Positions 1 through 64,000 of a stretch of 64,000 bases of DNA are shown here, piece after piece. The position numbers and the translations under genes are program-made. The first letter of the stretch is position 1, and each line of letters opens with the position of its first letter. The stretch comes from Paracoccaceae bacterium. Lineage in GTDB: Bacteria > Pseudomonadota > Alphaproteobacteria > Rhodobacterales > Rhodobacteraceae. The DNA is taken from positions 186,001 to 250,000 of the forward strand of contig SDAL01000005.1 in the NCBI GenBank assembly GCA_004153385.1, written 5' to 3'. The notes beneath the pieces are model-generated. The model was not told the DNA's origin and ran no database searches. It saw only the letters and a program-made list of their open reading frames with translations.

Positions 1-5
1 CGGAT

Positions 6-1796
6 CTACCGCGACCCGCCCGTGATCCCGTCTTGCAAGACACATGTCGTCAAAACCTTGCCGCCAAAGCAATCCACCAGACCGACATCGCTCAGCCTGG
101 GCCCCGCGTTGCACACCAGTGATGCGCCAAACAGCGCCTTGAACACCAGATAGGGCGGCTGCCATGTGACCAGCCCGTCAAGGCACTGGCGCAGCGCACG
201 GAACTGTTGTGCCACCTGTGCCAAGGATCCCTCGCCCATCAGGCCTGCGGTGGGCAGCGCCAAGCGGGCCACGACCCGACCCGCCTCGACCACCGCAAGC
301 CCGCCCTGCATATCGCGCACCGCATTGGCGGCCGCGGCCATATCGGCAGGATCACGCCCGAACGCGGTCAGATTGTGGCTGTCATGGGACACGGTGCTGG
401 CATAGGCTCCGCGCCATTCTCCCCAGTTTTCAAGCAAAGCCACACGGGTGGGCGTGGCGCGACCGTAGCGATTGCTCACGCTCATCCGGATCATGTCGCG
501 TGGGAGCACCAGATGCCCGTCGCGCACATCCACGACACGTTCGCCCCATTGCGGGAACCGCGGCTTGGACAGCGTGGCGATACGCGCGTGCGGCCCGCGG
601 GCGGGCACCTCGAAATCAGAAGGCGTGAAGGGGGCCAGATCGACGGTACGGCCAAGGGCTGCGGGGCGGGGCACGGGCGCGGGCTCCCCCGTGATCACAT
701 CCCCCCGCGCCACGATCTGCCCGTTCACGATCACCGCCTGCGCACGTACCTGCGCCATATCCGGCACAATCAGAAGATCCGCCCGCCGGCCCGGGGCCAC
801 CAGCCCCAGATCGGGGCGTCCGATCCGCGTGGCCGCATTCAGCGTGGCCGCGCGCCATGTCCACTCCACAGGAAGCCCGTGCGAGATCAGCATCCGCATC
901 AACCGGTCAAGCCCGCCGCGTGCCAGAAGATCGTCGGGAAACACATCATCGGTGCAAAGGGTGAGGGTTTGGGGCAAGTGCCCCAGCGCCAGCAGCGCAT
1001 CCACGAATTCCGGCAGCAAATGCTCGTGGGAGCCGCGCAATTCCACCGTCATCCCCGCCTCGAGCCGTGCCAGAAGATCGGCGGCGCTGGTCAGTTCGTG
1101 ATCGGTTTCAACACCGGCTGCGGCATAGGCGTTCAGATCCCCGCCCGTCAGCCCGCGGGCATGGCCACACACACGTTTGCCGCTGGCAAGCCCCGCATCG
1201 ACAATGCCCTTGACGCGGGCGTCGCCCTCCAGAAGCGGCTGCATGGTCATCAGCTCTGCCAGCCCGTGGATATCCGGTCGTGCCAGCAGCCGCGCGATCA
1301 CAAAGGCATCGAAATCGCCGCCCCCTGCCTCGAACCCCGGGGCCGAGGGCACGCAGGATGGCGCCAGAACCAACAGCCGCATGGGCGAGGCCGCCGCCGT
1401 CGCACAGGCATACTCCACCCCCGCCACACCGGCCGCATTGGCCAGCTCATGCGGGTCCCATAACGCGGTCGTCACACCGCGCGGCAGGACCTGTCGGGCA
1501 TAGTCTTCTGGCGACACCATGGAGCTTTCGACATGCATATGGGTGTCGATCAGACCGGGCAGGACAAACTGCCCCTGCGCATCAAGGCGCGCCTGCGCCG
1601 CGCGCTGGGGATCTGGGGGATGAACGCTGGCAATCATCGCGCCCACCAGCCCGATATCGGCGGGACGGATACGCCCTGTGACCATATCGGGCACTTGGGC
1701 GTTTTCGATCAGCAGATCAAAGGGGGCCTGCCCGCGTGCGGCACGCATGGCGCGCCCGCGCAGCGCGGGATCGGTCAGGGTGGGATCTGTCGTCAT
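6..1796 (-). CDS. ade: Adenine deaminase
   Basis: A 596-residue amidohydrolase of the adenine deaminase family, which converts adenine to hypoxanthine and ammonia in the cytoplasm. The metal-site motif IDTHMHVESSM lies near residue 85 and a second conserved segment, SHDSHNLTAFG, lies near residue 470. Length matches the family (about 550-600). The ATG at 1796 is preferred over one 24 bases upstream because it overlaps the nucleoside hydrolase stop as ATGA, implying translational coupling. It is the last visible gene of the lacI-ABC-hydrolase operon, and its stop is at the left edge. The neighbouring hydrolase would release the free base that this enzyme deaminates. Confidence 0.93.
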   Translation of the reverse strand: MTTDPTLTDPALRGRAMRAARGQAPFDLLIENAQVPDMVTGRIRPADIGLVGAMIASVHPPDPQRAAQARLDAQGQFVLPGLIDTHMHVESSMVSPEDYARQVLPRGVTTALWDPHELANAAGVAGVEYACATAAASPMRLLVLAPSCVPSAPGFEAGGGDFDAFVIARLLARPDIHGLAELMTMQPLLEGDARVKGIVDAGLASGKRVCGHARGLTGGDLNAYAAAGVETDHELTSAADLLARLEAGMTVELRGSHEHLLPEFVDALLALGHLPQTLTLCTDDVFPDDLLARGGLDRLMRMLISHGLPVEWTWRAATLNAATRIGRPDLGLVAPGRRADLLIVPDMAQVRAQAVIVNGQIVARGDVITGEPAPVPRPAALGRTVDLAPFTPSDFEVPARGPHARIATLSKPRFPQWGERVVDVRDGHLVLPRDMIRMSVSNRYGRATPTRVALLENWGEWRGAYASTVSHDSHNLTAFGRDPADMAAAANAVRDMQGGLAVVEAGRVVARLALPTAGLMGEGSLAQVAQQFRALRQCLDGLVTWQPPYLVFKALFGASLVCNAGPRLSDVGLVDCFGGKVLTTCVLQDGITGGSR

Positions 1797-2695
1797 TGCA
1801 CGTCCAGTCCGCTCAGGCACGAAAGGCAGGTCCCGGCAATATCATCATCACATCCGGTGACCCGTCGCGACCGGCCCGCCGGCGCCGGTGTGAAGCGGGT
1901 CTCGCCAAAGCTGTCATCGGGTGTGATGGATACGTCCATCGCCTCGGCCACAGTCGTGAAGCGCTCGGGCGCGGCATAGAAAAGCGCGGCCACCGGATCG
2001 TAAATCGCCATGCCCGCACGACCGCGCGACAGACCGATATCGAGATACCCGCCCAGCAGATCGCCGGTCAGCGGGTCCATCGCGCCCATATCCTGCGGCC
2101 CGAATGTAACCTTGCGGCAGGCCATCAGATCGACCACCTCCAGCGGCAGATCCGCCTGCGCCACGATCTGCGCGGCATTGGGATCGGCAAGCGCGTTGAA
2201 TTCGGCGCGTGCCGAGTGGTTGCCCGCACCATCACTGCCGCCCATCCAGACCAGACGTGTGATCTTGCGCGCAGCCTCGGGGGCGTCCTCTATCAGGCGT
2301 GCGATATTGCTGAGCGGCCCGAGCGCCAGAATATCGCGCGCCTCGCCCGGTCGCGCCGATCGCAGCCACTGTGCCAGCGCGGGCACCGCATCCGCCAGAG
2401 TACCCGCAGGTGCCACGTCGGGCAGATGGCGCCCGCGACTGGCCATGCCGCGCGGGCCCAGCACACGCTCGGCGGTTTCCAGATCCCGCCCGCGCGGGCC
2501 TGCGGCCCCTGCAAAAAGCGGCGCATCCAGCCCGTAGGCCCGCCGCGCGCCCCGCGCGTTCGCGATCACACGCGCCAGCGGCGCATTGCCCGCCACCAGC
2601 GAAATGCCCGCAGGCGTGATCGCATGCCGCCCAAGCACCAAAAGCGCCCAAAGATCGTCAAACCCGTAATCGGTATCCACCCACAGCGCGCTCAT
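1793..2695 (-). CDS. Inosine/uridine-preferring nucleoside hydrolase family protein
   Basis: A 300-residue nucleoside hydrolase, expected to split a ribonucleoside into base and ribose. The N-terminal calcium-site motif is present but altered: DTDYGFDD instead of the usual DxDPGxDD. Other family segments are present: NAPL near residue 38, ALGPLSNIA near residue 143, WMGG near 168 and EFNALADPNAA near 183. It overlaps the upstream ABC ATPase by ATGA and the downstream adenine deaminase by ATGA. The C-terminal tail after about residue 280 is cysteine-rich (GTCLSCLSG). Context points to a purine nucleoside as substrate, but the exact one cannot be read from sequence. Confidence 0.9.
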   Translation of the reverse strand: MSALWVDTDYGFDDLWALLVLGRHAITPAGISLVAGNAPLARVIANARGARRAYGLDAPLFAGAAGPRGRDLETAERVLGPRGMASRGRHLPDVAPAGTLADAVPALAQWLRSARPGEARDILALGPLSNIARLIEDAPEAARKITRLVWMGGSDGAGNHSARAEFNALADPNAAQIVAQADLPLEVVDLMACRKVTFGPQDMGAMDPLTGDLLGGYLDIGLSRGRAGMAIYDPVAALFYAAPERFTTVAEAMDVSITPDDSFGETRFTPAPAGRSRRVTGCDDDIAGTCLSCLSGLDVQ

Positions 2696-3705
2696 GCGAA
2701 AAGCGGCCTTGCCGAGGCGAGCGGCAGATCAAAGGCAACCTGCTCGCCCACGCCCACCTGCGCCAGCGACACCGGCGCATTGGCATTCACCGGCCCGAGC
2801 GGCGTATCAAGCACGTATTCACGATGCCCGCCTGCAAAACTGCTGGCAACCACCCGCCCCTGCAACGGTCCCGTGCCCACACTCACAGCATCGGGACGCC
2901 AGCCCAGCATCGGTGCCTGCGCGTGATATCCCACTGCGGCGCGGCCGTGTTCGGACACCAGATCGCCATCCTCGAGGCGCAAGATATTCTCGAACCCCAT
3001 AAATCCGGCAGCAAACGCGGTTTCGGGCCGGTCATACAGATCGGCCGGTGTGCCAAGCTGCACGATCTTGCCGTCGCGCATCAACACGATCCGGTCGGCC
3101 ATGGCCAGCGCCTCCGCCTGATCATGGGTGACAAAGACCATCGTCACGCCGGTCGCTTTTTGCACGCGCTGCAATTCGATCCGCATCTCGAGGCGCAAAC
3201 GGGCATCAAGGTTGGACAGTGGCTCGTCAAGCAACAAGACCTTGGGTTCCATCACCAGCGACCGCGCCAGCGCCACGCGCTGCTGCTGGCCGCCCGACAT
3301 TTCTGCCGGTTTTCGCGCCTCGAACCCGGTCAATCCGACGGTGGCAATCGCGGCCTCGGTGCGCGCACGGATCTGGGCTTGGGGCAGTTTTTGCAACCGC
3401 AATCCGAAAGCCACGTTTTCAAACGCATTCAAATGCGGGAACAACGCATAGGACTGGAACACCAGCCCGATCCCGCGTTTGTTCGCACTCAAACGGGTGA
3501 CATCGCGCCCGTCGATCACAATCCGGCCCGATGTCGGCGCCAAAAGCCCCGCAATCGCGCGCATGGTCGTGGTCTTGCCGCAGCCCGACGGGCCCAGAAG
3601 CGCGATCAGCTCACCCTCGCGGATATCAAGGTTCAGATCCGGCACCGCCACGGATTTTCCATAAGACAGCGTCAGATCGCTCAGGCGGACAAAGGCATCA
3701 GACAT
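2692..3705 (-). CDS. ABC transporter ATP-binding protein, PotA-like
   Basis: A 337-residue ATPase of the spermidine/putrescine/iron (PotA/FbpC) type, which powers import. Walker A GPSGCGKTT is near residue 38, the signature MSGGQQQRVALARS near 135, Walker B VLLLDEPLSNLD near 157, and the H-loop THDQAEA near 190. The C-terminal 100 residues form a TOBE-like regulatory region. The ATG at 3705 is chosen rather than one 60 bases upstream because homology starts at MSDAFVRL; it overlaps the permease gene by 8 bp. The downstream nucleoside hydrolase starts inside its stop codon (ATGA). Confidence 0.92.
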   Translation of the reverse strand: MSDAFVRLSDLTLSYGKSVAVPDLNLDIREGELIALLGPSGCGKTTTMRAIAGLLAPTSGRIVIDGRDVTRLSANKRGIGLVFQSYALFPHLNAFENVAFGLRLQKLPQAQIRARTEAAIATVGLTGFEARKPAEMSGGQQQRVALARSLVMEPKVLLLDEPLSNLDARLRLEMRIELQRVQKATGVTMVFVTHDQAEALAMADRIVLMRDGKIVQLGTPADLYDRPETAFAAGFMGFENILRLEDGDLVSEHGRAAVGYHAQAPMLGWRPDAVSVGTGPLQGRVVASSFAGGHREYVLDTPLGPVNANAPVSLAQVGVGEQVAFDLPLASARPLFA

Positions 3706-4480
3706 AACGAGAAAATCCCAAAAGACGTTCGGCGGCAAACACGATGGCCACCGACATGAAGGCAAGAAGCGCGGACAGGGCCGCGACCGACGGGTCGTAG
3801 GTGATCTCCATGTAACTCAGCATGTCGATGGGAAGCGTGCGCACCCCCGGACCCGACAAGAACAGCGACACAGGCACCTGATTGAAACTGGTCACAAACC
3901 CCAGAATAAAGGCCGACAGAACGCCGCCGCGGATATTGGGCAGGACCACCTTGAAGAACGCCTGCACGCGGCTGCAGCCCAGCAAGACCGCCGCCTCCTC
4001 CATATCCGAGCGCAGGTTGTTAAGGCTCGATGAGACCACCCGCACCGCATAGGGCAGGATCAGGGCGGTATGGGCAAAAAACAGCGCCACCGTCACGGTG
4101 AAATTCAACGGCACCACCAGATAGCGCAGCAACGCAAGGCCCACGATAATCCCCGGCACGATGATCGGGGCCGCGACAATGGTGCGGATCATCTCGTCAC
4201 CGGGCAGTTTGTAGCGGTTGAGCGCATAGGCCGCAGGCACCCCCAGCACCAGAGCTGCCAATGTGCCGAAAATGGCAAGGCCCATCGACAGGACGAAACT
4301 CGCCCTGAAGCTTTCGACGGTGAAGACCTTGAGATACCATTTCAGCGATAATCCCTCTGGCGGAAAGGCCAGCGAATTGCCTGCCGATGCGCCTGCGAAG
4401 ATGATGATGATGAACGGGCCGATCAGAAAGGTCAGGGTCGCCCCGAGGATCAGCCAGCTGCCAAGATTTCGAAATTGCAT
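3698..4480 (-). CDS. ABC transporter permease, PotC-like
   Basis: A 260-residue inner-membrane permease of the PotC type with six predicted membrane segments. The cytoplasmic EAA loop, which contacts the ATPase, is seen as MEEAAVLLGCSRVQAFFKVVLP near residues 155-177 (quoted from the start of the loop through its end). It would form the import channel with the adjacent PotB-like permease. It starts 5 bp after that gene and overlaps the ATPase gene by 8 bp, so the importer genes are probably co-translated. Confidence 0.9.
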   Translation of the reverse strand: MQFRNLGSWLILGATLTFLIGPFIIIIFAGASAGNSLAFPPEGLSLKWYLKVFTVESFRASFVLSMGLAIFGTLAALVLGVPAAYALNRYKLPGDEMIRTIVAAPIIVPGIIVGLALLRYLVVPLNFTVTVALFFAHTALILPYAVRVVSSSLNNLRSDMEEAAVLLGCSRVQAFFKVVLPNIRGGVLSAFILGFVTSFNQVPVSLFLSGPGVRTLPIDMLSYMEITYDPSVAALSALLAFMSVAIVFAAERLLGFSRYV

Positions 4481-4485
4481 AGCGA

Positions 4486-5307
4486 TTATGTCCGTGCCGA
4501 GGCAAGCCGCTTCAGGACCAGATTGGCCGAGAAGGACATGACGATGAGGATCATCGCGATCACGCTGGCCGAAACAAAGTCATTGGCCACATTCACACGT
4601 TGATAAAGAAGGGTCTCCAGCATCAGGACCTTCGAGCCGCCCAGGATCGCGGGCGTGATATAGGCAGTCAGCGCGCCCGTGAACACAAGCGTGCCGCCCA
4701 CCACCAGCCCCTCTTTGGTCAGCGGCAGGATGATGCGGAAGAAGACCTGAACCCAGCTGGCCCCCAGCACCCGCGCGGCCGGAATGGCATCGCGGGGAAT
4801 GTTTTCCATAGCCGAGACCAGCGAGATGATCATCAGCGGCAAAAACAGCTGCAAAAGCCCCAGAAATACCGCCGTTTCCGTAAACAACAGCCGCACCGGC
4901 GTGTCAGACAACCCCAACCCCACGATGGCATTATTGACGATGCCCGTGCGCCCGAGGATCACGATCCACGCATAGGTGCGCGCCACCGGCGAGATCATCA
5001 ATGGCAGCACCACAAGCCCGAACACCCCGCCGCGCGTTCTGGCAGGCAGGTTGACGATACAAAATGCCGCCGCATACCCGATGATCGCGGCTGTGCCCGC
5101 CACCAGCACCCCCAGCTTCAGCGTGCGCAAGAACACCGTCCGGTTGAGCGGCTTGGCAAAGAAATCCACATAGCCTTGCAGGCTCCAGCTGCCATCCATG
5201 CGGAAGGCTTCCGACAGCAGGATCATCACCGGCACCAAAAACAGAAGGCAGGCAAAGACCGCCGCCGGCAAGGCCAGCATCAGCCCTTCTTTTTTATTCA
5301 AAAACAT
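4486..5307 (-). CDS. ABC transporter permease, PotB-like
   Basis: A 273-residue inner-membrane permease of the PotB type, the second channel subunit of the importer. It starts with a short charged segment (MFLNKKEG) followed by a first membrane helix, and carries an EAA-like loop near residue 170 (DAIPAARVLGASWVQVF). It lies 61 bp downstream of the binding protein gene and 5 bp upstream of the second permease. The 61-bp gap after the binding protein is the largest inside the operon and could hold a processing or attenuation element, though no clear hairpin was seen. Confidence 0.9.
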   Translation of the reverse strand: MFLNKKEGLMLALPAAVFACLLFLVPVMILLSEAFRMDGSWSLQGYVDFFAKPLNRTVFLRTLKLGVLVAGTAAIIGYAAAFCIVNLPARTRGGVFGLVVLPLMISPVARTYAWIVILGRTGIVNNAIVGLGLSDTPVRLLFTETAVFLGLLQLFLPLMIISLVSAMENIPRDAIPAARVLGASWVQVFFRIILPLTKEGLVVGGTLVFTGALTAYITPAILGGSKVLMLETLLYQRVNVANDFVSASVIAMILIVMSFSANLVLKRLASART

Positions 5308-5368
5308 CAGGTTGTGCCCCGTTTTTAACCTGACTGGCCCGCATGTGTTCGGGCCAGTCTTGGCCGCC

Positions 5369-6385
5369 TTAGCGGATGACTTGAGTGTTCCACTGCTCCA
5401 CCCACGCCTCGCGGTTATCGATCACCGATCGCGCTGGCATGATGTTGAGGGCGTTGATGACATCCGCACCATAGGTCAGGTTCTCGGCCACCGCGTCGCT
5501 GACGGTGACCTCCTTGTTTGCGGGACTGTCGATCATGGCTTGGGCGATGCGGGTCTGGACCTCTGTCGACAGCCAGTAATCCATGAATTGCAGGGCCAGA
5601 TCCTCGTGGCCGTTGTCTTTGGTCATCACCATCACATTCATGCCACCGGCCTGGCCTTCGGCCAGATCGGCCCATGCAAGCGGCAGATGGGAATCTTTGA
5701 AACGGCTCCATGCGAAACGTCCAACGGGGGCGGCGATCACCTCCTGCTGGTTCATCAGCTGCACCAGTTCGGACGAGCGCGAATAAAACGTCACGACATC
5801 ATCTGCGTGTTCCCCGATCGTGGAGATGGTGTCAGACAGATCCGTGCCTGTGCCGCCGGCCGCCTTGTCCAGCATCATCAAGGTCAGCGGGCCTTGGGTG
5901 CCGGTGATATTGGGCAGCGCGACGCGGCCTGCCACATCCTGCCCCAGCAGATCGCCCCAGCTGTCGATATCCACCAGATCCGTGCGGTAGACGATGGAGC
6001 TGGCGTAGAATGTGTAGCCCACCGCCATATGGTTGCCGATCGGGTCCTGCGCTGCAGGATAGAGTTTGTCATAGCTGGACAGATCCGCCGGATCGAGCGG
6101 CGCGATCAGCCCTTTGTCTGCAAGGCTCAGCGCATCTTGCGTGGACAGCACCGCCATATCGATCACCGGCTGGGCGGCGTTGGCCTCGATCTTGGCCATC
6201 CGCTCGACGCTGTTGCCGGTCTCGACCACAAGCGTACAGTCGCAGATCTCTTCAAACGGGTCATAGAGCGCCTGTTTGTATTCGTCTTGTGCGAAGGCAT
6301 AGACCGAGATCGTCAGGGTTTTCTCGGCATGGGCGGCACTGGCAAGGCCACAGCCCAAAAGGGCGGCAAACGCAACGGTTTTCAT
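5369..6385 (-). CDS. Periplasmic substrate-binding protein, PotD-like
   Basis: A 338-residue extracytoplasmic solute-binding protein with a signal peptide (residues 1-20, cleavage probably after ASAAHA). Overall type matches the spermidine/putrescine or iron(III) binding proteins (PotD/SBP_bac_8). Two cysteines at ICDCT near residue 49 are unusual for the family and could form a disulfide. It begins 3 bp after the lacI-type gene with SD GGAGA. Because it is co-transcribed with a nucleoside hydrolase and adenine deaminase, the ligand is inferred to be a purine nucleoside or related compound rather than a polyamine. The binding pocket cannot be judged from sequence. Confidence 0.85.
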   Translation of the reverse strand: MKTVAFAALLGCGLASAAHAEKTLTISVYAFAQDEYKQALYDPFEEICDCTLVVETGNSVERMAKIEANAAQPVIDMAVLSTQDALSLADKGLIAPLDPADLSSYDKLYPAAQDPIGNHMAVGYTFYASSIVYRTDLVDIDSWGDLLGQDVAGRVALPNITGTQGPLTLMMLDKAAGGTGTDLSDTISTIGEHADDVVTFYSRSSELVQLMNQQEVIAAPVGRFAWSRFKDSHLPLAWADLAEGQAGGMNVMVMTKDNGHEDLALQFMDYWLSTEVQTRIAQAMIDSPANKEVTVSDAVAENLTYGADVINALNIMPARSVIDNREAWVEQWNTQVIR

Positions 6386-6388
6386 GGA

Positions 6389-7360
6389 TCAGGTCTCCGG
6401 GTTGGCGGCAGGTTGGAAGGACGTCGTGGACTGGCGCGCCACAAGGCGCGTGGGAATTGTCTCGCCCGATACAGGCGCAGGCTGGCCCGCGATAAGGTCG
6501 CACATAATGGCAATGGCGCGCCCGGCGATCCGGTCGACATCCTGGGCCACGGTGCTCAAGGGCGGATGCATCGCAAGGGCAAGCGGCAGATCGTCAAAGC
6601 CGGTCAGGCTGACATCACCCGGCACCGACAGCCCAGCCGATGCCAGCGTGGACTGCACCCGCAGCGCCAGCAGATCGGATGTGGTCAGCACCGCGCTTGC
6701 ACCATTGGTGACCTGCAAAGGCAGGGTGGCGATCCCGTCTGCGCCCCAACACACACACACCCGTGCACGGCCCTGCAAGGCGCGGCGCATCCCCGCGATA
6801 CGGTCCTGCTGCACATCGGATACGGCGTCACCGCCCAACAAGACCACGTTCCGATGGCCCATATCGGCAATATGGCGACCGATCAGATACCCGCCGCCGA
6901 CATGATCGGCCGAGACCGTGTTGCGCGGATCGGACGGCGTGTTGATCACCACCGTTGGCACCGCCTGCGGTTCGGGCGCTGATCCTTTTTGCGGCACGAC
7001 CAACAGCCCGTCGACACCACGGTCGATCAGGCGCCGCATGGCGTTCTCCTGCTCGCCTGCATTGCGCCGCGAGTCCGCAATCAGGATGCCAAGCTGGCGC
7101 GCGTCTGCGGCATCCGACAGGCTCTGGGCGATGCGTGGAAACAGCGGATTGGTCAGATCGGGCATGACGAGCCCCAGAATGCCGGTCTGACCGCGTTTGA
7201 GCGCGCGCGCGGTGACATTTGGCCGGTAGCCCAGCTCCTCGGCGCGGGCGCGGATGCGCGCGGCCATCTCCTTGGAGACCCGCCCCTTATCGGTCAGCGC
7301 GTTGGACACCGTCGCGACCGACACCCCGATATCTGCGGCAATTTGCTTCAAGCTTGACAT
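6389..7360 (-). CDS. LacI-family transcriptional regulator
   Basis: A 323-residue LacI/PurR-type repressor. Residues 1-50 form the helix-turn-helix and hinge (IAADIGVSVATVSNALTDKG), and residues 60-320 form a periplasmic-binding-protein-like effector domain (ILGLVMPDLTNPLFPRIAQS). It is the first gene of the operon and would repress itself and the importer/salvage genes. Two operator-like palindromes lie 22-79 bp upstream of its ATG. The likely effector is a purine base or nucleoside, inferred from the genes controlled. Confidence 0.92.
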   Translation of the reverse strand: MSSLKQIAADIGVSVATVSNALTDKGRVSKEMAARIRARAEELGYRPNVTARALKRGQTGILGLVMPDLTNPLFPRIAQSLSDAADARQLGILIADSRRNAGEQENAMRRLIDRGVDGLLVVPQKGSAPEPQAVPTVVINTPSDPRNTVSADHVGGGYLIGRHIADMGHRNVVLLGGDAVSDVQQDRIAGMRRALQGRARVCVCWGADGIATLPLQVTNGASAVLTTSDLLALRVQSTLASAGLSVPGDVSLTGFDDLPLALAMHPPLSTVAQDVDRIAGRAIAIMCDLIAGQPAPVSGETIPTRLVARQSTTSFQPAANPET

Positions 7361-7381
7361 GCGACCGTGTGTTTTGATTCT

Positions 7382-7397
7382 GGTTTAACGATTAACC
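7382..7397. promoter_or_regulatory. LacI-type operator 1
   Basis: GGTTTAACGATTAACC is a near-palindrome centred on CG, the usual centre for LacI-family operators. It lies upstream of the lacI-type gene at 7360. A second copy with the same pattern begins 42 bp away. Confidence 0.7.
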
Positions 7398-7423
7398 AAC
7401 ACGAAACAGGCACGTCAAGCATA

Positions 7424-7439
7424 GGTTAAACGTTAAATC
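7424..7439. promoter_or_regulatory. LacI-type operator 2
   Basis: GGTTAAACGTTAAATC shares the GGTTWAAC-G-WTWAAYC pattern with the site at 7382. The 42-bp centre-to-centre distance is four helical turns, so both sites face the same side of the DNA, which would suit a dimer or tetramer repressor. Confidence 0.65.
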
Positions 7440-7546
7440 ACTCAAAACCGCGAACGCGTGGTTTTTAGGCAGAAGCCTTACGGATCTCCCTGCATCTGCC
7501 CTATTGCCGGTCACATTGGCAATGTCCCGAGAAAAAGCCGCCCCCG

Positions 7547-8068
7547 TCAGTCCGGCCCGGCCATGGGGTTGCGCGCGCCCTCATCGCGCGCCCCGCCGAT
7601 CACCGAAAACGAGCCATCGCATTCCAGTATCACCGCCGAGACCTCTGCCAACCGGGTCCGGCCACTGCCGCGCACAACCGTCTGCAATTCGTCCTGCGTC
7701 ACCCGCGCCTTGCGCATCGCGCCTTCCAATGGCTGTCCGTCACGCAGCAAAAGGGTCGGCTCGGACCGCAAAGCACTGGCGAATGTCTTGGAACGCACCG
7801 ACAGGGCCGTAACCGTGAACTGCAAGACGATCAGCAACACAAGCGCCGTCAGCCCTTCTGCCAACGCCACGCTTTTGCTGAGCAGAACCGTCGCGAGCGT
7901 GGAGCCTATCGCCACTGTGACAATCAGATCAAAGGCATTGAGTTTCGCCAGTGTCCGTTTGCCAGACACCCGCAGCGCCACCACAAGAAACACATAGGCC
8001 GCCGCGCCCACAATCAATGTGCGCGCAATCCCGCTCCAGCCTTGGAAAAGCATCTCGGTCCAGTTCAT
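7547..8068 (-). CDS. DUF421 (YetF/YcaP-type) membrane protein
   Basis: A 173-residue protein of the DUF421 family. Residues 10-95 hold about three membrane helices with the conserved stretch RVSGKRTLAKLNAFDLIVTV, and residues 100-160 form the small cytoplasmic domain. The ATG at 8068 is chosen because AGGAATG lies just upstream and homology begins there; the longer open frame upstream looks non-coding. The function of the family in Gram-negative bacteria is not established. It stands alone, tail to the lacI promoter region. Confidence 0.85.
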   Translation of the reverse strand: MNWTEMLFQGWSGIARTLIVGAAAYVFLVVALRVSGKRTLAKLNAFDLIVTVAIGSTLATVLLSKSVALAEGLTALVLLIVLQFTVTALSVRSKTFASALRSEPTLLLRDGQPLEGAMRKARVTQDELQTVVRGSGRTRLAEVSAVILECDGSFSVIGGARDEGARNPMAGPD

Positions 8069-9172
8069 CTCACATTCCTTCGATCTGTCTTGGTGTGACG
8101 CGGCCATGGGCGCGCATGGGAACCGTCCCATGCCGACTGTTGGCCCGAAGGCGGGGTCAATGCAACCGTTCGCCACATCCGCATCGCTCTGGTGGCCTGA
8201 TGCGCGGCACATATCTACCCGCCCTGCGGTTGCCGGACGGGCATCACCGCGCGGCCGGTGACACGCAAAGGCAGACGGCGTTTTATTGCATATCAATATC
8301 GGTACGCTGGCCGGTTTTGTGGGAAACAATCGGCGTGCGATAAAACCGTATATTACTGATTATAAATGATTTAACATAGATTACTACAGACAAAAAAATG
8401 GCAATCACATGCCGTCGGCCTACGTCACAGATACGCACCGGCCAAAGTTTTATCAGGTCCGATAATACGGGATGAACGGATGAAACCCTGTTTCTCGTGC
8501 GATCCTGCACCCCACTCCATGCGCGCTTTGAACACCACCTGCAAGGGGGGGGCGGGCAGGCAAAAGCATAGCCGCACGCGCCTGTCAAAGCAGCCCAGCG
8601 GACTAACACATGGCACAGAACGCATCAGTCCAGCGACGAGCGAGGCAAAGTTTGCCGCTTTTCGGGTGATCGGGCACGTCTGAAGAAGCGGACCGTTTTA
8701 TGATACGCATACGCATAGCCCCCCATTGGACCTGACCCATTGAACGCGCCCCTAGAACCGGTACAAGATGTCGTGCCTCCTCGGTTGATTGAATGAATGA
8801 CCGGTCACCGAAGCTGCCGCCATATTCGGCCTGCACCGTTGACACATCTCTATTGTAACGCTGGACACCCACACATAGCCGGAACGCGGCAGGGCCTTGG
8901 ACCAAGCGGAGGTCGATCCCGTCGCTCGCCTGTACGCCGATCAGGTTGATAGGACGCCGTTTGACAAGCACGGCTATGCGATCCCGCAGCCACGGACCGA
9001 TGTCGCGATTTGCACGTACAGGTCTTTTCCGCGCGCCCTGATATAGATACCGTTTGCATGCCCGCCGCCGTTTGCGGGGCGCGTCCGCGTCAAGGCCTCC
9101 ACTTCAAGGCCGCGACGGATCAGAAGGCGTCCGGAGCTGGCCGAGGGCCCAACAAAGTCAGGATTTTGAGAA
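8069..9172. other. Gene-poor region upstream of the LysE-family gene
   Basis: About 1.1 kb with no gene I can support. It has an AT-rich patch near 8340-8400, a G-run near 8545 and a perfect hairpin GCATGGG/CCCATGC at 8114-8133 in the leader of the DUF421 gene. On the minus strand an open frame at 8603-8971 can be extended upstream without a start (reading RDRIAVLVKRRPINLIGVQ). It has coding-like composition but I do not recognise it. It may be a decayed gene remnant. Confidence 0.4.
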
Positions 9173-9814
9173 ATGGAATTTTCAGCCCCCCTTCTAACCT
9201 ATGCCGCAGCCCTCGCCATCGCCGCGATCATTCCGGGCCCCGGGGTTGCGGCCCTTGTGGGCCAATCGCTTGCGGGCGGTTTTCGCGCTTCGCTGTTTTT
9301 CCTGATCGGGCTGGCATTGGGGGATCTGAGCTATCTGACCTTCGCCGTGGCCGGCCTTGCGGTGATCGCCCAGACTTTTGCCGGTGCCTTTGTGGTGGTG
9401 AAGGTGCTGGGCGGCCTCTATCTTCTGTATCTTGCCTATCGCATCTGGACGACCAAGGCCGCCACACCACATGTGTCGCGCATGGATGCGACCTCAAGGC
9501 TCAGCGCTATGCTGGCGGGCTATACGATCACGATGAGCAATCCCAAAACGATCATCTTCTATCTTGCACTGCTGCCTGCGGTTGTGGACCTTGACCGGAT
9601 CGGTGTGTCGCAATGGGGCGCGCTGTGTCTGGTGACGGTCGCGGTTCTGGGCGCGACACTGCTGCCCTATGCGGTGCTTGCGGATCGGGCCCGCACCGTG
9701 CTGGGCCGGTCATCATCGCTTCAAAAGCTGAACCGCTGGGCTGCGGGGTTTATCGGCACGGCAGGCGTGATGATTTTGGGGCAGGCAGCCGCGGCCGTCA
9801 CACGCAGGCCGTGA
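9173..9814 (+). CDS. LysE/RhtB family amino-acid exporter
   Basis: A 213-residue inner-membrane exporter with about six hydrophobic segments. The family N-terminal motif is present (IIPGPGVAALVGQSLAGG, residues 19-36), as is the central MSNPKTIIFYLALLP segment near residue 122. Family members export amino acids or their analogues; substrate cannot be assigned. It is monocistronic and followed by a GC-rich hairpin at 9838-9856. Confidence 0.9.
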   Translation: MEFSAPLLTYAAALAIAAIIPGPGVAALVGQSLAGGFRASLFFLIGLALGDLSYLTFAVAGLAVIAQTFAGAFVVVKVLGGLYLLYLAYRIWTTKAATPHVSRMDATSRLSAMLAGYTITMSNPKTIIFYLALLPAVVDLDRIGVSQWGALCLVTVAVLGATLLPYAVLADRARTVLGRSSSLQKLNRWAAGFIGTAGVMILGQAAAAVTRRP

Positions 9815-9837
9815 CAACAGCCCGCCCCCTACGGCAC

Positions 9838-9856
9838 GGCCCGCACGGGGCGGGCC
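9838..9856 (+). terminator. Possible terminator of the LysE-family gene
   Basis: Perfect 7-bp inverted repeat GGCCCGC/GCGGGCC with a 5-base loop, 24 bp after the stop. It is followed by TT but no U-tract, so termination would be weak or factor-assisted. Confidence 0.4.
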
Positions 9857-10201
9857 TTAAAGGCAAGCGGTCTTGCGCCATGTCGCAGGCGCCTGCAAAA
9901 ACGCGTGCGCGCCCGATCCGATGCGTGACCATCGGCCACGGGAAAAAGCACCGGCCGCCGATGCGCCCCCCCCCCGCGCCCACACCCCCGCGCGCCCCGA
10001 TCCATTTCAACCTATGCGGGGCCGCCATGAAAAGCGCCCCACAGGCCAGAGCGGCCCATACGAGTGCCCTTGGCCTTCCCGACGGCCTGGCGTCCGGTGA
10101 TCCGGTGAGCCGGTGGCGGGCCAAGACCTGCCTACAGGACCAATACGGATACAGGACGGGCACGCATATAAGACCGGCACATGGCAGGCGTGTCTTCTGC
10201 C
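9857..10201. other. Intergenic region with C-runs
   Basis: About 345 bp between convergent genes. It holds long C-runs near 9966-9985 and no convincing reading frame or RNA. Confidence 0.4.
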
Positions 10202-11473
10202 TCAAAGATCGGGCGGGCACGCGACTTCGCGGGCGTGGATCCCCAAGATCACCAACGCCGGCCACAGCAGATACACCTCGATTTCGATATTCTCGCCGAA
10301 AGACAGCAGCACAAATACCATACACAGCCCCATCGGCAGGCGGCCGCGCGGCCCGAGGGCTGCATCGCGCATTGCGATCGCTGTCTGCCACACCATTGGC
10401 ACCGCCAACGCGAGCAACCCCACCAACCCCTTGACGAACAACAACCCAAACCACGTGTGATGCGTGCCGATCGGCATATACTCCACGATATGCGGGCCGG
10501 GTTGTACCGTGCCATGGCCGAACCAGACGGCCTCGTTCTGCCAGCGTTCATGGGCGATGCGCTGCAGGGTTTCGCGCACACGCGTGCTGTCGGCGCGCGC
10601 GCCCTTGAACGTAGAGATGGCATTGGAGATCGACTGCCCCAACCACGGCCCCACAATCGCAAGCGATGTGGCAAGCCCCGCAAGCGCCACCCATGCCCAA
10701 GTGCGCAAAACAAGCGGCATCATGCGGGGCCCCAAGCTACACGCCACCAGCCCCACAAGCCCCATGCGCGATTTCGACGCCAAGATCATCAACACACCCG
10801 CCGCGATCCCCGCCATGCGCCAGCGCCATGTGCGCTCTTCCAGCGCAAACAACACCGCCACCACCCCCAAAAGCGCCGCAAACGGCGACCACGGTGCAAA
10901 GAACTGCCAGCGCGGCGTCCATGACGACGGATCATAGGTGAACAAAAAGACCGAGAAATATTCCGGCCCCGGCCCGCCCACCGCCTTGAGCGGCGAGGTG
11001 AATATCCGCTCGGGCAGGCCCAGATAGGGCGCGACCAGCAACACCGGTGCAACACACAGCGTGACCACGGCGAGTTTGCTTTGCGCGCGCACGATGATCT
11101 CGCGCCGGATCGGCAAAATCGCCCCCGCCAGCGGAAACAGCGCCAGAAGCGCCCAGCCCTTGGCCCATCCGATCGAGGATTTGATCGTTTGCTTCAGCCC
11201 CAGACCCCAGTTGAGATGGCCCGCCCAAAGCGCGACCAGCATCACCAGCATGCCAAAAATCCACGCCCAGACCACCGGCGGCACAGGGCCTGTCGCGCGC
11301 AGGTCCGGACGGATCGCGGGGCCAAGATACAGCGCAAGCCCCGCAAGCCCTGCCAGAACCCACGCCAGCACCGGCCCCACGATATAAAGCGCACCGATCG
11401 CATAAAACGGCCATGTCCAGATGATGGTCTTCCACACGATGCGTTCGGCGGGGTTCTGCGGCGCCACGGTCAT
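10202..11473 (-). CDS. O-antigen ligase/polymerase-like membrane protein (Wzy-type)
   Basis: A 423-residue polytopic inner-membrane protein with ten or more predicted helices and a large periplasmic loop in the C-terminal half containing HERWQNEAVWFGHGTVQPG near residue 310. This layout is typical of the O-antigen ligase/Wzy superfamily, which joins undecaprenyl-linked repeat units. It starts by ATGA overlap with the Wzz-like gene, so polymerase and chain-length partner are translationally coupled. Role in the adjacent exopolysaccharide pathway is inferred from context. Confidence 0.82.
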   Translation of the reverse strand: MTVAPQNPAERIVWKTIIWTWPFYAIGALYIVGPVLAWVLAGLAGLALYLGPAIRPDLRATGPVPPVVWAWIFGMLVMLVALWAGHLNWGLGLKQTIKSSIGWAKGWALLALFPLAGAILPIRREIIVRAQSKLAVVTLCVAPVLLVAPYLGLPERIFTSPLKAVGGPGPEYFSVFLFTYDPSSWTPRWQFFAPWSPFAALLGVVAVLFALEERTWRWRMAGIAAGVLMILASKSRMGLVGLVACSLGPRMMPLVLRTWAWVALAGLATSLAIVGPWLGQSISNAISTFKGARADSTRVRETLQRIAHERWQNEAVWFGHGTVQPGPHIVEYMPIGTHHTWFGLLFVKGLVGLLALAVPMVWQTAIAMRDAALGPRGRLPMGLCMVFVLLSFGENIEIEVYLLWPALVILGIHAREVACPPDL

Positions 11474-12906
11474 GCACTCCGGCCCTTTGCCAAAAGCGAG
11501 CGGATCATCGACTGGCGCAACCAGCCCATCCCCAGCGCCACAAGCAGCAAAAAGCTACCCGCCCCTCCGGCCGCAATGGCAAGCTTCTTGCGCGGCGAGG
11601 ATGGCCCGTCAGGGTGGGTCGGATCCTCAAGCACCTGCACAAGGGGATAGGAGGCATAGATGTCGGTCTTGCTGGACTGGCTGCGCGCGATCGCGGAGGC
11701 GAAAACCGCCTCTGCCACATTGAAATCGCGCTGCAGATCTTCCAGCCGTGCCGCCAACGGGGCAAGCCTGTCGAGGCGGGCGGAGTTCTGGTCGAGTTGC
11801 GCCTCGAGCTTCACACGTTCGGCGGCATAGCCCGCGCGTTCGGTCTCGAGGCGCACCAGTTCGGTCAAAAGCGTGCCCCGCCCCGTCCCGATGGCACGCT
11901 CGAAGACCTCGCCCGTCTCGCCGAGGGCTTGGGCACGCGCGCGCGCGCCTGAGCGCTGCGCCTCGAACTCGGCGCGCGCCTTGACCACCTCGGGGTGGCG
12001 GGCGCCATAGCTTGAGCGCGCCGTGGCCAGATCGGCTGCGGCCTGTGACATCTGGTCGACCGCGCCAAGGTATGTCGCATCATTGTTCAACCGCAAAATG
12101 GCCGCCGCCGCCCCCGCATCGCTACCCAGCTTGCGCTCGAGCGCGGCCACAGATGCGGCCTTGCGTTCATGCATCGCGCGCAAGTCGTCCAGCCGCGTGC
12201 GCAAGGCCTCCAGCTCGATCAGCTGACGCGAGAACTGTTCGACCGAGCGCAACCCCGTTTCGCCTTGCAACTGCGCGATCTGGGCGCGGGTGGAGGCCAC
12301 GGATTTGCGGTATTCGTCAATCGCCGTCAGCCCGCTTTCGTGACGGTTGCTCAACTCGTCCTGACGCAACCGGTCGATTTCGGCGAAAAAGGCCTGCAAC
12401 AGCGCGCCATTGCGCGCTTGTGCGCTTTCGGGGGAGGGGCCGGTCATCTTGATATGGATAAACGCGGTCTGGTCGACCAGCTCCACTTGTGGCTTGCCAA
12501 AAGCGCGCGCCTCCAGCCCGATCCGGCGGGCGGCATCGCGCACCACACGGTCTGCCGCCAGCAGGCGTTTATAGGTTTCGGTGGGGCTGATGGAATTGCT
12601 GGCAAATGCGGAATTGGCAAAGCTGGACGCCTGACCGATCTCGGCCAGATTGACCGACGCGGACGCCCCCGATCCGGGCAAGATCAGCGACATATGGCTG
12701 GCATAGCGCGGCGCGGCGGTTTTCAGATATCCGGTGATCGGGGCCCAGATCGTGGCAAACCCCAGCGCGGCAATCCAGATATAGCGCGGCAGGCGGCTGG
12801 TATCTGCCGCAGATCCCCCCACCAGAACACGGCGCAACGAGGGGCGTTTGAAACCGCGATACGGGCGGGCGGATCTGGCGCGTCTGAGCGTGGGGAAAGG
12901 CGGCAT
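11470..12906 (-). CDS. Polysaccharide co-polymerase (Wzz/GumC-type)
   Basis: A 478-residue inner-membrane protein with an N-terminal membrane helix (about residues 45-65), a long periplasmic coiled-coil region (about 165-400, rich in E/R/L/A) and a C-terminal helix (about 440-462). This is the GumC/Wzz layout, without the cytoplasmic tyrosine kinase domain found in fused relatives. It would set chain length and bridge to the outer-membrane Wza-like lipoprotein. A good SD (AAGGAG) precedes the start, and a conserved palindrome lies 90 bp upstream. Confidence 0.88.
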   Translation of the reverse strand: MPPFPTLRRARSARPYRGFKRPSLRRVLVGGSAADTSRLPRYIWIAALGFATIWAPITGYLKTAAPRYASHMSLILPGSGASASVNLAEIGQASSFANSAFASNSISPTETYKRLLAADRVVRDAARRIGLEARAFGKPQVELVDQTAFIHIKMTGPSPESAQARNGALLQAFFAEIDRLRQDELSNRHESGLTAIDEYRKSVASTRAQIAQLQGETGLRSVEQFSRQLIELEALRTRLDDLRAMHERKAASVAALERKLGSDAGAAAAILRLNNDATYLGAVDQMSQAAADLATARSSYGARHPEVVKARAEFEAQRSGARARAQALGETGEVFERAIGTGRGTLLTELVRLETERAGYAAERVKLEAQLDQNSARLDRLAPLAARLEDLQRDFNVAEAVFASAIARSQSSKTDIYASYPLVQVLEDPTHPDGPSSPRKKLAIAAGGAGSFLLLVALGMGWLRQSMIRSLLAKGRSA

Positions 12907-12996
12907 GGGGCAAACTCCTTTGTCCAGAGATTAACCCCTTATTTACCTTAATGCGCCGGCGCGGGTGGCGAGGGTCGCGCCACATCCGCGCCCCCA

Positions 12997-13014
12997 CCTG
13001 TCCGATCGGATAGG
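12997..13014. promoter_or_regulatory. EPS palindrome box a (upstream of wzz-wzy)
   Basis: CCTGTCCGATCGGATAGG, one mismatch to a symmetric CCTATCCG...CGGATAGG. It lies between the response regulator stop and the wzz-like start, 90 bp from the ATG at 12906. Copies lie at 15345 and 19793 at similar distances from their genes. Confidence 0.7.
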
Positions 13015-13021
13015 TCCGCGT

Positions 13022-13636
13022 TCAGAACACCCCCGCATCGCGTGCGACAATGGCCGCCTGTGTGCGGTTGTTGACATCCAGCTTGCGATAAAGCGTTTTC
13101 ATATGCAGCTTGACCGTGGGTTCGGTCAGATCAAGATCGCGCGCGATCTCCTTGTTCGATTTGCCCTCTGTCAGACCTTTGAGCACCTCGGCCTCGCGTT
13201 TGGTAAGGCTTTGTGCAATCGGATGGAGCTCGGACGTATCGGGGGCGGTCATGAAATCGATAGGCGCATATTGCTCGCCCATGGCCATGAATTTCACCGC
13301 ATTCACCAGCGACTTTGCAGGCAGCGTCTTGGGGATAAATCCTGCCGCGCCAAGCGCCAGCGCCTGTTCGGCAATCTCGCGGGTGGCCTGACCCGAGATC
13401 AGCGCAACCCGCTGTCCGCCCTCCATCGCCAACGCCTCTCGCAGCGTGTCCAGACCCGTCATGCCCGGCATCTTGTAATCAAGCAGCACCAGATTATAGG
13501 CCGCATCCTCGCGGATCCGCACGCAGGCTTCCTGAAAGGTCGACGCACTGCTGACCTCGATGCCATCCTCGGTTTCAAGAAACGCAATCAGCGTATCGCG
13601 CAAAAGATCGTGGTCATCGGCAATCAGGATACGCAT
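13022..13636 (-). CDS. LuxR/NarL-family response regulator
   Basis: A 204-residue response regulator. Receiver residues 1-120 have acidic residues DDHD at 7-10, phospho-acceptor Asp in LVLLDYKMPG near residue 53 and Lys in FIPKTLP near 105. Residues 140-200 form the LuxR helix-turn-helix (LTKREAEVLKGLTEGKSNKE). SD AAAAGGAG precedes the ATG. It sits among exopolysaccharide genes, with a hybrid kinase encoded 2.3 kb away. It is the natural candidate to bind the palindromes at 12997, 15345 and 19793, which is inference. Confidence 0.93.
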   Translation of the reverse strand: MRILIADDHDLLRDTLIAFLETEDGIEVSSASTFQEACVRIREDAAYNLVLLDYKMPGMTGLDTLREALAMEGGQRVALISGQATREIAEQALALGAAGFIPKTLPAKSLVNAVKFMAMGEQYAPIDFMTAPDTSELHPIAQSLTKREAEVLKGLTEGKSNKEIARDLDLTEPTVKLHMKTLYRKLDVNNRTQAAIVARDAGVF

Positions 13637-13754
13637 GGCGGGGCTCCTTTTAAATTCGCACGATCACCGTAACGCGATCTGTCATAGGACTTAAGGCATC
13701 ATTTGCCTAACACCAAGAATAAACACGCCTCCCTTACCCGTTGGAGTGGGATCT

Positions 13755-13772
13755 ATGCCCCGAACGGATAGA
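13755..13772. promoter_or_regulatory. EPS palindrome half-site b
   Basis: The right half CCGAACGGATAG is identical to the perfect box at 15345, but the left half is degraded. It lies 148 bp upstream of the WecG/sugar transferase start at 13920 and 119 bp upstream of the response regulator start, next to a second GC palindrome (CCGATCGG core, 13781-13788). Confidence 0.4.
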
Positions 13773-13919
13773 CGCCCCCCCCGATCGGGGGCGCGGCATG
13801 GCCTTTGGCATGTGCGGCCCTGCCCTATGGACCACGCGCCTATGCGGGCGCGGAATTGCGCCACACGGCAGTCTGCACGCAATCTTAAGACATATTCCGG
13901 TCTGCCAAGGAGAACCCTG

Positions 13920-15332
13920 ATGAATGCCCTGACCGATTTCACCGCGCCCCGCCGGATCGAGGCCACGCCCGGCGATCACGACCGGACCGCCCGCCTCTGC
14001 GCAGACCTGCCCCGCCGTATGGTGCTGGATCTGCCGCTGGTCGATGCCAGCACCGCCCAGACCGTGGCAGCCCTGCTCGACGGGGGCGCGCGCAGTGTCT
14101 ATTTCCTCAATGCCCATTGCGCCAATCTGGCCCACACCCGGCCCGCCTACAGCGCAGCCCTCGGGCGGGCGGATGTGATCTTGCCCGACGGGATCGGGGT
14201 GGATCTGGCCGCCCGCATGGCAGGCATACGGCTAGGTGCCAATCTCAACGGCACCGATTTCACCCCCGCCCTGCTGCAAGAGGCCGCCAAACGGGGCCTG
14301 TCGGTGTTTTTGATCGGCGCCACACCGGGCACGGCACGCCGCGCGGGCGAGGCCCTTTGCCGTGACATCGCGGGGCTGCAGATTGCGGGCACATTGAACG
14401 GCTATGACGATGTCGCCGACCCAGAGGCCGCAATTGCCACGATCAACGCCTCCGGCGCGGGTATCGTGCTGGTTGCGATGGGCGTGCCACAACAGGAGCT
14501 GTGGATCGACCGGCATCTGGAACACCTGTCGCCGCGTCTGGTGCTGGGGGTGGGTGCGCTGTTTGATTTTCTGGCCGGAAATGTGGTGCGCGCGCCTGCG
14601 CCCGTTCGGCGGATGCGGCTTGAATGGGGCTGGCGTCTGGCGCAGGAACCGCGCCGTCTTGCACGCCGCTATGTGCTGGGCAATGGCCGTTTCCTGTGGC
14701 GCGCGGCCACACATGTCTTGCAGCGCACATCCCGCGACGCGCTTTTGAAACGCGGGTTCGATCTGGTTTTCAGCGCAGCATTGATTACGCTGCTCTCGCC
14801 CTTGTTGCTGGGGGTGTGCGCGCTGATCCGGCTCGACAGTCGCGGGCCGGTCGTGTTTCGCCAGACCCGTGTGGGCAAGGGCGGCGCCCCGTTCACGATC
14901 TATAAATTCCGCACCATGTTCACCGATGCCGAGGCCCGTCTGGCGACGATGCAGGCCTGCTCGGACCGTAAGGGGATCTGTTTCAAATCGCGCCACGATC
15001 CACGGGTGACCCGCATCGGGCGGATGTTGCGGCGCTATTCGATCGACGAGCTGCCGCAGATCTTCAATGTGTTGTTTGGCCAGATGTCGCTGGTGGGCCC
15101 GCGTCCGGCCCTGCCGCGCGAGGTGGCAGCCTATCCCGCCGGTGCGCATGAACGCCTTGAGGCACGCCCGGGCATCACCGGCCTGTGGCAGGTGTCGGGC
15201 CGCGCCGATATCGGGTTTGACAAAATGGTCGATATGGATGTGGCCTATGTCCGCTCGCGCAGCTTTGTGCTGGATCTGATGCTGCTGGCGCTGACCGCGC
15301 GGGCCGTCACATCGGGGCGCGGCGCGTATTGA
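13920..15332 (+). CDS. Fused WecG/TagA-type glycosyltransferase and initiating sugar-phosphate transferase
   Basis: A 470-residue two-domain enzyme. Residues 35-210 match WecG/TagA/CpsF (GT26), with LNAHCANLA, LPDGIGVDLA and GVGALFDFLAG. Residues 275-465 match the bacterial sugar transferase family: a membrane segment (FDLVFSAALITLLSPLLLG), YKFRTM, RYSIDELPQIFNVL holding the catalytic Asp-Glu pair, MSLVGPRP and PGITGLWQVSGR. The C-terminal part would load the first sugar phosphate on undecaprenyl phosphate and the N-terminal part add the next sugar. ATG at 13920 has SD AAGGAGA; upstream codons in frame are not needed. Confidence 0.9.
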   Translation: MNALTDFTAPRRIEATPGDHDRTARLCADLPRRMVLDLPLVDASTAQTVAALLDGGARSVYFLNAHCANLAHTRPAYSAALGRADVILPDGIGVDLAARMAGIRLGANLNGTDFTPALLQEAAKRGLSVFLIGATPGTARRAGEALCRDIAGLQIAGTLNGYDDVADPEAAIATINASGAGIVLVAMGVPQQELWIDRHLEHLSPRLVLGVGALFDFLAGNVVRAPAPVRRMRLEWGWRLAQEPRRLARRYVLGNGRFLWRAATHVLQRTSRDALLKRGFDLVFSAALITLLSPLLLGVCALIRLDSRGPVVFRQTRVGKGGAPFTIYKFRTMFTDAEARLATMQACSDRKGICFKSRHDPRVTRIGRMLRRYSIDELPQIFNVLFGQMSLVGPRPALPREVAAYPAGAHERLEARPGITGLWQVSGRADIGFDKMVDMDVAYVRSRSFVLDLMLLALTARAVTSGRGAY

Positions 15333-15344
15333 GCCACGCCCCGC

Positions 15345-15362
15345 CCTATCCGAACGGATAGG
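15345..15362. promoter_or_regulatory. EPS palindrome box c (upstream of the SUOX-fold/kinase pair)
   Basis: CCTATCCGAACGGATAGG, symmetric except for the two central bases. It lies 81 bp upstream of the ATG at 15444 and is the best copy of the repeat. Confidence 0.75.
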
Positions 15363-15443
15363 CCGCCATCCCGATGATCGCATGAAGTTTTTCCCCGACT
15401 ATGCCAGATTGGGCATCATCACGAACCAAAGGAGCTGCCCGAT

Positions 15444-15959
15444 ATGCGCGCCATTCAAATGATCCCCGTTATGGCGCTTGCCATGTCTGTTATTGTGGCG
15501 GCCCTGCCTGCCAGCGCCAAGACCTTGCCCCAACCGCACGGCCCGGTGCTGCTGACCCTCAGCGGCGAGATCGAACATACCAATGGCGATGGCACCGCCG
15601 CGCTCGATCTGGAGATGCTGCGCGAGATCGGCCAGACCGATATCGAAACCGAAACCATCTGGACCGATGGCATGCACCGCTTCAGCGGCGTCAGCCTCAA
15701 GGCGCTTTTGGACTATGTCGGCGCGCAAGGCACGATGATCGAGACCAGCGCGATCAACGATTATATGGTCGAGATCCCTGTCTCTGATGCCGTGACGGAC
15801 GGGCCGATCATCGCCTACGAGCTGGATGGCAAGACCATGTCGCGCCGCGAGAAAGGCCCGCTATGGGTCATCTATCCCTTCTCATCATCGAGTGACTATC
15901 GCACCGAAGTGATCTACTCTCGTAGCATATGGCAGATGGACAGAATGAAGGTGAAATGA
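15444..15959 (+). CDS. Exported SUOX-fold (oxidoreductase molybdopterin-binding-like) protein, cysteine-free
   Basis: A 171-residue protein with a signal peptide (residues 1-25, cleavage after ASA). The mature part resembles the small periplasmic SUOX-like proteins: LLTLSGEIEHTN at the start, FSGVSLKALLDYVGAQG near residue 80, INDYMVEIP near 108, and RREKGPLWVIYPF near 131. No cysteine occurs anywhere, so the usual Mo ligand is missing. Its start has SD AAAGGAG, and its stop overlaps the kinase start (ATGA). A paralogue (55603-56136) precedes a GGDEF-EAL protein. A sensory or ligand-binding role for the neighbouring kinase is inferred. Confidence 0.8.
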   Translation: MRAIQMIPVMALAMSVIVAALPASAKTLPQPHGPVLLTLSGEIEHTNGDGTAALDLEMLREIGQTDIETETIWTDGMHRFSGVSLKALLDYVGAQGTMIETSAINDYMVEIPVSDAVTDGPIIAYELDGKTMSRREKGPLWVIYPFSSSSDYRTEVIYSRSIWQMDRMKVK

Positions 15960-18499
15960 CACAGCCCGCAAACGCGCCCCGCCGCGTGTGGCCGAACAGG
16001 GCGCGTGCGGGGGGCGGCCTTTTGCTTGCTCTTGCGGCGATGTGCCTTGCGGCCATCGTCTTTCTCACATTCGAAATCACCGCCGAGCTGCGGTTTCTGG
16101 GCTCGGCCGATTCCGATAACGTGCATTGGACCTTGTCCCAGGCCGAGGTCGAATTCCTCGAACTGGGCAATGCCATCGACCATGCGCGCGTCAGCGGCGG
16201 CAGCCGGCTCGATCAGGTCGTCGAGGAGTTCGATATTTTCTACAGCCGGATGGTCACGCTGTCATCGGGCCAGCTTTATGCGCAATTGCGCCTTGATCCG
16301 GGCTTTGCCGGTCCTGTCAACACGGTGCGCGCACAGCTTGATGCGATGATCCCGCTGATCGACGGGCCGCCGGAGGCGCTGTGGGCAGGGCTGGACGAGA
16401 TGGCCACCCAGCTGGAGGCGCTCAGGCTACAGGTGCGTAATTTCTCGACCGCAGGGCTGCAGCATTTCGCCCGCAGCTCCGATGAAAGCCGGACCTCGAT
16501 TGCGGTCATTTTGCAACGTCTGGCGCTTGTGACGGCGGCGCTTTTGCTGGCACTGGCCGTTTTGCTTTTGCATTCGCGGCGCATCATGGCGCGTACATCG
16601 CGGCGCGAGAAAGAGCTGGGCTTTGCCTATGCGCGGCTCAATACGATCCTTGAAACCTCGCTTGATGCGGTGATCGTGGCGGGAATGGACGGGCGCATTC
16701 TTGATTTCAACTCGGCCGCCGAGCGGATTTTCAAGACCGAAAGCGCGGCCGTGCGCGGCAAAAGCATCGGTGAGGTGATGGTGCCAGAGCATCTGCGCGC
16801 CGCCCATGAGGCGGGGATGGACCGCATGCGCACCGGCGGCGAGATGCATGTGGTGGGTCAGGGCCGCGTCAAACTGGAGGCGATGCGCACCACAGGCGAG
16901 GTGTTCCCGATCGAACTGGCCATCGAGCGGGCCACCACCGAAGAGGGCGATCTGGCCGTGGCCTTCGTGCGCGATATTTCCCGACGGGTCGCATCGGAGA
17001 ACGAACTGGTTCAGGCGCGTGACCGCGCGCTTGCGGGGGAAAAGGCCAAGGCCGAATTTCTGGCGATGATGACCCATGAAATCCGCACGCCACTGAACGG
17101 GGTGTTGGGCAATCTGTCGCTTTTGAATGACACACCCCTTGATACCGCCCAAAGCCGCTATGTCCGCAATATGGGGATTTCGGGCAAGTTGCTGATGCAG
17201 CATGTCGATGCGGTGCTGGATGTGGCGCGGTTCGAATCCGGTGTGGAGACCGGACGCGAGGAGACGGTGCATATCGGGCAGCTCATTCAGGATATCGTGG
17301 ATTCGCAATCGATCACCGCGCAGGCCAATGGCAACCGCCTGACATGGGCATGGTCCGACAGGCCGGTTGAGTGGGTGCGTGTGGACGCCTCGCGTTTGCA
17401 ACAGGTGCTTGTTAACCTTGTGGGCAACGCGATCAAATTCACCCGCGACGGGCAGATCATGATCGAGGCCGAGGCGCATGAAGGCGCTGACGGCCTGCGC
17501 CTTGATCTGCGCGTCATCGATACCGGCATCGGGATTGCGCCAGACGATCAGGCCCGCATCTTCGACGATTTCCAGACCGTCAGCGAGGCGCAATCGAAAT
17601 CGATCAACGGCACCGGTCTGGGCCTGAGCATCGCACGCCGTTTCATCACGGCGATGCAGGGCGAGATCGGACTGGAAAGCACGCCCGGCGAAGGCAGCGT
17701 GTTCTGGCTGCAAATCCCTGTCACCGCGCAAGAGGCCCCGGGCATGCCCGAGGCGCAGGCCGCTTTTGTCCCCACAACGGACCTGCCGCCGCTGGATGTG
17801 CTTTTGGTCGAGGATGACGATATCAACCTCGAGATCGCGCAGGAAATGCTTGGCCGGATGCACCATGTCGTGACCCCCGCGCGCAACGGGCAGCAGGCGG
17901 TCGAAATCGCCACCGCCAGACGCTTCGATCTGATCTTGATGGATATCCGCATGCCCGTGCTGGACGGGCTGGAGGCCACGCGCCGGATCCGCGCAAGTGG
18001 CGGCAAAAGTGCCGATGTGCCCGTCATCGCGTTTTCGGCCAATGTCCTGCCAGAGGCCAAGGAACGCTTTGCCGCAGCCGGCATGTCGGGCTTTTTGGGA
18101 AAACCGCTCAAAGGGGCGGAGCTGTCGGAACTGATCGCCACGTTTTTCGCGCGCGAAACATCGGCCCAGAGCCCGCCGCCGGACGCAGCCCCCGATGCAA
18201 GCGCCCACGCCCCTCCTGCATCACCCGGCCGGTTTGACACTCTGGCCGCGCGCCATAGCGCCGAACTGGTGGTGTTTTTCGATGATATATCGCGCGCCTC
18301 CATGGACCGCGCAGAAATTGCGGAGCGGGCCCATAAACTGGCCGGCAGTGCCGCAGCCTTTGGCCAGCATGATTTGCGCGCCGCGCTGGTGCATGTGGAG
18401 ACGACGGCCGAGGCCGCCGCCGACACGGACGGTTTGCAAGCCGCCCTTACCGCCGCGCGATTGGCGTGGCAAAACGCCCCCGCGCCGCATATCGGATAG
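15956..18499 (+). CDS. Hybrid sensor histidine kinase (sensor-PAS-HisKA-HATPase-REC-HPt)
   Basis: An 847-residue inner-membrane kinase. Order: membrane helix 20-40; periplasmic helical sensor 43-180; membrane helix 185-206; PAS 228-345; HisKA with phospho-His in MMTHEIRTPLNG near 374; ATPase with NLVGNAIKFT, DTGIGIAPDD and GTGLGLSIA; receiver near 618-735 with Asp in LILMDIRMP; and a C-terminal HPt with AHKLAGSAAAFG. The ATG at 15956 overlaps the SUOX-fold gene stop. The sensor resembles that of the GGDEF-EAL protein at 53637 (SRMVTLSSGQL against SRLVTFTGGSL). The HPt output would pass phosphate to a separate regulator, perhaps that at 13022. Confidence 0.92.
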   Translation: MTQPANAPRRVWPNRARAGGGLLLALAAMCLAAIVFLTFEITAELRFLGSADSDNVHWTLSQAEVEFLELGNAIDHARVSGGSRLDQVVEEFDIFYSRMVTLSSGQLYAQLRLDPGFAGPVNTVRAQLDAMIPLIDGPPEALWAGLDEMATQLEALRLQVRNFSTAGLQHFARSSDESRTSIAVILQRLALVTAALLLALAVLLLHSRRIMARTSRREKELGFAYARLNTILETSLDAVIVAGMDGRILDFNSAAERIFKTESAAVRGKSIGEVMVPEHLRAAHEAGMDRMRTGGEMHVVGQGRVKLEAMRTTGEVFPIELAIERATTEEGDLAVAFVRDISRRVASENELVQARDRALAGEKAKAEFLAMMTHEIRTPLNGVLGNLSLLNDTPLDTAQSRYVRNMGISGKLLMQHVDAVLDVARFESGVETGREETVHIGQLIQDIVDSQSITAQANGNRLTWAWSDRPVEWVRVDASRLQQVLVNLVGNAIKFTRDGQIMIEAEAHEGADGLRLDLRVIDTGIGIAPDDQARIFDDFQTVSEAQSKSINGTGLGLSIARRFITAMQGEIGLESTPGEGSVFWLQIPVTAQEAPGMPEAQAAFVPTTDLPPLDVLLVEDDDINLEIAQEMLGRMHHVVTPARNGQQAVEIATARRFDLILMDIRMPVLDGLEATRRIRASGGKSADVPVIAFSANVLPEAKERFAAAGMSGFLGKPLKGAELSELIATFFARETSAQSPPPDAAPDASAHAPPASPGRFDTLAARHSAELVVFFDDISRASMDRAEIAERAHKLAGSAAAFGQHDLRAALVHVETTAEAAADTDGLQAALTAARLAWQNAPAPHIG

Positions 18500-18508
18500 C
18501 CGCGCGCC

Positions 18509-19714
18509 TCAGCGCGAGATCAGCCCCGCCGTCGCGACCGTGCCGATGGCGCGGGCCGCCTCTGTGACATTGGTCACACCGCTGTCATAGCAGGCGATTG
18601 CATCCCCGGGCATCAGGTAGGGATCGTAATCGTCGCGATCGGCGCGGTGCAGCATATCCTCGATTTTGCGGGCGATGACCGTAGAGACACCGGTCACCGG
18701 ATCACGGGTGACCAGCACCGCCGAGCGGTGGGCATTGCTCGAACGCGCGCCCCCCACACAGTTGGTGTCGACCACCGCTTGTAAAAACCGCGTGCCATAA
18801 GGCATCTCGCGCACCTCGCGCCCGATGGCAGAGGGGGCATTGCCCGTGGCAGGCTGCGTCAGGTTGGACAGGAACAACGACACACCGGGCGGGCTGACCG
18901 GGCTGGGGCGCATCAGGTCATCCTGAAAACACTGGCGTGAGGGCACAATGACCTCGTCGCCGCTCAACAACATCACATCAACCGAATTGCGTCCCGCAAA
19001 CACCCCCCGCATATCAAGCGTATAGCGCTGGCCCGCACGGTGCAGCTCGATGGAGGACAGATCGGCATCGGGGCGCACCCCGCCTGCCGCGCGCAGGGCA
19101 GTCGACAGGTTGCGGTTTTCGGTCGATGAGCCCAAGGCCCGCTGGCGCGCACTGTCAAACACCTCGCCGCGCTGGCCGATCTCTATGGCGCGGGGCTCGA
19201 ACACGGCCCCCGACACCCCTACCGACACGGAGGCAAAATCGGCCACCCGCACCGAAATACGCGGCGCATCCTCGTAGAACGCATCCGCCACAAGCGCGGC
19301 GCCAAGATCCGCCTCGATCTGGGCTGTGCTGCGGCCTTGTGCGCGCACCGGCGGCAAGAACGGCAGTTTGAGCATCCCGTCATTGGAGATGACATAATCG
19401 CCGTTGAACGTCTCGTCGTCGCCCACGCGCACGTCCACCAGATCATTGCGCGACAGCCGCTCGCCTATCAGGGCCTGCGCCCCGCCTGCCTTTGCGCCAT
19501 GCCCCGCCGTCTCGCGACAGCGTTCGGCATTGAGCGCGGGAGCAACCAGCCTGACGGTGTCTGGGTCGAATTTCACAGGGTCGCGGTATTGCGCCTGATA
19601 TCCGCCATCACGGCGGATCGTGCCGATGTTTTCGGGCGACGGTGTCGGACTGCACCCGAAGATAAGGGCAAGACCCAGGCACGAACCAAGCAAACGGGTG
19701 CGAATGATCGACAT
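18509..19714 (-). CDS. Polysaccharide export outer-membrane lipoprotein (Wza-type)
   Basis: A 401-residue lipoprotein with a signal and lipobox ending ALIFGC at residue 21. The poly-export region is near 85-150 (LSRNDLVDVRVGDDETFNGD and DGMLKLPFLPPVRAQG), and SLBB-like regions follow (VSGAVFEPRAIEIG; LLSGDEVIVPSRQ). It would form the outer-membrane exit for the exopolysaccharide made by this cluster. Its stop lies 10 bp from the convergent kinase stop. A box (19793-19810) lies 78 bp upstream of the start. Confidence 0.88.
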   Translation of the reverse strand: MSIIRTRLLGSCLGLALIFGCSPTPSPENIGTIRRDGGYQAQYRDPVKFDPDTVRLVAPALNAERCRETAGHGAKAGGAQALIGERLSRNDLVDVRVGDDETFNGDYVISNDGMLKLPFLPPVRAQGRSTAQIEADLGAALVADAFYEDAPRISVRVADFASVSVGVSGAVFEPRAIEIGQRGEVFDSARQRALGSSTENRNLSTALRAAGGVRPDADLSSIELHRAGQRYTLDMRGVFAGRNSVDVMLLSGDEVIVPSRQCFQDDLMRPSPVSPPGVSLFLSNLTQPATGNAPSAIGREVREMPYGTRFLQAVVDTNCVGGARSSNAHRSAVLVTRDPVTGVSTVIARKIEDMLHRADRDDYDPYLMPGDAIACYDSGVTNVTEAARAIGTVATAGLISR

Positions 19715-19792
19715 ATCAGCCTTTCTGGCACGAAGTTATATCCTGATAGCGCGAAACACCCTGTCCGGCCAAGCATCTCATATAGATCCCCC

Positions 19793-19810
19793 CCTATCCG
19801 AAGGGATAGG
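19793..19810. promoter_or_regulatory. EPS palindrome box d (between wza and the flippase)
   Basis: CCTATCCGAAGGGATAGG. It is 78 bp upstream of the Wza-like ATG (19714) and 120 bp upstream of the flippase ATG (19931), so it could act on either divergent promoter. Confidence 0.72.
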
Positions 19811-19882
19811 TGTTGCCCCCCCACCGCAACCCGATCCTGTCCGGGCGCGCAGACGACAGACCGGCCTCGGGCGCGGTATTGG

Positions 19883-19897
19883 TTAATTGAACCTTAA
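19883..19897. promoter_or_regulatory. CtrA-type binding site
   Basis: TTAATTGAACCTTAA is a perfect TTAA-N7-TTAA, the full CtrA consensus of alphaproteobacteria, embedded in a longer inverted repeat GGTTAA-N7-TTAACC. It lies 33 bp upstream of the flippase ATG, overlapping the expected promoter or leader. Confidence 0.6.
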
Positions 19898-19930
19898 CCC
19901 GTCAGTGGCGCCGCTCAGGAAACCCCGATC

Positions 19931-21166
19931 ATGATATCGACCCAAGCCAAAACCCTGCTCGGCCATCTTATGGCATATGGCGCCTCGGAGCTGGCCTCGA
20001 AACTGTCGCGGCTGGGGGTTGTGATTGCGGTTGCGCGGACGCTCGAGGCAAGCGAGATCGGGATTGCCGCAGCCGCCCTTGCGACGGGCGATTTGCTGAA
20101 ATCGCTCACCGAGAACGGGATCGGCCAGCGCCTGATCGCGGCGCGGGCGCAGGATCTGCCGGCGATGTGCAACCGCGCCCACCAGCTGTTCTGGATCTGG
20201 GGGCTGGGCCTGTTCACGGTGCAGGCGGCGCTTGCAGCGCTTGTGTGGGTTCTGACCGGAAACACGATGCTGGCGCTGCTGATCTTGGTGCTTTCGGGCG
20301 AATATCTTTTCATGCCGGGGGGGCTTGTGCAAACCGCGCTGGCCTTGCGGGCGGGACGGCTGAAGCAAACCGCGGCCATCGCGGGCAGTCAGGCTGTTCT
20401 GGCCAATCTGGCCTCGATCGCGCTGGCGTTTTACTGGCCCACGGCGCTTGCGCTGGTGTTGCCGCGCCTACTGACGGCCCCGTTCTGGCTGATTGCGATG
20501 CGCCGCCTTCATCCGTGGACACGGGTGGCGGATGCGGGCATGGCACCGGTGCGCCCGTTTGTGCAGTTCGGCTGGGCGGTTCTGGGCACCGAGATCGTCA
20601 AGACCGCGCGGCTGCATGGTGACAAGCTGGTGATCGGCGCGCTTTTGGGGCCTGAAATCCTCGGTCTGTACTTCATGGCCTTCAATGCGGGCCTGAGCCT
20701 TGCGACCTCGTTTTCCACCGCCTTTGCCGCTGTGTTGTTTCCCCATCTGTGCGCCAGTGCAAATCGTGCCGCCGCCCTGCGCCAAGCCCTTATGGTGTCG
20801 CTCGGGATTGTGGCACCTGCGGTGATCGCGCAATCGCTCGCAGCCCCGATCTATGTGCCGTTTCTGCTGGGCGAGCGCTGGAGCGCGCTGGCCGAACCGG
20901 TGTCGATCCTGTGCCTTGTGGCGATCCCCACGATGCTGTGGACGGCCGCCGCAGGCTGGATGCGCGCCGATAACCGCGCCGCCACCGAACTGGGGGCGAC
21001 CACGATCCTGACGATGGCCCTGACGGCCAGCACCGTGCTGACCGCGCCCTTCGGGCTGACCGCAATCGCATGGGGCTATCTTGTGGTGGCAAGCGTCACG
21101 ATGCTTGCGCTGTCATGGCCCGCCCTGCGCACCGCCCTGTCTTTGCCCATGCCAATGAAAGCCTGA
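19931..21166 (+). CDS. Polysaccharide flippase (Wzx/MOP-type)
   Basis: A 411-residue polytopic membrane protein of the oligosaccharide flippase superfamily with about twelve predicted helices. It starts with AYGASELASKLSRLGVVIAVAR and carries KTARLHGDKLVIGALLGPEILG near residue 225. It would flip undecaprenyl-linked repeat units to the periplasm for the Wzy-type polymerase. SD AGGAAA precedes the ATG. It heads a run of four plus-strand genes with the three glycosyltransferases, 4 bp from the next. Confidence 0.87.
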   Translation: MISTQAKTLLGHLMAYGASELASKLSRLGVVIAVARTLEASEIGIAAAALATGDLLKSLTENGIGQRLIAARAQDLPAMCNRAHQLFWIWGLGLFTVQAALAALVWVLTGNTMLALLILVLSGEYLFMPGGLVQTALALRAGRLKQTAAIAGSQAVLANLASIALAFYWPTALALVLPRLLTAPFWLIAMRRLHPWTRVADAGMAPVRPFVQFGWAVLGTEIVKTARLHGDKLVIGALLGPEILGLYFMAFNAGLSLATSFSTAFAAVLFPHLCASANRAAALRQALMVSLGIVAPAVIAQSLAAPIYVPFLLGERWSALAEPVSILCLVAIPTMLWTAAAGWMRADNRAATELGATTILTMALTASTVLTAPFGLTAIAWGYLVVASVTMLALSWPALRTALSLPMPMKA

Positions 21167-21170
21167 TCCG

Positions 21171-22091
21171 ATGACCCTGATTTCCGTAATCATCCCCGTC
21201 TACAATGCCGCCGCGACCCTGCCTGACACCCTTCAGGCGCTGCAGGCCCAAAGCTGGACCCGCTGGGAGGCGATCTTGGTCGATGACGGCTCGCACGATG
21301 ACAGCTGGGCCATCGCACAGGCCTTCGCGGCGCGTGATGACCGGCTGCGGGTGGTGCGCAATGTGGCCAAAGGCCCGAGTGCGGCACGCAATTTCGCAGC
21401 CCTCGATCTTGCCCGTGGCGCGATCTTGGCGTTTTGCGATGCCGATGACATCTGGCTGCCGGGCAAGCTGGCCTCGGTGGTGGAGGGATTGCGCGACGGG
21501 CGCGATGCCTGTTTCGGACGCATCCGTTTCTTTCACGGTGATCCCGCCCGCGCCCGCACATACTCAACCGTGCCACAAGGCCCCGTCGTTCTGTCGCAGC
21601 TGACCGGCGAGAACCCCGTTTGCACCATGTCGAACCTGTCGATCCGGCGCGCGGTCTATCGCGGTCTGGGCGGGCTGCGCGCGGATATGGTGCATAACGA
21701 AGACCTCGAATTCCTGATCCGGCTTGTGGGCGACGGCTACCGCCTCGAGGGGATCAACGCCGATCACCTGCACTACCGGATGAGCCCCTATGGATTGTCC
21801 GCCGATCTGCGCCAGATGCGCGCAAGCCACCGCGAGGCGCTCAAAACGGCGGCGGGGTTCGGCCACATCCTCACCCCACAGGCCGAGGCCGTTTATCTGC
21901 GCTATCTCGCCCGCCGCGCGCTTAGAACAGGTGCGTCTGCGGGGGTGACACTGGGCTTTGTGGCCGAGGGGCTATCGCGCGATCTGGGGGCGTTCCTGCT
22001 GCCCCTTCACCGCGGCCTTGCCACCACATGCGCAGCCCTCGCCAGCCCGCTGATGCCACGCGCCCTGCGCCGCGCCATTTTTGCAAATTAA
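21171..22091 (+). CDS. Family 2 glycosyltransferase
   Basis: A 306-residue GT2 enzyme. The N-terminal GT-A fold shows VSVIIPVYN-like ISVIIPVYNAAATLPDTL, the nucleotide site ILVDDGSHDD near residue 38, and a DxD-type motif AFCDADDIWLPGK near residue 85. The C-terminal 90 residues are helical and arginine-rich, suggesting membrane association. Cytoplasmic; it adds one sugar to the lipid-linked repeat unit. Donor and acceptor are not predictable. It shares layout with the next gene, suggesting duplication. Confidence 0.9.
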   Translation: MTLISVIIPVYNAAATLPDTLQALQAQSWTRWEAILVDDGSHDDSWAIAQAFAARDDRLRVVRNVAKGPSAARNFAALDLARGAILAFCDADDIWLPGKLASVVEGLRDGRDACFGRIRFFHGDPARARTYSTVPQGPVVLSQLTGENPVCTMSNLSIRRAVYRGLGGLRADMVHNEDLEFLIRLVGDGYRLEGINADHLHYRMSPYGLSADLRQMRASHREALKTAAGFGHILTPQAEAVYLRYLARRALRTGASAGVTLGFVAEGLSRDLGAFLLPLHRGLATTCAALASPLMPRALRRAIFAN

Positions 22092-22102
22092 GGAATTCCA
22101 CC

Positions 22103-23089
22103 ATGCCCTATGCGTCAATCATTGTTCCCACATTCAACTCTGCCGCCACACTGGGCGAAACGCTCGAGGCGCTTTGCGCCCAGACATGGGGGGATCTGGA
22201 AATCATCGTGGTCAATGACGGATCCACAGATCACAGCGCCGATGTGGCGATGGCCCATAGCGCGCGCGATCCGCGCATCCGCATGATCACACAGGCCAAT
22301 CGCGGGCTGGCCGGCGCGCGCAACAGCGGCATTGCGGCCGCCCGCGGCGCGCTGATCGGGTTTTGCGACGCCGATGACCGCTGGCGGCCAACGAAACTTG
22401 CCGCCCATGTCGCCCATCTGGAGGCCGCGCCGGACGTCGGGCTCAGCTACTCCGGCTCGACGCTGATCAGCCAGTCCGGCCTGCCCTTCGGCCACGCCCA
22501 GACACCGCGCCTGCGCAATATCACCAGCGCGCATCTGTTCAAACGCAACCCCGTTGGCAACGGCTCGACCCCTGTGTTCCGGCGCGCGGCGCTGGAGGCG
22601 CTGGCATGGCGTCCGGCCACAGAGATGGAGCGCGACTGGGTGTTTGACGAAACCTTCCGCCAGTCCGAAGATATCGAATGCTGGCTGCGCCTTGCGCTGA
22701 GCACCGACTGGACCATCGAAGGCGTGCCGGGCCTTTTGACCGAATACCGCGTGAACGCCTCTGGCCTGTCGGCACATACCGGCGCCCAGCTTGCCTCGTG
22801 GGAGCGGATGGTGCGCAAACTGCGCCCGCGTGATCGTGCATTTTTCGACCGCCACGAACCCGCCGCCCGCGCCTATCAGCTGCGCTATCTGGCGCGCCGC
22901 GCGATCAGCAGCGGCGACGGGGGCGCGGCGTGCGACTATGTCGACCGGTCAATGGCCGCATCGCGCCTGCCGCTGCGCGAAGAACCGCTGCGCTCTGCGG
23001 TGACATGGGCGGCCGCGCGTGCGCTGCGCCGGTTCGGCGCAGGCCCGATCCGGACCGCGCGCACCCTTCTGGGCGCAACCCGCAGCTGA
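22103..23089 (+). CDS. Family 2 glycosyltransferase
   Basis: A 328-residue GT2 enzyme, similar in layout to the preceding gene: ASIIVPTFNSAATLGETLEA at the start, IIVVNDGSTDHS near residue 35 and IGFCDADDRWRPTK near 88. The ATG at 22103 is chosen because SD AAGGAATT precedes it and the GT2 fold starts there; an upstream in-frame start would only add a charged tail. Part of the exopolysaccharide assembly operon. Confidence 0.9.
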   Translation: MPYASIIVPTFNSAATLGETLEALCAQTWGDLEIIVVNDGSTDHSADVAMAHSARDPRIRMITQANRGLAGARNSGIAAARGALIGFCDADDRWRPTKLAAHVAHLEAAPDVGLSYSGSTLISQSGLPFGHAQTPRLRNITSAHLFKRNPVGNGSTPVFRRAALEALAWRPATEMERDWVFDETFRQSEDIECWLRLALSTDWTIEGVPGLLTEYRVNASGLSAHTGAQLASWERMVRKLRPRDRAFFDRHEPAARAYQLRYLARRAISSGDGGAACDYVDRSMAASRLPLREEPLRSAVTWAAARALRRFGAGPIRTARTLLGATRS

Positions 23090-23175
23090 CCCGCCCCCGA
23101 CACAACCGGCCCCGACCTGTCACACACGCCCCCCACACACGCCCCCACACACACCCCGTATCAAGGACCCAGATC

Positions 23176-24183
23176 ATGACCCAACAACGCCCCCGTGTTT
23201 TGCATCTTGTCGACGACGCCACCCCCGGTGGTGTGACCCGTGTGCTCGACCAGATCCGCAGCTCTCTGGACATGGCCCGCGATGCGCGCCACGAGGTTAT
23301 CACCGTCCAGCGCAACAAGGGCCTTCCTAATCTTCGCGCCGATGTCATCGTCTCGCATCTGTCGATCAGCTGGCGCAGCCTGCCCGCGCTGATCTCGTTT
23401 CGCGCGCGCCATGCCAGCACACCCCTAATCCATGTCGAGCACAGCTACACCCACGCGTTCACCGCGCTGAATGTGCCGATGAAACTGCGGTTTTTCGCGC
23501 TGCTGCGCACGGCCTACGCGCTGTTTGACAAGGTGGTGGCCGTCAGCCAGCCGCAGGCCGCGTGGCTGGAACGGCGCGGTCTTGTGCGCCCCGACATGCT
23601 GCATGTGATCACACCGGTTGTGGATCTGCGCGGCTTTCGCGCCCTGCCCGCACCGGCGGGACCGCTGCGCCGGATCGGGGCGATCGGACGTCTGCACAGC
23701 CAAAAAGGGTTCGATATCCTGATCGATGCGTTTCGTCTGCTTGAGGATCCGCAGGCCTCGCTGCATATCCACGGAACTGGCGCACAAGAGGCCGCGCTGA
23801 AGGCGCGCGCCGCAGGCGATACGCGGATCGTGTTTCACGGTCATTCGGACGATCCCGAGGCGGTTATGGCGGGGCTTGATGTGATCGCGATCCCGTCGCG
23901 TTGGGAGGCTTTCGGGCTTGTCGCGCTCGAAGCGCGGGCGGCCGGACGCTCGATCCTGACCTCCGGCGTGGATGGTCTGAGCGAAAGCGCGGGCCGCACG
24001 GCGCGGGTTGTGGCAGATCCGTGCGCCGACAGCTGGGCCGCAGCCCTTCAACTTCACCTCTCACGCGCGCCCCTGACGACCGATCCCACACGTGCGGCCA
24101 CCGCAGAGGCTGATTTCACCGCCGCATGGGCTGCATTGATCGCGGAGCTGGCACCCCAAACAGAGATGCAGATCGCCGCCTGA
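23176..24183 (+). CDS. Family 4-type glycosyltransferase
   Basis: A 335-residue GT-B enzyme. The N-terminal half has RVLHLVDDATPGGVTRVLDQ and HVEHSYTHAF; the C-terminal GT1/4 domain has IGRLHSQKGFDILIDAF near residue 175 and PSRWEAFGLVALEARAAG near 240, which carries the E-x7-E nucleotide-sugar motif. ATG at 23176 follows a short CA-rich spacer. It is the last gene of the exopolysaccharide run and is followed by a hairpin at 24199-24221. Confidence 0.88.
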   Translation: MTQQRPRVLHLVDDATPGGVTRVLDQIRSSLDMARDARHEVITVQRNKGLPNLRADVIVSHLSISWRSLPALISFRARHASTPLIHVEHSYTHAFTALNVPMKLRFFALLRTAYALFDKVVAVSQPQAAWLERRGLVRPDMLHVITPVVDLRGFRALPAPAGPLRRIGAIGRLHSQKGFDILIDAFRLLEDPQASLHIHGTGAQEAALKARAAGDTRIVFHGHSDDPEAVMAGLDVIAIPSRWEAFGLVALEARAAGRSILTSGVDGLSESAGRTARVVADPCADSWAAALQLHLSRAPLTTDPTRAATAEADFTAAWAALIAELAPQTEMQIAA

Positions 24184-24198
24184 TCCAGACCGCAGGCC

Positions 24199-24221
24199 CC
24201 TTGCGCGGAGGGGGCGCAAGG
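24199..24221 (+). terminator. Likely terminator of the exopolysaccharide glycosyltransferase run
   Basis: Perfect 8-bp inverted repeat CCTTGCGC/GCGCAAGG with a 7-base loop, 16 bp after the stop at 24183. Only CTCTT follows, so the U-tract is poor. Confidence 0.5.
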
Positions 24222-24258
24222 CTCTTGGGGGCAATCTGCCAGTGGCGCGTGCAATCCG

Positions 24259-24321
24259 GCCCCCGTCATGCCCCCCGTCATACCCCCAATCATCCGGGCC
24301 CTATCATCCGGCCCCCGTCAT
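24259..24321. repeat. Short direct repeats of GCCCCCGTCAT
   Basis: Copies at 24259-24269, 24270-24281 (one extra C) and 24311-24321, with two ATCATCCGG copies between. They lie in the intergenic space upstream of the iron-type importer. No function evident. Confidence 0.5.
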
Positions 24322-24456
24322 TCGGATCCATCACGGGGCGCGCCACGCGCAAAGCTTGTTCGATAGATGGCCACCCACCCGAACCAAACCGAACCAAAGA
24401 TGCCTCGCATCTCGCAACCCGAAAGGAGAGAAGACGCCGAGATCTAGGCGCAGGTG

Positions 24457-24510
24457 CCCGCCCGCGCATGAGGGCACTCACGCAGCCCCTCATGCGGCCT
24501 GACGGGCGGG
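24457..24510 (+). promoter_or_regulatory. Strong nested stem-loop in the leader of the iron-type importer
   Basis: Inner stem CGCATGAGGG (24465-24474) pairs perfectly with CCCTCATGCG (24487-24496); outer stem CCCGCCCG (24457-24464) pairs with CGGGCGGG (24503-24510), leaving a six-base bulge. It lies about 300 bp before the FecCD gene. The rest of 24184-24805 has no gene I can support. It could be a leader regulatory structure or an old bidirectional terminator; I do not match it to a known riboswitch. Confidence 0.5.
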
Positions 24511-24805
24511 AGATCACCACACGGCCGACACTGGCGATACATACACATACCGCTGGCTCTACCACCGGTTGTGCGCCCGAACCGTTCAGCGACAGGGCCC
24601 GCGGGCGGCGGCGTGCATGGAAAAAATCACGCCCGATAAAATCACGCGCGCTAGCGGCCCCGATACCGGCCCAGATACCGGCAGGAACCAGGTGTGAAAA
24701 ATGCCGCCACATGGCCCGCCCGCCTCCCGTGCGAGACCGATTGACGCCCTGCCTTATGCAGCCTAAGACACATACCAGCCAGCAAAACGATGCGAGCCCG
24801 AATGT

Positions 24806-25819
24806 TTGATCACACAACAGGGGACCGTCATCCGACACGCCACCGGCATACTTCTGGCCCTGACACTGGCCTTGGGCGCGGCCATGATGTCGCTGGCCCT
24901 GGGCGCGCGGGCGCTGCCGTTGGACGAGGTCTGGCGCGCGCTTTGGCATTTTGACCCGACCCGCTCGGCCGATATCATCATCTGGGACATGCGCATGGTG
25001 CGCACGCTTACGGGCCTTGCCACGGGCGCGGCTTTGGCTGTGTCGGGGCTGGTCATGCAGCAGATCAGCCGCAATCCGCTGGCCGATCCGGGGTTGTTGG
25101 GCGTGAATGCGGGCGCGGCGCTGGCTGTGGTTCTGGCGATCTGGCTGATGGGCTGGCAGGACCCCGCGCGGTTGTCGGCCATGGCCGTGGCAGGCGCAGG
25201 GCTTGCCGCAATGGCCGTCTTCACGCTTTCGGGCGGGGCACGCGCCGCCGACGGGGCCGCGATTTTGCGCCTGACCCTTGCGGGCATCGCTGTTTCGGCG
25301 CTGTGTCTGGTGTTTGTCTCGGGCGTGGTGATGCTCGATCAGGGCACGCGTGATCTTTACCGGTTCTGGACCATCGGCGCGCTTGCGGGGGCGCAAAGCG
25401 ACAGGCTCTACCGGCTGTTACCGCTTTTGGGGGTTGGATTGGGGCTCGCGTTCTTGATGGCACGCAGGCTGGATGCGCTCGCGCTTGGCGCGCAAAGCGC
25501 CCAAGGCTTCGGGGTGCGCGTGGGGCTGAGCGTTGCCGCCGGTCTGGTGGCTGTAGCCTGTCTGGCGGGCGGATCTGTCGCCCTTGCAGGCCCCATCGGA
25601 TTTATCGGCCTGATCGTGCCACATCTGGCACGCCGGATCGTGGGGCCGTCGCTGTTGCCCGGGCTGATGGTGGCAGCCCCTTTGGGGGGCGCGGTGCTTT
25701 TGGGCTGCGACGCGCTTGGGCGTGTGCTGGCGCGGCCCGCCGAAATCCAGACGGGGCTTGTGCTGGGGCTGGTTGGCGGGCCGGTGTTTCTGGCCATGAT
25801 CGGAAAGATCGCAAAATGA
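24806..25819 (+). CDS. FecCD-family ABC importer permease
   Basis: A 337-residue polytopic permease of the FecCD/BtuC type. Family segments: RMVRTLTGLATGAALAVSG near residue 60, QQISRNPLADPGLLGVNAGA near 85, and IGFIGLIVPHLARRIVGP near 265. No in-frame ATG precedes the first helix, and an in-frame stop lies just upstream, so TTG at 24806 is the likely start. The following permease overlaps by ATGA. It imports an iron complex, heme or a corrinoid; with this binding protein an iron complex is favoured. Confidence 0.87.
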   Translation: MITQQGTVIRHATGILLALTLALGAAMMSLALGARALPLDEVWRALWHFDPTRSADIIIWDMRMVRTLTGLATGAALAVSGLVMQQISRNPLADPGLLGVNAGAALAVVLAIWLMGWQDPARLSAMAVAGAGLAAMAVFTLSGGARAADGAAILRLTLAGIAVSALCLVFVSGVVMLDQGTRDLYRFWTIGALAGAQSDRLYRLLPLLGVGLGLAFLMARRLDALALGAQSAQGFGVRVGLSVAAGLVAVACLAGGSVALAGPIGFIGLIVPHLARRIVGPSLLPGLMVAAPLGGAVLLGCDALGRVLARPAEIQTGLVLGLVGGPVFLAMIGKIAK

Positions 25820-26784
25820 GGGGGACTGCGGCGATCCTTGTTGTGCTTTTGCTTCTGTCAGGCATCGATCTGTGTGCGGGACGGATCTGGCTCGGGCCCG
25901 GTGAACTGTGGGATGTGTTGCGGCAGGGACCGCGCGCCGAGATGTGGGTGCTGGTGTGGGATCTGCGGCTGCCGCGCATCCTGACCGCGCTTGGCACGGG
26001 CGCGGCCTTCGGTCTGGCGGGCGCGATCTGCCAGTCGCTTTTTCGCAATCCGCTGGCCGCGCCGGAGTTGCTCGGGGTGACGGCGGGCGCCTCGCTCGGG
26101 GCGGTGGCGCTGGTGCTGGCGGGCTTGCAGGGGCTTGCGATTTCCGCGGGGGCGGCCGGTGGGGCGGTGGTTGTCACGGGATTGCTTCTGGCCATGGCCG
26201 GATTTTCGGGCGCGATCACACGGTTGATCCTGACGGGCGTGGGCCTGTCGCTCAGCACGGGCGCGCTGACGGGGCTGTTGCTGGCGCGCGCAGGTGACCG
26301 GCTGGCAGGGGATGCGATGTTGTGGCTGACCGGATCGCTCAATGCCAGCGGCTGGTTGCAGGCAGGGCTGATCTGGGCCGCGCTGGTGCCGTTGTCGCTG
26401 GGTGCGGGCGCAGGCGCGCGCGCCCTCGACCGGATGGAACTGGGCCATGATCTGGCACAAGGGCTTGGCATTGCGGTCCACCTGATGCGCCCCGCCCTGT
26501 TGGCGCTGGCCGCGGCGCTGGTCGCGGCGGCGGTGGCGGTGGTGGGGCCTGTGGGCTTTGTCGGGTTGATGGCAGGGCCGATTGCGCGCGCCGCCGCGCG
26601 CCGCACCGGCCCCAATCTTGCAACCGCGGCGCTGGCGGGGGCGCTGATCATGGTGGTGGCCGATCTGCTGGTGGTGCTGAGTGCGCCGCTTGCGCTGATG
26701 CCGGTTGGCATTTTCACCGGCCTTCTGGGGGCCCCGTGGCTGATCTGGCTGATCTGGCGCGCCCCATCGGAAAGGACAGCCTGA
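25816..26784 (+). CDS. FecCD-family ABC importer permease
   Basis: A 322-residue FecCD permease, paralogous to the preceding gene: RLPRILTALGTGAAFGLAG near residue 52, QSLFRNPLAAPELLGVTAGA near 74 and VGFVGLMAGPIARAAARRTG near 240. The usual VPH of the coupling region is AGP here. Together with 24806 it would form a heterodimeric channel. It starts by ATGA overlap and shares one base (TGATG) with the ATPase start. Confidence 0.9.
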   Translation: MRGTAAILVVLLLLSGIDLCAGRIWLGPGELWDVLRQGPRAEMWVLVWDLRLPRILTALGTGAAFGLAGAICQSLFRNPLAAPELLGVTAGASLGAVALVLAGLQGLAISAGAAGGAVVVTGLLLAMAGFSGAITRLILTGVGLSLSTGALTGLLLARAGDRLAGDAMLWLTGSLNASGWLQAGLIWAALVPLSLGAGAGARALDRMELGHDLAQGLGIAVHLMRPALLALAAALVAAAVAVVGPVGFVGLMAGPIARAAARRTGPNLATAALAGALIMVVADLLVVLSAPLALMPVGIFTGLLGAPWLIWLIWRAPSERTA

Positions 26785-27560
26785 TGAGCCTTGTGGCCGA
26801 GCATCTGACCATCGCCTATCACGCCACGCGCGCACCTGTGCTGGATGATCTGAGCCTGACGATACCCAAAGGCGCCGTCACCGCGATCATCGGGCCCAAC
26901 GGCTGCGGCAAATCCACCCTGCTGCGCGGGCTGTGCGGGCTGATCGCAAAACGCACGGGCCGGGTTGTGCTGGAGGGCGAGGATATCGCCCGGATGCGTC
27001 CGGCCCATCTGGCGCGCAAACTGGCGCTGCTGCCACAGGCACCGACCGCACCCGACGGCATACGGGTGGAGGAACTGGTGGCCCGCGGGCGCACCCCGTG
27101 GCTGCGCCCCTTCCGGCCCCTGTCGCACGCGGACCGCACAGCCGTCGCCGCCGCGATGGCGGCCACGGGCGTGCAGGAGATGCACGACCGCCGCGTGGCC
27201 GATCTGTCGGGCGGCCAGCGCCAGCGGGTCTGGATCGCGATGTCGCTGGCCCAAGGTACCGGCTGGCAGATGCTGGACGAGCCCACCACATGGCTGGATC
27301 TGCCCCACCAGCTGGAGGTCTTGCAACTGGTCCGCCACCTGAACCGCGATCAGGGACGCAGTATCGTGATGAGCCTGCACGACATCTCTCTGGCGGCGCG
27401 GTTTGCCGATCATGTGATCGCGTTGCGCGCGGGCCGGCTGGTGGCGGCAGGCCCTGTGGCAGACGTCATCACCGCCCCGATGCTGGCCGAGATTTTCGGA
27501 CTGCGCGCGCAGGTGATCGCAGACCCGCTGCATGGCACGCCCCTGGTGCTGCCCTATTGA
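26784..27560 (+). CDS. ABC importer ATP-binding protein, FecE-like
   Basis: A 258-residue ATPase of the iron-siderophore type. Walker A IIGPNGCGKSTLL near residue 34, signature DLSGGQRQRVWIAMSLAQGT near 140, Walker B MLDEPTTWLD near 163 and switch His in SLHDISLAA near 196. The ATG at 26784 reuses the last base of the previous stop. It energises the FecCD pair. Confidence 0.92.
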   Translation: MSLVAEHLTIAYHATRAPVLDDLSLTIPKGAVTAIIGPNGCGKSTLLRGLCGLIAKRTGRVVLEGEDIARMRPAHLARKLALLPQAPTAPDGIRVEELVARGRTPWLRPFRPLSHADRTAVAAAMAATGVQEMHDRRVADLSGGQRQRVWIAMSLAQGTGWQMLDEPTTWLDLPHQLEVLQLVRHLNRDQGRSIVMSLHDISLAARFADHVIALRAGRLVAAGPVADVITAPMLAEIFGLRAQVIADPLHGTPLVLPY

Positions 27561-27588
27561 CCCACCCCCAGACACAAGGAACGCGCCG

Positions 27589-28542
27589 ATGATCCGACGG
27601 CTGGCCATTATGATCCTTTTGATGCTGCCCGTGGCGGCCACGGCCCAGGATTTCCCACGCCGCATCGACCACGCATTGGGCACGACCCAGGTCCCCGCCC
27701 GCCCGACGCGGATCGTCACCATCGGCTATCACGAACAGGATTTCCTCTATGCGCTGGGGATTGCGCCGGTGGGGGTGCATGAATGGTTCGGGGCCCGCCC
27801 TTATGCGACATGGATCTGGGCGGATCAGGCGCGCCAAGCGCTGGGGGGCCGTCCCTGCGTGCAAAAGGGCTATGAGGTGGATGTCGAATGGGTCTTTTTG
27901 CAAAAACCCGACCTGATCATCGCAAGCTTTTACAACCTTGATCCGGCCACCTATGCGCAGCTGTCGCGGATTGCACCGGTGATCGGCGCGCCAGACGGTT
28001 ATCCGGCATGGGGCGCCCCCTGGCAGGCCGAACTGCGTCTGATCGCGCAGGCCACAGGCCGTGAGGCCAAGGCCGAGGCGGTCATCTCGGGCATCGAGGG
28101 ACAGATCCGGGATCTGGCACAGGCCAATCCGGCCTTTCACGGCCAAAGCGCCACGATCGGCTATTTTGCAGCCGACCATTTCGTGGGCTACCGCAGGGAT
28201 GGTGGCGGCAACGAACTGTTGGCACAACTGGGGCTGCAAACGCCTGAAATTTTTGACGGGCTGGTGCAGGCAAACGGGCAGTTTTCTGTCAGCCCCGAAC
28301 GGCTGGACCTGTTTGAGGCCGATGCCGTCGTGTGGCTGGTCGATGCACAGACCGCCGCCCATATCCGCGCCATGCCCGCCTATGGCCTGACGCGGCTGGC
28401 GCGCGAGGGGCGCTCGATCTGGGTGGACGAGGATCTGCAAGGCGCGCTGAGTTTTATGACGCCGCTCTCGATCCCCTATGCGCTGGAACGGCTGACGCCC
28501 CTGTTGCGCACCGCGCTTGACGGGGATCCTGCCACCCGTTGA
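27589..28542 (+). CDS. Periplasmic iron-complex binding protein (class III)
   Basis: A 317-residue binding protein with a signal peptide (residues 1-19, cleavage after ATA). The class III layout is seen: N-terminal RIVTIGYHEQDFLYALGIAP, the lobe-connecting helix region, and KPDLIIASF near residue 105. ATG at 27589 has SD AAGGAA. It delivers substrate to the FecCD/FecE importer. Absence of a TonB-dependent receptor in the window means the outer-membrane partner must lie elsewhere. Confidence 0.87.
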   Translation: MIRRLAIMILLMLPVAATAQDFPRRIDHALGTTQVPARPTRIVTIGYHEQDFLYALGIAPVGVHEWFGARPYATWIWADQARQALGGRPCVQKGYEVDVEWVFLQKPDLIIASFYNLDPATYAQLSRIAPVIGAPDGYPAWGAPWQAELRLIAQATGREAKAEAVISGIEGQIRDLAQANPAFHGQSATIGYFAADHFVGYRRDGGGNELLAQLGLQTPEIFDGLVQANGQFSVSPERLDLFEADAVVWLVDAQTAAHIRAMPAYGLTRLAREGRSIWVDEDLQGALSFMTPLSIPYALERLTPLLRTALDGDPATR

Positions 28543-28546
28543 TCCC

Positions 28547-28567
28547 CCACGAATGGGGCACTCGTGG
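28547..28567 (+). terminator. Possible terminator of the iron-type importer operon
   Basis: CCACGA/TCGTGG inverted repeat with a 9-base loop, 4 bp after the stop, followed by CGGCCTTTTGC. The stem is short and the U-tract is offset by five bases. Confidence 0.45.
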
Positions 28568-29201
<634 letters not shown>

Positions 29202-30158
29202 ATGGCCGAGTATATTATCAATGCAGATGGCGAGGGATCATTTTACGAATACGTCGGCAATACCGGCGAAGATGATACTGTGACCGTCAATATCACCACC
29301 GGTTTCCGCGGGTCGATCATGGTGGTCTCTTCTGCCACGGACGGAGAGATTGACAATGTGACACTCAACATTCCGGATGGGTGGCGGCTGGAGGTCACCG
29401 AGAGCGCCCCGCAAGAGGGTACCGAAACCCCCGGCTATACAAGCTATTCCTACATCCTGTTCAATCAGAACAACGATCAGGTAGGCACCCTCAGCATCGG
29501 CGCAAACGAGGGCAATCTGGCCTGTTTCACGCGCGGCACCATGATCCAGTCCAACCGCGGGCCGGTTGCGATCGAGGATCTGGCGCAGGGCGATTTGGTG
29601 ATCACACGCGATAACGGGTTCAAACCCGTAAGCTGGATCGGCTCCACCATCGTCAGCGGTGACATGCTTGCACGCAAGCCGAAACTGCAGCCGATCAGGA
29701 TCTGCGCGGGCGCGTTGGGCCACGGGCTGCCAAGCCGCGATCTGATCGTATCGCGCCAGCACCGCATCCTGATCCGGTCCGAAATTGCCCTGCGCATGTT
29801 TGACACACGTGAGGTGTTGGTGCCCGCCATCAAGCTTGTGGGGCAGCCGGGGATCTCGGTGATGGACGCGTGCGATCCGGTGGAATATTTCCACATCCTT
29901 CTGGATTGCCACGAGATCGTCTTGTCGAATGGTGGCTGGACGGAAACCCTGTTCACCGGCCCCGAGGCGCTCAAATCAATCCCGCCAGAGGCCCGTCTCG
30001 AGATCGAGACCCTGTTTCCGCAGATTTGCGCCCCCGATTTCGTGCCCGTCGCCGCCCGGCTGATCCCGCAAAAGGGCCGGATGGTGAAGGACCTTATAGC
30101 CGCCCATGCCGCAACCGGCACGAGCCTTTTTGCCGATGCGGCCTCCGTCGCGGCCTGA
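29202..30158 (+). CDS. Hint-domain (Hedgehog/intein-type) protein
   Basis: A 318-residue protein. Residues 1-108 form an acidic beta-rich region without family match (EDDTVTVNITTGF). From residue 107 a Hint_2 domain follows: CFTRGTMIQSNRGPVAIEDL starting with the potential cleavage Cys, GDLVITRDNGFKPVSWIGS, RDLIVSRQHRIL with the conserved His, and EYFHILLDCHEIVLSNGGW. In Hint proteins the Cys drives N-S acyl shift and self-cleavage. No signal peptide is seen, so a type I-like route or cytoplasmic location remains open. It lies beside capsule export genes, in AT-rich flanks. Confidence 0.85.
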   Translation: MAEYIINADGEGSFYEYVGNTGEDDTVTVNITTGFRGSIMVVSSATDGEIDNVTLNIPDGWRLEVTESAPQEGTETPGYTSYSYILFNQNNDQVGTLSIGANEGNLACFTRGTMIQSNRGPVAIEDLAQGDLVITRDNGFKPVSWIGSTIVSGDMLARKPKLQPIRICAGALGHGLPSRDLIVSRQHRILIRSEIALRMFDTREVLVPAIKLVGQPGISVMDACDPVEYFHILLDCHEIVLSNGGWTETLFTGPEALKSIPPEARLEIETLFPQICAPDFVPVAARLIPQKGRMVKDLIAAHAATGTSLFADAASVAA

Positions 30159-30161
30159 CAG

Positions 30162-30222
30162 ACAGGACTGGCAGGCAGGATTGGCAGGCCCAATCTGGCA
30201 GGCGCGATCTGGCAGGGTACGG
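30162..30222. repeat. Imperfect GGCAGG-rich repeats
   Basis: Several copies of a roughly 11-base unit (ATCTGGCAGGC and variants) directly after the Hint gene stop. No reading frame or stem was seen. Confidence 0.5.
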
Positions 30223-30390
30223 CGGGAATACGGCGGGCCAAGACCGGCGCATAACACCACCCAAGTGGCGCGGGCCAAAGCGGGCGGCCCGGCCGCGTCC
30301 CCCTGCCCCTCCATGGGATATACCGGCCTCAAAGGCGCAGGCTATAGTCACAAGACATGCCTGCGCGCCCAAAACGCCTATCCTGTGCCG

Positions 30391-31044
30391 TCAGCTCATC
30401 TGGCTTTCATGGAAGGCGATACCTTCGTCGAGATCCTCGAAATAACGCAGCTTGCCGTTTTCCAGCACGATCCCCGCGTCACAGAAATTGCGCAATTCGG
30501 ACATCCTGTGGCTGACCATGATCGCGCTGGAGCTGCGCATGCGTTCGCGGAACACGGCCTGACTTTTGCGTTTGAAAGACGCATCCCCCACCGAGGTGAC
30601 CTCGTCCACAAGATAGGTGTCAAACGGCACCCCCATTGATGTCCCGAAGGTCAGACGCGAGCGCATGCCCGCCGAATAGGTCCGCACCGGCATATCGAAA
30701 TGCTTGCCCAGTTCCGCGAAATCACGCACGAACTCCAGCAACCCTTCGGTATCCACCCCGTAGACCCGCGCGACAAAACGCACATTCTGCGCCCCGCTCA
30801 ATTGCGGGTGGAACGAGCCGCCGAACGCCACAGGCCACGAAATCGTGCCGTCGGTCACGATCCGGCCTGTATCGGCCGGCAGCGTGCCTGCGATGATTTT
30901 CATCAATGTGGATTTGCCCGCCCCGTTACGCCCCATAAGTGCAAGCGATTTGCCAGATGGCAGGGTCAGCGTCAGATCGTCGATCACCAGCTTGCGCTGA
31001 TGACCGACCCAGTAGCTTTTGGACAGGTTTTCAAAACGGATCAT
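30391..31044 (-). CDS. Capsule/polysaccharide ABC exporter ATPase (KpsT-like)
   Basis: A 217-residue ATPase of the KpsT/CtrD type, shorter than import ATPases. Walker A LMGRNGAGKSTLM near residue 37, a signature-like YSAGMRSRLTFG near 122, and Walker B TYLVDEVTSVGD near 142. The degenerate LSGGQ and missing C-terminal regulatory domain are typical of this export family. It energises KpsM (encoded at 32925). It starts 5 bp after the KpsE-like gene. Confidence 0.9.
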   Translation of the reverse strand: MIRFENLSKSYWVGHQRKLVIDDLTLTLPSGKSLALMGRNGAGKSTLMKIIAGTLPADTGRIVTDGTISWPVAFGGSFHPQLSGAQNVRFVARVYGVDTEGLLEFVRDFAELGKHFDMPVRTYSAGMRSRLTFGTSMGVPFDTYLVDEVTSVGDASFKRKSQAVFRERMRSSSAIMVSHRMSELRNFCDAGIVLENGKLRYFEDLDEGIAFHESQMS

Positions 31045-31049
31045 CGCGA

Positions 31050-32609
31050 TCAGCCGCGGTCACGCAGGGAGTAGTAGATCAACACGATCGTGCCCCATGC
31101 CAACATCAAAAACAGGGCTGTCAGACCAAGGATCTGCCAGCGTTTGGGATATTCCGACGATTGCGCCAATGTGGGGGAGACATAGGTCGCCAGATAGCGG
31201 GTCTGGCGGGCGGCATCGGCGCGCGCGCTGTCATAGGCGGTCAGGGCAGCCGTATAGGCGGATTCCGCAAATTCACGCTCCACCGTCAGCCCCTCGTAGC
31301 GCGACATCAGGCTCGGGTAATCCTGACCGGTGCCCTCGACCTCGCCTGTGGCAAGGTTCTGGCGCTCTTGGCGGATGCGGTCGCGGATCACCTGAATACG
31401 GCGGCGCGACTGGGCCATACGCGGATCGTTCTCGCCCGTGGTCCCCGACAGCTCGTCTTGGGTGATCAGCTCCTGGGCGAGTTTTTGCTGCAGGTTGGTC
31501 AGCACGCCCGTGCGGCTTTGGATATCGGAATCGATATCGACGATCTGGGTCTGGGTGCGAAACCGTGTCAGCGCCTCGCGGGTCTGGCGCAACCGGTCTT
31601 GCGCCGTGGTCAGATCGTCTTGCGCATACCGCAACGCATCGCCACGTGCCGCGTCACTCAACGCATTGACCATTGCCTGACTTTCCGCAACCACGGCTTG
31701 GGCGACTTTCTGGGCGTAATCTGCATCGAATGCGGTGACTTCGACCTCGGACAGGCCGGTGGACTGGTCATAGGAGACCTGAACGATACGCTGCCAGTAG
31801 TTGGTCAGATCCTCGATCGTGGTGTCTTTTGGCAAGGCAAAGACCGGATCGCTCCAGTAATCGGCCGAATAATGCCCTCTGAGATCGAGCTGGTCGTCAA
31901 TCGTCTGCACCAGCTTCTGGCTGCGGATAAACTCGTACAGGATATCGCCGTCGGAGGCCGCGTTATTGCCCGTGAGGCTGCCAAGCCCCCCCAGCAGATC
32001 GGCCGCGCCATTGCCCTCCTCGGAGCGCACGGTGAACCCGATCGTGGAGCCGTAGCGATCATCGGCCACAACCCACAGATAGGCCGCCGTCAGCAGAACC
32101 GGAAGCAGAACCGCCACAAGAAAGCTGCCCATCACGCCCCAATGGCGGTGCTGCATGAAGGCCTTGGGGGCGACGGGCAAAACGGCGGGTTCGGGTTTCT
32201 GGGCCGCAGCCTTGGGCCCGCCCGGCTTTTGGCCTGCGGCTTTCGCTCCAGGCTTCGCACCGGATTTCTGGCCTGCGTTATTTGGGCCTGCGTTATTTGA
32301 GCCCGCGTTTTTTGGGCCACCTGCCTGCGGGTTGGCGGGTTTGGCGCCTGCGGGGGCTGTCCGGGGCTTGGACGCGCCCGATGTCTGGGCCGCAGACGTC
32401 TGTTGTGCAGGTTTGGCCGCGGGCCCGGAGGTCTGGCCGGATTGTCGCGCACCTGATTGTTTTGGCGCCGCATCTTTAGCGGCTTGAGGGTTTTTTGGAG
32501 CCTCCGGATCGGGCACGGCGGCAGGTTTCACATTTTGCGCCGGTGCCGGTTTGGCAGCGGTCGCATCATTTGTTTCGGGCTTTGGCGCATCGCCGGACGT
32601 ATTAGACAT
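31050..32609 (-). CDS. Capsule export inner-membrane protein (KpsE/CtrB-like) with long low-complexity N-terminus
   Basis: A 519-residue protein. Residues 1-150 are cytoplasmic, rich in A, P, K, G and N, with repeats such as NNAGPNNAGQKSGAKPGAKA. A membrane helix follows near 165-185, then a periplasmic domain with long coiled coils (about 310-440), and a second helix near 490-510. This is the KpsE/PCP-2b layout, bridging the ABC exporter to the outer membrane. The start is set at MSNTSG because upstream sequence has no RBS and is unlike the family; the RBS at this start is weak. Confidence 0.85.
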   Translation of the reverse strand: MSNTSGDAPKPETNDATAAKPAPAQNVKPAAVPDPEAPKNPQAAKDAAPKQSGARQSGQTSGPAAKPAQQTSAAQTSGASKPRTAPAGAKPANPQAGGPKNAGSNNAGPNNAGQKSGAKPGAKAAGQKPGGPKAAAQKPEPAVLPVAPKAFMQHRHWGVMGSFLVAVLLPVLLTAAYLWVVADDRYGSTIGFTVRSEEGNGAADLLGGLGSLTGNNAASDGDILYEFIRSQKLVQTIDDQLDLRGHYSADYWSDPVFALPKDTTIEDLTNYWQRIVQVSYDQSTGLSEVEVTAFDADYAQKVAQAVVAESQAMVNALSDAARGDALRYAQDDLTTAQDRLRQTREALTRFRTQTQIVDIDSDIQSRTGVLTNLQQKLAQELITQDELSGTTGENDPRMAQSRRRIQVIRDRIRQERQNLATGEVEGTGQDYPSLMSRYEGLTVEREFAESAYTAALTAYDSARADAARQTRYLATYVSPTLAQSSEYPKRWQILGLTALFLMLAWGTIVLIYYSLRDRG

Positions 32610-32924
32610 ATGTGATATACTCTGCCCGGCATTGATCACCGGCTCCGCTTTTTGGCGTTTGTGATGAAACGGTTTTGGCCGCACAGCGCGCAGATGTCGA
32701 GACCGCAGTTCCGACAGCCGCGCACAAATCCGCCGCCGCATCGCGGTTTGACCCTGCACATTGTGGTGAAGATCCGCGCCACGTTCGGCCCAGATCTGCC
32801 CGCAGCCCCGCGACACTGTCGTATAATGGATTTTTTCGCTGTGATCCGTTCACGCTCTACCTATTTGAAACTCGTTCGATTTTGGTCATAATGGCGCCTG
32901 ATGTCCACTTAGGATTTGGCACGC
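32610..32924. other. Divergent promoter region of the capsule exporter genes
   Basis: 315 bp between the KpsE-like and KpsM-like starts. It holds a good plus-strand promoter candidate at 32865-32892 and a TATAAT followed by a T-run at 32822. No other gene is supported. Confidence 0.5.
32865..32892 (+). promoter_or_regulatory. Promoter candidate for the KpsM-like gene
   Basis: TTGAAA and CATAAT separated by 16 bp; predicted transcript start near 32899, about 25 bp before the ATG. Confidence 0.5.
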
Positions 32925-33740
32925 ATGTCTTCTGTCGAAATGCCACCGCAACTCCCGAGCCGCAACACAAGAAAACATCAGTTCCCAACGGGACGGGTCG
33001 TGCTTGCGCTGGTATTGCGAGAAATGAGTTCGCGCTACGGGCGCTCTCCGGGGGGGTATCTATGGGCCTTGCTGGAGCCTTTGGGCGGGATTTTCATCCT
33101 GACCCTCGCGTTTTCGCTGATGGCAAGAACGCCGCCTTTGGGCACCAGTTTTATTTTATACTACACAACGGGGTTCGTGCCGTTCAGCCTTTATATGACG
33201 CTATCTAACACGGTTGCGCGATCCTTGACGTTTTCGAAACCCCTTTTGACCTATCCGGCGGTCACTTGGGTCGATGCGCTGATGGCGCGGTTTTTCCTCA
33301 ACAGCCTGACCGGCATCATGGTGTCGTATATCATTTTCGCCATTGTGCTGTTGGCCACCGGCTTGCGGCCCAACCTCGATATCGGAAAAGTTCTGCAATC
33401 CACGGCACTGACCCTGCTGCTGGGGGTATCACTGGGCACGCTCAACTGCGCGTTGATCGGGCTGATCAAGATCTGGGACCAAGTGTGGTCCATCGCGATG
33501 CGACCCTTGTTTCTGATGTCCGGCGTGATTTTTCTATATGATACCTTGCCGCAAAAGGTGCAGGATATCTTGTGGTACAATCCCGTGCTGCACGTGGTCA
33601 GCCTGATGCATATGGGGTTTTACCCGACCTATCATCCGCAACATATCTCCCCGCTTTATGTGGTGTTTTTCTCGCTGATCTGCCTGACGTTGGGGCTGAT
33701 TTTGCTGCGCCGCTGGCATCGCGACATCCTGAGCAACTAA
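32925..33740 (+). CDS. Capsule/polysaccharide ABC exporter permease (KpsM-like)
   Basis: A 271-residue ABC-2 permease with six predicted helices. Conserved features: VLREMSSRYGRSPGGYLWAL near residue 32, and FLMSGVIFLYDTLPQ near 205. It forms the export channel with the KpsT-like ATPase encoded divergently. The ATG at 32925 is preferred to TTG nine bases upstream. A strong terminator follows at 33766-33806, so it is probably monocistronic. Confidence 0.9.
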   Translation: MSSVEMPPQLPSRNTRKHQFPTGRVVLALVLREMSSRYGRSPGGYLWALLEPLGGIFILTLAFSLMARTPPLGTSFILYYTTGFVPFSLYMTLSNTVARSLTFSKPLLTYPAVTWVDALMARFFLNSLTGIMVSYIIFAIVLLATGLRPNLDIGKVLQSTALTLLLGVSLGTLNCALIGLIKIWDQVWSIAMRPLFLMSGVIFLYDTLPQKVQDILWYNPVLHVVSLMHMGFYPTYHPQHISPLYVVFFSLICLTLGLILLRRWHRDILSN

Positions 33741-33765
33741 AATAGATAGATCGAGCCAACGTCTC

Positions 33766-33806
33766 AACGGGCCCGTGGGGATCACCTATCGGGCTCGTTT
33801 GTTTTT
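33766..33806 (+). terminator. Rho-independent terminator of the KpsM-like gene
   Basis: Ten-base arms AACGGGCCCG and CGGGCTCGTT with one G-T pair, 14-base loop, followed by TGTTTTT. Best terminator of the left half of the window. Confidence 0.78.
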
Positions 33807-33976
33807 CCACTGCTTTATTCTGGGGCGCATTATACAGCCTGACCCGCAGGTTGGGCATTTTTCAAATATCTCCTGATGAATTGAGCCCTGCACATAAGGC
33901 CCTATAGTCAACCATGGGCCACCGGTATCCACGCCGCGCGCGCCCATGTCGACCAAAGGTAATTTATATAACTTCC

Positions 33977-35110
33977 ATGACCAGAGAGACTGCAAACACC
34001 CCCCCTGCTGCGGCCCGCAAAAGCCCCGAGCGCCGGATCATTCTTCATATCGGCACGCAGAAAACCGGCACGACCTCGATACAAGACACCTGTCGGCGCG
34101 GGCGTGAGGCGCTGCGCAAGCATGGCGTGCATTATCCGGCGCTTGCGCCCTTGACGACCCATTCCATCCTCAGCGTGCCATTCTATGGCACCGGCATGCC
34201 GCGCGAATTCCGTCACGTCTTTGGCGAGGATGTCGAACATGTCCGCCAGATCGCCTTTGCCTACTGGGCGCAAATCGCACAGGAAACACATGCTGATCGT
34301 GACATCCACACCGTTGTGGTTTCAGGCGAGCATCTGGTCGATATCGTCGATCATGCAGGCCTGAAACAGCATCTGGCGCATCTGTTTCCCGACTGGCGTA
34401 TCGAGGTATTGTGCTATCTGCGTGACCCTGCCGCCTATTTCCTGTCCCATCTGCGCCAACAGATGCGCGCATCAGGCAAATTATTCTGGCCGCATGATTT
34501 CGGATGGGGGGAAAAGCTTTCTGGCTGGCAGACGATCGGAGAGGTCCGTATCCGCGAATTCAGTCGCAAAACCCTTTATAAAGGGGATGCGGTGCCTGAT
34601 TTCCTCTCGCAAATCCTACCCGAGCCAGAGATCGACACGATTCCTTTGCAAAAACCGCGCAATGAATCGCTTTCGGTCGAGGCTATGGAACTGGTGCGCA
34701 CCTATCGCGCGGCTATACATCCGTTGCGCAACGATGTGTTGCTGCCTGACTCAATGCGCCTTATTAGTCTTTTGGAAACCGCTGAAAGGTTACTGCCGGA
34801 AACACACCGCCCGCCCAAACCCAGCCTGACACCGCTGGCCCGCGACATGGCCTTGCTCCACAACCACGAAAGCATGGAAATCCTGCGCGACAGCTTCGGA
34901 TTTCAATATGCACGGGTCAGTCTTTACGACTTTGATGCCACGGCCGAACGGCTCGACAAAGCAACACAACCAGACCGGCGCACGCCACGGCTGACCGATC
35001 TGGTGCGCTTCGACAGGCAGGCATTTGCCGCTCTACGCTCGGAGTTGTTGGCCCTGATGTTGCAAGGCCAAGAGGCGCGCACAAAAACCCACGCAAGCGC
35101 GCCCCCCTGA
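33977..35110 (+). CDS. Sulfotransferase-like protein
   Basis: A 377-residue protein with the 5'-phosphosulfate binding loop IILHIGTQKTGTTSIQ at residues 21-36, the hallmark of PAPS-dependent sulfotransferases. A later segment near residues 155-175 (WRIEVLCYLRDPAAYFLSH) matches the 3'-phosphate loop, with Arg and Ser in the right order. It would transfer sulfate to a sugar or protein in the cytoplasm. The ATG at 33977 has no close SD. Position between KpsM and a glycosyltransferase suggests capsule sulfation, which is inference. Confidence 0.75.
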   Translation: MTRETANTPPAAARKSPERRIILHIGTQKTGTTSIQDTCRRGREALRKHGVHYPALAPLTTHSILSVPFYGTGMPREFRHVFGEDVEHVRQIAFAYWAQIAQETHADRDIHTVVVSGEHLVDIVDHAGLKQHLAHLFPDWRIEVLCYLRDPAAYFLSHLRQQMRASGKLFWPHDFGWGEKLSGWQTIGEVRIREFSRKTLYKGDAVPDFLSQILPEPEIDTIPLQKPRNESLSVEAMELVRTYRAAIHPLRNDVLLPDSMRLISLLETAERLLPETHRPPKPSLTPLARDMALLHNHESMEILRDSFGFQYARVSLYDFDATAERLDKATQPDRRTPRLTDLVRFDRQAFAALRSELLALMLQGQEARTKTHASAPP

Positions 35111-35138
35111 TCAGGGGACGCGCTAACACGTCTGGGTC

Positions 35139-38084
35139 TTAGCCAAGAAAGCGGCGCATGCGTTCGGCCACGGCCTCGGTCGAGCAGTTTTCGGCCACAA
35201 AATCCTGACCGCGCTGCACTTGCGACAAGAAAAATGCCTCGTCTGTGCGCAAACGCTCAACGAGCGCGGCGGGACCTTCTTCGCCCGCCACCAACACGGC
35301 AGATCCGAAGGTGCGTGCGAACACCTCCTCGGTGATCACCGGAAGGCCGAACACAAGCGCTTCCATCACGTTGCGACCGAACTCCTCGATGTAAACTTCG
35401 TTGTTGAAGTTCAGATAGATATCACCATTGGTCAAAAGCTCCGGGACCGTGATCCCGTCATAGGGGACGGCCGACCACGTCTCAGGCATGTTCGGCAGCT
35501 GTTTTTCAAGCGTTTTCGACCCACCCAGAATGGTGAAATCCAACCCGGCATCCGCCATATACATCTTGCGGGTGCGACTTTCCGAATTGGGCCATTTGGT
35601 CCAATGATCACGGCTGTGACGCACAAGTCTTGGCCCAAAAGACTGCATCCGCGCAAACCGCTCTGCACCGTCAACCTCGATCAACTCGGGTTGGGCGAAA
35701 TGCGGCGGATACCAGATCTCGGGCGACAGTGTGATCTGGCCGGCATACTCTTGCAGATAATCCATGGTCAGCGGCGAGATTGCGATCCATTCGATATCGT
35801 CAACGCCCAGAACCTCCTGCAACAGTTCCGTGGCTTGTGCCGGATGATAAAAAGACCGGTCGCGCTCTGTGGTCTGGAACGGCAACTGGTTGACCAGAAC
35901 GGCCACTTTGTTCGTTTCGATTTCGGGGTATTGATCCAGTCTGACGTTGGCGATCGGCGGGTGGTGTACAATCACACGATCTGCCTTCACCTGATCTTCC
36001 CATGTCACGATGTCGATCAGGCCCTCTTGTTTGAGATCACGATAAAGCCCGTTGATATCATGGGCGAGCCTGAGGTCAGCCCGCGGCCAGTTAAACATGG
36101 CAACCCGCCGACCCATGGCATGCAAGGTACGGATATAATTGACATTACAACTGCGCGTCCCGCCCAGAAGCGTCATATCCGACATGATCAGAACATCATA
36201 TTCCAGCACTTCTTTTTTCAGCGACGGGATCATCAGGCTGTTCGGGCTGGGGAACGGATCGGTGGCAGAGCGGCGCCCGTCCAGCACGAAAGGTGCCAGT
36301 GCATCGCCCGTTTCTTCAGCAACGGCGCGCTGTGTCTTCATCCAGTGGTCGGACTGGCGGTGATATTCGTTGCGCGAGCCGAAGGTCAGACTGCGCAGGT
36401 TCATTTTCTTTTGCTGGGTGAGTGAATTTTCATGCACCAGAAACAGCGAATAGACCGTGTTGGGATCCAAGATCACAAAGGCCTCCTTGCCGTACACCTG
36501 CTTGACGCGGCGTTCGAATTCCGCATCGGCATTGGCCATGATCGGGTCCCACCCCCCTAGACGCATGATATCGTCATGGCGCATCATGAAGCCCGGGTAG
36601 TTCATGTGGCAATATTCGAGCGAATGTCGTGCCGGACGCAGATGGAAACGCAGCTCCAGCGACACACGGCACATCAAGGTCGTGTTCAGCCGCACATCGG
36701 GGTTTTCCATCAGGTGTCTGACCTGACGCTCGATCATCTCGGGATGCGACCAGTCATCGGAATCGTGCACGGTGACAAATTCACCGGTCGCAACTTCCAG
36801 CATCGCATTGCGGTTGCCATAGGTGCCGCGGGTATAGGTGTTTTCAATCACCTTGATACGAGGATCGTCTGCAGCCATTTGCTGCAAGATTTCGCGGCTG
36901 CCGTCGGTGCTCAGATCATCGGTAACAAGGATTTCGATGTTGCGCCACGTCTGCGCCTGCATGCTGCCAACCGCAAGCTGCAGATATTGCGCGGAATTAT
37001 AAGATGAAATCAGGACCGAAACCTTTGGGCCGTCCGCGACATCGGCGGGGGCCTGTGGCGCGTGCAACGACAAGAAAGGGGCCTGCGGATCGCATGTGAC
37101 CGGCGCCAGATTTCCCAAGCCCAGAACGGCATTGAATTCATTCATCATGCCCGCCAGATCACCGCGCGCCTGATGGTAGTTGGCCATGCAGATCTTGTAG
37201 TTCGGGTCATCGGGGCGCAATTCGATATAATCTTCGAGCCTGCGAAGCGCCTGTTCGGGGTTCCCGCTCGCCATCAAAAGATCGGCTTCCAGAAGCCTTG
37301 GACGTACACCGCGCATGAAGCCCTTCGACTGTGCACGGGCCGCGGCCATAAAACGGGCACCGGTAAAGGGGCGGTTCGTATCGGCAAAGAACCGGGCGAG
37401 TTCATAATTGGCCATGGCGCGCGCGCCACTTGGGGTCATCGGGCTATTGGCGAGTTCGGTCAGGTCTTGTTGACCGGATTTGGCATAGCCGCCCCACATC
37501 TTGGCCGAGGCCGCCTGAACGGCTGTCTTGGCAGAACGTTCCAGACGTTCAGCCCCCTTGGCCTTCTGCTTCAGCTTTTCTGCTTCCGCTTTGCGGTTAT
37601 CAAGAAAGCCCAAAAGCTCGTTGATCCGGTCCTCTCTGGCGCGCAGTTTGGCGGCCAGATCCGTCTCGTCGGATGTGTCCGCCGCATTCAGCACGATGGT
37701 ATTGTTCTCAGTACCCTGTTCCGGCTCTTCAATCCGAGCCGCCGCTAATGTTTGAGCGAATTTTCCAAGCTTAGACAGATGGTCTTCATCGGCCAGCACC
37801 ACAGCCGAGGGCTGCGCAACCGGTCGGGCAGAAATTGAACGTGCATCGAAGGACGGTAAATCCGCAGGTAGTGCGATAGAAAATCCGTGATAGGCATCGG
37901 GAACATTGCGGCGCGTCAGATGCTCGCGATATTCATTGGCACCGACCCGACCGATCACCTGCTCATCAATGAGGACTTCAACATCAACTATAGATTGGGG
38001 GGCATCCTGATCTACAATCCAACCTACGATTTTTTCTTGTTTGATCGAAAACCCAACCCAACCTCTATAGGTGTTTTTACGCAT
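35139..38084 (-). CDS. Large multidomain glycosyltransferase (TPR-GT2-GT4-like)
   Basis: A 981-residue protein. Residues 1-75 form a small beta domain (GWVGFSIKQEKIVGWIVDQ); 150-190 a charged coiled coil; 215-330 TPR-like helices (NPEQALRRLEDYIELRPDD); 355-570 a GT2 domain with VSVLISSYNSAQYLQLAVGS, LVTDDLSTDGS and VHDSDDWSHPEM; 630-980 a GT-B-like region ending NNEVYIEEFGRNVMEALVFG. The ATG at 38084 with SD GAGGGG is better than TTG 12 bases upstream. A related partial gene lies at the right edge (63046). Confidence 0.85.
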   Translation of the reverse strand: MRKNTYRGWVGFSIKQEKIVGWIVDQDAPQSIVDVEVLIDEQVIGRVGANEYREHLTRRNVPDAYHGFSIALPADLPSFDARSISARPVAQPSAVVLADEDHLSKLGKFAQTLAAARIEEPEQGTENNTIVLNAADTSDETDLAAKLRAREDRINELLGFLDNRKAEAEKLKQKAKGAERLERSAKTAVQAASAKMWGGYAKSGQQDLTELANSPMTPSGARAMANYELARFFADTNRPFTGARFMAAARAQSKGFMRGVRPRLLEADLLMASGNPEQALRRLEDYIELRPDDPNYKICMANYHQARGDLAGMMNEFNAVLGLGNLAPVTCDPQAPFLSLHAPQAPADVADGPKVSVLISSYNSAQYLQLAVGSMQAQTWRNIEILVTDDLSTDGSREILQQMAADDPRIKVIENTYTRGTYGNRNAMLEVATGEFVTVHDSDDWSHPEMIERQVRHLMENPDVRLNTTLMCRVSLELRFHLRPARHSLEYCHMNYPGFMMRHDDIMRLGGWDPIMANADAEFERRVKQVYGKEAFVILDPNTVYSLFLVHENSLTQQKKMNLRSLTFGSRNEYHRQSDHWMKTQRAVAEETGDALAPFVLDGRRSATDPFPSPNSLMIPSLKKEVLEYDVLIMSDMTLLGGTRSCNVNYIRTLHAMGRRVAMFNWPRADLRLAHDINGLYRDLKQEGLIDIVTWEDQVKADRVIVHHPPIANVRLDQYPEIETNKVAVLVNQLPFQTTERDRSFYHPAQATELLQEVLGVDDIEWIAISPLTMDYLQEYAGQITLSPEIWYPPHFAQPELIEVDGAERFARMQSFGPRLVRHSRDHWTKWPNSESRTRKMYMADAGLDFTILGGSKTLEKQLPNMPETWSAVPYDGITVPELLTNGDIYLNFNNEVYIEEFGRNVMEALVFGLPVITEEVFARTFGSAVLVAGEEGPAALVERLRTDEAFFLSQVQRGQDFVAENCSTEAVAERMRRFLG

Positions 38085-38570
38085 AAAGCCCCTCAAATCA
38101 ATTTTTCTGTATATGCCACAGTCAGCGGTCGATGGAAGAATGTGTGCCTACAAACGCATTCTAGCACATGCGATACGTTTTGCCCTCGAATGCCGGCGAG
38201 TTCAATATGCTTGTCAGGTAGGGAACTTATGCCTTTCCATATGGCCTTAAAAGATCACTGAAAAAATAAATCAATTAATTCAATGCCTTGCGTGATTTGA
38301 TTGTATGATTATGATAGTTATTGCACATACGCGTGATGGCAAGCAGCCCCCATTAAGCGAAAAGCCGCTCGTTTTTATCAGGTTTCAATTCTGTACGAAT
38401 GCGACCATCGGTCACACAAGCGGTATCAGTATGAAATCAACCTGCTTAATCAATGACGTCTGAATGAACAGCAAAAGATACCTGTCGCAGAGGGTCTTCC
38501 ATATCGCATAAACCAATGCCATTTTCGTGATCTGTTTATGCAGGCCGGGCCAGATGGCACATTTCTCATG
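38085..38570. other. AT-rich intergenic region
   Basis: About 485 bp upstream of the large glycosyltransferase and downstream of the barrel protein. AT-rich stretches near 38260-38330 probably hold the glycosyltransferase promoter. No gene or clear terminator was seen. Confidence 0.4.
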
Positions 38571-39629
38571 CTACCAGCGGATATCGCGGAACCGGAATTT
38601 CAGCTCCACTTGGGAATAGTCGAAGAATGCGATATTGGAGTGGTTCTCGGAGTAGCTGACCTCGACGCTTTGCCCGCGGGCAAGCTCGGCCGAAAGCCCC
38701 GCCCCATAGGTTTCGTCTTGCCGGTCTGTGCCCAGAAACCGGCCGCCCTCGGCACGCTGCGCCCAGACGAACGCCTCGAAGATGCGCCCGCCTTTGGGAA
38801 ATTCCACACCTGCATTCAGCCGCAGTTTCGGGGCGATTTCGCCCTCCACATCCGCACCCACCGAAATCGAGCCATAGGGGGCAAGGCCGTCGAAAATGGA
38901 GCGCAGGCCGATGGTCATCGCATTCTGGCTGGTGGCATTGGTTTCGGTATGTTCGGCCTCGATCCAGGCCTCGTGATAGGTATCGGAAATCTGGCGCAGC
39001 GTGGAGAGCCTGATCCGCGTCGATCGGGTCTTGCTGCGGCCCAGATCCCATCTGGTTTGGGCCATGCCCTGACACAGATCGACAAAGTTCCAGCCTGTCA
39101 GAGAATGGCGCAAACAGGCCTGCACTTGCGCCGAGGTCCGGCTGATATCATGGGCCGGCGCATAGCCCAGCTCGGCTGCGCCGACCAGATCCAGCAGCGT
39201 ATCGTCACTTAACGCCACCCGCGTGAAGGTGCCCACGCGCGCGCCCGTAAGCCAGCCCGATTTCGCACGGATCTGCGGATCGGCCTCGAAGACCAGCCCG
39301 CCAAAGCGAAACCGGTCATTGAGCACCCCGCCGTTGAGGTTCTGGCTATATTCGACAAGCGGCGCGGCCCAAACCTCCTGACGCAGCACACGGCTGCCAG
39401 ATCCATCATAGAAATGGCCCTGTCGTGTCAATTCCTCGCGCAGCGCATAGCGCACCTGCGGATCATAGGCGTAGCGGTCGAAAATACGGGTAAGCGCAAA
39501 CAGGCGCAGACGCTCGCTGCCCCCGCTCGCACTTGTTTCATAGCGCGATATCTCGTCGGCCTGCGCCCCCCCGAGCGTGGCGATAACACACAGCGCCCCC
39601 AGAAGGCCGCGCCATCTATTTGCCGGCAT
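38571..39629 (-). CDS. Outer-membrane beta-barrel protein, possibly Slam (DUF560)-like
   Basis: A 352-residue protein with a signal peptide (residues 1-24, cleavage after GAQA) and alternating beta-strand pattern to the end, finishing with an aromatic residue (FRFRDIRW), a typical outer-membrane barrel signature. It overlaps the upstream lipoprotein gene by 14 bp. The pairing of a TbpB-like lipoprotein with a barrel resembles surface-lipoprotein systems served by Slam. It lacks the N-terminal TPR part of Slam, so this identity is a low-certainty guess. Confidence 0.65.
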   Translation of the reverse strand: MPANRWRGLLGALCVIATLGGAQADEISRYETSASGGSERLRLFALTRIFDRYAYDPQVRYALREELTRQGHFYDGSGSRVLRQEVWAAPLVEYSQNLNGGVLNDRFRFGGLVFEADPQIRAKSGWLTGARVGTFTRVALSDDTLLDLVGAAELGYAPAHDISRTSAQVQACLRHSLTGWNFVDLCQGMAQTRWDLGRSKTRSTRIRLSTLRQISDTYHEAWIEAEHTETNATSQNAMTIGLRSIFDGLAPYGSISVGADVEGEIAPKLRLNAGVEFPKGGRIFEAFVWAQRAEGGRFLGTDRQDETYGAGLSAELARGQSVEVSYSENHSNIAFFDYSQVELKFRFRDIRW

Positions 39630-40467
39630 TCGGATCCGCGCCGTAGAACACCCCGTTGGCATCCACTTTCCGGCCGGTTTTCTTATCCGTGCCCGAAATC
39701 GTATAAAGCCCGCCGGTTGTCAGGTCATGGCGTCCGTCCGTAAACTCGGGCCGGCCGCCGACCGCGCCGCGCAAACTGCCCGCAGCCTGCAAGATATCGC
39801 TGCCGTCGGGATCATAGACCGTCATGGTGACATCGCCGCCATAGGCGCCTGTGCGGATGTTGAACGGCAGATCTTTGGCCGTCAGAGCCGTGCGCAGATC
39901 AGAGGTGGCGTTCACCCCTGTCTCGAGGCGCAGCGATACCGTCTCCTTGCGCAGATCCAGCTCCATATTCACCAGACCATCACTGTTGGCCCCCGTACGC
40001 AAAGGGGCCCCGTCAAGTGAGGCCCAGACGAAATTCGCGCCCCGGAAATAGTATTTTCCGTCCTTGGACACAGCCGCGCCTTGGCGGGCCTGTTCGAACG
40101 GGCTTTCATCCACCGTCAGGCGCAAGATGCGCGTCGCAGGCCCCGTGCCATCGGCATTGGCCACCTTGCCGATCACCTCGATCGTCATCTGGTCCTCATA
40201 GACCGTATCGGCAAGATCGATCAGGTTGCGATAGCCTTTGGGGCTTTGGGGGTCGGCATCCTCGAACTGGGCAAGGATTTTCTGATCGGCCTTGTCAGAC
40301 ACATCGCGCCGGACCCGGCTGCGCCCGTTATGGGTGGTGGTGTATGTCTCGAACGCCGGTGTATCGATCGTTTTGCCGGGCGGCAGATCGGGCGTGCGCG
40401 TGCCGCCACCACCGCCACATCCGGCAACCACCAACACAACGCAGATCGCGATTTTACGAAATGGCAT
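39616..40467 (-). CDS. Putative lipoprotein, TbpB-like beta-barrel region
   Basis: A 283-residue lipoprotein with lipobox VVAGC at residue 16 followed by a glycine run. The C-terminal half has short strands and a closing VDANGVFYGADPN, reminiscent of the small barrel of transferrin-binding-protein-B-like surface lipoproteins. ATG at 40467 has SD GGGGAGAGG. It is co-transcribed with the barrel gene. Ligand unknown; a true transferrin function is not implied. Confidence 0.7.
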   Translation of the reverse strand: MPFRKIAICVVLVVAGCGGGGGTRTPDLPPGKTIDTPAFETYTTTHNGRSRVRRDVSDKADQKILAQFEDADPQSPKGYRNLIDLADTVYEDQMTIEVIGKVANADGTGPATRILRLTVDESPFEQARQGAAVSKDGKYYFRGANFVWASLDGAPLRTGANSDGLVNMELDLRKETVSLRLETGVNATSDLRTALTAKDLPFNIRTGAYGGDVTMTVYDPDGSDILQAAGSLRGAVGGRPEFTDGRHDLTTGGLYTISGTDKKTGRKVDANGVFYGADPNAGK

Positions 40468-40521
40468 GCGCCTCTCCCCCCTATATGCCAACGACCGCCA
40501 CCCGCGTGCGGCGTTTGCAAT

Positions 40522-42657
40522 CTATATCTTTTTGTCTTCGAGGATGTATGTTTCAAAGAATGTCTGGGCCGGCACCGGCTGGCCAAACAGATATCCTTGC
40601 GCCTGAAGACAGCCAAGTCGCCTGAGAAAATCGAACTGTTCTTCGGTCTCGACCCCTTCGGCAATTGTGTCCATACCGAAGACCTTTGCAAGATACACGA
40701 TAACTTTTACCACGGCTGCGTTTTCTGCGTCCTCATGGGCATTGCACACAAAACTCTGGTCGATTTTCAAACGCGAGGCGGGATAGCGTTTGAGCACGCT
40801 GAGGGCGGCAAACCCCGTGCCATAGTCATCGAATGCCAGCCCCACCCCCATGCTGCGCAGATCGTGCAATGTCTTGGCCATCACACCGTCTTGCGTGGTC
40901 AGGATGTTTTCCACGATTTCAACTTCGAGGTTCTTGGGCGACAGGCCTGTGCTTTTGAGCGCATGCCGGATCGATGCCAACAGCGAGCCTGCACGAAACT
41001 GGCTGGAAAACAGATTGACCGCGATCTGGAAATCGGGATTGAGGGCCGTCCATTTGACCGCCTCCTGACAGGCGGTGTTCAAGATCCACTCGCCGATCTG
41101 CGACGACAGCGGCATCTTGCCCAGAACATTGATGAACGTGCCCGGCATCAACAGCCCGCGCGTGGGATGGTGCCAGCGCAACAGGGCCTCGGCCCCCTTC
41201 AGGCTGCGATCCCTCATGGAGATCTGCGGCTGGTAGTACAGCTCCAGCTCGCCGCGATCAAAGGCCTGACGCAGCTCTTCTTCGAAATTCCGGCGCAGGC
41301 GCGCGCCATCGTCGAATTCGGTGGTAAAAATCACGCTGGTCCCCCGGTCCGAGATTTTGGCCTGATGAAGCGCCAGATCGGCGGCGGCCATCAGGTCTTC
41401 GGCATCGGTGCCATGGGGGGGGTGCAGCGAGATGCCGACACTCACCTCCAACTCGATCAGCTCTTCCTCATAAAGCATGGGCGCGCTGATCGCCGCAATC
41501 GCATCATTGGCCGTTCTATGGGCGATGCGCAAATCGTCACCGCGCAGCAAGACCGCGAATGTATCCCCTTCCAACCGCGAGATGATCAGCGCGGCAGGGC
41601 ATGTGGCGGCCAGTCGCGCGGCCACGGTCTTGAGCACCGCATCCACCATCAACGGATCTCGGGCCTGCGTGATGTCCTTGAACCCGTCCAGATCCAGCAT
41701 CAGCATCGTCAGCTGCTCTTCGGAAGATACAAACCCCGCAAGCGCATTGTGCCATGCCGCCTTGTTTGGCAGGCCGGTCACCACATCGATCGAGGCCAGA
41801 CGGGCCAGCCGGTGTTCGATGGCCTCGTACCGGCCCAGATCGCGGATCACAAAGGACCATCCGCCGTGGTCGCGCGCAAAGATGTCGATCTCAGCCTCGA
41901 ACTGGGTGCCATCGCCGCAATAGACGCGATGGGTCACGGTCCGGTCGGTGTTGTCGGTCCAGTTGGCCACGGCTTTGCGCGACAGATCAGGCACGATCGC
42001 CTCCATCCCGGCCATGCGGTCATGGCCTTCGAACAGGGCGCGACCGGGCGGGTTGGTAAAACAGACATCGCCGTCGCCATCGACACACACCACCGCATAA
42101 CAGGATGTGGCCGCCGCGGAGGTAAACGCCGTGCGGCCTTTTGTGCGCGCATGATCAAGGCGCGATGTTTCCATCGCGTTGGTCACAAGACATCCTATAT
42201 CGCGCAGGTTCTGGCGATCTGCATCACTGAATTTCAGATGTGGCAGATGATCGAGGACTGCCAGTGATCCGATGGCCTCGCCCGTGGGCGTGCGCAGCGC
42301 GATACCGGCATAAAACCGGATATAGGGCGGCGCCACCACTGTGGGGTTATATTTGAAGGCCTGCTCCTGAATGGTGTCAGGAATGAAATACACATCGTCT
42401 TGCGCGATCGTATGCGCGCAAAACGAAATGTCGCGCGGGATCTCGCGCGGGATATCGCGTCCGTTCATCCCCATTTGCGTCTGAATATACTGCTTTTCGC
42501 TATCGATGAACGAGATCAGCGCAATCGGGACATTGAACACGTGACCTGCCAGCCGGACCAACCTGTCGAAGGTCGCGTTTGGAGGCGCGTCGACAATGCC
42601 ATATTCGCGCAAAGCGGCCACACGCTCTTCTTCATTTATAGGCATCAACACCGGCAT
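40522..42657 (-). CDS. GAF-PAS-GGDEF-EAL protein with degenerate GGDEF
   Basis: A 711-residue cytoplasmic c-di-GMP protein. GAF at 20-165; a PAS-like segment at 185-280; GGDEF region at 285-440; EAL at 455-705. The GGDEF signature reads LEGDT, so cyclase activity is unlikely. EAL residues are intact: AEALLRW, AVNLFSSQF, EIVENIL, FDDYGTG, KIDQSF, AEGVETEEQ and QGYLFG, so c-di-GMP phosphodiesterase activity is expected. It lies just downstream of the cellulose operon, whose synthase is c-di-GMP activated. No membrane helix is seen. Confidence 0.9.
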   Translation of the reverse strand: MPVLMPINEEERVAALREYGIVDAPPNATFDRLVRLAGHVFNVPIALISFIDSEKQYIQTQMGMNGRDIPREIPRDISFCAHTIAQDDVYFIPDTIQEQAFKYNPTVVAPPYIRFYAGIALRTPTGEAIGSLAVLDHLPHLKFSDADRQNLRDIGCLVTNAMETSRLDHARTKGRTAFTSAAATSCYAVVCVDGDGDVCFTNPPGRALFEGHDRMAGMEAIVPDLSRKAVANWTDNTDRTVTHRVYCGDGTQFEAEIDIFARDHGGWSFVIRDLGRYEAIEHRLARLASIDVVTGLPNKAAWHNALAGFVSSEEQLTMLMLDLDGFKDITQARDPLMVDAVLKTVAARLAATCPAALIISRLEGDTFAVLLRGDDLRIAHRTANDAIAAISAPMLYEEELIELEVSVGISLHPPHGTDAEDLMAAADLALHQAKISDRGTSVIFTTEFDDGARLRRNFEEELRQAFDRGELELYYQPQISMRDRSLKGAEALLRWHHPTRGLLMPGTFINVLGKMPLSSQIGEWILNTACQEAVKWTALNPDFQIAVNLFSSQFRAGSLLASIRHALKSTGLSPKNLEVEIVENILTTQDGVMAKTLHDLRSMGVGLAFDDYGTGFAALSVLKRYPASRLKIDQSFVCNAHEDAENAAVVKVIVYLAKVFGMDTIAEGVETEEQFDFLRRLGCLQAQGYLFGQPVPAQTFFETYILEDKKI

Positions 42658-42835
42658 TGCTATGACCCTTTGAGGTTCGAACCGAAACTGAGATTTACAG
42701 CCAAAAAATGAACGCCATCAGAAGCATCTGACACACTATTTCTGGAGTCCTTTACATGTTAGAAAACAGGGTAATATTTAAGTCGCACCCGTAGGCAGAG
42801 CGGCTGCTTCAAACAAGATCACACTACACTACAGG

Positions 42836-42864
42836 AAAAAATTCCGTATGTCCTATGACATACG
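42836..42864 (-). terminator. Rho-independent terminator of the cellulose operon
   Basis: Perfect 8-bp stem CGTATGTC/GACATACG with a four-base loop, followed on the minus strand by GAA and six T. It lies 36 bp past the stop at 42900. Confidence 0.87.
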
Positions 42865-42899
42865 AAATATTTTCCTCCATACGCAAGTAGTTATCCATT

Positions 42900-44333
42900 T
42901 TAATTAGGACGCGCGGCTTTCATACCCTGCCGGGTATCATTTCCTGCAAGCTGGTTATGCATTCTGGCAAACATCTCGTAGGCCTCATTGCGTTTTCCGG
43001 CATTAAGATAGGCATAGGCGCGCAAAACCCCAAGGCCACGGTTCAGGCTCTGGATCTTATCGGCTGCATCCAGATAGCCTATGGCGCGGGCATAATCCTT
43101 GGCGTCATAGGCGGCGATCCCGCGCTGGACCAGAATCTCGTGTTCCACATCCACGCGCTGCTTGGCGGTGAACTTGGTGGCCACGCTGATTTTGGCCGCC
43201 TCGTTGGACATTTTCATATTAAGATAGGACATTGCCATACCGTAGCGCGCATCACGCGCCACATCGGCCGGCACACGCCCCTTGGCCACAGCCGAAAAAG
43301 ACGACAGCGCCTCCATCGGCCGGTCAAGATTAAGGCTGCACCAGCCGCGCTCGTTGAGCAGGTCAAGCGATTTCGGATCGGGTGTCAGCGCGATGCACCG
43401 CGCCCAGTTACCCGATGCCGTGGCCGCCCGCAGGCTGGCAAGCCTGCGATCGCCGGTGGCCGGCAACCGGTCCCAAGGTGTGGCAGGTGCGCTGATCGCG
43501 CCCCCCACCGAACGCGTGGACGATGATGTGGCGGAGCTGCGCGGGGCTGTGGTGCGCGCAGGCGCCGACGCCGTGCGCGAGGCGTTGGCCGCAGGCTTGG
43601 CGCTGCTTTCACCGTGCCCTGCACGCAGCCTGTCATGTAGCGCCTCTAGATCTTCCGATCTGGCCGGAAACCGCTCCGCTGCGGTTTTAAACATGCCGTC
43701 GAGCTGGTCTGACGTGCTCACGTCATCGGCCTTTTGCAACGTGGCCTCGACATCGGAATAGGCCGGACAACTGGCCACAATCGCCTGATAGGCACCGCGC
43801 GCCTGTGCAGACTGGCCGGCGCGCTTTTGCGCCTCTGCCAAGCGCCAGACATTGTCGATCCGGTTGCAGCGCGTGAGCGCCGGATTGGACCGCGCGATCT
43901 GGTCGGCACGTGCCGCATTGGATCCCACGACCGCGTCGAACTCCTCCTGCGCTTTCGCAGTTTGCAAAAGCTGGACCATATCGGCAGGTGGCGTCCAGTC
44001 GGGGAACTTCTGGCGCGCACTGTCCAGTGTGGTTTGTGCCGCGCCGGTATCACCGCGCGCGATCTGCTCGTAGATCCTGTCGATCTCGGGGCCGGGATTG
44101 GCGCTGGTGGTCAGCGTGTTGAGGTCTTCGGGCGGCTGCCAGTTGGGAAACGCGGTACGCAACCGCCGGATTTCGGCATTGATCGCGGCCTGATTGTTTT
44201 GCTGGATATAGAACCGCAAGGCCGCCAGATCAGCGGTCGATTGCGCAACAACAGGGGCGGTGCTTGCGAAGACCGCCAAGGCGACAACGCCGATATGGCG
44301 CAAAGGAAACCGTAAGCTCAAATGGGTTGGCAC
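42900..44333 (-). CDS. TPR protein of the cellulose operon (BcsK-like)
   Basis: A 477-residue exported protein: signal peptide in residues 1-30 (VVALAVFASTAPVVAQ), repeated helical TPR-like units, a Ser/Thr/Ala/Pro-rich linker near 235-285, and more TPR at 310-460. It has no C-terminal beta-barrel, so it is not full BcsC. This matches the TPR protein (BcsK) of alphaproteobacterial type III operons. The GTG at 44333 is chosen for its SD (AAGGA, 8 bp away); a TTG at 44321 is possible. It overlaps bcsZ by 16 bp. Confidence 0.78.
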   Translation of the reverse strand: MPTHLSLRFPLRHIGVVALAVFASTAPVVAQSTADLAALRFYIQQNNQAAINAEIRRLRTAFPNWQPPEDLNTLTTSANPGPEIDRIYEQIARGDTGAAQTTLDSARQKFPDWTPPADMVQLLQTAKAQEEFDAVVGSNAARADQIARSNPALTRCNRIDNVWRLAEAQKRAGQSAQARGAYQAIVASCPAYSDVEATLQKADDVSTSDQLDGMFKTAAERFPARSEDLEALHDRLRAGHGESSAKPAANASRTASAPARTTAPRSSATSSSTRSVGGAISAPATPWDRLPATGDRRLASLRAATASGNWARCIALTPDPKSLDLLNERGWCSLNLDRPMEALSSFSAVAKGRVPADVARDARYGMAMSYLNMKMSNEAAKISVATKFTAKQRVDVEHEILVQRGIAAYDAKDYARAIGYLDAADKIQSLNRGLGVLRAYAYLNAGKRNEAYEMFARMHNQLAGNDTRQGMKAARPN

Positions 44334-45391
44334 TGGGGAAATCCTTGTATTTGCGCGATAAGAACAAACAGGTGCAACGTGGCCGGATAATAGGGCTGAT
44401 CGGTTGTAAACAACGGGATCGGCAGTTTGGCCCCGCCTGCCCCGGTGCAAGACGCAAGCCCCGCCAGCGCCGCATATCCGATATCGGGGCTGCGTTCGAG
44501 AACCTCGCCGGTTTTGCCGTCAAACACGGTCGGTGTTCCCGCGTCCAGTCCCGCCGCCTCGTAGGCGGTGCGGTAACGGCGCACCATAGGATGGGAGGCC
44601 TGACCACTCAAACACAGATAGACCGGCACCCGCATGGCCTCGTAGCCGGTGTTGGACGAAAACCCCTCAGGCGCGGCGGTCCAGCCATCAGGCGTGGCCA
44701 TCATCCAGTCAGGGGCCAGACCGGCATCGGCCATTTCCCCCAACCGCGCCAGCCCGTCGTCAACGGCCCGCTGCAGGCTCGGCTCGTTGAAGGCCACGGC
44801 CAGATCGCTCATCAGTTTCGGCATCCAGTAGGAGGGATTGTAGATGATCCCCTCGGGGCGCACGAACCCCTCAACGCCGGGCGCAAGCAACCGTCTGCCA
44901 CTGTCGTTGGGAACCGGCGGCAGGCAAAGCCGCGCAACCGCCTTGACGATCACCCCCGCACGCCCACGGCATTGCGGCAGATCAAACAGATCGGCGCCCA
45001 TCAGCAAGGCCCATGCATAAAACACATCGCCATCAGAGGCATTGTTCATATCAGGCACATTGGGGGTGGCATCAGGCAGCCATCGCCACGCCAGAAGCCC
45101 GTCTGTGCGCAAGGCCAGATTGGCCTCCGTCCAGCTGTAGATCAGCCGGAACGCTTCCACATCACGAAACAGAACAGCCAGATACAGCCCGTAGCCCTGA
45201 CTTTCGGAATGGCTGGCCCCGCCGGAGGCCACATCGACAATCCGCCCGTCGGGCTGCAGATAGGCCGCCTTCCACGCGTTCCACGCAGGCACCAGCGACT
45301 GCAGCGACGCACCCGCCTCTTGCCCGAATGCGCCCATCGCAGGCATCAACCCAAGCGCGCTTGCGCCCACAATCACCTCACGTCGGTTCAT
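44318..45391 (-). CDS. bcsZ: Cellulase of the cellulose operon (GH8)
   Basis: A 357-residue glycosyl hydrolase family 8 enzyme with a signal (MNRREVIVGASALGLMP, twin-Arg-like but lacking the full motif). The catalytic acid lies in SHSESQGYGLYLAVLFRD near residue 62, and conserved segments WRWLP, NASDGDVFYAWAL and PSYWMPKL follow. It trims or edits nascent beta-1,4-glucan in the periplasm. It starts by ATGA overlap with bcsB. Confidence 0.92.
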   Translation of the reverse strand: MNRREVIVGASALGLMPAMGAFGQEAGASLQSLVPAWNAWKAAYLQPDGRIVDVASGGASHSESQGYGLYLAVLFRDVEAFRLIYSWTEANLALRTDGLLAWRWLPDATPNVPDMNNASDGDVFYAWALLMGADLFDLPQCRGRAGVIVKAVARLCLPPVPNDSGRRLLAPGVEGFVRPEGIIYNPSYWMPKLMSDLAVAFNEPSLQRAVDDGLARLGEMADAGLAPDWMMATPDGWTAAPEGFSSNTGYEAMRVPVYLCLSGQASHPMVRRYRTAYEAAGLDAGTPTVFDGKTGEVLERSPDIGYAALAGLASCTGAGGAKLPIPLFTTDQPYYPATLHLFVLIAQIQGFPQCQPI

Positions 45392-47625
45392 TGATTGCGG
45401 TCCTTTCGTGTTAAGATCACGTATATCAGCGCAGGGATTGTGGACAGCACCGACAATGCCAGCAAGATCAGCGCATAAAACCCGGGCGCCCATGACGCAA
45501 AGTTACCTACAACCTGAAAGATCTGGTTAAAGGCTATCGGCCCCACAACATGCGGTCTGGGCGTGGGGGGCCATGTCTGCCATGTCCCGTCTTGGGTGCG
45601 TAGCGCGACGCGCGTGCCTTGCGCCCTGTCGCTTGCACGAAACTGTGTGAAGCTGGCGGCCAGAACCTCTGGTGCAAGGGTCGTATCGGACACAAGCGTC
45701 CACGGCATATCGCTTTCGGTGGGGGCCATCAGCACCGCCACCGCAGAACGGTTCACGATCCATTGTGACAGCGTCGGCCCCTCGGGCGCGACCAGTTCCC
45801 CCAGCCAGTCCTTCAAGGAGGCGGCCAGCCCGTCAGAGCGTTGGGGATCTTGCGCCGGTGCATCGTCTTCAGCCTCGTTGAGGCGGAAAAACTGCGGCCT
45901 GTCGGCCCCTTGCGGCGCGCTGGTGCCCCGGGTCTGGAAGATATGCGCGATCTCTTCGCGATCCAGCGGCAGGCGGGTATCGAGTGTGTTGAAATCCTGC
46001 GGCAGCTGCGCCAGTTGCAGACGTGCCGTGCCTTGGGTGGATTTTTGCAGCGACAGCTGGCCGATGAAGGTATGTACAAAATCCGGCTCGGCTGCGGGGG
46101 CCATGACATCTTCCCCGCCGATGGACTGCAGTTCGTCATCTTGGGGACCAAAGGCCATGGGCGGTGTGGGCGGCACATTCAACGTGCTGGAATTCAGCAC
46201 GACCAGCATATCGCTATCGCGCTCGGGGCATTCGAATGTTGCAGGATCCCCCGGCACGATCATCTCGAAGCTGATCGTGTTGTGCCCGCCGTGCAGCAGG
46301 TTGATCGGAAAGCGGACCCGCAGGGATGGCTGCACCTTGCCACCGTCCACATCCAGCGGCAGCAGGATAATCGTCTCGCCATTGGCCTTGACCAGCAAGA
46401 TAGAGCCGTCCGTCAAATCCTTGCCATAGCCATAATCGAGCGTCAGCATGGCGCGCTGCGAGGACAGGTTCATCCAGTCTTTCGGCAGGCTGAAGGGCAC
46501 CTCGGCCTGCGCGTAATGGGTATTGCGCACAATCAGCGGCGCGCCAAGCTCCTTGAAGGTCGTCTCGCGCCCGGGCGTCAGCGCCTGCGGATCGCGTTCG
46601 GCGTCTTGGGCGGGGAACGTCCGGGCCAGAAGGTCGGCCAGACCTGTGCCTTCGGTCACCTGCATGACCAGCGCGCCTTGGGGGCTGCGCAGGAAGCTGA
46701 TATCGGCCGCCCCGCCCGTGCCTTGGCGCAATGCCACACCCACACGGCGTCCGGCGCGGTCTACCGGCTCGTATGGCGAGCGCACGAGGATGGCGGCGCT
46801 GTCTGACACATTTGCACCAATAGCCCCCATCACAGCGGCAAGCGTATCAGTCGACACACCCTCGGGCATCCGCACATCGATCTTTTCGCCGCGCTGGACG
46901 ATATTGGTCACGCCGGCGCGAAAACTGCCCGCCGTCAGCTTCACGGCCCCTGCGGGCACGGTCACACCGCTGTCGGGCAGGTTGATCTCGGTCCAGACAT
47001 CAAAACTCGCCTCGGGGCCACAAAAGATGCGGTGGTGCTGGTGCAGCGACAGATCGACCGTATTGATGCCAGCTTTCAGCGCGGTCCCGGGCACAGTGAT
47101 CGTGCCGAACCCCTCGACATTGGACAGCGGCCATTGCCCCGCCTCTTGTTCGTTCACACTGACCGTGACCCATGAATGGTCGGGCAGATTGCTCACACTG
47201 CTGCGCAAAACCAGATCGAACGAGACAGGTGGTGTTTCGTCTGCAGGCAACGACAGCGCCAGCGCGACAGAGGCGTCCTCCCCCGTCAGGCGCAAGATGC
47301 CCGGCTCGGGGAAGCTTGCCCCCATCATGATCCGGCCCTGTGGCACGCTGGTATCCAGCACCCGCAGACCCAGATCCCAAGTCCGTTCCTGAACGGTGGT
47401 GCCGGCGCCGCTGCGCGACCAGCCACCGATCTGTGGCAATGGCCCGTCGGAGGGCGCAGGCGCGCTCGGGGCTTGCGCCGGTGTCTGGGGCGGATCGATC
47501 AGGGCTTCGGGCAGATCGGGCAGATGGATTTCAGCATCCGCGCCGCCTTGGGGTGTGTTTTGGGCATAAAGCGGTGCGGTCCCCGCAACGGCTGCCACCA
47601 ACAAAATAGACCACAGATGCTTCAT
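45388..47625 (-). CDS. bcsB: Cellulose synthase regulatory/periplasmic subunit
   Basis: A 745-residue protein with a signal peptide (cleavage after PLYA), two carbohydrate-binding-like and flavodoxin-like regions, and a single C-terminal membrane anchor (FYALILLALSVLSTIPALIY). Length and layout match BcsB, which guides the glucan through the periplasm and is required by BcsA. ATG at 47625 overlaps the bcsA stop (ATGA). Family segments include HQHHRIFCGPEASFDVWTEI near residue 180. Confidence 0.93.
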   Translation of the reverse strand: MKHLWSILLVAAVAGTAPLYAQNTPQGGADAEIHLPDLPEALIDPPQTPAQAPSAPAPSDGPLPQIGGWSRSGAGTTVQERTWDLGLRVLDTSVPQGRIMMGASFPEPGILRLTGEDASVALALSLPADETPPVSFDLVLRSSVSNLPDHSWVTVSVNEQEAGQWPLSNVEGFGTITVPGTALKAGINTVDLSLHQHHRIFCGPEASFDVWTEINLPDSGVTVPAGAVKLTAGSFRAGVTNIVQRGEKIDVRMPEGVSTDTLAAVMGAIGANVSDSAAILVRSPYEPVDRAGRRVGVALRQGTGGAADISFLRSPQGALVMQVTEGTGLADLLARTFPAQDAERDPQALTPGRETTFKELGAPLIVRNTHYAQAEVPFSLPKDWMNLSSQRAMLTLDYGYGKDLTDGSILLVKANGETIILLPLDVDGGKVQPSLRVRFPINLLHGGHNTISFEMIVPGDPATFECPERDSDMLVVLNSSTLNVPPTPPMAFGPQDDELQSIGGEDVMAPAAEPDFVHTFIGQLSLQKSTQGTARLQLAQLPQDFNTLDTRLPLDREEIAHIFQTRGTSAPQGADRPQFFRLNEAEDDAPAQDPQRSDGLAASLKDWLGELVAPEGPTLSQWIVNRSAVAVLMAPTESDMPWTLVSDTTLAPEVLAASFTQFRASDRAQGTRVALRTQDGTWQTWPPTPRPHVVGPIAFNQIFQVVGNFASWAPGFYALILLALSVLSTIPALIYVILTRKDRNQ

Positions 47626-49922
47626 GACGGGGCCTGTGTACGACGGGAGGTCTCGTTGATCGCGGCATCTTCGACAAAATCGCTGCCGAAGGCCACAAGA
47701 TGCGCGGGGCGTTGCTGCGCCTCGCTCAGGGCGGGGTCTTTCACACGACCGGGTTCGGCCAGATAATCGCGCAGCGTCAAAGGCAGGGATTTGCCCGCCA
47801 GCCACAGGATATATCCCAGACCATGCAGCAGACCCACGCCCTTACGGGTGCCGAGGCGGCGGCGCTCCCATGTCTCGCTATTGCCGAAGATCAACAGCGC
47901 GACCGCCTCGCGTGCCTTGATAGACTGGTTGGTCGGGAAGATCAGGCGCAGCGCGACCCCGTTTCCGCTATCCTCGACAGAGCGGATGATCCCGCGCACG
48001 GGGCTTTCAAGATGCGGCTCGTCGGGGAATTGCGGCTTGAACACGATTTCCTCGCCCTTGGTATAGGGGGGCGCGTCCACACTGCGCGGCAGCACGATCT
48101 GCGCGCCCGTGGTCGAGGCATCCATGATCGTGCCCACAACGGGCATCGCATTCTCGCGCATCACATCGGCGGGGCTGCGCATCTCCACACGCGGCGAGGC
48201 GCGGCGTTGTTGTTTTTCGCAAGTGGCGCGCAGGGACAGCGACACAAGGATAAAGTTGAACAGCGCCCATGCACCCACAACCGCCAGAACGTGACGGTCC
48301 CCCGGGAAGGCAACCCAGCGCACGCCCACCAGAACCAGTCCCAATGTCATCAGTGCGAACAGCGCCAGCAGCGGACGATAGACCGGCGAGATATAGTTCG
48401 AGGCCAGTGTCTCGCTTTTGTCGGTCACGTTGAAACGCGCGTGGCGCGGGCGCAAGACGGTCATGAAGATCGCCTTGAGCAGATAGGGCGCTTGGGCGAC
48501 CTCGTAGATCTCGGACACCAACGGCCAACGGAACCGCGAGAAGATCGCGTTTTGCGTCAGGAAACTGACAAACAGATAGGTGGCGCTGAAGGCCAGCGCA
48601 TCCTGCGCCGTACCCACAAAAATCTCGACGCCGAAAATCAGATAGCACAGCGGCGCCAGAAGATAGGCCATCCGGATGACCGGAAAGAACCAAAAGCTCA
48701 TGGAGTTGAGGTAGCAAAGCCGCAGCTTCAGCCCCAGACCGGGGCGCAAGATCGGGTTTTTCAGCAAAAGCATTTGCATCATGCCCGTGGCCCAACGACC
48801 ACGCTGCTGGATGAAGCTGGCAAAGGTTTCAGGCTGTAGGCCCGCGATCATCGCACGGTTGAGATACAGGCTGCGCCAGCCTCTGGCGTGGATTTCCAGC
48901 GCGGTCTCGGCATCCTCGGTGATCGTCTCACCGGCAAACCCGCCCACATCATCCAGCGCGCGGCGGCGCAGAACGGCGGCCGATCCGCAAAAGAACGCCC
49001 CCCCCCAGCGATCAAGGCCGCGGTGGATCAGGCCATAGAACATCTCGTTTTCCGGCGGGGCCGAGGCGCTGAAACCAAGGTTACGCTCGATCGGGTCCTT
49101 GTTGATGAAGTAATGCGGCGTCTGGACCAGAAACAGCTTGGGGTCCTTGCGGAAATAGCCCACCGTTCTGGCCAGAAAATCACGCGACGGCACGTGGTCT
49201 GCGTCAAACACCACCACCAGTTCGCCATCAAGTTTGGAAAGTGCAGCCGACATATTGCCGGCTTTGGCGTGTTCATTGCGGGCGCGGGTGGAATAGATCA
49301 CCCCCAGTTCATCGCAAAGTTCCTGCAATTCGGCACGGCGCGCGCGGGCGGCAGCGGCGGCATCGGGATCGTCTTGGTTGCATTTCTGATCGGTGCCGCC
49401 GTCATCGCATAAAACCACACGGCGTTTGTCGGTGGGATAGATCATGTTGCACGCCGCAGCCAGCGTGATGATCAACATATCCTTGGGCTCGTTATAAGAC
49501 GGCACCAGAATATCGACGGTCGGCAGATCCTCGCGGTTCTCGATCCGTGGCGGGATCTCGCGCCGCGTGGGGTCGGCCACCAGAAACGCATTGAGAAAGA
49601 AGATCAGGATCGAATAGGTCTCGACCACGAACAGCGCGGTCGCCAGCACGAACGACGGGGTCAGTCCGGGCTCGGGCAGCGTGCTTGTCAAACGCCACAG
49701 CCAGTAGCGGATCACGATCACACTGCCGACCGCAAGCAGCAAGAACCGTGGCCAGCCACGCCGCGCAAAGGGTTTGAGCACCACAATCGTGACGACCACC
49801 ACACAAGACAGCGTAATCTGCGCCATCAGCGAGGTCGGTGCGAGGGTCAGCGCCAGAATGGGGATGATAAAGACCACCCATAACAGCAGCATAGCAGTGG
49901 CGACAAAAACGTTCATGCGCAT
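47622..49922 (-). CDS. bcsA: Cellulose synthase catalytic subunit (UDP-forming)
   Basis: A 766-residue polytopic GT2 enzyme. Motifs in order: DDGGTDQK near residue 172, VVFDADHVP near 235, FFCGSAAVLRR near 308, TEDAETALE near 335 and QQRGRWATGM near 375. A C-terminal PilZ domain (about 575-680) has the c-di-GMP motif as RRASPRVEMR plus DASTTGAQI, so activation by c-di-GMP is expected. It makes beta-1,4-glucan and translocates it. Confidence 0.96.
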   Translation of the reverse strand: MRMNVFVATAMLLLWVVFIIPILALTLAPTSLMAQITLSCVVVVTIVVLKPFARRGWPRFLLLAVGSVIVIRYWLWRLTSTLPEPGLTPSFVLATALFVVETYSILIFFLNAFLVADPTRREIPPRIENREDLPTVDILVPSYNEPKDMLIITLAAACNMIYPTDKRRVVLCDDGGTDQKCNQDDPDAAAAARARRAELQELCDELGVIYSTRARNEHAKAGNMSAALSKLDGELVVVFDADHVPSRDFLARTVGYFRKDPKLFLVQTPHYFINKDPIERNLGFSASAPPENEMFYGLIHRGLDRWGGAFFCGSAAVLRRRALDDVGGFAGETITEDAETALEIHARGWRSLYLNRAMIAGLQPETFASFIQQRGRWATGMMQMLLLKNPILRPGLGLKLRLCYLNSMSFWFFPVIRMAYLLAPLCYLIFGVEIFVGTAQDALAFSATYLFVSFLTQNAIFSRFRWPLVSEIYEVAQAPYLLKAIFMTVLRPRHARFNVTDKSETLASNYISPVYRPLLALFALMTLGLVLVGVRWVAFPGDRHVLAVVGAWALFNFILVSLSLRATCEKQQRRASPRVEMRSPADVMRENAMPVVGTIMDASTTGAQIVLPRSVDAPPYTKGEEIVFKPQFPDEPHLESPVRGIIRSVEDSGNGVALRLIFPTNQSIKAREAVALLIFGNSETWERRRLGTRKGVGLLHGLGYILWLAGKSLPLTLRDYLAEPGRVKDPALSEAQQRPAHLVAFGSDFVEDAAINETSRRTQAPS

Positions 49923-49968
49923 GTCAATGCATCTCCATGGGGGGTTGGGCAGGGTTGCATGGTCATCC

Positions 49969-50613
49969 TCAGTCGGGGATCGGGGCGGAGAGAGGCGACA
50001 ACAACTGGATGCCGGAGGCGGTGGCAGATGGCGTAAGCCCGAAGGACGTATCGCGGATCGGCATCAGCGCCTCACTGGCCGGACCGTTGATACAGTTGCG
50101 TAAAACCGCATCGATCATGTCTTGCTTGAGCGGGATCAGCCGCTGTGTGCCCCCCACTTTGCGGATGGCAAGAACGCAGTTGATGTCGCCGAAATTCGCG
50201 ACCGCATAGGAAAATGGACCAAGACTATCGGTTTCGGTCGTCATGTCTTCGGCCTCCAGCCCGGAGAACGGGGTGGGAAACCCGCCCAGACGCGTGCGCA
50301 GCGCGCCAAAGCGCAACCGCGCCCCGCCATAATCGGATGCCAGCATGATCAACTGGTTATCGCCAGAAACAGAGGTTCCATTGGGCAGGGAAATAACCTG
50401 CTCTATATCGCTGCCCACGACACGCTGCATCACGGTCAGCTGGCCCGGCACAGAGGCCCATGCCAACGATTGCGGTACGATCTCGTAGGGGGTGATGCGG
50501 TTCTTCTCGGGCGGCAGATAGCGCTCGATGAACGCGGTCGGGCTACATCCCGCCACCAGAAAGCCCAAAAAAATGCTGCCAATGATCCGCAGGGTGGCAA
50601 TATGGCTCGACAT
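49969..50613 (-). CDS. BcsN-like cellulose operon lipoprotein
   Basis: A 214-residue lipoprotein with lipobox LVAGC at residue 23. The mature part has a segment typical of BcsN of alphaproteobacterial cellulose operons (AFIERYLPPEKNRITPYEIV). It is the first gene of the operon, 46 bp upstream of bcsA, with SD AAAGGGA. Function of BcsN is not well established. Assignment rests on position and general likeness. Confidence 0.72.
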   Translation of the reverse strand: MSSHIATLRIIGSIFLGFLVAGCSPTAFIERYLPPEKNRITPYEIVPQSLAWASVPGQLTVMQRVVGSDIEQVISLPNGTSVSGDNQLIMLASDYGGARLRFGALRTRLGGFPTPFSGLEAEDMTTETDSLGPFSYAVANFGDINCVLAIRKVGGTQRLIPLKQDMIDAVLRNCINGPASEALMPIRDTSFGLTPSATASGIQLLSPLSAPIPD

Positions 50614-51003
50614 TTCGTGGTCCCTTTAGGCGGACTCCCTGGAACTTTTGATCCGCAAAGGAGTAATCGTTAAACGAAGTTTCAGCAGCTGTCCCATATA
50701 GATTCATTTCTACACCTACGTAAAATAGCAAGTTTGAAACGGTGCGACTGAATTCGAAGAAGTTTCTTCAATGTCACAGACGATACAGCATGCTTATTAT
50801 CTTGTCTCGGCAAATACATAGCCCGACCCTGTAGTCTCCGCCCCGCCCTTAGACGCGTTTCCAATGCCATAGGCCGGCCCATATCCCTTGGCGCGGCGCG
50901 CGCGCCCCTCCCCCCGTCCGGTACACACCCTGCCCCCCAGGGGCGCGCGTATCGCAGGCCAACGGCAGTGTCAGAAGACGGGATCAAAAGGCGGGCCTTC
51001 ACA
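50614..51003. other. Upstream region of the cellulose operon
   Basis: 390 bp holding the presumed bcsN promoter, a TAATCGTTAAAC element at 50664-50675, and a long GC inverted repeat at 50899-50949 downstream of the EAL gene. No gene is supported. Confidence 0.5.
50899..50949 (-). terminator. Perfect 11-bp inverted repeat after the GAF-EAL gene
   Basis: CGCGCGCCCCT and AGGGGCGCGCG with a 29-base loop, 55 bp after the stop at 51004. There is no U-tract, so it may act with a termination factor or merely mark the intergenic region. Confidence 0.45.
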
Positions 51004-52245
51004 CTACCCATGCGGCGGCGTGCTCGCGTGTGACAACCACGCAAGCGTCCCTTGGATCTCTTTCGGCTTGCCCAGAAGATAGCCCTGCCCCTTTTGCACC
51101 CCCAGCGCCTTGAGCGCCTCAAGCTCCGCGCCGGTTTCGATCCCCTCGGCCACGATGGTCGCGCCGATCTCATTGGCGAAATGCACCATTCCCTTGATAA
51201 GGGATCGCTTGGCCGAACTGCCATCCAGCCCGCGCACCAGTTCTATATCCAGCTTGATCAGATCAGGCTTCAGCCGCAAAAGCTGCGTCAGCCCGGAATA
51301 CCCTGCCCCCACATCGTCAATCGCCACCCTGATCCCCAATGTGCGCAGCGCAGTAATGGCCTTTGACACTAGATCGAAATCCTCGATCACGGCATGTTCG
51401 GTCATTTCCAGTATGATCCGGCGCGGGCCTGCGGCCTTTGCAAGCGCCTCGAGAACACCATGAGAAACCGTATCGGGCGAGGCGTTCACAGAAATCGAAA
51501 GATCGTGTGGCAGGTGCGGCAGCAAATCGAGCGCCTTGCGGATCACGAACCCCTCCAGCTCGATCTGCCGGCTGACGCTCAGGGCATCCTCAAACCAGAA
51601 GTTGGGCGCACGGTAAGGCAGCCCCCCGAACCGGCTTAACGCCTCGAACCCGACCAGAGTGCCGTTCTGGATATTCAGTATCGGTTGCAACGCGATGGCC
51701 ACGTCGTCGCGGACAAAGACATCCTCGATCCGGTCCTCGATCTCGGAGCGGGCGGCGCGACGTTGTAAAGTCGCGCTCAACTCGTTTCCCGCAATCTGGG
51801 CGAAGGTCTCCATCACCCGCAGATCGCGTTTGTTGAGCGAGGGATTGGGCGCACGGCTCAGACAGCAAAACATGCCAAATACACTGCCATCGGGGCGGTG
51901 AAGCGGCACGCTGACGTGGCTGCCGATCGGCAAAGTATGGGTGATCGCGATCTTGGTGGCCAGCGGATAATGGCTGGTATCGGCCATCAGCTGCGGCAGA
52001 TCGCCATCAAGGATATGCTGGCAATAGATCTCGCGGATGTTGACCGTCTGGCCCGGACGGATCTTATCCTCCCACCCCGGTGCATTGACCGCACGAAACA
52101 CCGCCTGATCGCCGACCAGTTCGGACAGATAGGCCACTTCCATTCCCAGATGCTGGCGCACCGTTCGCAACGCGATGTCCACAAGATCCTCGCCCTGATG
52201 CGGGGCGGTTGCCTTGAGCGCCGCGGGCAATTTCGAAAGTTTCAT
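51004..52245 (-). CDS. GAF-EAL c-di-GMP phosphodiesterase
   Basis: A 413-residue cytoplasmic protein: GAF at 20-155 and EAL at 170-405, with no GGDEF domain. EAL residues are intact: FEALSRF, SVNASPDT, ILEMTEH, IDDVGAGYSG, LIKLDIELVRG, AEGIETGAE and QGYLLG. It is expected to degrade c-di-GMP. The ATG at 52245 with SD GGAGG is preferred over upstream frames. It sits upstream of the cellulose operon in the same orientation. Confidence 0.92.
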   Translation of the reverse strand: MKLSKLPAALKATAPHQGEDLVDIALRTVRQHLGMEVAYLSELVGDQAVFRAVNAPGWEDKIRPGQTVNIREIYCQHILDGDLPQLMADTSHYPLATKIAITHTLPIGSHVSVPLHRPDGSVFGMFCCLSRAPNPSLNKRDLRVMETFAQIAGNELSATLQRRAARSEIEDRIEDVFVRDDVAIALQPILNIQNGTLVGFEALSRFGGLPYRAPNFWFEDALSVSRQIELEGFVIRKALDLLPHLPHDLSISVNASPDTVSHGVLEALAKAAGPRRIILEMTEHAVIEDFDLVSKAITALRTLGIRVAIDDVGAGYSGLTQLLRLKPDLIKLDIELVRGLDGSSAKRSLIKGMVHFANEIGATIVAEGIETGAELEALKALGVQKGQGYLLGKPKEIQGTLAWLSHASTPPHG

Positions 52246-52684
52246 AGGCTGTGCCTCCGGTCCATCACAGGCAGGCTCACGGCAACAGGGTTTTCTGACA
52301 CCGCGGTGGGACGTGACCATGCTGGAATAACTGATACATATGAAAATTCTCCTGTCATACGGGAGCTGGAAAAAGGGATGCCAAACAGGCGCTTGAGCAC
52401 TCCTGAAGGCAGGCGTGCCCCCCTCCACCCGGTCCCATCGCATCCTCCACCTCGGAGATCCGAGAGATCTGGCCGGACCACGGCGTGAGGTAAGATCTAT
52501 ATGGCGTCCAATCCCCCCCTTTATTGTTATATCACACAAACTGAATGCGATCGTAAAAAGACATGTTTTAAGGGAAAAGCTGCCGTTTCATCGGAAAACC
52601 CGACATGTTGTGCGCGAAACACCTTTGTCGGGGGATGAATATCCCAATGCGCGCACCGTCGACATAAGGCAAAGGCATAAAGCA

Positions 52685-52702
52685 CCTATCCGAAAGAATA
52701 GA
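52685..52702. promoter_or_regulatory. EPS palindrome-like site e
   Basis: CCTATCCGAAAGAATAGA. The left half matches the boxes at 15345 and 19793 exactly; the right half has two changes. It is 440 bp upstream of the GAF-EAL start, much further than the other boxes. Confidence 0.4.
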
Positions 52703-52796
52703 AGCGCGCGCGCACCAGACCGACGCGGGCGCCCCCGTCTGATCGGCCATCAGATCTGACTGATGTTCTGTGCAATTTGGGGACGGTATATGACAA

Positions 52797-52828
52797 GGCA
52801 CCGGCCTTCTGACGCAAAGCCGGTGCCT
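52797..52828. terminator. Hairpin downstream of the FkbM-type gene
   Basis: Perfect 9-bp stem GGCACCGGC/GCCGGTGCC with a 13-base loop. On the minus strand TTGTCATATA follows. It may be a second terminator after that at 52848. Confidence 0.45.
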
Positions 52829-52847
52829 GTCAATCATGTATCGCGCC

Positions 52848-52875
52848 AAAAAAGAAGGTTGGGGGGCTGCCCCCC
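52848..52875 (-). terminator. Likely terminator of the FkbM-type gene
   Basis: GGGGGG/CCCCCC stem with a three-base loop, followed on the minus strand by AACCTTC and six T, 30 bp past the stop at 52905. Confidence 0.6.
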
Positions 52876-52904
52876 GTTTCAACCTATGGCGCGGTGGGCC
52901 GTGT

Positions 52905-53606
52905 TCAGTCCGGGCAATAGGGGCGGATGGTACCGTTATCGCGGGCAAAGACCACACAGGGCCCGGAGGAGTTGCGCGGATCATAGGCGTACCCGCGCGC
53001 ACTCATCGTTTCGAAAATATCGCGCACACCGGCCAGACCGTAGAGGTGATCGTGCAGTTCCAGAAACACGCGATCAATCCCGTCGAGGGCCGCATTGGCC
53101 AGAAGATGGCGCTCGGCCCCTTCGATATCCATCACCAGAACATTGATATCATGGCCGGTGATAAACTCATCGACATTGCGCGATGTGATCTCGATCGTCG
53201 ATTCAAACGGGCCTTGTGTTTCGATCATGGACGACATCCAGAAATCGCGCCGCAGATAGAACGTATAGGTCTCGGGGGCGCCTGCGGTCAAAAGCCCGTG
53301 GCCGAAGGTCACATGATCTGCGCCATTGGCCTGCGCCACCTTACGGGCCAGTTCGACCGTATGCGGGTTGGCATCGAACGACCAGATCCGGACATCCGGC
53401 ATCTGCGCCATGATCGTTGTGATCACGCCGATGCCGGACCCCAGCTCCAGCACGCGGTCATGCGGGCGTAAAAGCGTGCGCACGTGACGCACCTCCTTTG
53501 CCTCGTAGCTGCCGTTTTGCAAAGCGGCCCAGATGATCGGTGAAACATCCGCCTGTGTAATAGGCAGGTCGAGACCGTGAATTTTGGTAAAAATATTTTG
53601 CGTCAT
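52905..53606 (-). CDS. FkbM-family methyltransferase
   Basis: A 233-residue SAM-dependent methyltransferase. The SAM loop RVLELGSGIGVITTIMAQ is near residue 51, the acidic second motif IWSFDANPHTVELAR near 74, and the FkbM-like VLVMDIEGAERHLL near 157. Family members often O-methylate sugars or polysaccharides. It follows the GGDEF-EAL gene by 30 bp in the same orientation, so it is probably the last gene of the SUOX/GGDEF-EAL unit. Substrate unknown. Confidence 0.87.
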   Translation of the reverse strand: MTQNIFTKIHGLDLPITQADVSPIIWAALQNGSYEAKEVRHVRTLLRPHDRVLELGSGIGVITTIMAQMPDVRIWSFDANPHTVELARKVAQANGADHVTFGHGLLTAGAPETYTFYLRRDFWMSSMIETQGPFESTIEITSRNVDEFITGHDINVLVMDIEGAERHLLANAALDGIDRVFLELHDHLYGLAGVRDIFETMSARGYAYDPRNSSGPCVVFARDNGTIRPYCPD

Positions 53607-53636
53607 GAGAGTAATTTCAGCATGCCTTTCATTGGC

Positions 53637-55598
53637 TCAAGAGGGTGTTTTTCCAAGCGGAGCGCGCAGGTGGTCAAGACGTGACGGGGCCACCGGCACA
53701 CCGATCCGCGCCCCCTGCATCACCCCGAATTTCATTGCGTGGATCGTGTCGCGTTGGGCGGTCGTCTCGACGCCTTCGATAATAACGTCCTTGCCAAGAA
53801 GTGCACCCAACTCGCCGATCAGCCGCAAAAGACTTTCGGTCTCGCTGTTGGTGGTCAGGTCACGCACAAAGGTTTTGTCCAGCTTGATCGTATCCACAGG
53901 CAAGCCGCGCAAAATCGCGAAAGACGAAACACCGGTGCCGAAATGATCCAGCGCAATCGACACCCCCAAAGCACGCAGCCGTCCAAGCGCGCATAGAACA
54001 CTTTTGTTGCCACCGAGGAAGACAGTCTCCGCAATATCCAGCTCCAGCCGCTCGGGCTTCAATCCGGTGGCGATCAGGATGTTTTGAATGGTGCTGACGA
54101 TATCGGCGGATTGAAGCTGCATAAACGAGACATTGACGCAGATCTTGAGCGGTTTTTGCCAGCGCGTTGCCTCGCGGCAGGCCCGCAACAAGATCAGCTT
54201 TTCGAATTTCGGTGCAAGGCCCAGTTCCTCGGCAATGGGGATAAAGACTTTGGGCGAGATCGGTCCATGATCGGGATGGGTCCAGCGGGTAAACGCCTCC
54301 AGCCCCCGCAACTCTCCCGTAACCACATCTTCTTGCGGTTGGTACACGACCTCGAAGGCATCCTCGTTGATGGCACGGCGCAGGTCGTTTTGCAGCTCTT
54401 TTTCTGAATCCAGCCGCTCTTGCAGCTTTTTTTCGAACATACATACACGGTTGGACAGCGAGGCCTTGGCCTGATACAGACTGACATCGGCGTATTTGAA
54501 CAGCATTCTGGCATCCGAGCACTGCGCGGCACGGGCACTGACCACGCCGATCGAACATCCGATCTGCACACGCCGCCCGTCAAGCTCGTAGGGCACGGAG
54601 AGCGAAGCGACAATGGCCCGTGCCACCGCCAGACTTTCGTCCACCGACCGATTGAGCATCAGACAGGCGAACTCGTCCCCGCCCAGCCGGAAAAAGATGT
54701 CCGGCCCGTTCTCGAGCGCGCGCAGCCTGTGGCCCACATTCAACAAAAGCAGATCGCCCAGATCATGACCGAGCGTATCATTCACGTTCTTGAACCGATC
54801 CAGATCCAGCAACAGCAAAACAACATCCTGTTCGCCGCCGCCAACCACCCTGATGGCCTTTTCAAGCTCGCTCCAGAACAGGGCGCGGTTGGGCAGGTTG
54901 GTCAGTGAATCGTAATGTGCAGCATGTTCAAGTTTACGGTTTTTCGACCGCAATTCCTCACCCACCGCATTCAGGCTGCGGTGCAGCGCCGCGCTTTCCC
55001 TTTGGGATTGCGTCAGCAGCTTGTTTTGCCGCAACAGCAGCATAAACAGCAAAAGCCAGCACAGAATAAGGAAAACAATGACGATGTTGAGGCTCTTGTG
55101 CAGCATCTCCAGCCGCTCGATATTCTTTTCGACCTCTGCGCGCCCTTCGTGGACCTTTTGCGCCGCGGCATTGATCAACGGTCCAACCAGCGTGTCGAGC
55201 CGGTCAAGCACATCGGCGACCATCTGCGGGGTCAGATTGTCGAGATTGGCATCAAGGTAATTGATTTCCGTCGTCAGATCATCAATAAGCGCGCGCCGCT
55301 CGGGGGTGGCATTTACGAAGCGTTTAAGCGATCCACCGGTGAAGGTGACCAGACGGCTGATCGCGATATCCAGACGCAGTTCGACATCCGACATCGGCAC
55401 GGCAATATCGGCCCCCTCATAGCGGGCCAACGTACTTTCCAGCCGCAGCACCTCGACAACCGTCTGACTGAAGGCGAAGGTATCGTTATAATGTGCAGTC
55501 TGGCGTAAAACGCCCTGCCGCAATGTCACCGTGAACGACAGATAAACTGTCGCAGCGATAAAAACGACAATCAGAACAGATAAAACACGTGATAACAT
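53637..55598 (-). CDS. Membrane GGDEF-EAL protein with SUOX-linked sensor
   Basis: A 653-residue protein. Membrane helix 5-24; periplasmic helical sensor 28-165; helix 171-189; GGDEF near 228-390; EAL near 400-645. GGDEF is intact (FFRLGGDEFACLML), but the inhibitory site RxxD reads NGPD. The EAL part is altered: LEAFTRW and LDHFGTG, where the second metal Asp is His, so cyclase activity is expected to dominate. The sensor resembles that of the kinase at 15956. Four bases separate it from the upstream SUOX-fold gene. Confidence 0.9.
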   Translation of the reverse strand: MLSRVLSVLIVVFIAATVYLSFTVTLRQGVLRQTAHYNDTFAFSQTVVEVLRLESTLARYEGADIAVPMSDVELRLDIAISRLVTFTGGSLKRFVNATPERRALIDDLTTEINYLDANLDNLTPQMVADVLDRLDTLVGPLINAAAQKVHEGRAEVEKNIERLEMLHKSLNIVIVFLILCWLLLFMLLLRQNKLLTQSQRESAALHRSLNAVGEELRSKNRKLEHAAHYDSLTNLPNRALFWSELEKAIRVVGGGEQDVVLLLLDLDRFKNVNDTLGHDLGDLLLLNVGHRLRALENGPDIFFRLGGDEFACLMLNRSVDESLAVARAIVASLSVPYELDGRRVQIGCSIGVVSARAAQCSDARMLFKYADVSLYQAKASLSNRVCMFEKKLQERLDSEKELQNDLRRAINEDAFEVVYQPQEDVVTGELRGLEAFTRWTHPDHGPISPKVFIPIAEELGLAPKFEKLILLRACREATRWQKPLKICVNVSFMQLQSADIVSTIQNILIATGLKPERLELDIAETVFLGGNKSVLCALGRLRALGVSIALDHFGTGVSSFAILRGLPVDTIKLDKTFVRDLTTNSETESLLRLIGELGALLGKDVIIEGVETTAQRDTIHAMKFGVMQGARIGVPVAPSRLDHLRAPLGKTPS

Positions 55599-55602
55599 AC
55601 AG

Positions 55603-56136
55603 TTATTCTACGATCACATGCGCGACCTGCCAGGCCGAGCGGCCATAATAGGTCTGGCTTTGAAGCGCGATATCGCTGTCGTAGGGATATACGATAAAAA
55701 TCGGGCCTCTTTCCCGGATACCGATCGGCTTGCCGTTAATGGCACTCGCAAAGATGACACCCGTTGTTTCGACATCCTGCATCGGTACCTCCGAGACATA
55801 ATCGTTCAGGGCAACCACCCGTAACGCTTTCCCTTTCGCTCCGACAAAATCCATAACGGTCTTGATCGGCACGCCTTCAAACGTCATCACATCGTCATAC
55901 CACGGCGTGGCGGTCTTGAAAGATACGCGGTCCATAGCATCCAGCATCTCGCGATCAAACTGGGCGGTATCCCCCACATTCGTGGCCGTAATTTTACCAG
56001 ATATGGTCAGAATGACATCCCCCGTAGGCGGCGCAAATGTCTTTGTTTGCGCCTGAAGACCGTTGGCTTGTGCAACAAAAAGCCCGCAAACTGTAAAAAA
56101 TATCTGTAATTTCTTAATAAATGACAGGGGCATCAT
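55603..56136 (-). CDS. Exported SUOX-fold protein, second copy
   Basis: A 177-residue paralogue of the protein at 15444. Signal peptide residues 1-30 (FFTVCGLFVAQANGLQAQ). Shared segments: VILTISGKITATN, FEGVPIKTVMDFVGAKG, LNDYVSEVP, and RERGPIFIVYPY. The only cysteine is in the signal peptide, so the mature protein has none. The ATG at 56136 has SD GAGG; a GTG nine bases upstream would sit on that SD. It lies 4 bp before the GGDEF-EAL gene, the same order as in the first copy. Confidence 0.8.
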   Translation of the reverse strand: MMPLSFIKKLQIFFTVCGLFVAQANGLQAQTKTFAPPTGDVILTISGKITATNVGDTAQFDREMLDAMDRVSFKTATPWYDDVMTFEGVPIKTVMDFVGAKGKALRVVALNDYVSEVPMQDVETTGVIFASAINGKPIGIRERGPIFIVYPYDSDIALQSQTYYGRSAWQVAHVIVE

Positions 56137-56358
56137 CAATGGCACCTCGAATTCATCCGCTCAAATCTTTGAATGCATGGTAACAGATCATTTGTCATCT
56201 CACTATTTTTTCTACGGCATAGATGTAAAAGGACATGTTTTAGAAACATCAGTTCCGCCTCCCCCCACAATTTTCGCCAAACTGTTCTAAAAAATTGGAA
56301 AAATACAGTTTCATTGCGAACGTACAGCACGCACACGCTCGAATGCGCGGCACCAGTC

Positions 56359-57054
56359 TTATCGGGCCACGGTTGCGGCATGCATGGCAGTGAAGATCGT
56401 CTCAAGGTGATCACGCATGCCCTCGAGCGCGGTTTGGGCATCATGTTGGGCGATTGCGTCAAGGATGGTCTGGTGCTGGCACGTATGGGGGCCTGAAAAC
56501 TCCGCCACACCCAGCCTGCGATAGGTCCGCTCCCATTCGCGCAGCCATGCCGCCTGACGCCTGACGCCCGCCAGATAATCCAGAAGCCCCAGCAGGATCG
56601 GGTTTCCGGTCACCTCGGCAATACCGCGATGGAATGCGGCATCGATCTGCTCGCATTCGGACCGGCTTCGGGCGTGGCGGCCGCGCGCTACCAGCCGTTC
56701 CAAGGCGGCCACTTGGGGGGCGGTGGCCACATGGGCGGCTTGGGCGGCGACCGCAGGCTCGATCAGGGCGCGGGCCTGCATCAGTTGCAAAGGCGAGGCC
56801 CCTTGCACCAAGATCGCCTCCCTGACGGGGTGCCCGAACGGGCGCGGGCCATAAAATGTGCCCTGCCCGACATGGCGCCACAGATCGCCGGCCCGTTCCA
56901 TCTCGGCCAGTGCTTTGCGCAATGTATCACGGCTGCACCCCAACTGCCGCGCCAGATCACGCTCGGGCGGCAGTCTGTCGCCAGTGGCAATCCCGCGCGC
57001 GCCCAGATCACGGTGCAAGGCCTGCAATATCTCTTGCGTACGTGTGGATGGCAT
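56359..57054 (-). CDS. GntR-family regulator (FadR/FCD type)
   Basis: A 231-residue regulator. N-terminal winged helix-turn-helix (GDRLPPERDLARQLGCSRDT near residue 25) and C-terminal FCD ligand domain (about 75-220) with AFHRGIAEVTGNPILLGLLD and the His in HQTILDAI. SD AGGAG precedes the ATG. It is divergent from the TauE/SafE gene, with an operator-like repeat between, suggesting it controls that exporter. Confidence 0.9.
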   Translation of the reverse strand: MPSTRTQEILQALHRDLGARGIATGDRLPPERDLARQLGCSRDTLRKALAEMERAGDLWRHVGQGTFYGPRPFGHPVREAILVQGASPLQLMQARALIEPAVAAQAAHVATAPQVAALERLVARGRHARSRSECEQIDAAFHRGIAEVTGNPILLGLLDYLAGVRRQAAWLREWERTYRRLGVAEFSGPHTCQHQTILDAIAQHDAQTALEGMRDHLETIFTAMHAATVAR

Positions 57055-57065
57055 GGTGTCTCCTA

Positions 57066-57077
57066 TGGTCCAGACCA
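57066..57077. promoter_or_regulatory. FadR-type operator candidate
   Basis: TGGTCCAGACCA, an inverted repeat TGGTC-N2-GACCA, with a further GCAGACCAAT half-site at 57082-57091. It lies in the divergent promoter region, 12 bp upstream of the regulator start. Confidence 0.55.
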
Positions 57078-57140
57078 ATTTGCAGACCAATCGCACGCCA
57101 TGTAACACACGCCTACTTCAGGCGCGCCTCTTTTCGTTCC

Positions 57141-57168
57141 TGTCTTATGGGGCCTGTCTTATGGGGCC
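57141..57168. repeat. 14-bp tandem duplication before the TauE/SafE gene
   Basis: TGTCTTATGGGGCC occurs twice in succession and a third partial copy (TGTCTCTTG) follows. It lies 24 bp before the ATG at 57192, within the leader or promoter, so copy number could alter expression. Confidence 0.7.
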
Positions 57169-57191
57169 TGTCTCTTGAGGAGAGAAAGATC

Positions 57192-57947
57192 ATGCAGACC
57201 ACGATCGTGCTGGCGTTGGCGGGGCTTGGCGCAGGCGCGCTTAATGCCATTGCGGGGGGCGGCACTTTTTTATCTTTTCCAGCCCTGATCTGGGCCGGTG
57301 TGCCGCCGATCATGGCCAATGCAACCGCGACATTTGCGGCCCTTCCGGGCTATGTGGGTAGTGTCTGGGCCTACCGAGGCGATATCGAGGCCGGCGGCAC
57401 ACCGTCGCTTGTGCGGGTGCTTGCGTCGGGCTGCGCGGGCGGGCTGTTTGGTGCAGGATTACTCCTTGTTACACCGGAGGAATTGTTTGCCGGCGTTATC
57501 CCGTGGCTGCTGCTGGTCGCGACCGTGGCCTTTGCCGCAGGTCCTGCGTTTGTGCGCCATATGACGCGCTCGGGGCGCAGCCTGTCACAAGCCGCCGCTT
57601 TGGGGCTGGTGTTTGGCGTGTCCGTCTATGGGGGCTATTTCAACGGCGGTCTGGGCATCATCCTGCTGGCGGCCTTCGGGATCATGGGTATGACGGACCT
57701 GCACCGGATGAACGGGTTGAAAAACCTGATGTCGGTGGTTCTCTCGCTGGTGTCCGTGATCACCTACACTGCGGCGGGACTGATCGACTGGCACGGGCTG
57801 GTGATCGTGGGGGTGTTTTGCGCCATCGGCGGCTATATCGGCGCGGCTCTGGCGCGACGCATCCGCAATATGGCCCTGCTGCGCGGTTTCATCGTCGCCA
57901 TAGGGGCGGTCCTGACAATTGTATTTTTCACTCAATCCATCGGTTGA
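57192..57947 (+). CDS. TauE/SafE-family exporter
   Basis: A 251-residue inner-membrane protein with about eight helices. Family features: AGLGAGALNAIAGGGTFLSF at residue 10 and GLVFGVSVYGGYFNGGLGII near 138. Members export sulfite or organosulfonates. SD GAGGAGA precedes the ATG. It is divergent from the FadR-type regulator. Substrate not predictable. Confidence 0.88.
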   Translation: MQTTIVLALAGLGAGALNAIAGGGTFLSFPALIWAGVPPIMANATATFAALPGYVGSVWAYRGDIEAGGTPSLVRVLASGCAGGLFGAGLLLVTPEELFAGVIPWLLLVATVAFAAGPAFVRHMTRSGRSLSQAAALGLVFGVSVYGGYFNGGLGIILLAAFGIMGMTDLHRMNGLKNLMSVVLSLVSVITYTAAGLIDWHGLVIVGVFCAIGGYIGAALARRIRNMALLRGFIVAIGAVLTIVFFTQSIG

Positions 57948-58002
57948 AACTTTCCGCTTATGCTGAAATTTTGCGCCGATATTGGCCGGGGAGCGGTGTC
58001 AC

Positions 58003-59148
58003 ATGCTTGGTTTGAAATCTTTGGGGCCAGCGGTGGCACGTGTCCCCGCGACCGAGGCCCTGCGTGCAGGCATCGGGGCATTTCTGGGCCTGGGGCTAAC
58101 GGGGCTGGTCCTGCTGTCACCAGATATCGATTTCGTGCTGGGTCTTTATCTGGTGGCACCGTTCGGGGCGACATCGGTACTGCTGTTTGCCGTGCCCAAC
58201 AGCCCCTTGGCCCAGCCGTGGTCGGCGATTGTCGGCAACACCGTCGCGGCCCTCGTGGGGGTGGGTGTGTGTCTGACGATCAGCGATCCGGGCTTGCGCA
58301 TCGCGCTGGCCGTTGGCCTTGCGATCACGGCCATGATCTTGTGCCGCGCCGTTCATCCACCCGCAGGCGCGGTGGCCATGACCGCCGCCATGAACCCCGA
58401 GGCCATTGCGCATCTGGGCGTCTGGTTTGCGCTGGCCCCGATTGCCTTGGGCACAACCGCTCTTGTGGTGCTGGCCACGCTTTATGCGCGGCTGACCGGA
58501 CGCCATTATCCGTTCCGCCAGTTCGACGACCCCAGCAAACATGACACCCAAGACCGCAACCCCACAGAGCGTCTGGGCCTGTCCCAAGGCGCGTTGACCG
58601 AAATCCTCGAACGCTACAGCCAGTCGTTCAATCTGGGCGTCGAAGATCTGGCGCGATTGATCGGCGCCGCAGAGCTGCAGGCCGCCGCCCAAAGCGCGGG
58701 CCCGTTAACCACCCAAGAGATCATGTCGCACAATCTGGTAACGGTAGGCCCCGATGCGACACTGGATGAAATCGCCGCCTTGTTCCAGCACCACAGATTT
58801 ACCGCCCTGCCCGTAACAGGCCCTGATGCGCAATATCTCGGGGTTATCTTCCAGATCGATCTGATCAGCCAGCGCGCAAATACGCATAGCGCCCGCGATC
58901 AAAAAACGTTGGTCACGCTCAAAAGGCGGGTCGCGGACATAGGACGCGCGCGCATTGTTGCGCAAGACATCATGAACACCACAGGGCCCCGCGCTGGCAA
59001 AGACACCCCCATCAGCGCACTGCTGCCCCTGATGGCGGATGGACAGACAGATGCGCTACCGGTGATTGACGGCACACAACTCGTCGGGCTGGTCACCAGA
59101 ACCGACCTGATCGCCGCTCTGGCCCGAACCGCCATTCGCCACAAGTGA
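58003..59148 (+). CDS. HPP-family membrane protein with two CBS domains
   Basis: A 381-residue protein. Residues 25-165 form the HPP membrane domain with four helices and the name motif AVHPPAGAVAM near 116. Residues 245-380 hold a CBS pair (MSHNLVTVGPDATLDEI and MNTTGPRAGKDTPISALLPL). HPP proteins are linked to nitrite transport in plants and cyanobacteria, and CBS pairs bind adenine nucleotides. ATG at 58003 is preferred over TTG 21 bases upstream, as SD GGGGAG lies between. Confidence 0.88.
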   Translation: MLGLKSLGPAVARVPATEALRAGIGAFLGLGLTGLVLLSPDIDFVLGLYLVAPFGATSVLLFAVPNSPLAQPWSAIVGNTVAALVGVGVCLTISDPGLRIALAVGLAITAMILCRAVHPPAGAVAMTAAMNPEAIAHLGVWFALAPIALGTTALVVLATLYARLTGRHYPFRQFDDPSKHDTQDRNPTERLGLSQGALTEILERYSQSFNLGVEDLARLIGAAELQAAAQSAGPLTTQEIMSHNLVTVGPDATLDEIAALFQHHRFTALPVTGPDAQYLGVIFQIDLISQRANTHSARDQKTLVTLKRRVADIGRARIVAQDIMNTTGPRAGKDTPISALLPLMADGQTDALPVIDGTQLVGLVTRTDLIAALARTAIRHK

Positions 59149-59384
59149 GCAATGCACCGCCGCCCGATACTGTTTGAACCAAATATACGCATGCGTGGAC
59201 GGCAGGCACATGAAAAGCTATAACTAATTTCAATATGTAAACGTTCGCGTCTGGAATGGGCGCATTGAGCGCCGCGATGACAAACCCAGTAGAAGGTACG
59301 GGATGACGCCGATAGCCTCGTCCTGTAGTAAAGAATGAAGATCCTGTTTATACAGGCCTGTAGCAAAGATAATCCGGTGATCTA

Positions 59385-60101
59385 TTGACTAAAACCAACA
59401 CGTACATCTTGGGTAGCTGCGCCACGCGCGATGCTTTCGAATTTGACTTCGCCGAACCGTTCGTAATCTCAGATTACACCGCCAGAACAAGCTTGGCCTC
59501 ATTGGCATGCGAGCCTATGTCCATCACCTCTATTGTCGAGAAAATACAGTCGACTTTTCAAAAGCGTATGGTGACGCGGGATATGGCAAAATCTTTCTGG
59601 GGATTGTTGAAAACCTATGAAGACGGCATCTTGCTCATTGATCTGGTCGATGACCGTTTCAGGCTGAATATATTTGACGGTGGTGGTGCCCATACCGTAT
59701 CGGCAGAATATTCCAAAGTGGCCAAACCACCGCTGGACGGGCTGGAACGCACATTGAACAATCACTCGATAGAATATCAGGCTTTATGGCAAAGGGGGCT
59801 TGGCCGGCTTGCGCGCCAGATTACTGCCCATGGCGGGCTACAGGTCTTTGTAAATTGCGTGTATTTCGTCTCCACACCCGAACAAACCGAAGCAGAGGCC
59901 GAAAACATTCGCAAGATGAACGCCTATCTAGCCAAGGCTTATAGCAAACTGGAAACCGCCTTCGGGACGCAGGCGATGATCCGCTACCCCGAGGCCCTGC
60001 TCGCCTCCGATCCAGATCATAAATGGGGGGTCGCCCCGTTCCACTATAAAAAAGACACCTACGCATTTTTCATCCAGCAGGTGAAAGAGCGACTGTCATA
60101 G
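59385..60101 (+). CDS. DUF6270-type protein
   Basis: A 238-residue protein starting TYILGSCATRDAFEFDF, the pattern of DUF6270 proteins found near polysaccharide loci. The GSC segment may be an active-site loop of SGNH type. A later YPEALLASDPDHKWGVAPFHY segment near residue 200 carries an Asp and His that could complete it. Start is TTG, as in-frame stop lies four codons upstream. Function unknown; polysaccharide modification is a guess. Confidence 0.7.
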   Translation: MTKTNTYILGSCATRDAFEFDFAEPFVISDYTARTSLASLACEPMSITSIVEKIQSTFQKRMVTRDMAKSFWGLLKTYEDGILLIDLVDDRFRLNIFDGGGAHTVSAEYSKVAKPPLDGLERTLNNHSIEYQALWQRGLGRLARQITAHGGLQVFVNCVYFVSTPEQTEAEAENIRKMNAYLAKAYSKLETAFGTQAMIRYPEALLASDPDHKWGVAPFHYKKDTYAFFIQQVKERLS

Positions 60102-60313
60102 AATAGTTTGCGCAAAGGGCCAGCAGGCAGGACGGCGGCTTTGCTGCCGGTGCAGCACCATCCAGACCGCCATCCTTTTCAGCCTTTAGCCAGTGTAGCG
60201 CCCGGTCAAACTGGAAAAATGACCTGTCCATAACCGCCCCTGCCACTGTCCGTGAGTTAAAAAACGAACATCTCCTGATACTTAACTTGGCCATTGGACG
60301 GTGATCGATTGAG

Positions 60314-60344
60314 TTGACACTATGGTCGGACAAGATGCTATATG
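60314..60344 (+). promoter_or_regulatory. Promoter candidate for the gene at 60361
   Basis: Perfect TTGACA with TATATG 19 bp downstream, ending 16 bp before the ATG at 60361. The spacer is long, and the transcript would be nearly leaderless. Confidence 0.4.
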
Positions 60345-60360
60345 GGTCAAATTGCAATAG

Positions 60361-60918
60361 ATGGCCCTCGTAATGACGCATAATCTTCTCCTCGGGCCCG
60401 ACGCCCAGATCCGACAGTCCCTGCAGGCGTTGCGGGCGTTCCAAGGCAACGGACAAATCGCCGCGCCGCGGACAGACCTGCACGCAGGGATTTTTGTGAA
60501 CACAGACCCCGAGGCCGCCGTGGCAGGGCGCTATATCGCGCGCCGTGACGGGTTGATTTCGCTTTCGATGCAGGCCACATCCGGCACCCAGGCCCGCTGG
60601 CAAGCCTTGCACATCCCCATGGGGCCCGCGCTTCTTGGCAAGGAACTGGCCACGATCGGCACCGTCATCCGTGCGCGCGCCGATACGCCAAACAGCATCC
60701 AGCTGTGCGTCCGCTCGGGCCAGAACGAAGGTTTTGTCGATACGTTTTTCAGCAAATCCCTTCAGGTGACAGCCGAAGAAACCACGCATCTTGATATCAT
60801 AGAGCTCAACACCACACCTGCGCTTCCCCGCGAGGCTGCATGGCGCGACATGATCATGTTCTTCCCCGCAGGCGCGGTGGATATCGACATTCTGGATATG
60901 CGGTTCTTTATCGTGTGA
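60361..60918 (+). CDS. Protein of unknown function
   Basis: A 185-residue protein without recognised family. It has no signal peptide or membrane helix; the C-terminal 100 residues read as alternating beta strands (IQLCVRSGQNEGFVDTFF; VDIDILDMRFFIV), like a small jelly-roll or carbohydrate-binding fold. An internal ATG at 60373 is an alternative start; neither has a clear SD. It lies between DUF6270 and SGNH genes, so a role in surface glycan modification is possible. Confidence 0.6.
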   Translation: MALVMTHNLLLGPDAQIRQSLQALRAFQGNGQIAAPRTDLHAGIFVNTDPEAAVAGRYIARRDGLISLSMQATSGTQARWQALHIPMGPALLGKELATIGTVIRARADTPNSIQLCVRSGQNEGFVDTFFSKSLQVTAEETTHLDIIELNTTPALPREAAWRDMIMFFPAGAVDIDILDMRFFIV

Positions 60919-61020
60919 TCAACAGCTTGGTCCCGCCAGGTGTCGTGGAACGAAACACTGGCATATCTGTCGCGCTTGCCGTGAATAGTTTTTAAAAAAC
61001 CGACAAACTCAGGTACCGTC

Positions 61021-62085
61021 TTGGAAAATATAAAAATAACAATTCTCGGTGGATCCAATTCAGTGATCGGTGCCGGATACACTGCCCGGCTTGTAAAAAT
61101 CTTTAAAGATAACGGAGTTCCCTGCGAGATCCAAAATCTTGCGATCGGTGCAAACTCTGTGACACACGGGCTTTCAATTGCCAAGCGCACTGATCTGTCC
61201 GAAACAAATGTATTACTGATAGAATATACTATAAACGACTTTACAATATACCACAATTACAGCCCAGATGCCTGGCTAGATAGCTACGAAGGTCTGGTTC
61301 TTTATGTAAAAGAAAACTACCCGAATGCGACGATCATGCCCGTTATACTCGGGCGACGTGACAAAACATTCTTCAGAACGCAAAATAAAATGCGTGAGAG
61401 TATTTTAGAAATGGGTAGAGTGCATAACCTTCCCGTCGTCGACTTCGATAGGATAATGCACGAGGAGCAAGGAGAAAAGGCTCTTTCCGATATCTACAAT
61501 GATGGTGCGCATTACAAAACAAATACACCTGTCGGCTACCTTGCATCACTTATCGTGAATAAAATAATTTTATCCACTCTACGACCGAAATCTATATATG
61601 CACCGGAAGCAAAAGTCTCAAGCAATCCTCTAAACAAAACAAGCATAATAGATATTCGGGAAATAGAACAAAATTTACATGCGAAAAGAACTTTTAAAAA
61701 TTCAAAACACAACATCGAGACTGTTGTATTGAAAGAAGGCGAAAGCTTAGATCTGGACACGCACAAAAATGCTGTGTGTATTGAATATATATCAGCACCC
61801 AACAGCTGCGACATGATTGTCGAAAACTCTGCAGGCACGCGCATGCGAACCCACACGCGGCACGCGCGGGTAGAAGCAGATGGCAAGTTCAAGTTTCTCA
61901 TCAAAAGCTTTGTGCTTTTGAAAGATGACTGGATCGCGGAAGACAACAATATATTGAAGATCACAGCCATGAGATCGGAAGCCGCAGAGAGAGAAAACTG
62001 CACTCTAATCCCAGGCTATAACCTTATCCCAAACAAAGACAGTGCCCCGCAGGAATTGTATCTAACTGTAGTAATGACGGATTGA
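61021..62085 (+). CDS. SGNH/GDSL-type hydrolase
   Basis: A 354-residue protein. SGNH blocks: ITILGGSNSVIGAGY at residues 6-20 (Ser nucleophile), NLAIGANS near 39 (Gly), IEYTINDF near 67 (Asn), and DIYNDGAHY near 160 (Asp, His). The C-terminal 150 residues form a beta-rich domain. Such enzymes are often acyl esterases or acetyltransferases of glycans. Start is TTG, preceded by AGGT. GC is clearly lower than in the rest of the window, suggesting transfer. Confidence 0.75.
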   Translation: MENIKITILGGSNSVIGAGYTARLVKIFKDNGVPCEIQNLAIGANSVTHGLSIAKRTDLSETNVLLIEYTINDFTIYHNYSPDAWLDSYEGLVLYVKENYPNATIMPVILGRRDKTFFRTQNKMRESILEMGRVHNLPVVDFDRIMHEEQGEKALSDIYNDGAHYKTNTPVGYLASLIVNKIILSTLRPKSIYAPEAKVSSNPLNKTSIIDIREIEQNLHAKRTFKNSKHNIETVVLKEGESLDLDTHKNAVCIEYISAPNSCDMIVENSAGTRMRTHTRHARVEADGKFKFLIKSFVLLKDDWIAEDNNILKITAMRSEAAERENCTLIPGYNLIPNKDSAPQELYLTVVMTD

Positions 62086-62089
62086 AGCG

Positions 62090-62950
62090 TTACTCATCGC
62101 TCATTCCAATTGCGATAGAAACTATTTGCTCGAACACTTCCGGTGTTTCTGCCTTTTTATGTCCACCTTCATGATCGAACATAACAATCCGAAATTTACC
62201 GTCATTCGGGTTATGGTCTACAGGCACTCCCATCGCCTGACACAAAGGAGTTAAATGATCCAATAGATGGTGCTTATCCATTCTATTTTGCGCAATAATA
62301 ATTTTTCCCGCCTTCAAGACACTTGCGCTTTTTGCCAAATTGATACGTTCAGGAAAATCCTGACGCATTTCATCCCGGCCTCTTCCACCAAAGCATATCC
62401 GGAAATATTTCTCTACTGCTCTATTATTATATTCAGGAATATCCGTTTGCGGATTTACGGCTATAGCCGTAATATCTGGCAACGATAATTGCATTCTAAT
62501 CGCCGCGAAGCCACCGCCGCTCGATCCATATGTATATATATTATTTTGCGAAATACCTAGATAGTCAGCGATACTTTTTATACGGGCCGCAATAACGTCC
62601 TGAGGATCAAAATCCTGAGTGCCCGTGTACCAAGCAAGCCCCAGATCATCTGCAAGGAAAAGAGACGGGTCGGATATGTAAAGGCAATGTCCCGGAAAAT
62701 GCGGCGCCCATGTCCACCGCTGGAACACTGGCGGCTCGTATTGTTGACGCAGCGCATCGCCTGAGAACATAACGAAAAGCTTGTCGCTATCCTTCTTGGG
62801 GCTAAACAAGAAATCGAACCGCATTCCGGATTCTTCAAACTGAATGAGAGAAGGCGCATTCAAATCGACTGGCGCATCTGCATTCCAACCGCATTTTACA
62901 ACATTTTTTAGCTTTTCAAGTGGAGTTTTGCTTTGTTGCAACTTTGCCAT
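62090..62950 (-). CDS. Alpha/beta-hydrolase-like protein
   Basis: A 286-residue protein with the nucleophile elbow YGSSGGGFAAIRM near residue 145 and a possible His in FDHEGGHKKAE near 262, with Asp in AQNRMDKHH near 223. No signal peptide. It is probably a serine hydrolase or acyltransferase on a cell-surface glycan. It converges with the SGNH gene four bases away and shares its low GC. Precise function unknown. Confidence 0.65.
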   Translation of the reverse strand: MAKLQQSKTPLEKLKNVVKCGWNADAPVDLNAPSLIQFEESGMRFDFLFSPKKDSDKLFVMFSGDALRQQYEPPVFQRWTWAPHFPGHCLYISDPSLFLADDLGLAWYTGTQDFDPQDVIAARIKSIADYLGISQNNIYTYGSSGGGFAAIRMQLSLPDITAIAVNPQTDIPEYNNRAVEKYFRICFGGRGRDEMRQDFPERINLAKSASVLKAGKIIIAQNRMDKHHLLDHLTPLCQAMGVPVDHNPNDGKFRIVMFDHEGGHKKAETPEVFEQIVSIAIGMSDE

Positions 62951-63045
62951 TTACATCTCACTACCGTACACTTTGTTCAAATTTGCTATTATTCTTGTTA
63001 CACAAAACAGATGCAGCTTCAAACCCGCTCTGCGCCAAACAGATT

Positions 63046-64000
63046 TCAACTCTCGCGAGGCTCGAACTGTCCGGTGGGCGATAGGGTGACCTGAGGCGTA
63101 TAGCGCTGTATTTGCGCGGGATCTGTAACGTCAATCCCTACCAAAAGATCGCAGGTGGACAGATCCCCAAAAACCAAAACCTCGATCTGACCTGATTTCA
63201 AAACCTCGCGCAATTCTGAACAGGGTCTAAGAGTGCCAGTTTGTAGATCATAATCATAATAGTAAACGATTCCTACTTTCTGGTTTGCCTCTCCGAACGC
63301 CTTGATGCGCGCGATCATCGCGGCAATATGCGAGGTGTATTTGCGGAAATCATCCGCGAAGATCACGTCATAATGCTCGGTTTCGCTGGTTTTACGCCGA
63401 CCTTGGCTGTGCATCATCGCGGGGCGCGGGAAGGCAGATCCATGGGGATCACCATCATATCGCAGCGACGGTGCCGTTTCGTGATTATGCAACTGGGCCG
63501 CGTAATATTCTTGACGTACACCGTAATAGAACCCCTGAACCCCCTTGATCGGATCCTCCGTCACAGAGCTCAATGCCTCACGCTGGAACGATACCGGACC
63601 GGTTGATATCCTAGCAAACGACAACTTGCCAAACTCTGCCTGCATCCGACGGATCAATTCGTTATCGGCCCCGAACCGCGCCGTATCCCAGTAACCTAAG
63701 CGCTCTCGAATTGGCCCCTTCTGGAATAGGAACGAGGACGTATTAAACAAAATAATTCCTGAATTGCCGCGGATTTTTGTAAACCTGAGTTCCTCTGATG
63801 CTCTTGCCTGTTCCGACGTGCACCCGAGCCGAGAAGGGTTTTCAAGCAAATAGCGCATCTGAATTTCGATCTTTTTTGGATGCGACCAATCATCGGCGTC
63901 ATGGATCGTGACGAAATCTCCGCTCGCCTGATCCAGCCCGTAATTGCGTGCGACATAAGCACCACCGTTTTGCGGCATGCGGATCAGCTTGATGCGCGGA
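63046..64000 (-). CDS. Family 2 glycosyltransferase, cut by the window edge
   Basis: Only the C-terminal 318 or so residues are visible; the frame stays open to the right edge. GT2 features: RNYGLDQASGDFVTIHDADD near the visible start, with DDWSHPKK just after, and a C-terminal GT-B-like stretch. It resembles the middle part of the large glycosyltransferase at 35139 (FVTIHDADDWSHP against FVTVHDSDDWSHP), so the full protein may share its domain order. The N-terminal part lies outside the window. Confidence 0.8.
   Translation of the reverse strand, partial: PRIKLIRMPQNGGAYVARNYGLDQASGDFVTIHDADDWSHPKKIEIQMRYLLENPSRLGCTSEQARASEELRFTKIRGNSGIILFNTSSFLFQKGPIRERLGYWDTARFGADNELIRRMQAEFGKLSFARISTGPVSFQREALSSVTEDPIKGVQGFYYGVRQEYYAAQLHNHETAPSLRYDGDPHGSAFPRPAMMHSQGRRKTSETEHYDVIFADDFRKYTSHIAAMIARIKAFGEANQKVGIVYYYDYDLQTGTLRPCSELREVLKSGQIEVLVFGDLSTCDLLVGIDVTDPAQIQRYTPQVTLSPTGQFEPRES

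Follow-up and report, generated by a model that had tools for sequence, protein, structure and literature searches.

The window examined here, a 64,000-nucleotide stretch of the Paracoccaceae bacterium contig SDAL01000005.1, contains two loci in which a gene for a small exported protein with a SUOX fold directly precedes a gene for a membrane signaling protein. This raises the question of what the small proteins bind, and whether the two pairs represent one input module with two outputs. A reading made from the sequence alone had described the pairs as sharing one design, with an ATGA overlap in the first and a 4-bp gap in the second, and both features are present. The likely start of the kinase is the ATG at 15956, in an open reading frame that is open from 15929, and 4 bases separate the genes of the second pair. 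The four genes are as follows.

Positions 15444 to 15959, plus strand: putative PruR-like exported pterin-binding protein 1 (PruR 1), 171 aa, by phmmer to PDB entries
Positions 15956 to 18499, plus strand: DTB-type hybrid histidine kinase, transmembrane (TM)-periplasmic sensor-TM-PAS-HisKA-HATPase-REC-Hpt, by Pfam
Positions 55603 to 56145, minus strand: putative PruR-like exported pterin-binding protein 2 (PruR 2), 180 aa from the GTG at 56145, with an ATG at 56136, by phmmer to PDB entries
Positions 53637 to 55598, minus strand: DcpA-type protein, TM-periplasmic sensor-TM-GGDEF-EAL, 653 aa, by Pfam and motif alignment

Sequence comparison confirmed that both small SUOX-fold proteins are related to PruR, the periplasmic protein of Agrobacterium that binds pterins. 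In phmmer searches, PruR 1 matched PDB entries 7kos and 7kou (E, 8.2e-39) and 7rkb (E, 9e-35), and PruR 2 matched 7kos (E, 7e-48) and 7rkb (E, 1.7e-44); the 7kos matches of both span 146 residues, the whole mature protein. The two are, as had been claimed, related to each other, with 36% identity in a three-way alignment. A third PruR copy is encoded elsewhere in the same genome, the lengths of the three being 171, 180, and 163 aa, near the 170 or so expected of PruR, and all three have hydrophobic N termini (export signal judged by eye). Each also has the Tyr of an NDY motif and the Trp of an SxW motif, which were equated by spacing with Tyr104 and Trp160 of a review on PruR (PMC13259868). 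Among 159 PruR relatives, the Tyr is present in 157, with Phe in the other 2, and the Trp in all 159.

The SUOX fold is shared with the sulfite oxidase/MsrP (YedY) family, and both small proteins match Pfam Oxidored_molyb, at 28.7 bits for PruR 1 (cut-off, 24) and at 21.9 bits, under the cut-off, for PruR 2. Along with weak phmmer matches to sulfite oxidases (E, 0.05 to 0.27), this might suggest short molybdenum-cofactor enzymes of that type, with neighbors that sense their reaction product. We consider this highly improbable, as the solved pterin-binding proteins match far better. PruR 1 is devoid of Cys, PruR 2 has Cys only in its N-terminal hydrophobic stretch and none in its mature part, and 157 of the 159 relatives have none past residue 35 of the aligned segment; unlike the enzymes, the proteins here are also shorter and paired with sensors. 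The review describes PruR as having a Trp in place of the Mo-ligating Cys and a pocket that likely has no room for Moco (PMC13259868). The molybdoenzyme reading was thus rejected on the missing Cys and the much stronger PruR matches, and the PruR assignment was kept. The sequence-only reading had missed the pterin ligand because it did not recognize PruR.

Homology between the periplasmic parts of the two signaling proteins had been proposed from short peptides, SRMVTLSSGQL and LSQAEVEFLEL in the kinase against SRLVTFTGGSL and FSQTVVEVLRL in the DcpA-type protein, all of which are present. An HMM-HMM comparison by HHalign, run on periplasmic residues only, set 8 DcpA sensors against 111 kinase sensors, of which 100 passed its filter. 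It supported the homology with a Prob of 98.1 and an E value of 1.1e-13, the identity between the matched profiles being only 17%. Chance similarity was excluded because 20 column-shuffled control profiles reached a Prob of no more than 4.6. The outputs do differ, with Pfam detecting PAS-HisKA-HATPase-REC in one protein and GGDEF-EAL in the other. In two further loci (L234 and L235), which are a direct case of output swapping on a DcpA-like sensor, the gene after PruR encodes a histidine kinase; its sensor shares 37% and 34% identity, respectively, with the Phyllobacterium DcpA sensor across 212 residues (E, 2e-45 and 4e-37). The profile comparison and this swap support the idea that a single periplasmic input module is wired to two signaling outputs. 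The dual-output idea is not new, having been published as PruR-DcpA and PruR-DTB operons that share a periplasmic domain of about 190 aa (PMC13259868, section 8 and Fig. 5 legend), and several PruR systems can occur in one taxon (PMC13259868, section 8).

Pair 1 has the makeup expected of a PruR-DTB system, with PruR directly upstream of a kinase that is predicted to have a DcpA-type periplasmic domain. Like the PruR-DTB pair of, for example, Ruegeria pomeroyi DSS-3 (WP_011045932.1; PMC13259868, Fig. 5 legend), it is a two-gene unit of an exported PruR and then a membrane kinase with a DcpA-type periplasmic domain, WX7E, PAS, HisKA, HATPase, and REC. It differs in a C-terminal Hpt domain, which scored under the Pfam cut-off (E, 0.012), and in lying within a polysaccharide cluster, next to a LuxR-type regulator. 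The WX7E site reads WTLSQAEVE; across the kinase sensor set, W is found in 107 of 111 sequences and E in 100, with Asp in its place in 11. In NCBIfam, the kinase comes closest to TorS, at 361.8 bits, which is under that model's cut-off of 676.5. The predicted sensor model is all-helical (pLDDT, 92.7), and Foldseek gave it no significant match, one chain of QseG-QseE being listed with a nonsignificant E value. In TorT-TorS and QseG-QseE, a separate exported accessory protein passes a signal to the helical sensor of a kinase. To our knowledge, those accessory proteins are unrelated to PruR, and the likeness is in how the systems work only.

Pair 2 likewise appears to be a PruR-DcpA system, PruR lying directly upstream of a predicted TM-sensor-TM-GGDEF-EAL protein. 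The arrangement is that of Agrobacterium tumefaciens (7KOS; WP_006315771.1), and PruR 2 is 54% identical to the solved chain. The window system departs from the A. tumefaciens one in a Phe for the Trp of WX7E and in substitutions in the EAL motifs, and it may also do so in the FkbM gene behind DcpA. The WX7E site reads FAFSQTVVE, with the E kept; W occurs in 6 of 8 DcpA sensors, and F is also found in that of Paroceanicella (L205). According to the review, WX7E is conserved in the vast majority of cases, not all (PMC13259868). In an alignment with 10 GGDEF-EAL proteins encoded after PruR genes, the GGDEF motif of the window DcpA is intact, and the EAL motif residues are substituted (EAF, LELDIAE, and DHFGTG). 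Two of the altered positions, E to D and D to H, presumably belong to the metal site, an assignment that we take from work on RocR; all 10 aligned relatives keep the E and DD. A dual DGC-PDE protein is expected to have an intact GGDEF and the EAL residues, and only the GGDEF appears complete here. Normal phosphodiesterase activity might nevertheless be retained, considering that the EAL domain scores well overall (185.8 bits, Pfam) and that the N, the second E of ExxE, the first D, the K, EGVE, and the Q are all present. With the presumed metal site changed at two positions and EAL changed to EAF, we regard this as rather doubtful.

PruR neighborhoods were surveyed in 149 family genomes sampled evenly, nearly one per genus. 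This gave 113 places outside the window genome, of which the best 100 (E of 2.7e-14 or better) were examined and 13 weaker ones were left out. In agreement with the proposed pairing of SUOX genes with sensors, 90 of the 100 lie before a histidine kinase, 1 before a GGDEF-EAL protein, and 2 before a sensor truncated at a contig end; 6 precede none of these partners, and at 1 no PruR exceeded the score used. Only 69 of the 90 kinases had a sensor matching the three sensors of the window genome. Mesorhizobium-type kinase sensors matched neither the DcpA nor the DTB sensor profile (Prob, 7.1 and 0.6), and those loci are thus PruR-like by the small protein only. A selO gene adjoins PruR at 7 loci. 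We weighed this as a possible third output and decided against it: no sensor is present, and 5 of the 6 intergenic junctions inspected by eye contain a promoter-like stretch, TTGC...CCATAT. The GGDEF-EAL output, found at just one surveyed place, is present in the window genome along with the other published type, as one c-di-GMP protein and two kinases.

In a PruR tree of up to 176 sequences with an arbitrary root, PruR 1 fell in a 9-member clade (support, 0.97), of which 8 members, the window one included, lie in a polysaccharide cluster. PruR 2 grouped with PruRs of Paracoccus and Hyphomicrobiales in a clade of 12 (support, 0.97), ten of the members being DcpA linked and two kinase linked. 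With PruR 1 and PruR 2 in different clades, a recent output swap within this genome is not supported; the two pairs separated at an earlier time, and horizontal transfer may have brought in the DcpA system.

A pterin as the ligand would call attention to pterin genes, and a candidate reductase is encoded in the same genome.

C2:151748-152482, same genome: pteridine reductase PruA/FolM candidate, 258 aa, by motifs TGGAKRLG and YTIAK

The candidate scored 93.6 bits against model NF005066 (cut-off, 249), which we take to be FolM. TGGAKRLG fits TGX3RXG and YTIAK fits YX3K, both given as PruA motifs in the review (PMC13259868). A FolE2 gene lies beside PruR in Paracoccus, and a gene of the PTPS/6-carboxytetrahydropterin synthase type is divergent from PruR in L205, L234, and L235; among the 220 stretches scanned, FolE2 gave 2 matches and PTPS 3. 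So few pterin-pathway genes near PruR would also suit a protein that has kept the fold and binds something other than a pterin, or uses the pocket as a scaffold only. The pterin ligand is deduced here from sequence, and the in vivo pterin, including its side chain, is called unclear in the review (PMC13259868). Such a ligand change is nonetheless quite unlikely in our judgment, given the nearly invariant pocket Tyr and Trp, the pterin-pathway genes directly beside PruR in L204, L205, L234, and L235, and the PruA-like reductase.

The surroundings of the two systems offer candidate targets.

Positions 13022 to 13636, minus strand: LuxR/NarL-type response regulator, likely kinase target, by Pfam Response_reg and GerE
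Positions 13746 to 15332, plus strand: WecG-type glycosyltransferase fused to a bacterial sugar transferase, flanking polysaccharide cluster, by Pfam
Positions 18509 to 19714, minus strand: Wza-like polysaccharide export protein, by Pfam Poly_export and SLBB_2
Positions 19931 to 21166, plus strand: Wzx-like flippase, with glycosyltransferases then to 24183, by Pfam
Positions 42900 to 50613, minus strand: cellulose-type run of BcsN-like (sub-threshold), BcsA with PilZ, BcsB, GH8, and TPR protein, by Pfam
Positions 51004 to 52539, minus strand: GAF-EAL protein, lying between the cellulose-type run and the DcpA system, by Pfam

In 49 of the 90 surveyed PruR-kinase pairs, a divergent LuxR-type regulator gene is found upstream, no more than 3.5 kb away; the other 41 have none in divergent orientation within reach, and 2 of these have one on the same strand. 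The regulator at 13022 to 13636 is the likely phosphorelay target of the kinase. The review, in whose text "response regulator" does not occur, gives no target for the DTB branch (PMC13259868), and the divergent regulator is a candidate for it. Polysaccharide genes are found close to both window systems. On a plasmid of Ruegeria sp. B32 the gene order is similar, apart from one intervening extra gene. Only 10 of the 100 surveyed loci are flanked by the WecG-Wza-Wzx trio, and the PruRs of these 10 do not form one clade; among the DcpA relatives read, none showed the cellulose-type neighborhood.

We consider it very probable that both loci are PruR systems in which pterin-PruR docks on the partner sensor, one steering a phosphorelay and a polysaccharide cluster and the other c-di-GMP and a cellulose-type synthase. 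The review's model has the pterin-PruR complex binding the sensor, and pterin binding, PruR-DcpA contact, and the effect on c-di-GMP and biofilm are known in Agrobacterium only (PMC13259868). Here, a reduced pterin would be bound in the periplasm by the exported PruR, and the complex would dock on the helical periplasmic domain of the partner and shift its activity. At 15444 to 18499, the kinase probably passes phosphate via REC and Hpt to the LuxR-type regulator, which would thereby set expression of the surrounding polysaccharide cluster. At 53637 to 56145, the DcpA-type protein would set the level of c-di-GMP, which would act on the PilZ-bearing synthase encoded nearby. We infer the regulator assignment, which direction each response takes, and both polysaccharide targets. 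Gene structure, PruR homology, kept pterin-site residues, sensor homology, and neighborhood conservation all support the PruR-system reading; the low identity of the sensor profiles, the Phe in WX7E of the window DcpA, and the sub-threshold Pfam score of PruR 2 count against it, as do the incomplete conservation of the sensor match, the divergent regulator, and the polysaccharide neighbors, the low score of the PruA candidate, and the lack of a significant Foldseek match for the sensor. A genome with both output types is suited to asking whether one pterin pool drives two signaling currencies at once.

The second system has a third gene.

Positions 52905 to 53606, minus strand: FkbM-family methyltransferase, 30 bases behind DcpA, by Pfam Methyltransf_21

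The protein scored 38.7 bits against PF05050 (cut-off, 22.7). The order PruR-DcpA-FkbM also occurs in Paracoccus, Phyllobacterium, Pseudochrobactrum, and Rhizobium records. Of 17 plasmid records that carry a close FkbM relative (52 to 59% identity), 16 have it in one gene run with a PruR-like gene; nine of these are of the DcpA type and seven of the kinase type. FkbM, found in a run with PruR whichever the partner, thus goes with the input. Like the divergent regulator, the nearby polysaccharide genes, and the substituted EAL of the window DcpA, this association is new here, with a function predicted from sequence. More distant relatives behaved differently, with no PruR in the stretches read around those of 32 to 46% identity in 9 genomes of the family (up to 6 kb on each side; 3.8 kb in all for L228) or around plasmid relatives of 32 to 36% (L217 and L218). 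Among 385 class-spread genomes, only that of the window had the close clade, with two more matching at 29 to 31% identity; none was found around G208 (43 genomes) or G181 (3 genomes), results that carry little weight.

FkbM proteins are often O-methyltransferases of sugars or secondary metabolites. The enzyme may thus methylate a polysaccharide sugar or other molecule unconnected with pterin, which we regard as a reasonable possibility, somewhat short of probable. The cellulose-type run is nearby, many PruR loci have no FkbM, and the predicted model (pLDDT, 86.8) resembles only generic SAM methyltransferases in a fold search. Among the seven kinase-type plasmids, two carry, 2.5 to 3.6 kb upstream of FkbM, a gene annotated as "succinoglycan biosynthesis protein exoi" (in others the gene there is annotated as thermonuclease), and one has a CapA gene about 3 kb downstream. 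Alternatively, FkbM might be a dedicated pterin O-methyltransferase that makes the PruR signal, 2'-O-methylmonapterin or a kindred molecule; such three-part systems would consist of a signal maker, a binder, and a membrane output, the maker staying with the binder under c-di-GMP or kinase output. The review mentions 2'-O-methylmonapterin as a proposed pterin and names no methylase for it, and FkbM is a candidate enzyme for its stated open question on the in vivo pterin and side chain (PMC13259868). We offer the pterin-methylase role tentatively, as a rather unlikely proposal. Two observations run counter to a role unconnected with pterin: on all seven kinase-type plasmids, FkbM lies between a response regulator and divergent PruR and kinase genes in one tight run, and the neighbor common to both gene orders is PruR rather than a polysaccharide operon.

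The sequence-only reading had described two loci in which a small SUOX-fold protein directly precedes a signalling protein, and both pairs are present, joined by an ATGA overlap in one and a 4-base gap in the other. The genes concerned, with a methyltransferase gene and a third PruR copy in the same genome, are as follows:

15444-15959 (+), PruR 1, 171 aa, Pfam Oxidored_molyb
likely start 15956 (+), hybrid histidine kinase (the window kinase), start overlapping the PruR 1 stop codon as ATGA, Pfam PAS-HisKA-HATPase-REC with a sub-threshold Hpt
56145/56136-55603 (-), PruR 2, Pfam Oxidored_molyb
55598-53637 (-), GGDEF-EAL protein (the window DcpA), 653 aa, 4 bases after PruR 2, Pfam GGDEF-EAL
52905-53606 (-), FkbM-family methyltransferase, 30 bases behind the window DcpA
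L012:2535-3026 (contig C1), third PruR, followed by a PAS-HisKA-HATPase-REC kinase

The Oxidored_molyb match lies above the Pfam cut-off in one of the two small window proteins and below it in the other. Among all solved structures, the top match of both was the pterin-binding protein 7kos/7kou (E = 8.2e-39 for PruR 1 and 7e-48 for PruR 2), followed by 7rkb, 7kp2, and 7kom, and sulfite oxidases matched weakly (E = 0.05 to 0.27). The 7KOS structure is that of A. tumefaciens PruR; PruR proteins lack the Mo-ligating Cys, and their pterin site contains Trp160 and Tyr104, the latter being replaced by Phe in some of them (PMC13259868). Across 159 aligned PruR relatives, chosen by a profile score filter that left out the most divergent ones, the Trp was present in all 159 and the Tyr in 157 (Phe in the other two), and 157 have no Cys beyond position 35 of the aligned segment. 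All three PruR copies of the window genome keep both pterin-site residues. The third PruR-kinase pair (L012:429-5218; about 1,746,900-1,751,700 of C1) directly follows a gene that, judged by eye, appears to encode a chemoreceptor with a PAS domain.

The same reading had proposed that the two signalling proteins share one periplasmic input module, used with phosphorelay output in one case and c-di-GMP output in the other, and this proved right. To keep membrane helices from creating a match, the profiles were built from the periplasmic residues alone. The kinase-sensor profile (111 sequences, 100 used) matched the DcpA-sensor profile (8 sequences) over 127 columns with Prob 98.1 and E = 1.1e-13, whereas shuffling the columns of the DcpA profile 20 times gave Prob values of 0.08 to 4.55. 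The peptides on which the proposal had been based fall inside the match, one of them corresponding to the WX7E region described in PMC13259868. That region reads WTLSQAEVE in the window kinase and FAFSQTVVE in the window DcpA, where the W is replaced. The kinase sensor was predicted to be all-helical (pLDDT 92.7; 50 sequences), and a Foldseek search with the predicted structure listed chains of NarQ, of chemoreceptors, and of QseG-QseE, all at E = 0.06 or higher. At two loci from relatives, L234 and L235, a sensor kinase of 482 to 493 aa stands behind PruR, with the output identified as HisKA-HATPase by Pfam in L234 and as a kinase by phmmer in L235. Against the Phyllobacterium DcpA sensor, the sensors of these kinases show 37% (L234, E = 2e-45) and 34% (L235, E = 4e-37) identity; against that of the window DcpA, they show 30% (L234, E = 3e-16) and 33% (L235, E = 3e-17). 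Because these kinases bear DcpA-like sensors, one sensor type, as judged at the level of plain BLAST, occurs with both outputs. The observation and its reading are thus right, and the design is of a kind already published: over 5500 unique PruR-linked sequences have been described, along with two named configurations, PruR-DcpA and PruR-DTB, that have in common a periplasmic region with WX7E, DTB proteins being TorS/BaeS-like kinases, some with PAS and receiver domains, and a taxon may have up to four PruR systems (PMC13259868).

How regularly SUOX genes stand beside a signalling gene was seen in a survey of 149 genomes of the family, window genome included, of which 86 matched PruR 1. There were 113 places outside the window genome, and the best 100 of the 113 (E = 2.7e-14 or better) were fetched. 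PruR was followed by a histidine kinase at 90 loci, by a GGDEF-EAL protein at one (L201), by a sensor truncated by the contig end at two, and by none of these at six; the remaining locus had no PruR above the score used. The sensor matched one of the window genome's three sensors in 69 of the 90 kinases, 16 of the 90 matched the Hpt domain of the window kinase, and REC was seen at 65 of the 100 loci. A distinct PAS-kinase-REC type (about 750-780 aa), with a kinase core barely matching the window kinases, follows PruR at L161, L163, and L199. Four of the six partnerless genes precede selO (L116, L133, L135, L149), one precedes an opposite-strand gene (L114), and one stops at a contig end (L193). 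Three of the four selO-type genomes also have a PruR-kinase locus, and the fourth has a PruR-sensor locus truncated by a contig end. PruR and selO may be separate operons, since a promoter-like TTGC...CCATAT stretch lies between them in five of the six junctions inspected. In the named set of 80 loci, a PruR-like gene directly upstream of selO (a protein AMPylase), with no sensor, was also seen at L032, L037, and L060. A class-wide search with PruR 2 gave matches in 37 of 289 genomes; of the seven such loci read (L234-L240), six gave a kinase match downstream of PruR or close to it, one gave a weak sensor match alone, and none gave GGDEF-EAL.

A regulator of the LuxR/NarL type, resembling that at 13022-13636, is encoded divergently upstream at a distance of up to 3.5 kb at 49 of the 90 PruR-kinase loci and on the same strand at two; the other 39 have none in reach. 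It was found at 47 of the 62 loci with PruR at >=100 bits and sufficient upstream sequence, and at 2 of the 24 with PruR below 100 bits. This type of regulator is likely the natural phosphorelay partner of the PruR-linked kinase; the term "response regulator" does not occur in the text of PMC13259868. At L041 and L058, PruR and a divergent response regulator have no recognizable kinase behind them, and the output gene has possibly been lost.

The kinase pair is flanked by a WecG/sugar-transferase gene on one side and Wza-like, Wzx-like, and glycosyltransferase genes on the other. This is a minority arrangement, as the WecG-Wza-Wzx trio occurs within 8 kb at 10 of the 100 survey loci and at 14 of the 80 named loci, which are best hits overlapping the survey set. 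It is also found on a Ruegeria plasmid, and the PruRs of such loci do not form a single clade. In the vicinity of the DcpA pair is a run of cellulose-type genes that includes a PilZ-bearing synthase, a neighbor not seen beside the DcpA relatives read. Two more c-di-GMP proteins flank the cellulose-type genes, a GGDEF-EAL protein at 40522-42657 (-), whose GGDEF motif reads LEGDTF, and a GAF-EAL protein at 51004-52539 (-). We infer that the two PruR systems control the adjacent polysaccharide clusters; loss of pruR in A. tumefaciens leads to more adhesive polysaccharide and cellulose (PMC13259868).

In the window DcpA, GGDEF is intact, and the EAL domain has EAF for EAL, LELDIAE in the ExxE stretch, and DHFGTG for DDFGTG. 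DDFG and the E at the first ExxE place are present in all ten aligned GGDEF-EAL proteins that follow PruR (L101, L201, L204-L208, L216, L219, L223), and neighboring EAL-domain positions vary (EGL in L205, GKG in L204). If the changed positions are metal ligands, as we take them to be after RocR, the window DcpA would be biased to c-di-GMP synthesis. It would then differ from A. tumefaciens DcpA, which is mainly c-di-GMP degrading (PMC13259868).

The window FkbM matched 31 records in a plasmid collection, 17 of them at 52-59% identity; 13 others were at <=36% among the matches listed, and one more fell outside these. Nine of the 17 close records are of a PruR-DcpA-FkbM type. Five were read: Paracoccus liaowanqingii (L204), Phyllobacterium zundukense (L206), Pseudochrobactrum (L216), Rhizobium rhododendri (L219), and Phyllobacterium sp. 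A18/5-2 (L223), the last with dcpA split over two frames. Four (three Pseudochrobactrum and Ochrobactrum quorumnocens) were assigned from coordinates alone, PruR and FkbM being roughly 2.1 kb from each other on the same strand and the gene between them being taken as dcpA. Seven (five Mesorhizobium, Aquibium, and Chelativorans) have the order regulator-FkbM-small protein-kinase, the small gene overlapping the kinase start. In five of these, a 20-protein search with the 159-sequence PruR profile picked up the small protein (E = 3e-21 to 7e-19), which by eye keeps Trp with Phe for Tyr; in the other two, an open frame matched at 64 bits. Genes for type IV secretion or repABC are found close to these seven units (L211-L215, L221, L222), whose PruR-like proteins are annotated as hypothetical, the one tested (L211) having no Pfam match. 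The remaining record, L220, holds DcpA and FkbM as decayed remnants, with no PruR found. Thus, in 16 of 17 records, the close-clade FkbM and a PruR-like gene stand in one gene run, with either output; the 17 records are not independent, several being near-identical plasmids. All eight plasmid PruRs nearest to A. tumefaciens PruR (68-74% identity) come from FkbM records. No PruR was seen within the stretches read beside 11 more distant FkbM relatives (L217, L218, L225-L233). PruR has no need of FkbM, as FkbM was absent within 8 kb at all 100 survey loci and, present at 6 of 11 aligned PruR and GGDEF-EAL loci (window included), was missing at L101, L201, L205, L207, and L208.

FkbM is a SAM enzyme with no visible export signal that stays with PruR rather than with one output, and for these reasons it is a candidate, if a doubtful one, for the maker of the pterin signal of PruR. 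FkbM enzymes often act on sugars, the predicted model fits generic methyltransferases only, and three of the seven kinase-type plasmids have a few genes with polysaccharide annotations at a distance of 2 to 4 kb from FkbM. These annotations slightly raise the plausibility of methylation of a sugar or polysaccharide instead, a reading that we consider less likely than not, and slightly lower that of the pterin-signal reading; however, the close clade keeps with PruR whichever the output. A pterin of A. tumefaciens is proposed to be 2'-O-methylmonapterin and is absent without PruA, and the pterin bound in vivo, including its side chain, is called unclear (PMC13259868). Neither "methyltransferase" nor "FkbM" occurs in the text of that review, no paper in the literature searched treats FkbM and pterin together, and titles and abstract openings on monapterin and methyl gave no enzyme methylating monapterin. 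Undecided points of the PruR pathway become directly testable through the FkbM association, the regulator, and the altered window DcpA.

A short-chain reductase of 258 aa on contig C2 of the window genome has the motifs TGGAKRLG and YTIAK, and its score falls short of the cut-off set for the model applied, which we take to be FolM. With that score, the name rests on the motifs, and the protein is a PruA candidate, the motifs of this pteridine reductase being TGX3RXG and YX3K (PMC13259868). Pterin-pathway genes (folE2; 6-carboxytetrahydropterin synthase type) adjoin PruR in relatives (L204 4816-5868, L205 5351-5707, L234 4335-4892, L235 6632-7045). In the plasmid collection, 625 records match PruR 2 at E = 1e-5, of which 265 are from Klebsiella and 392 are typed conjugative.
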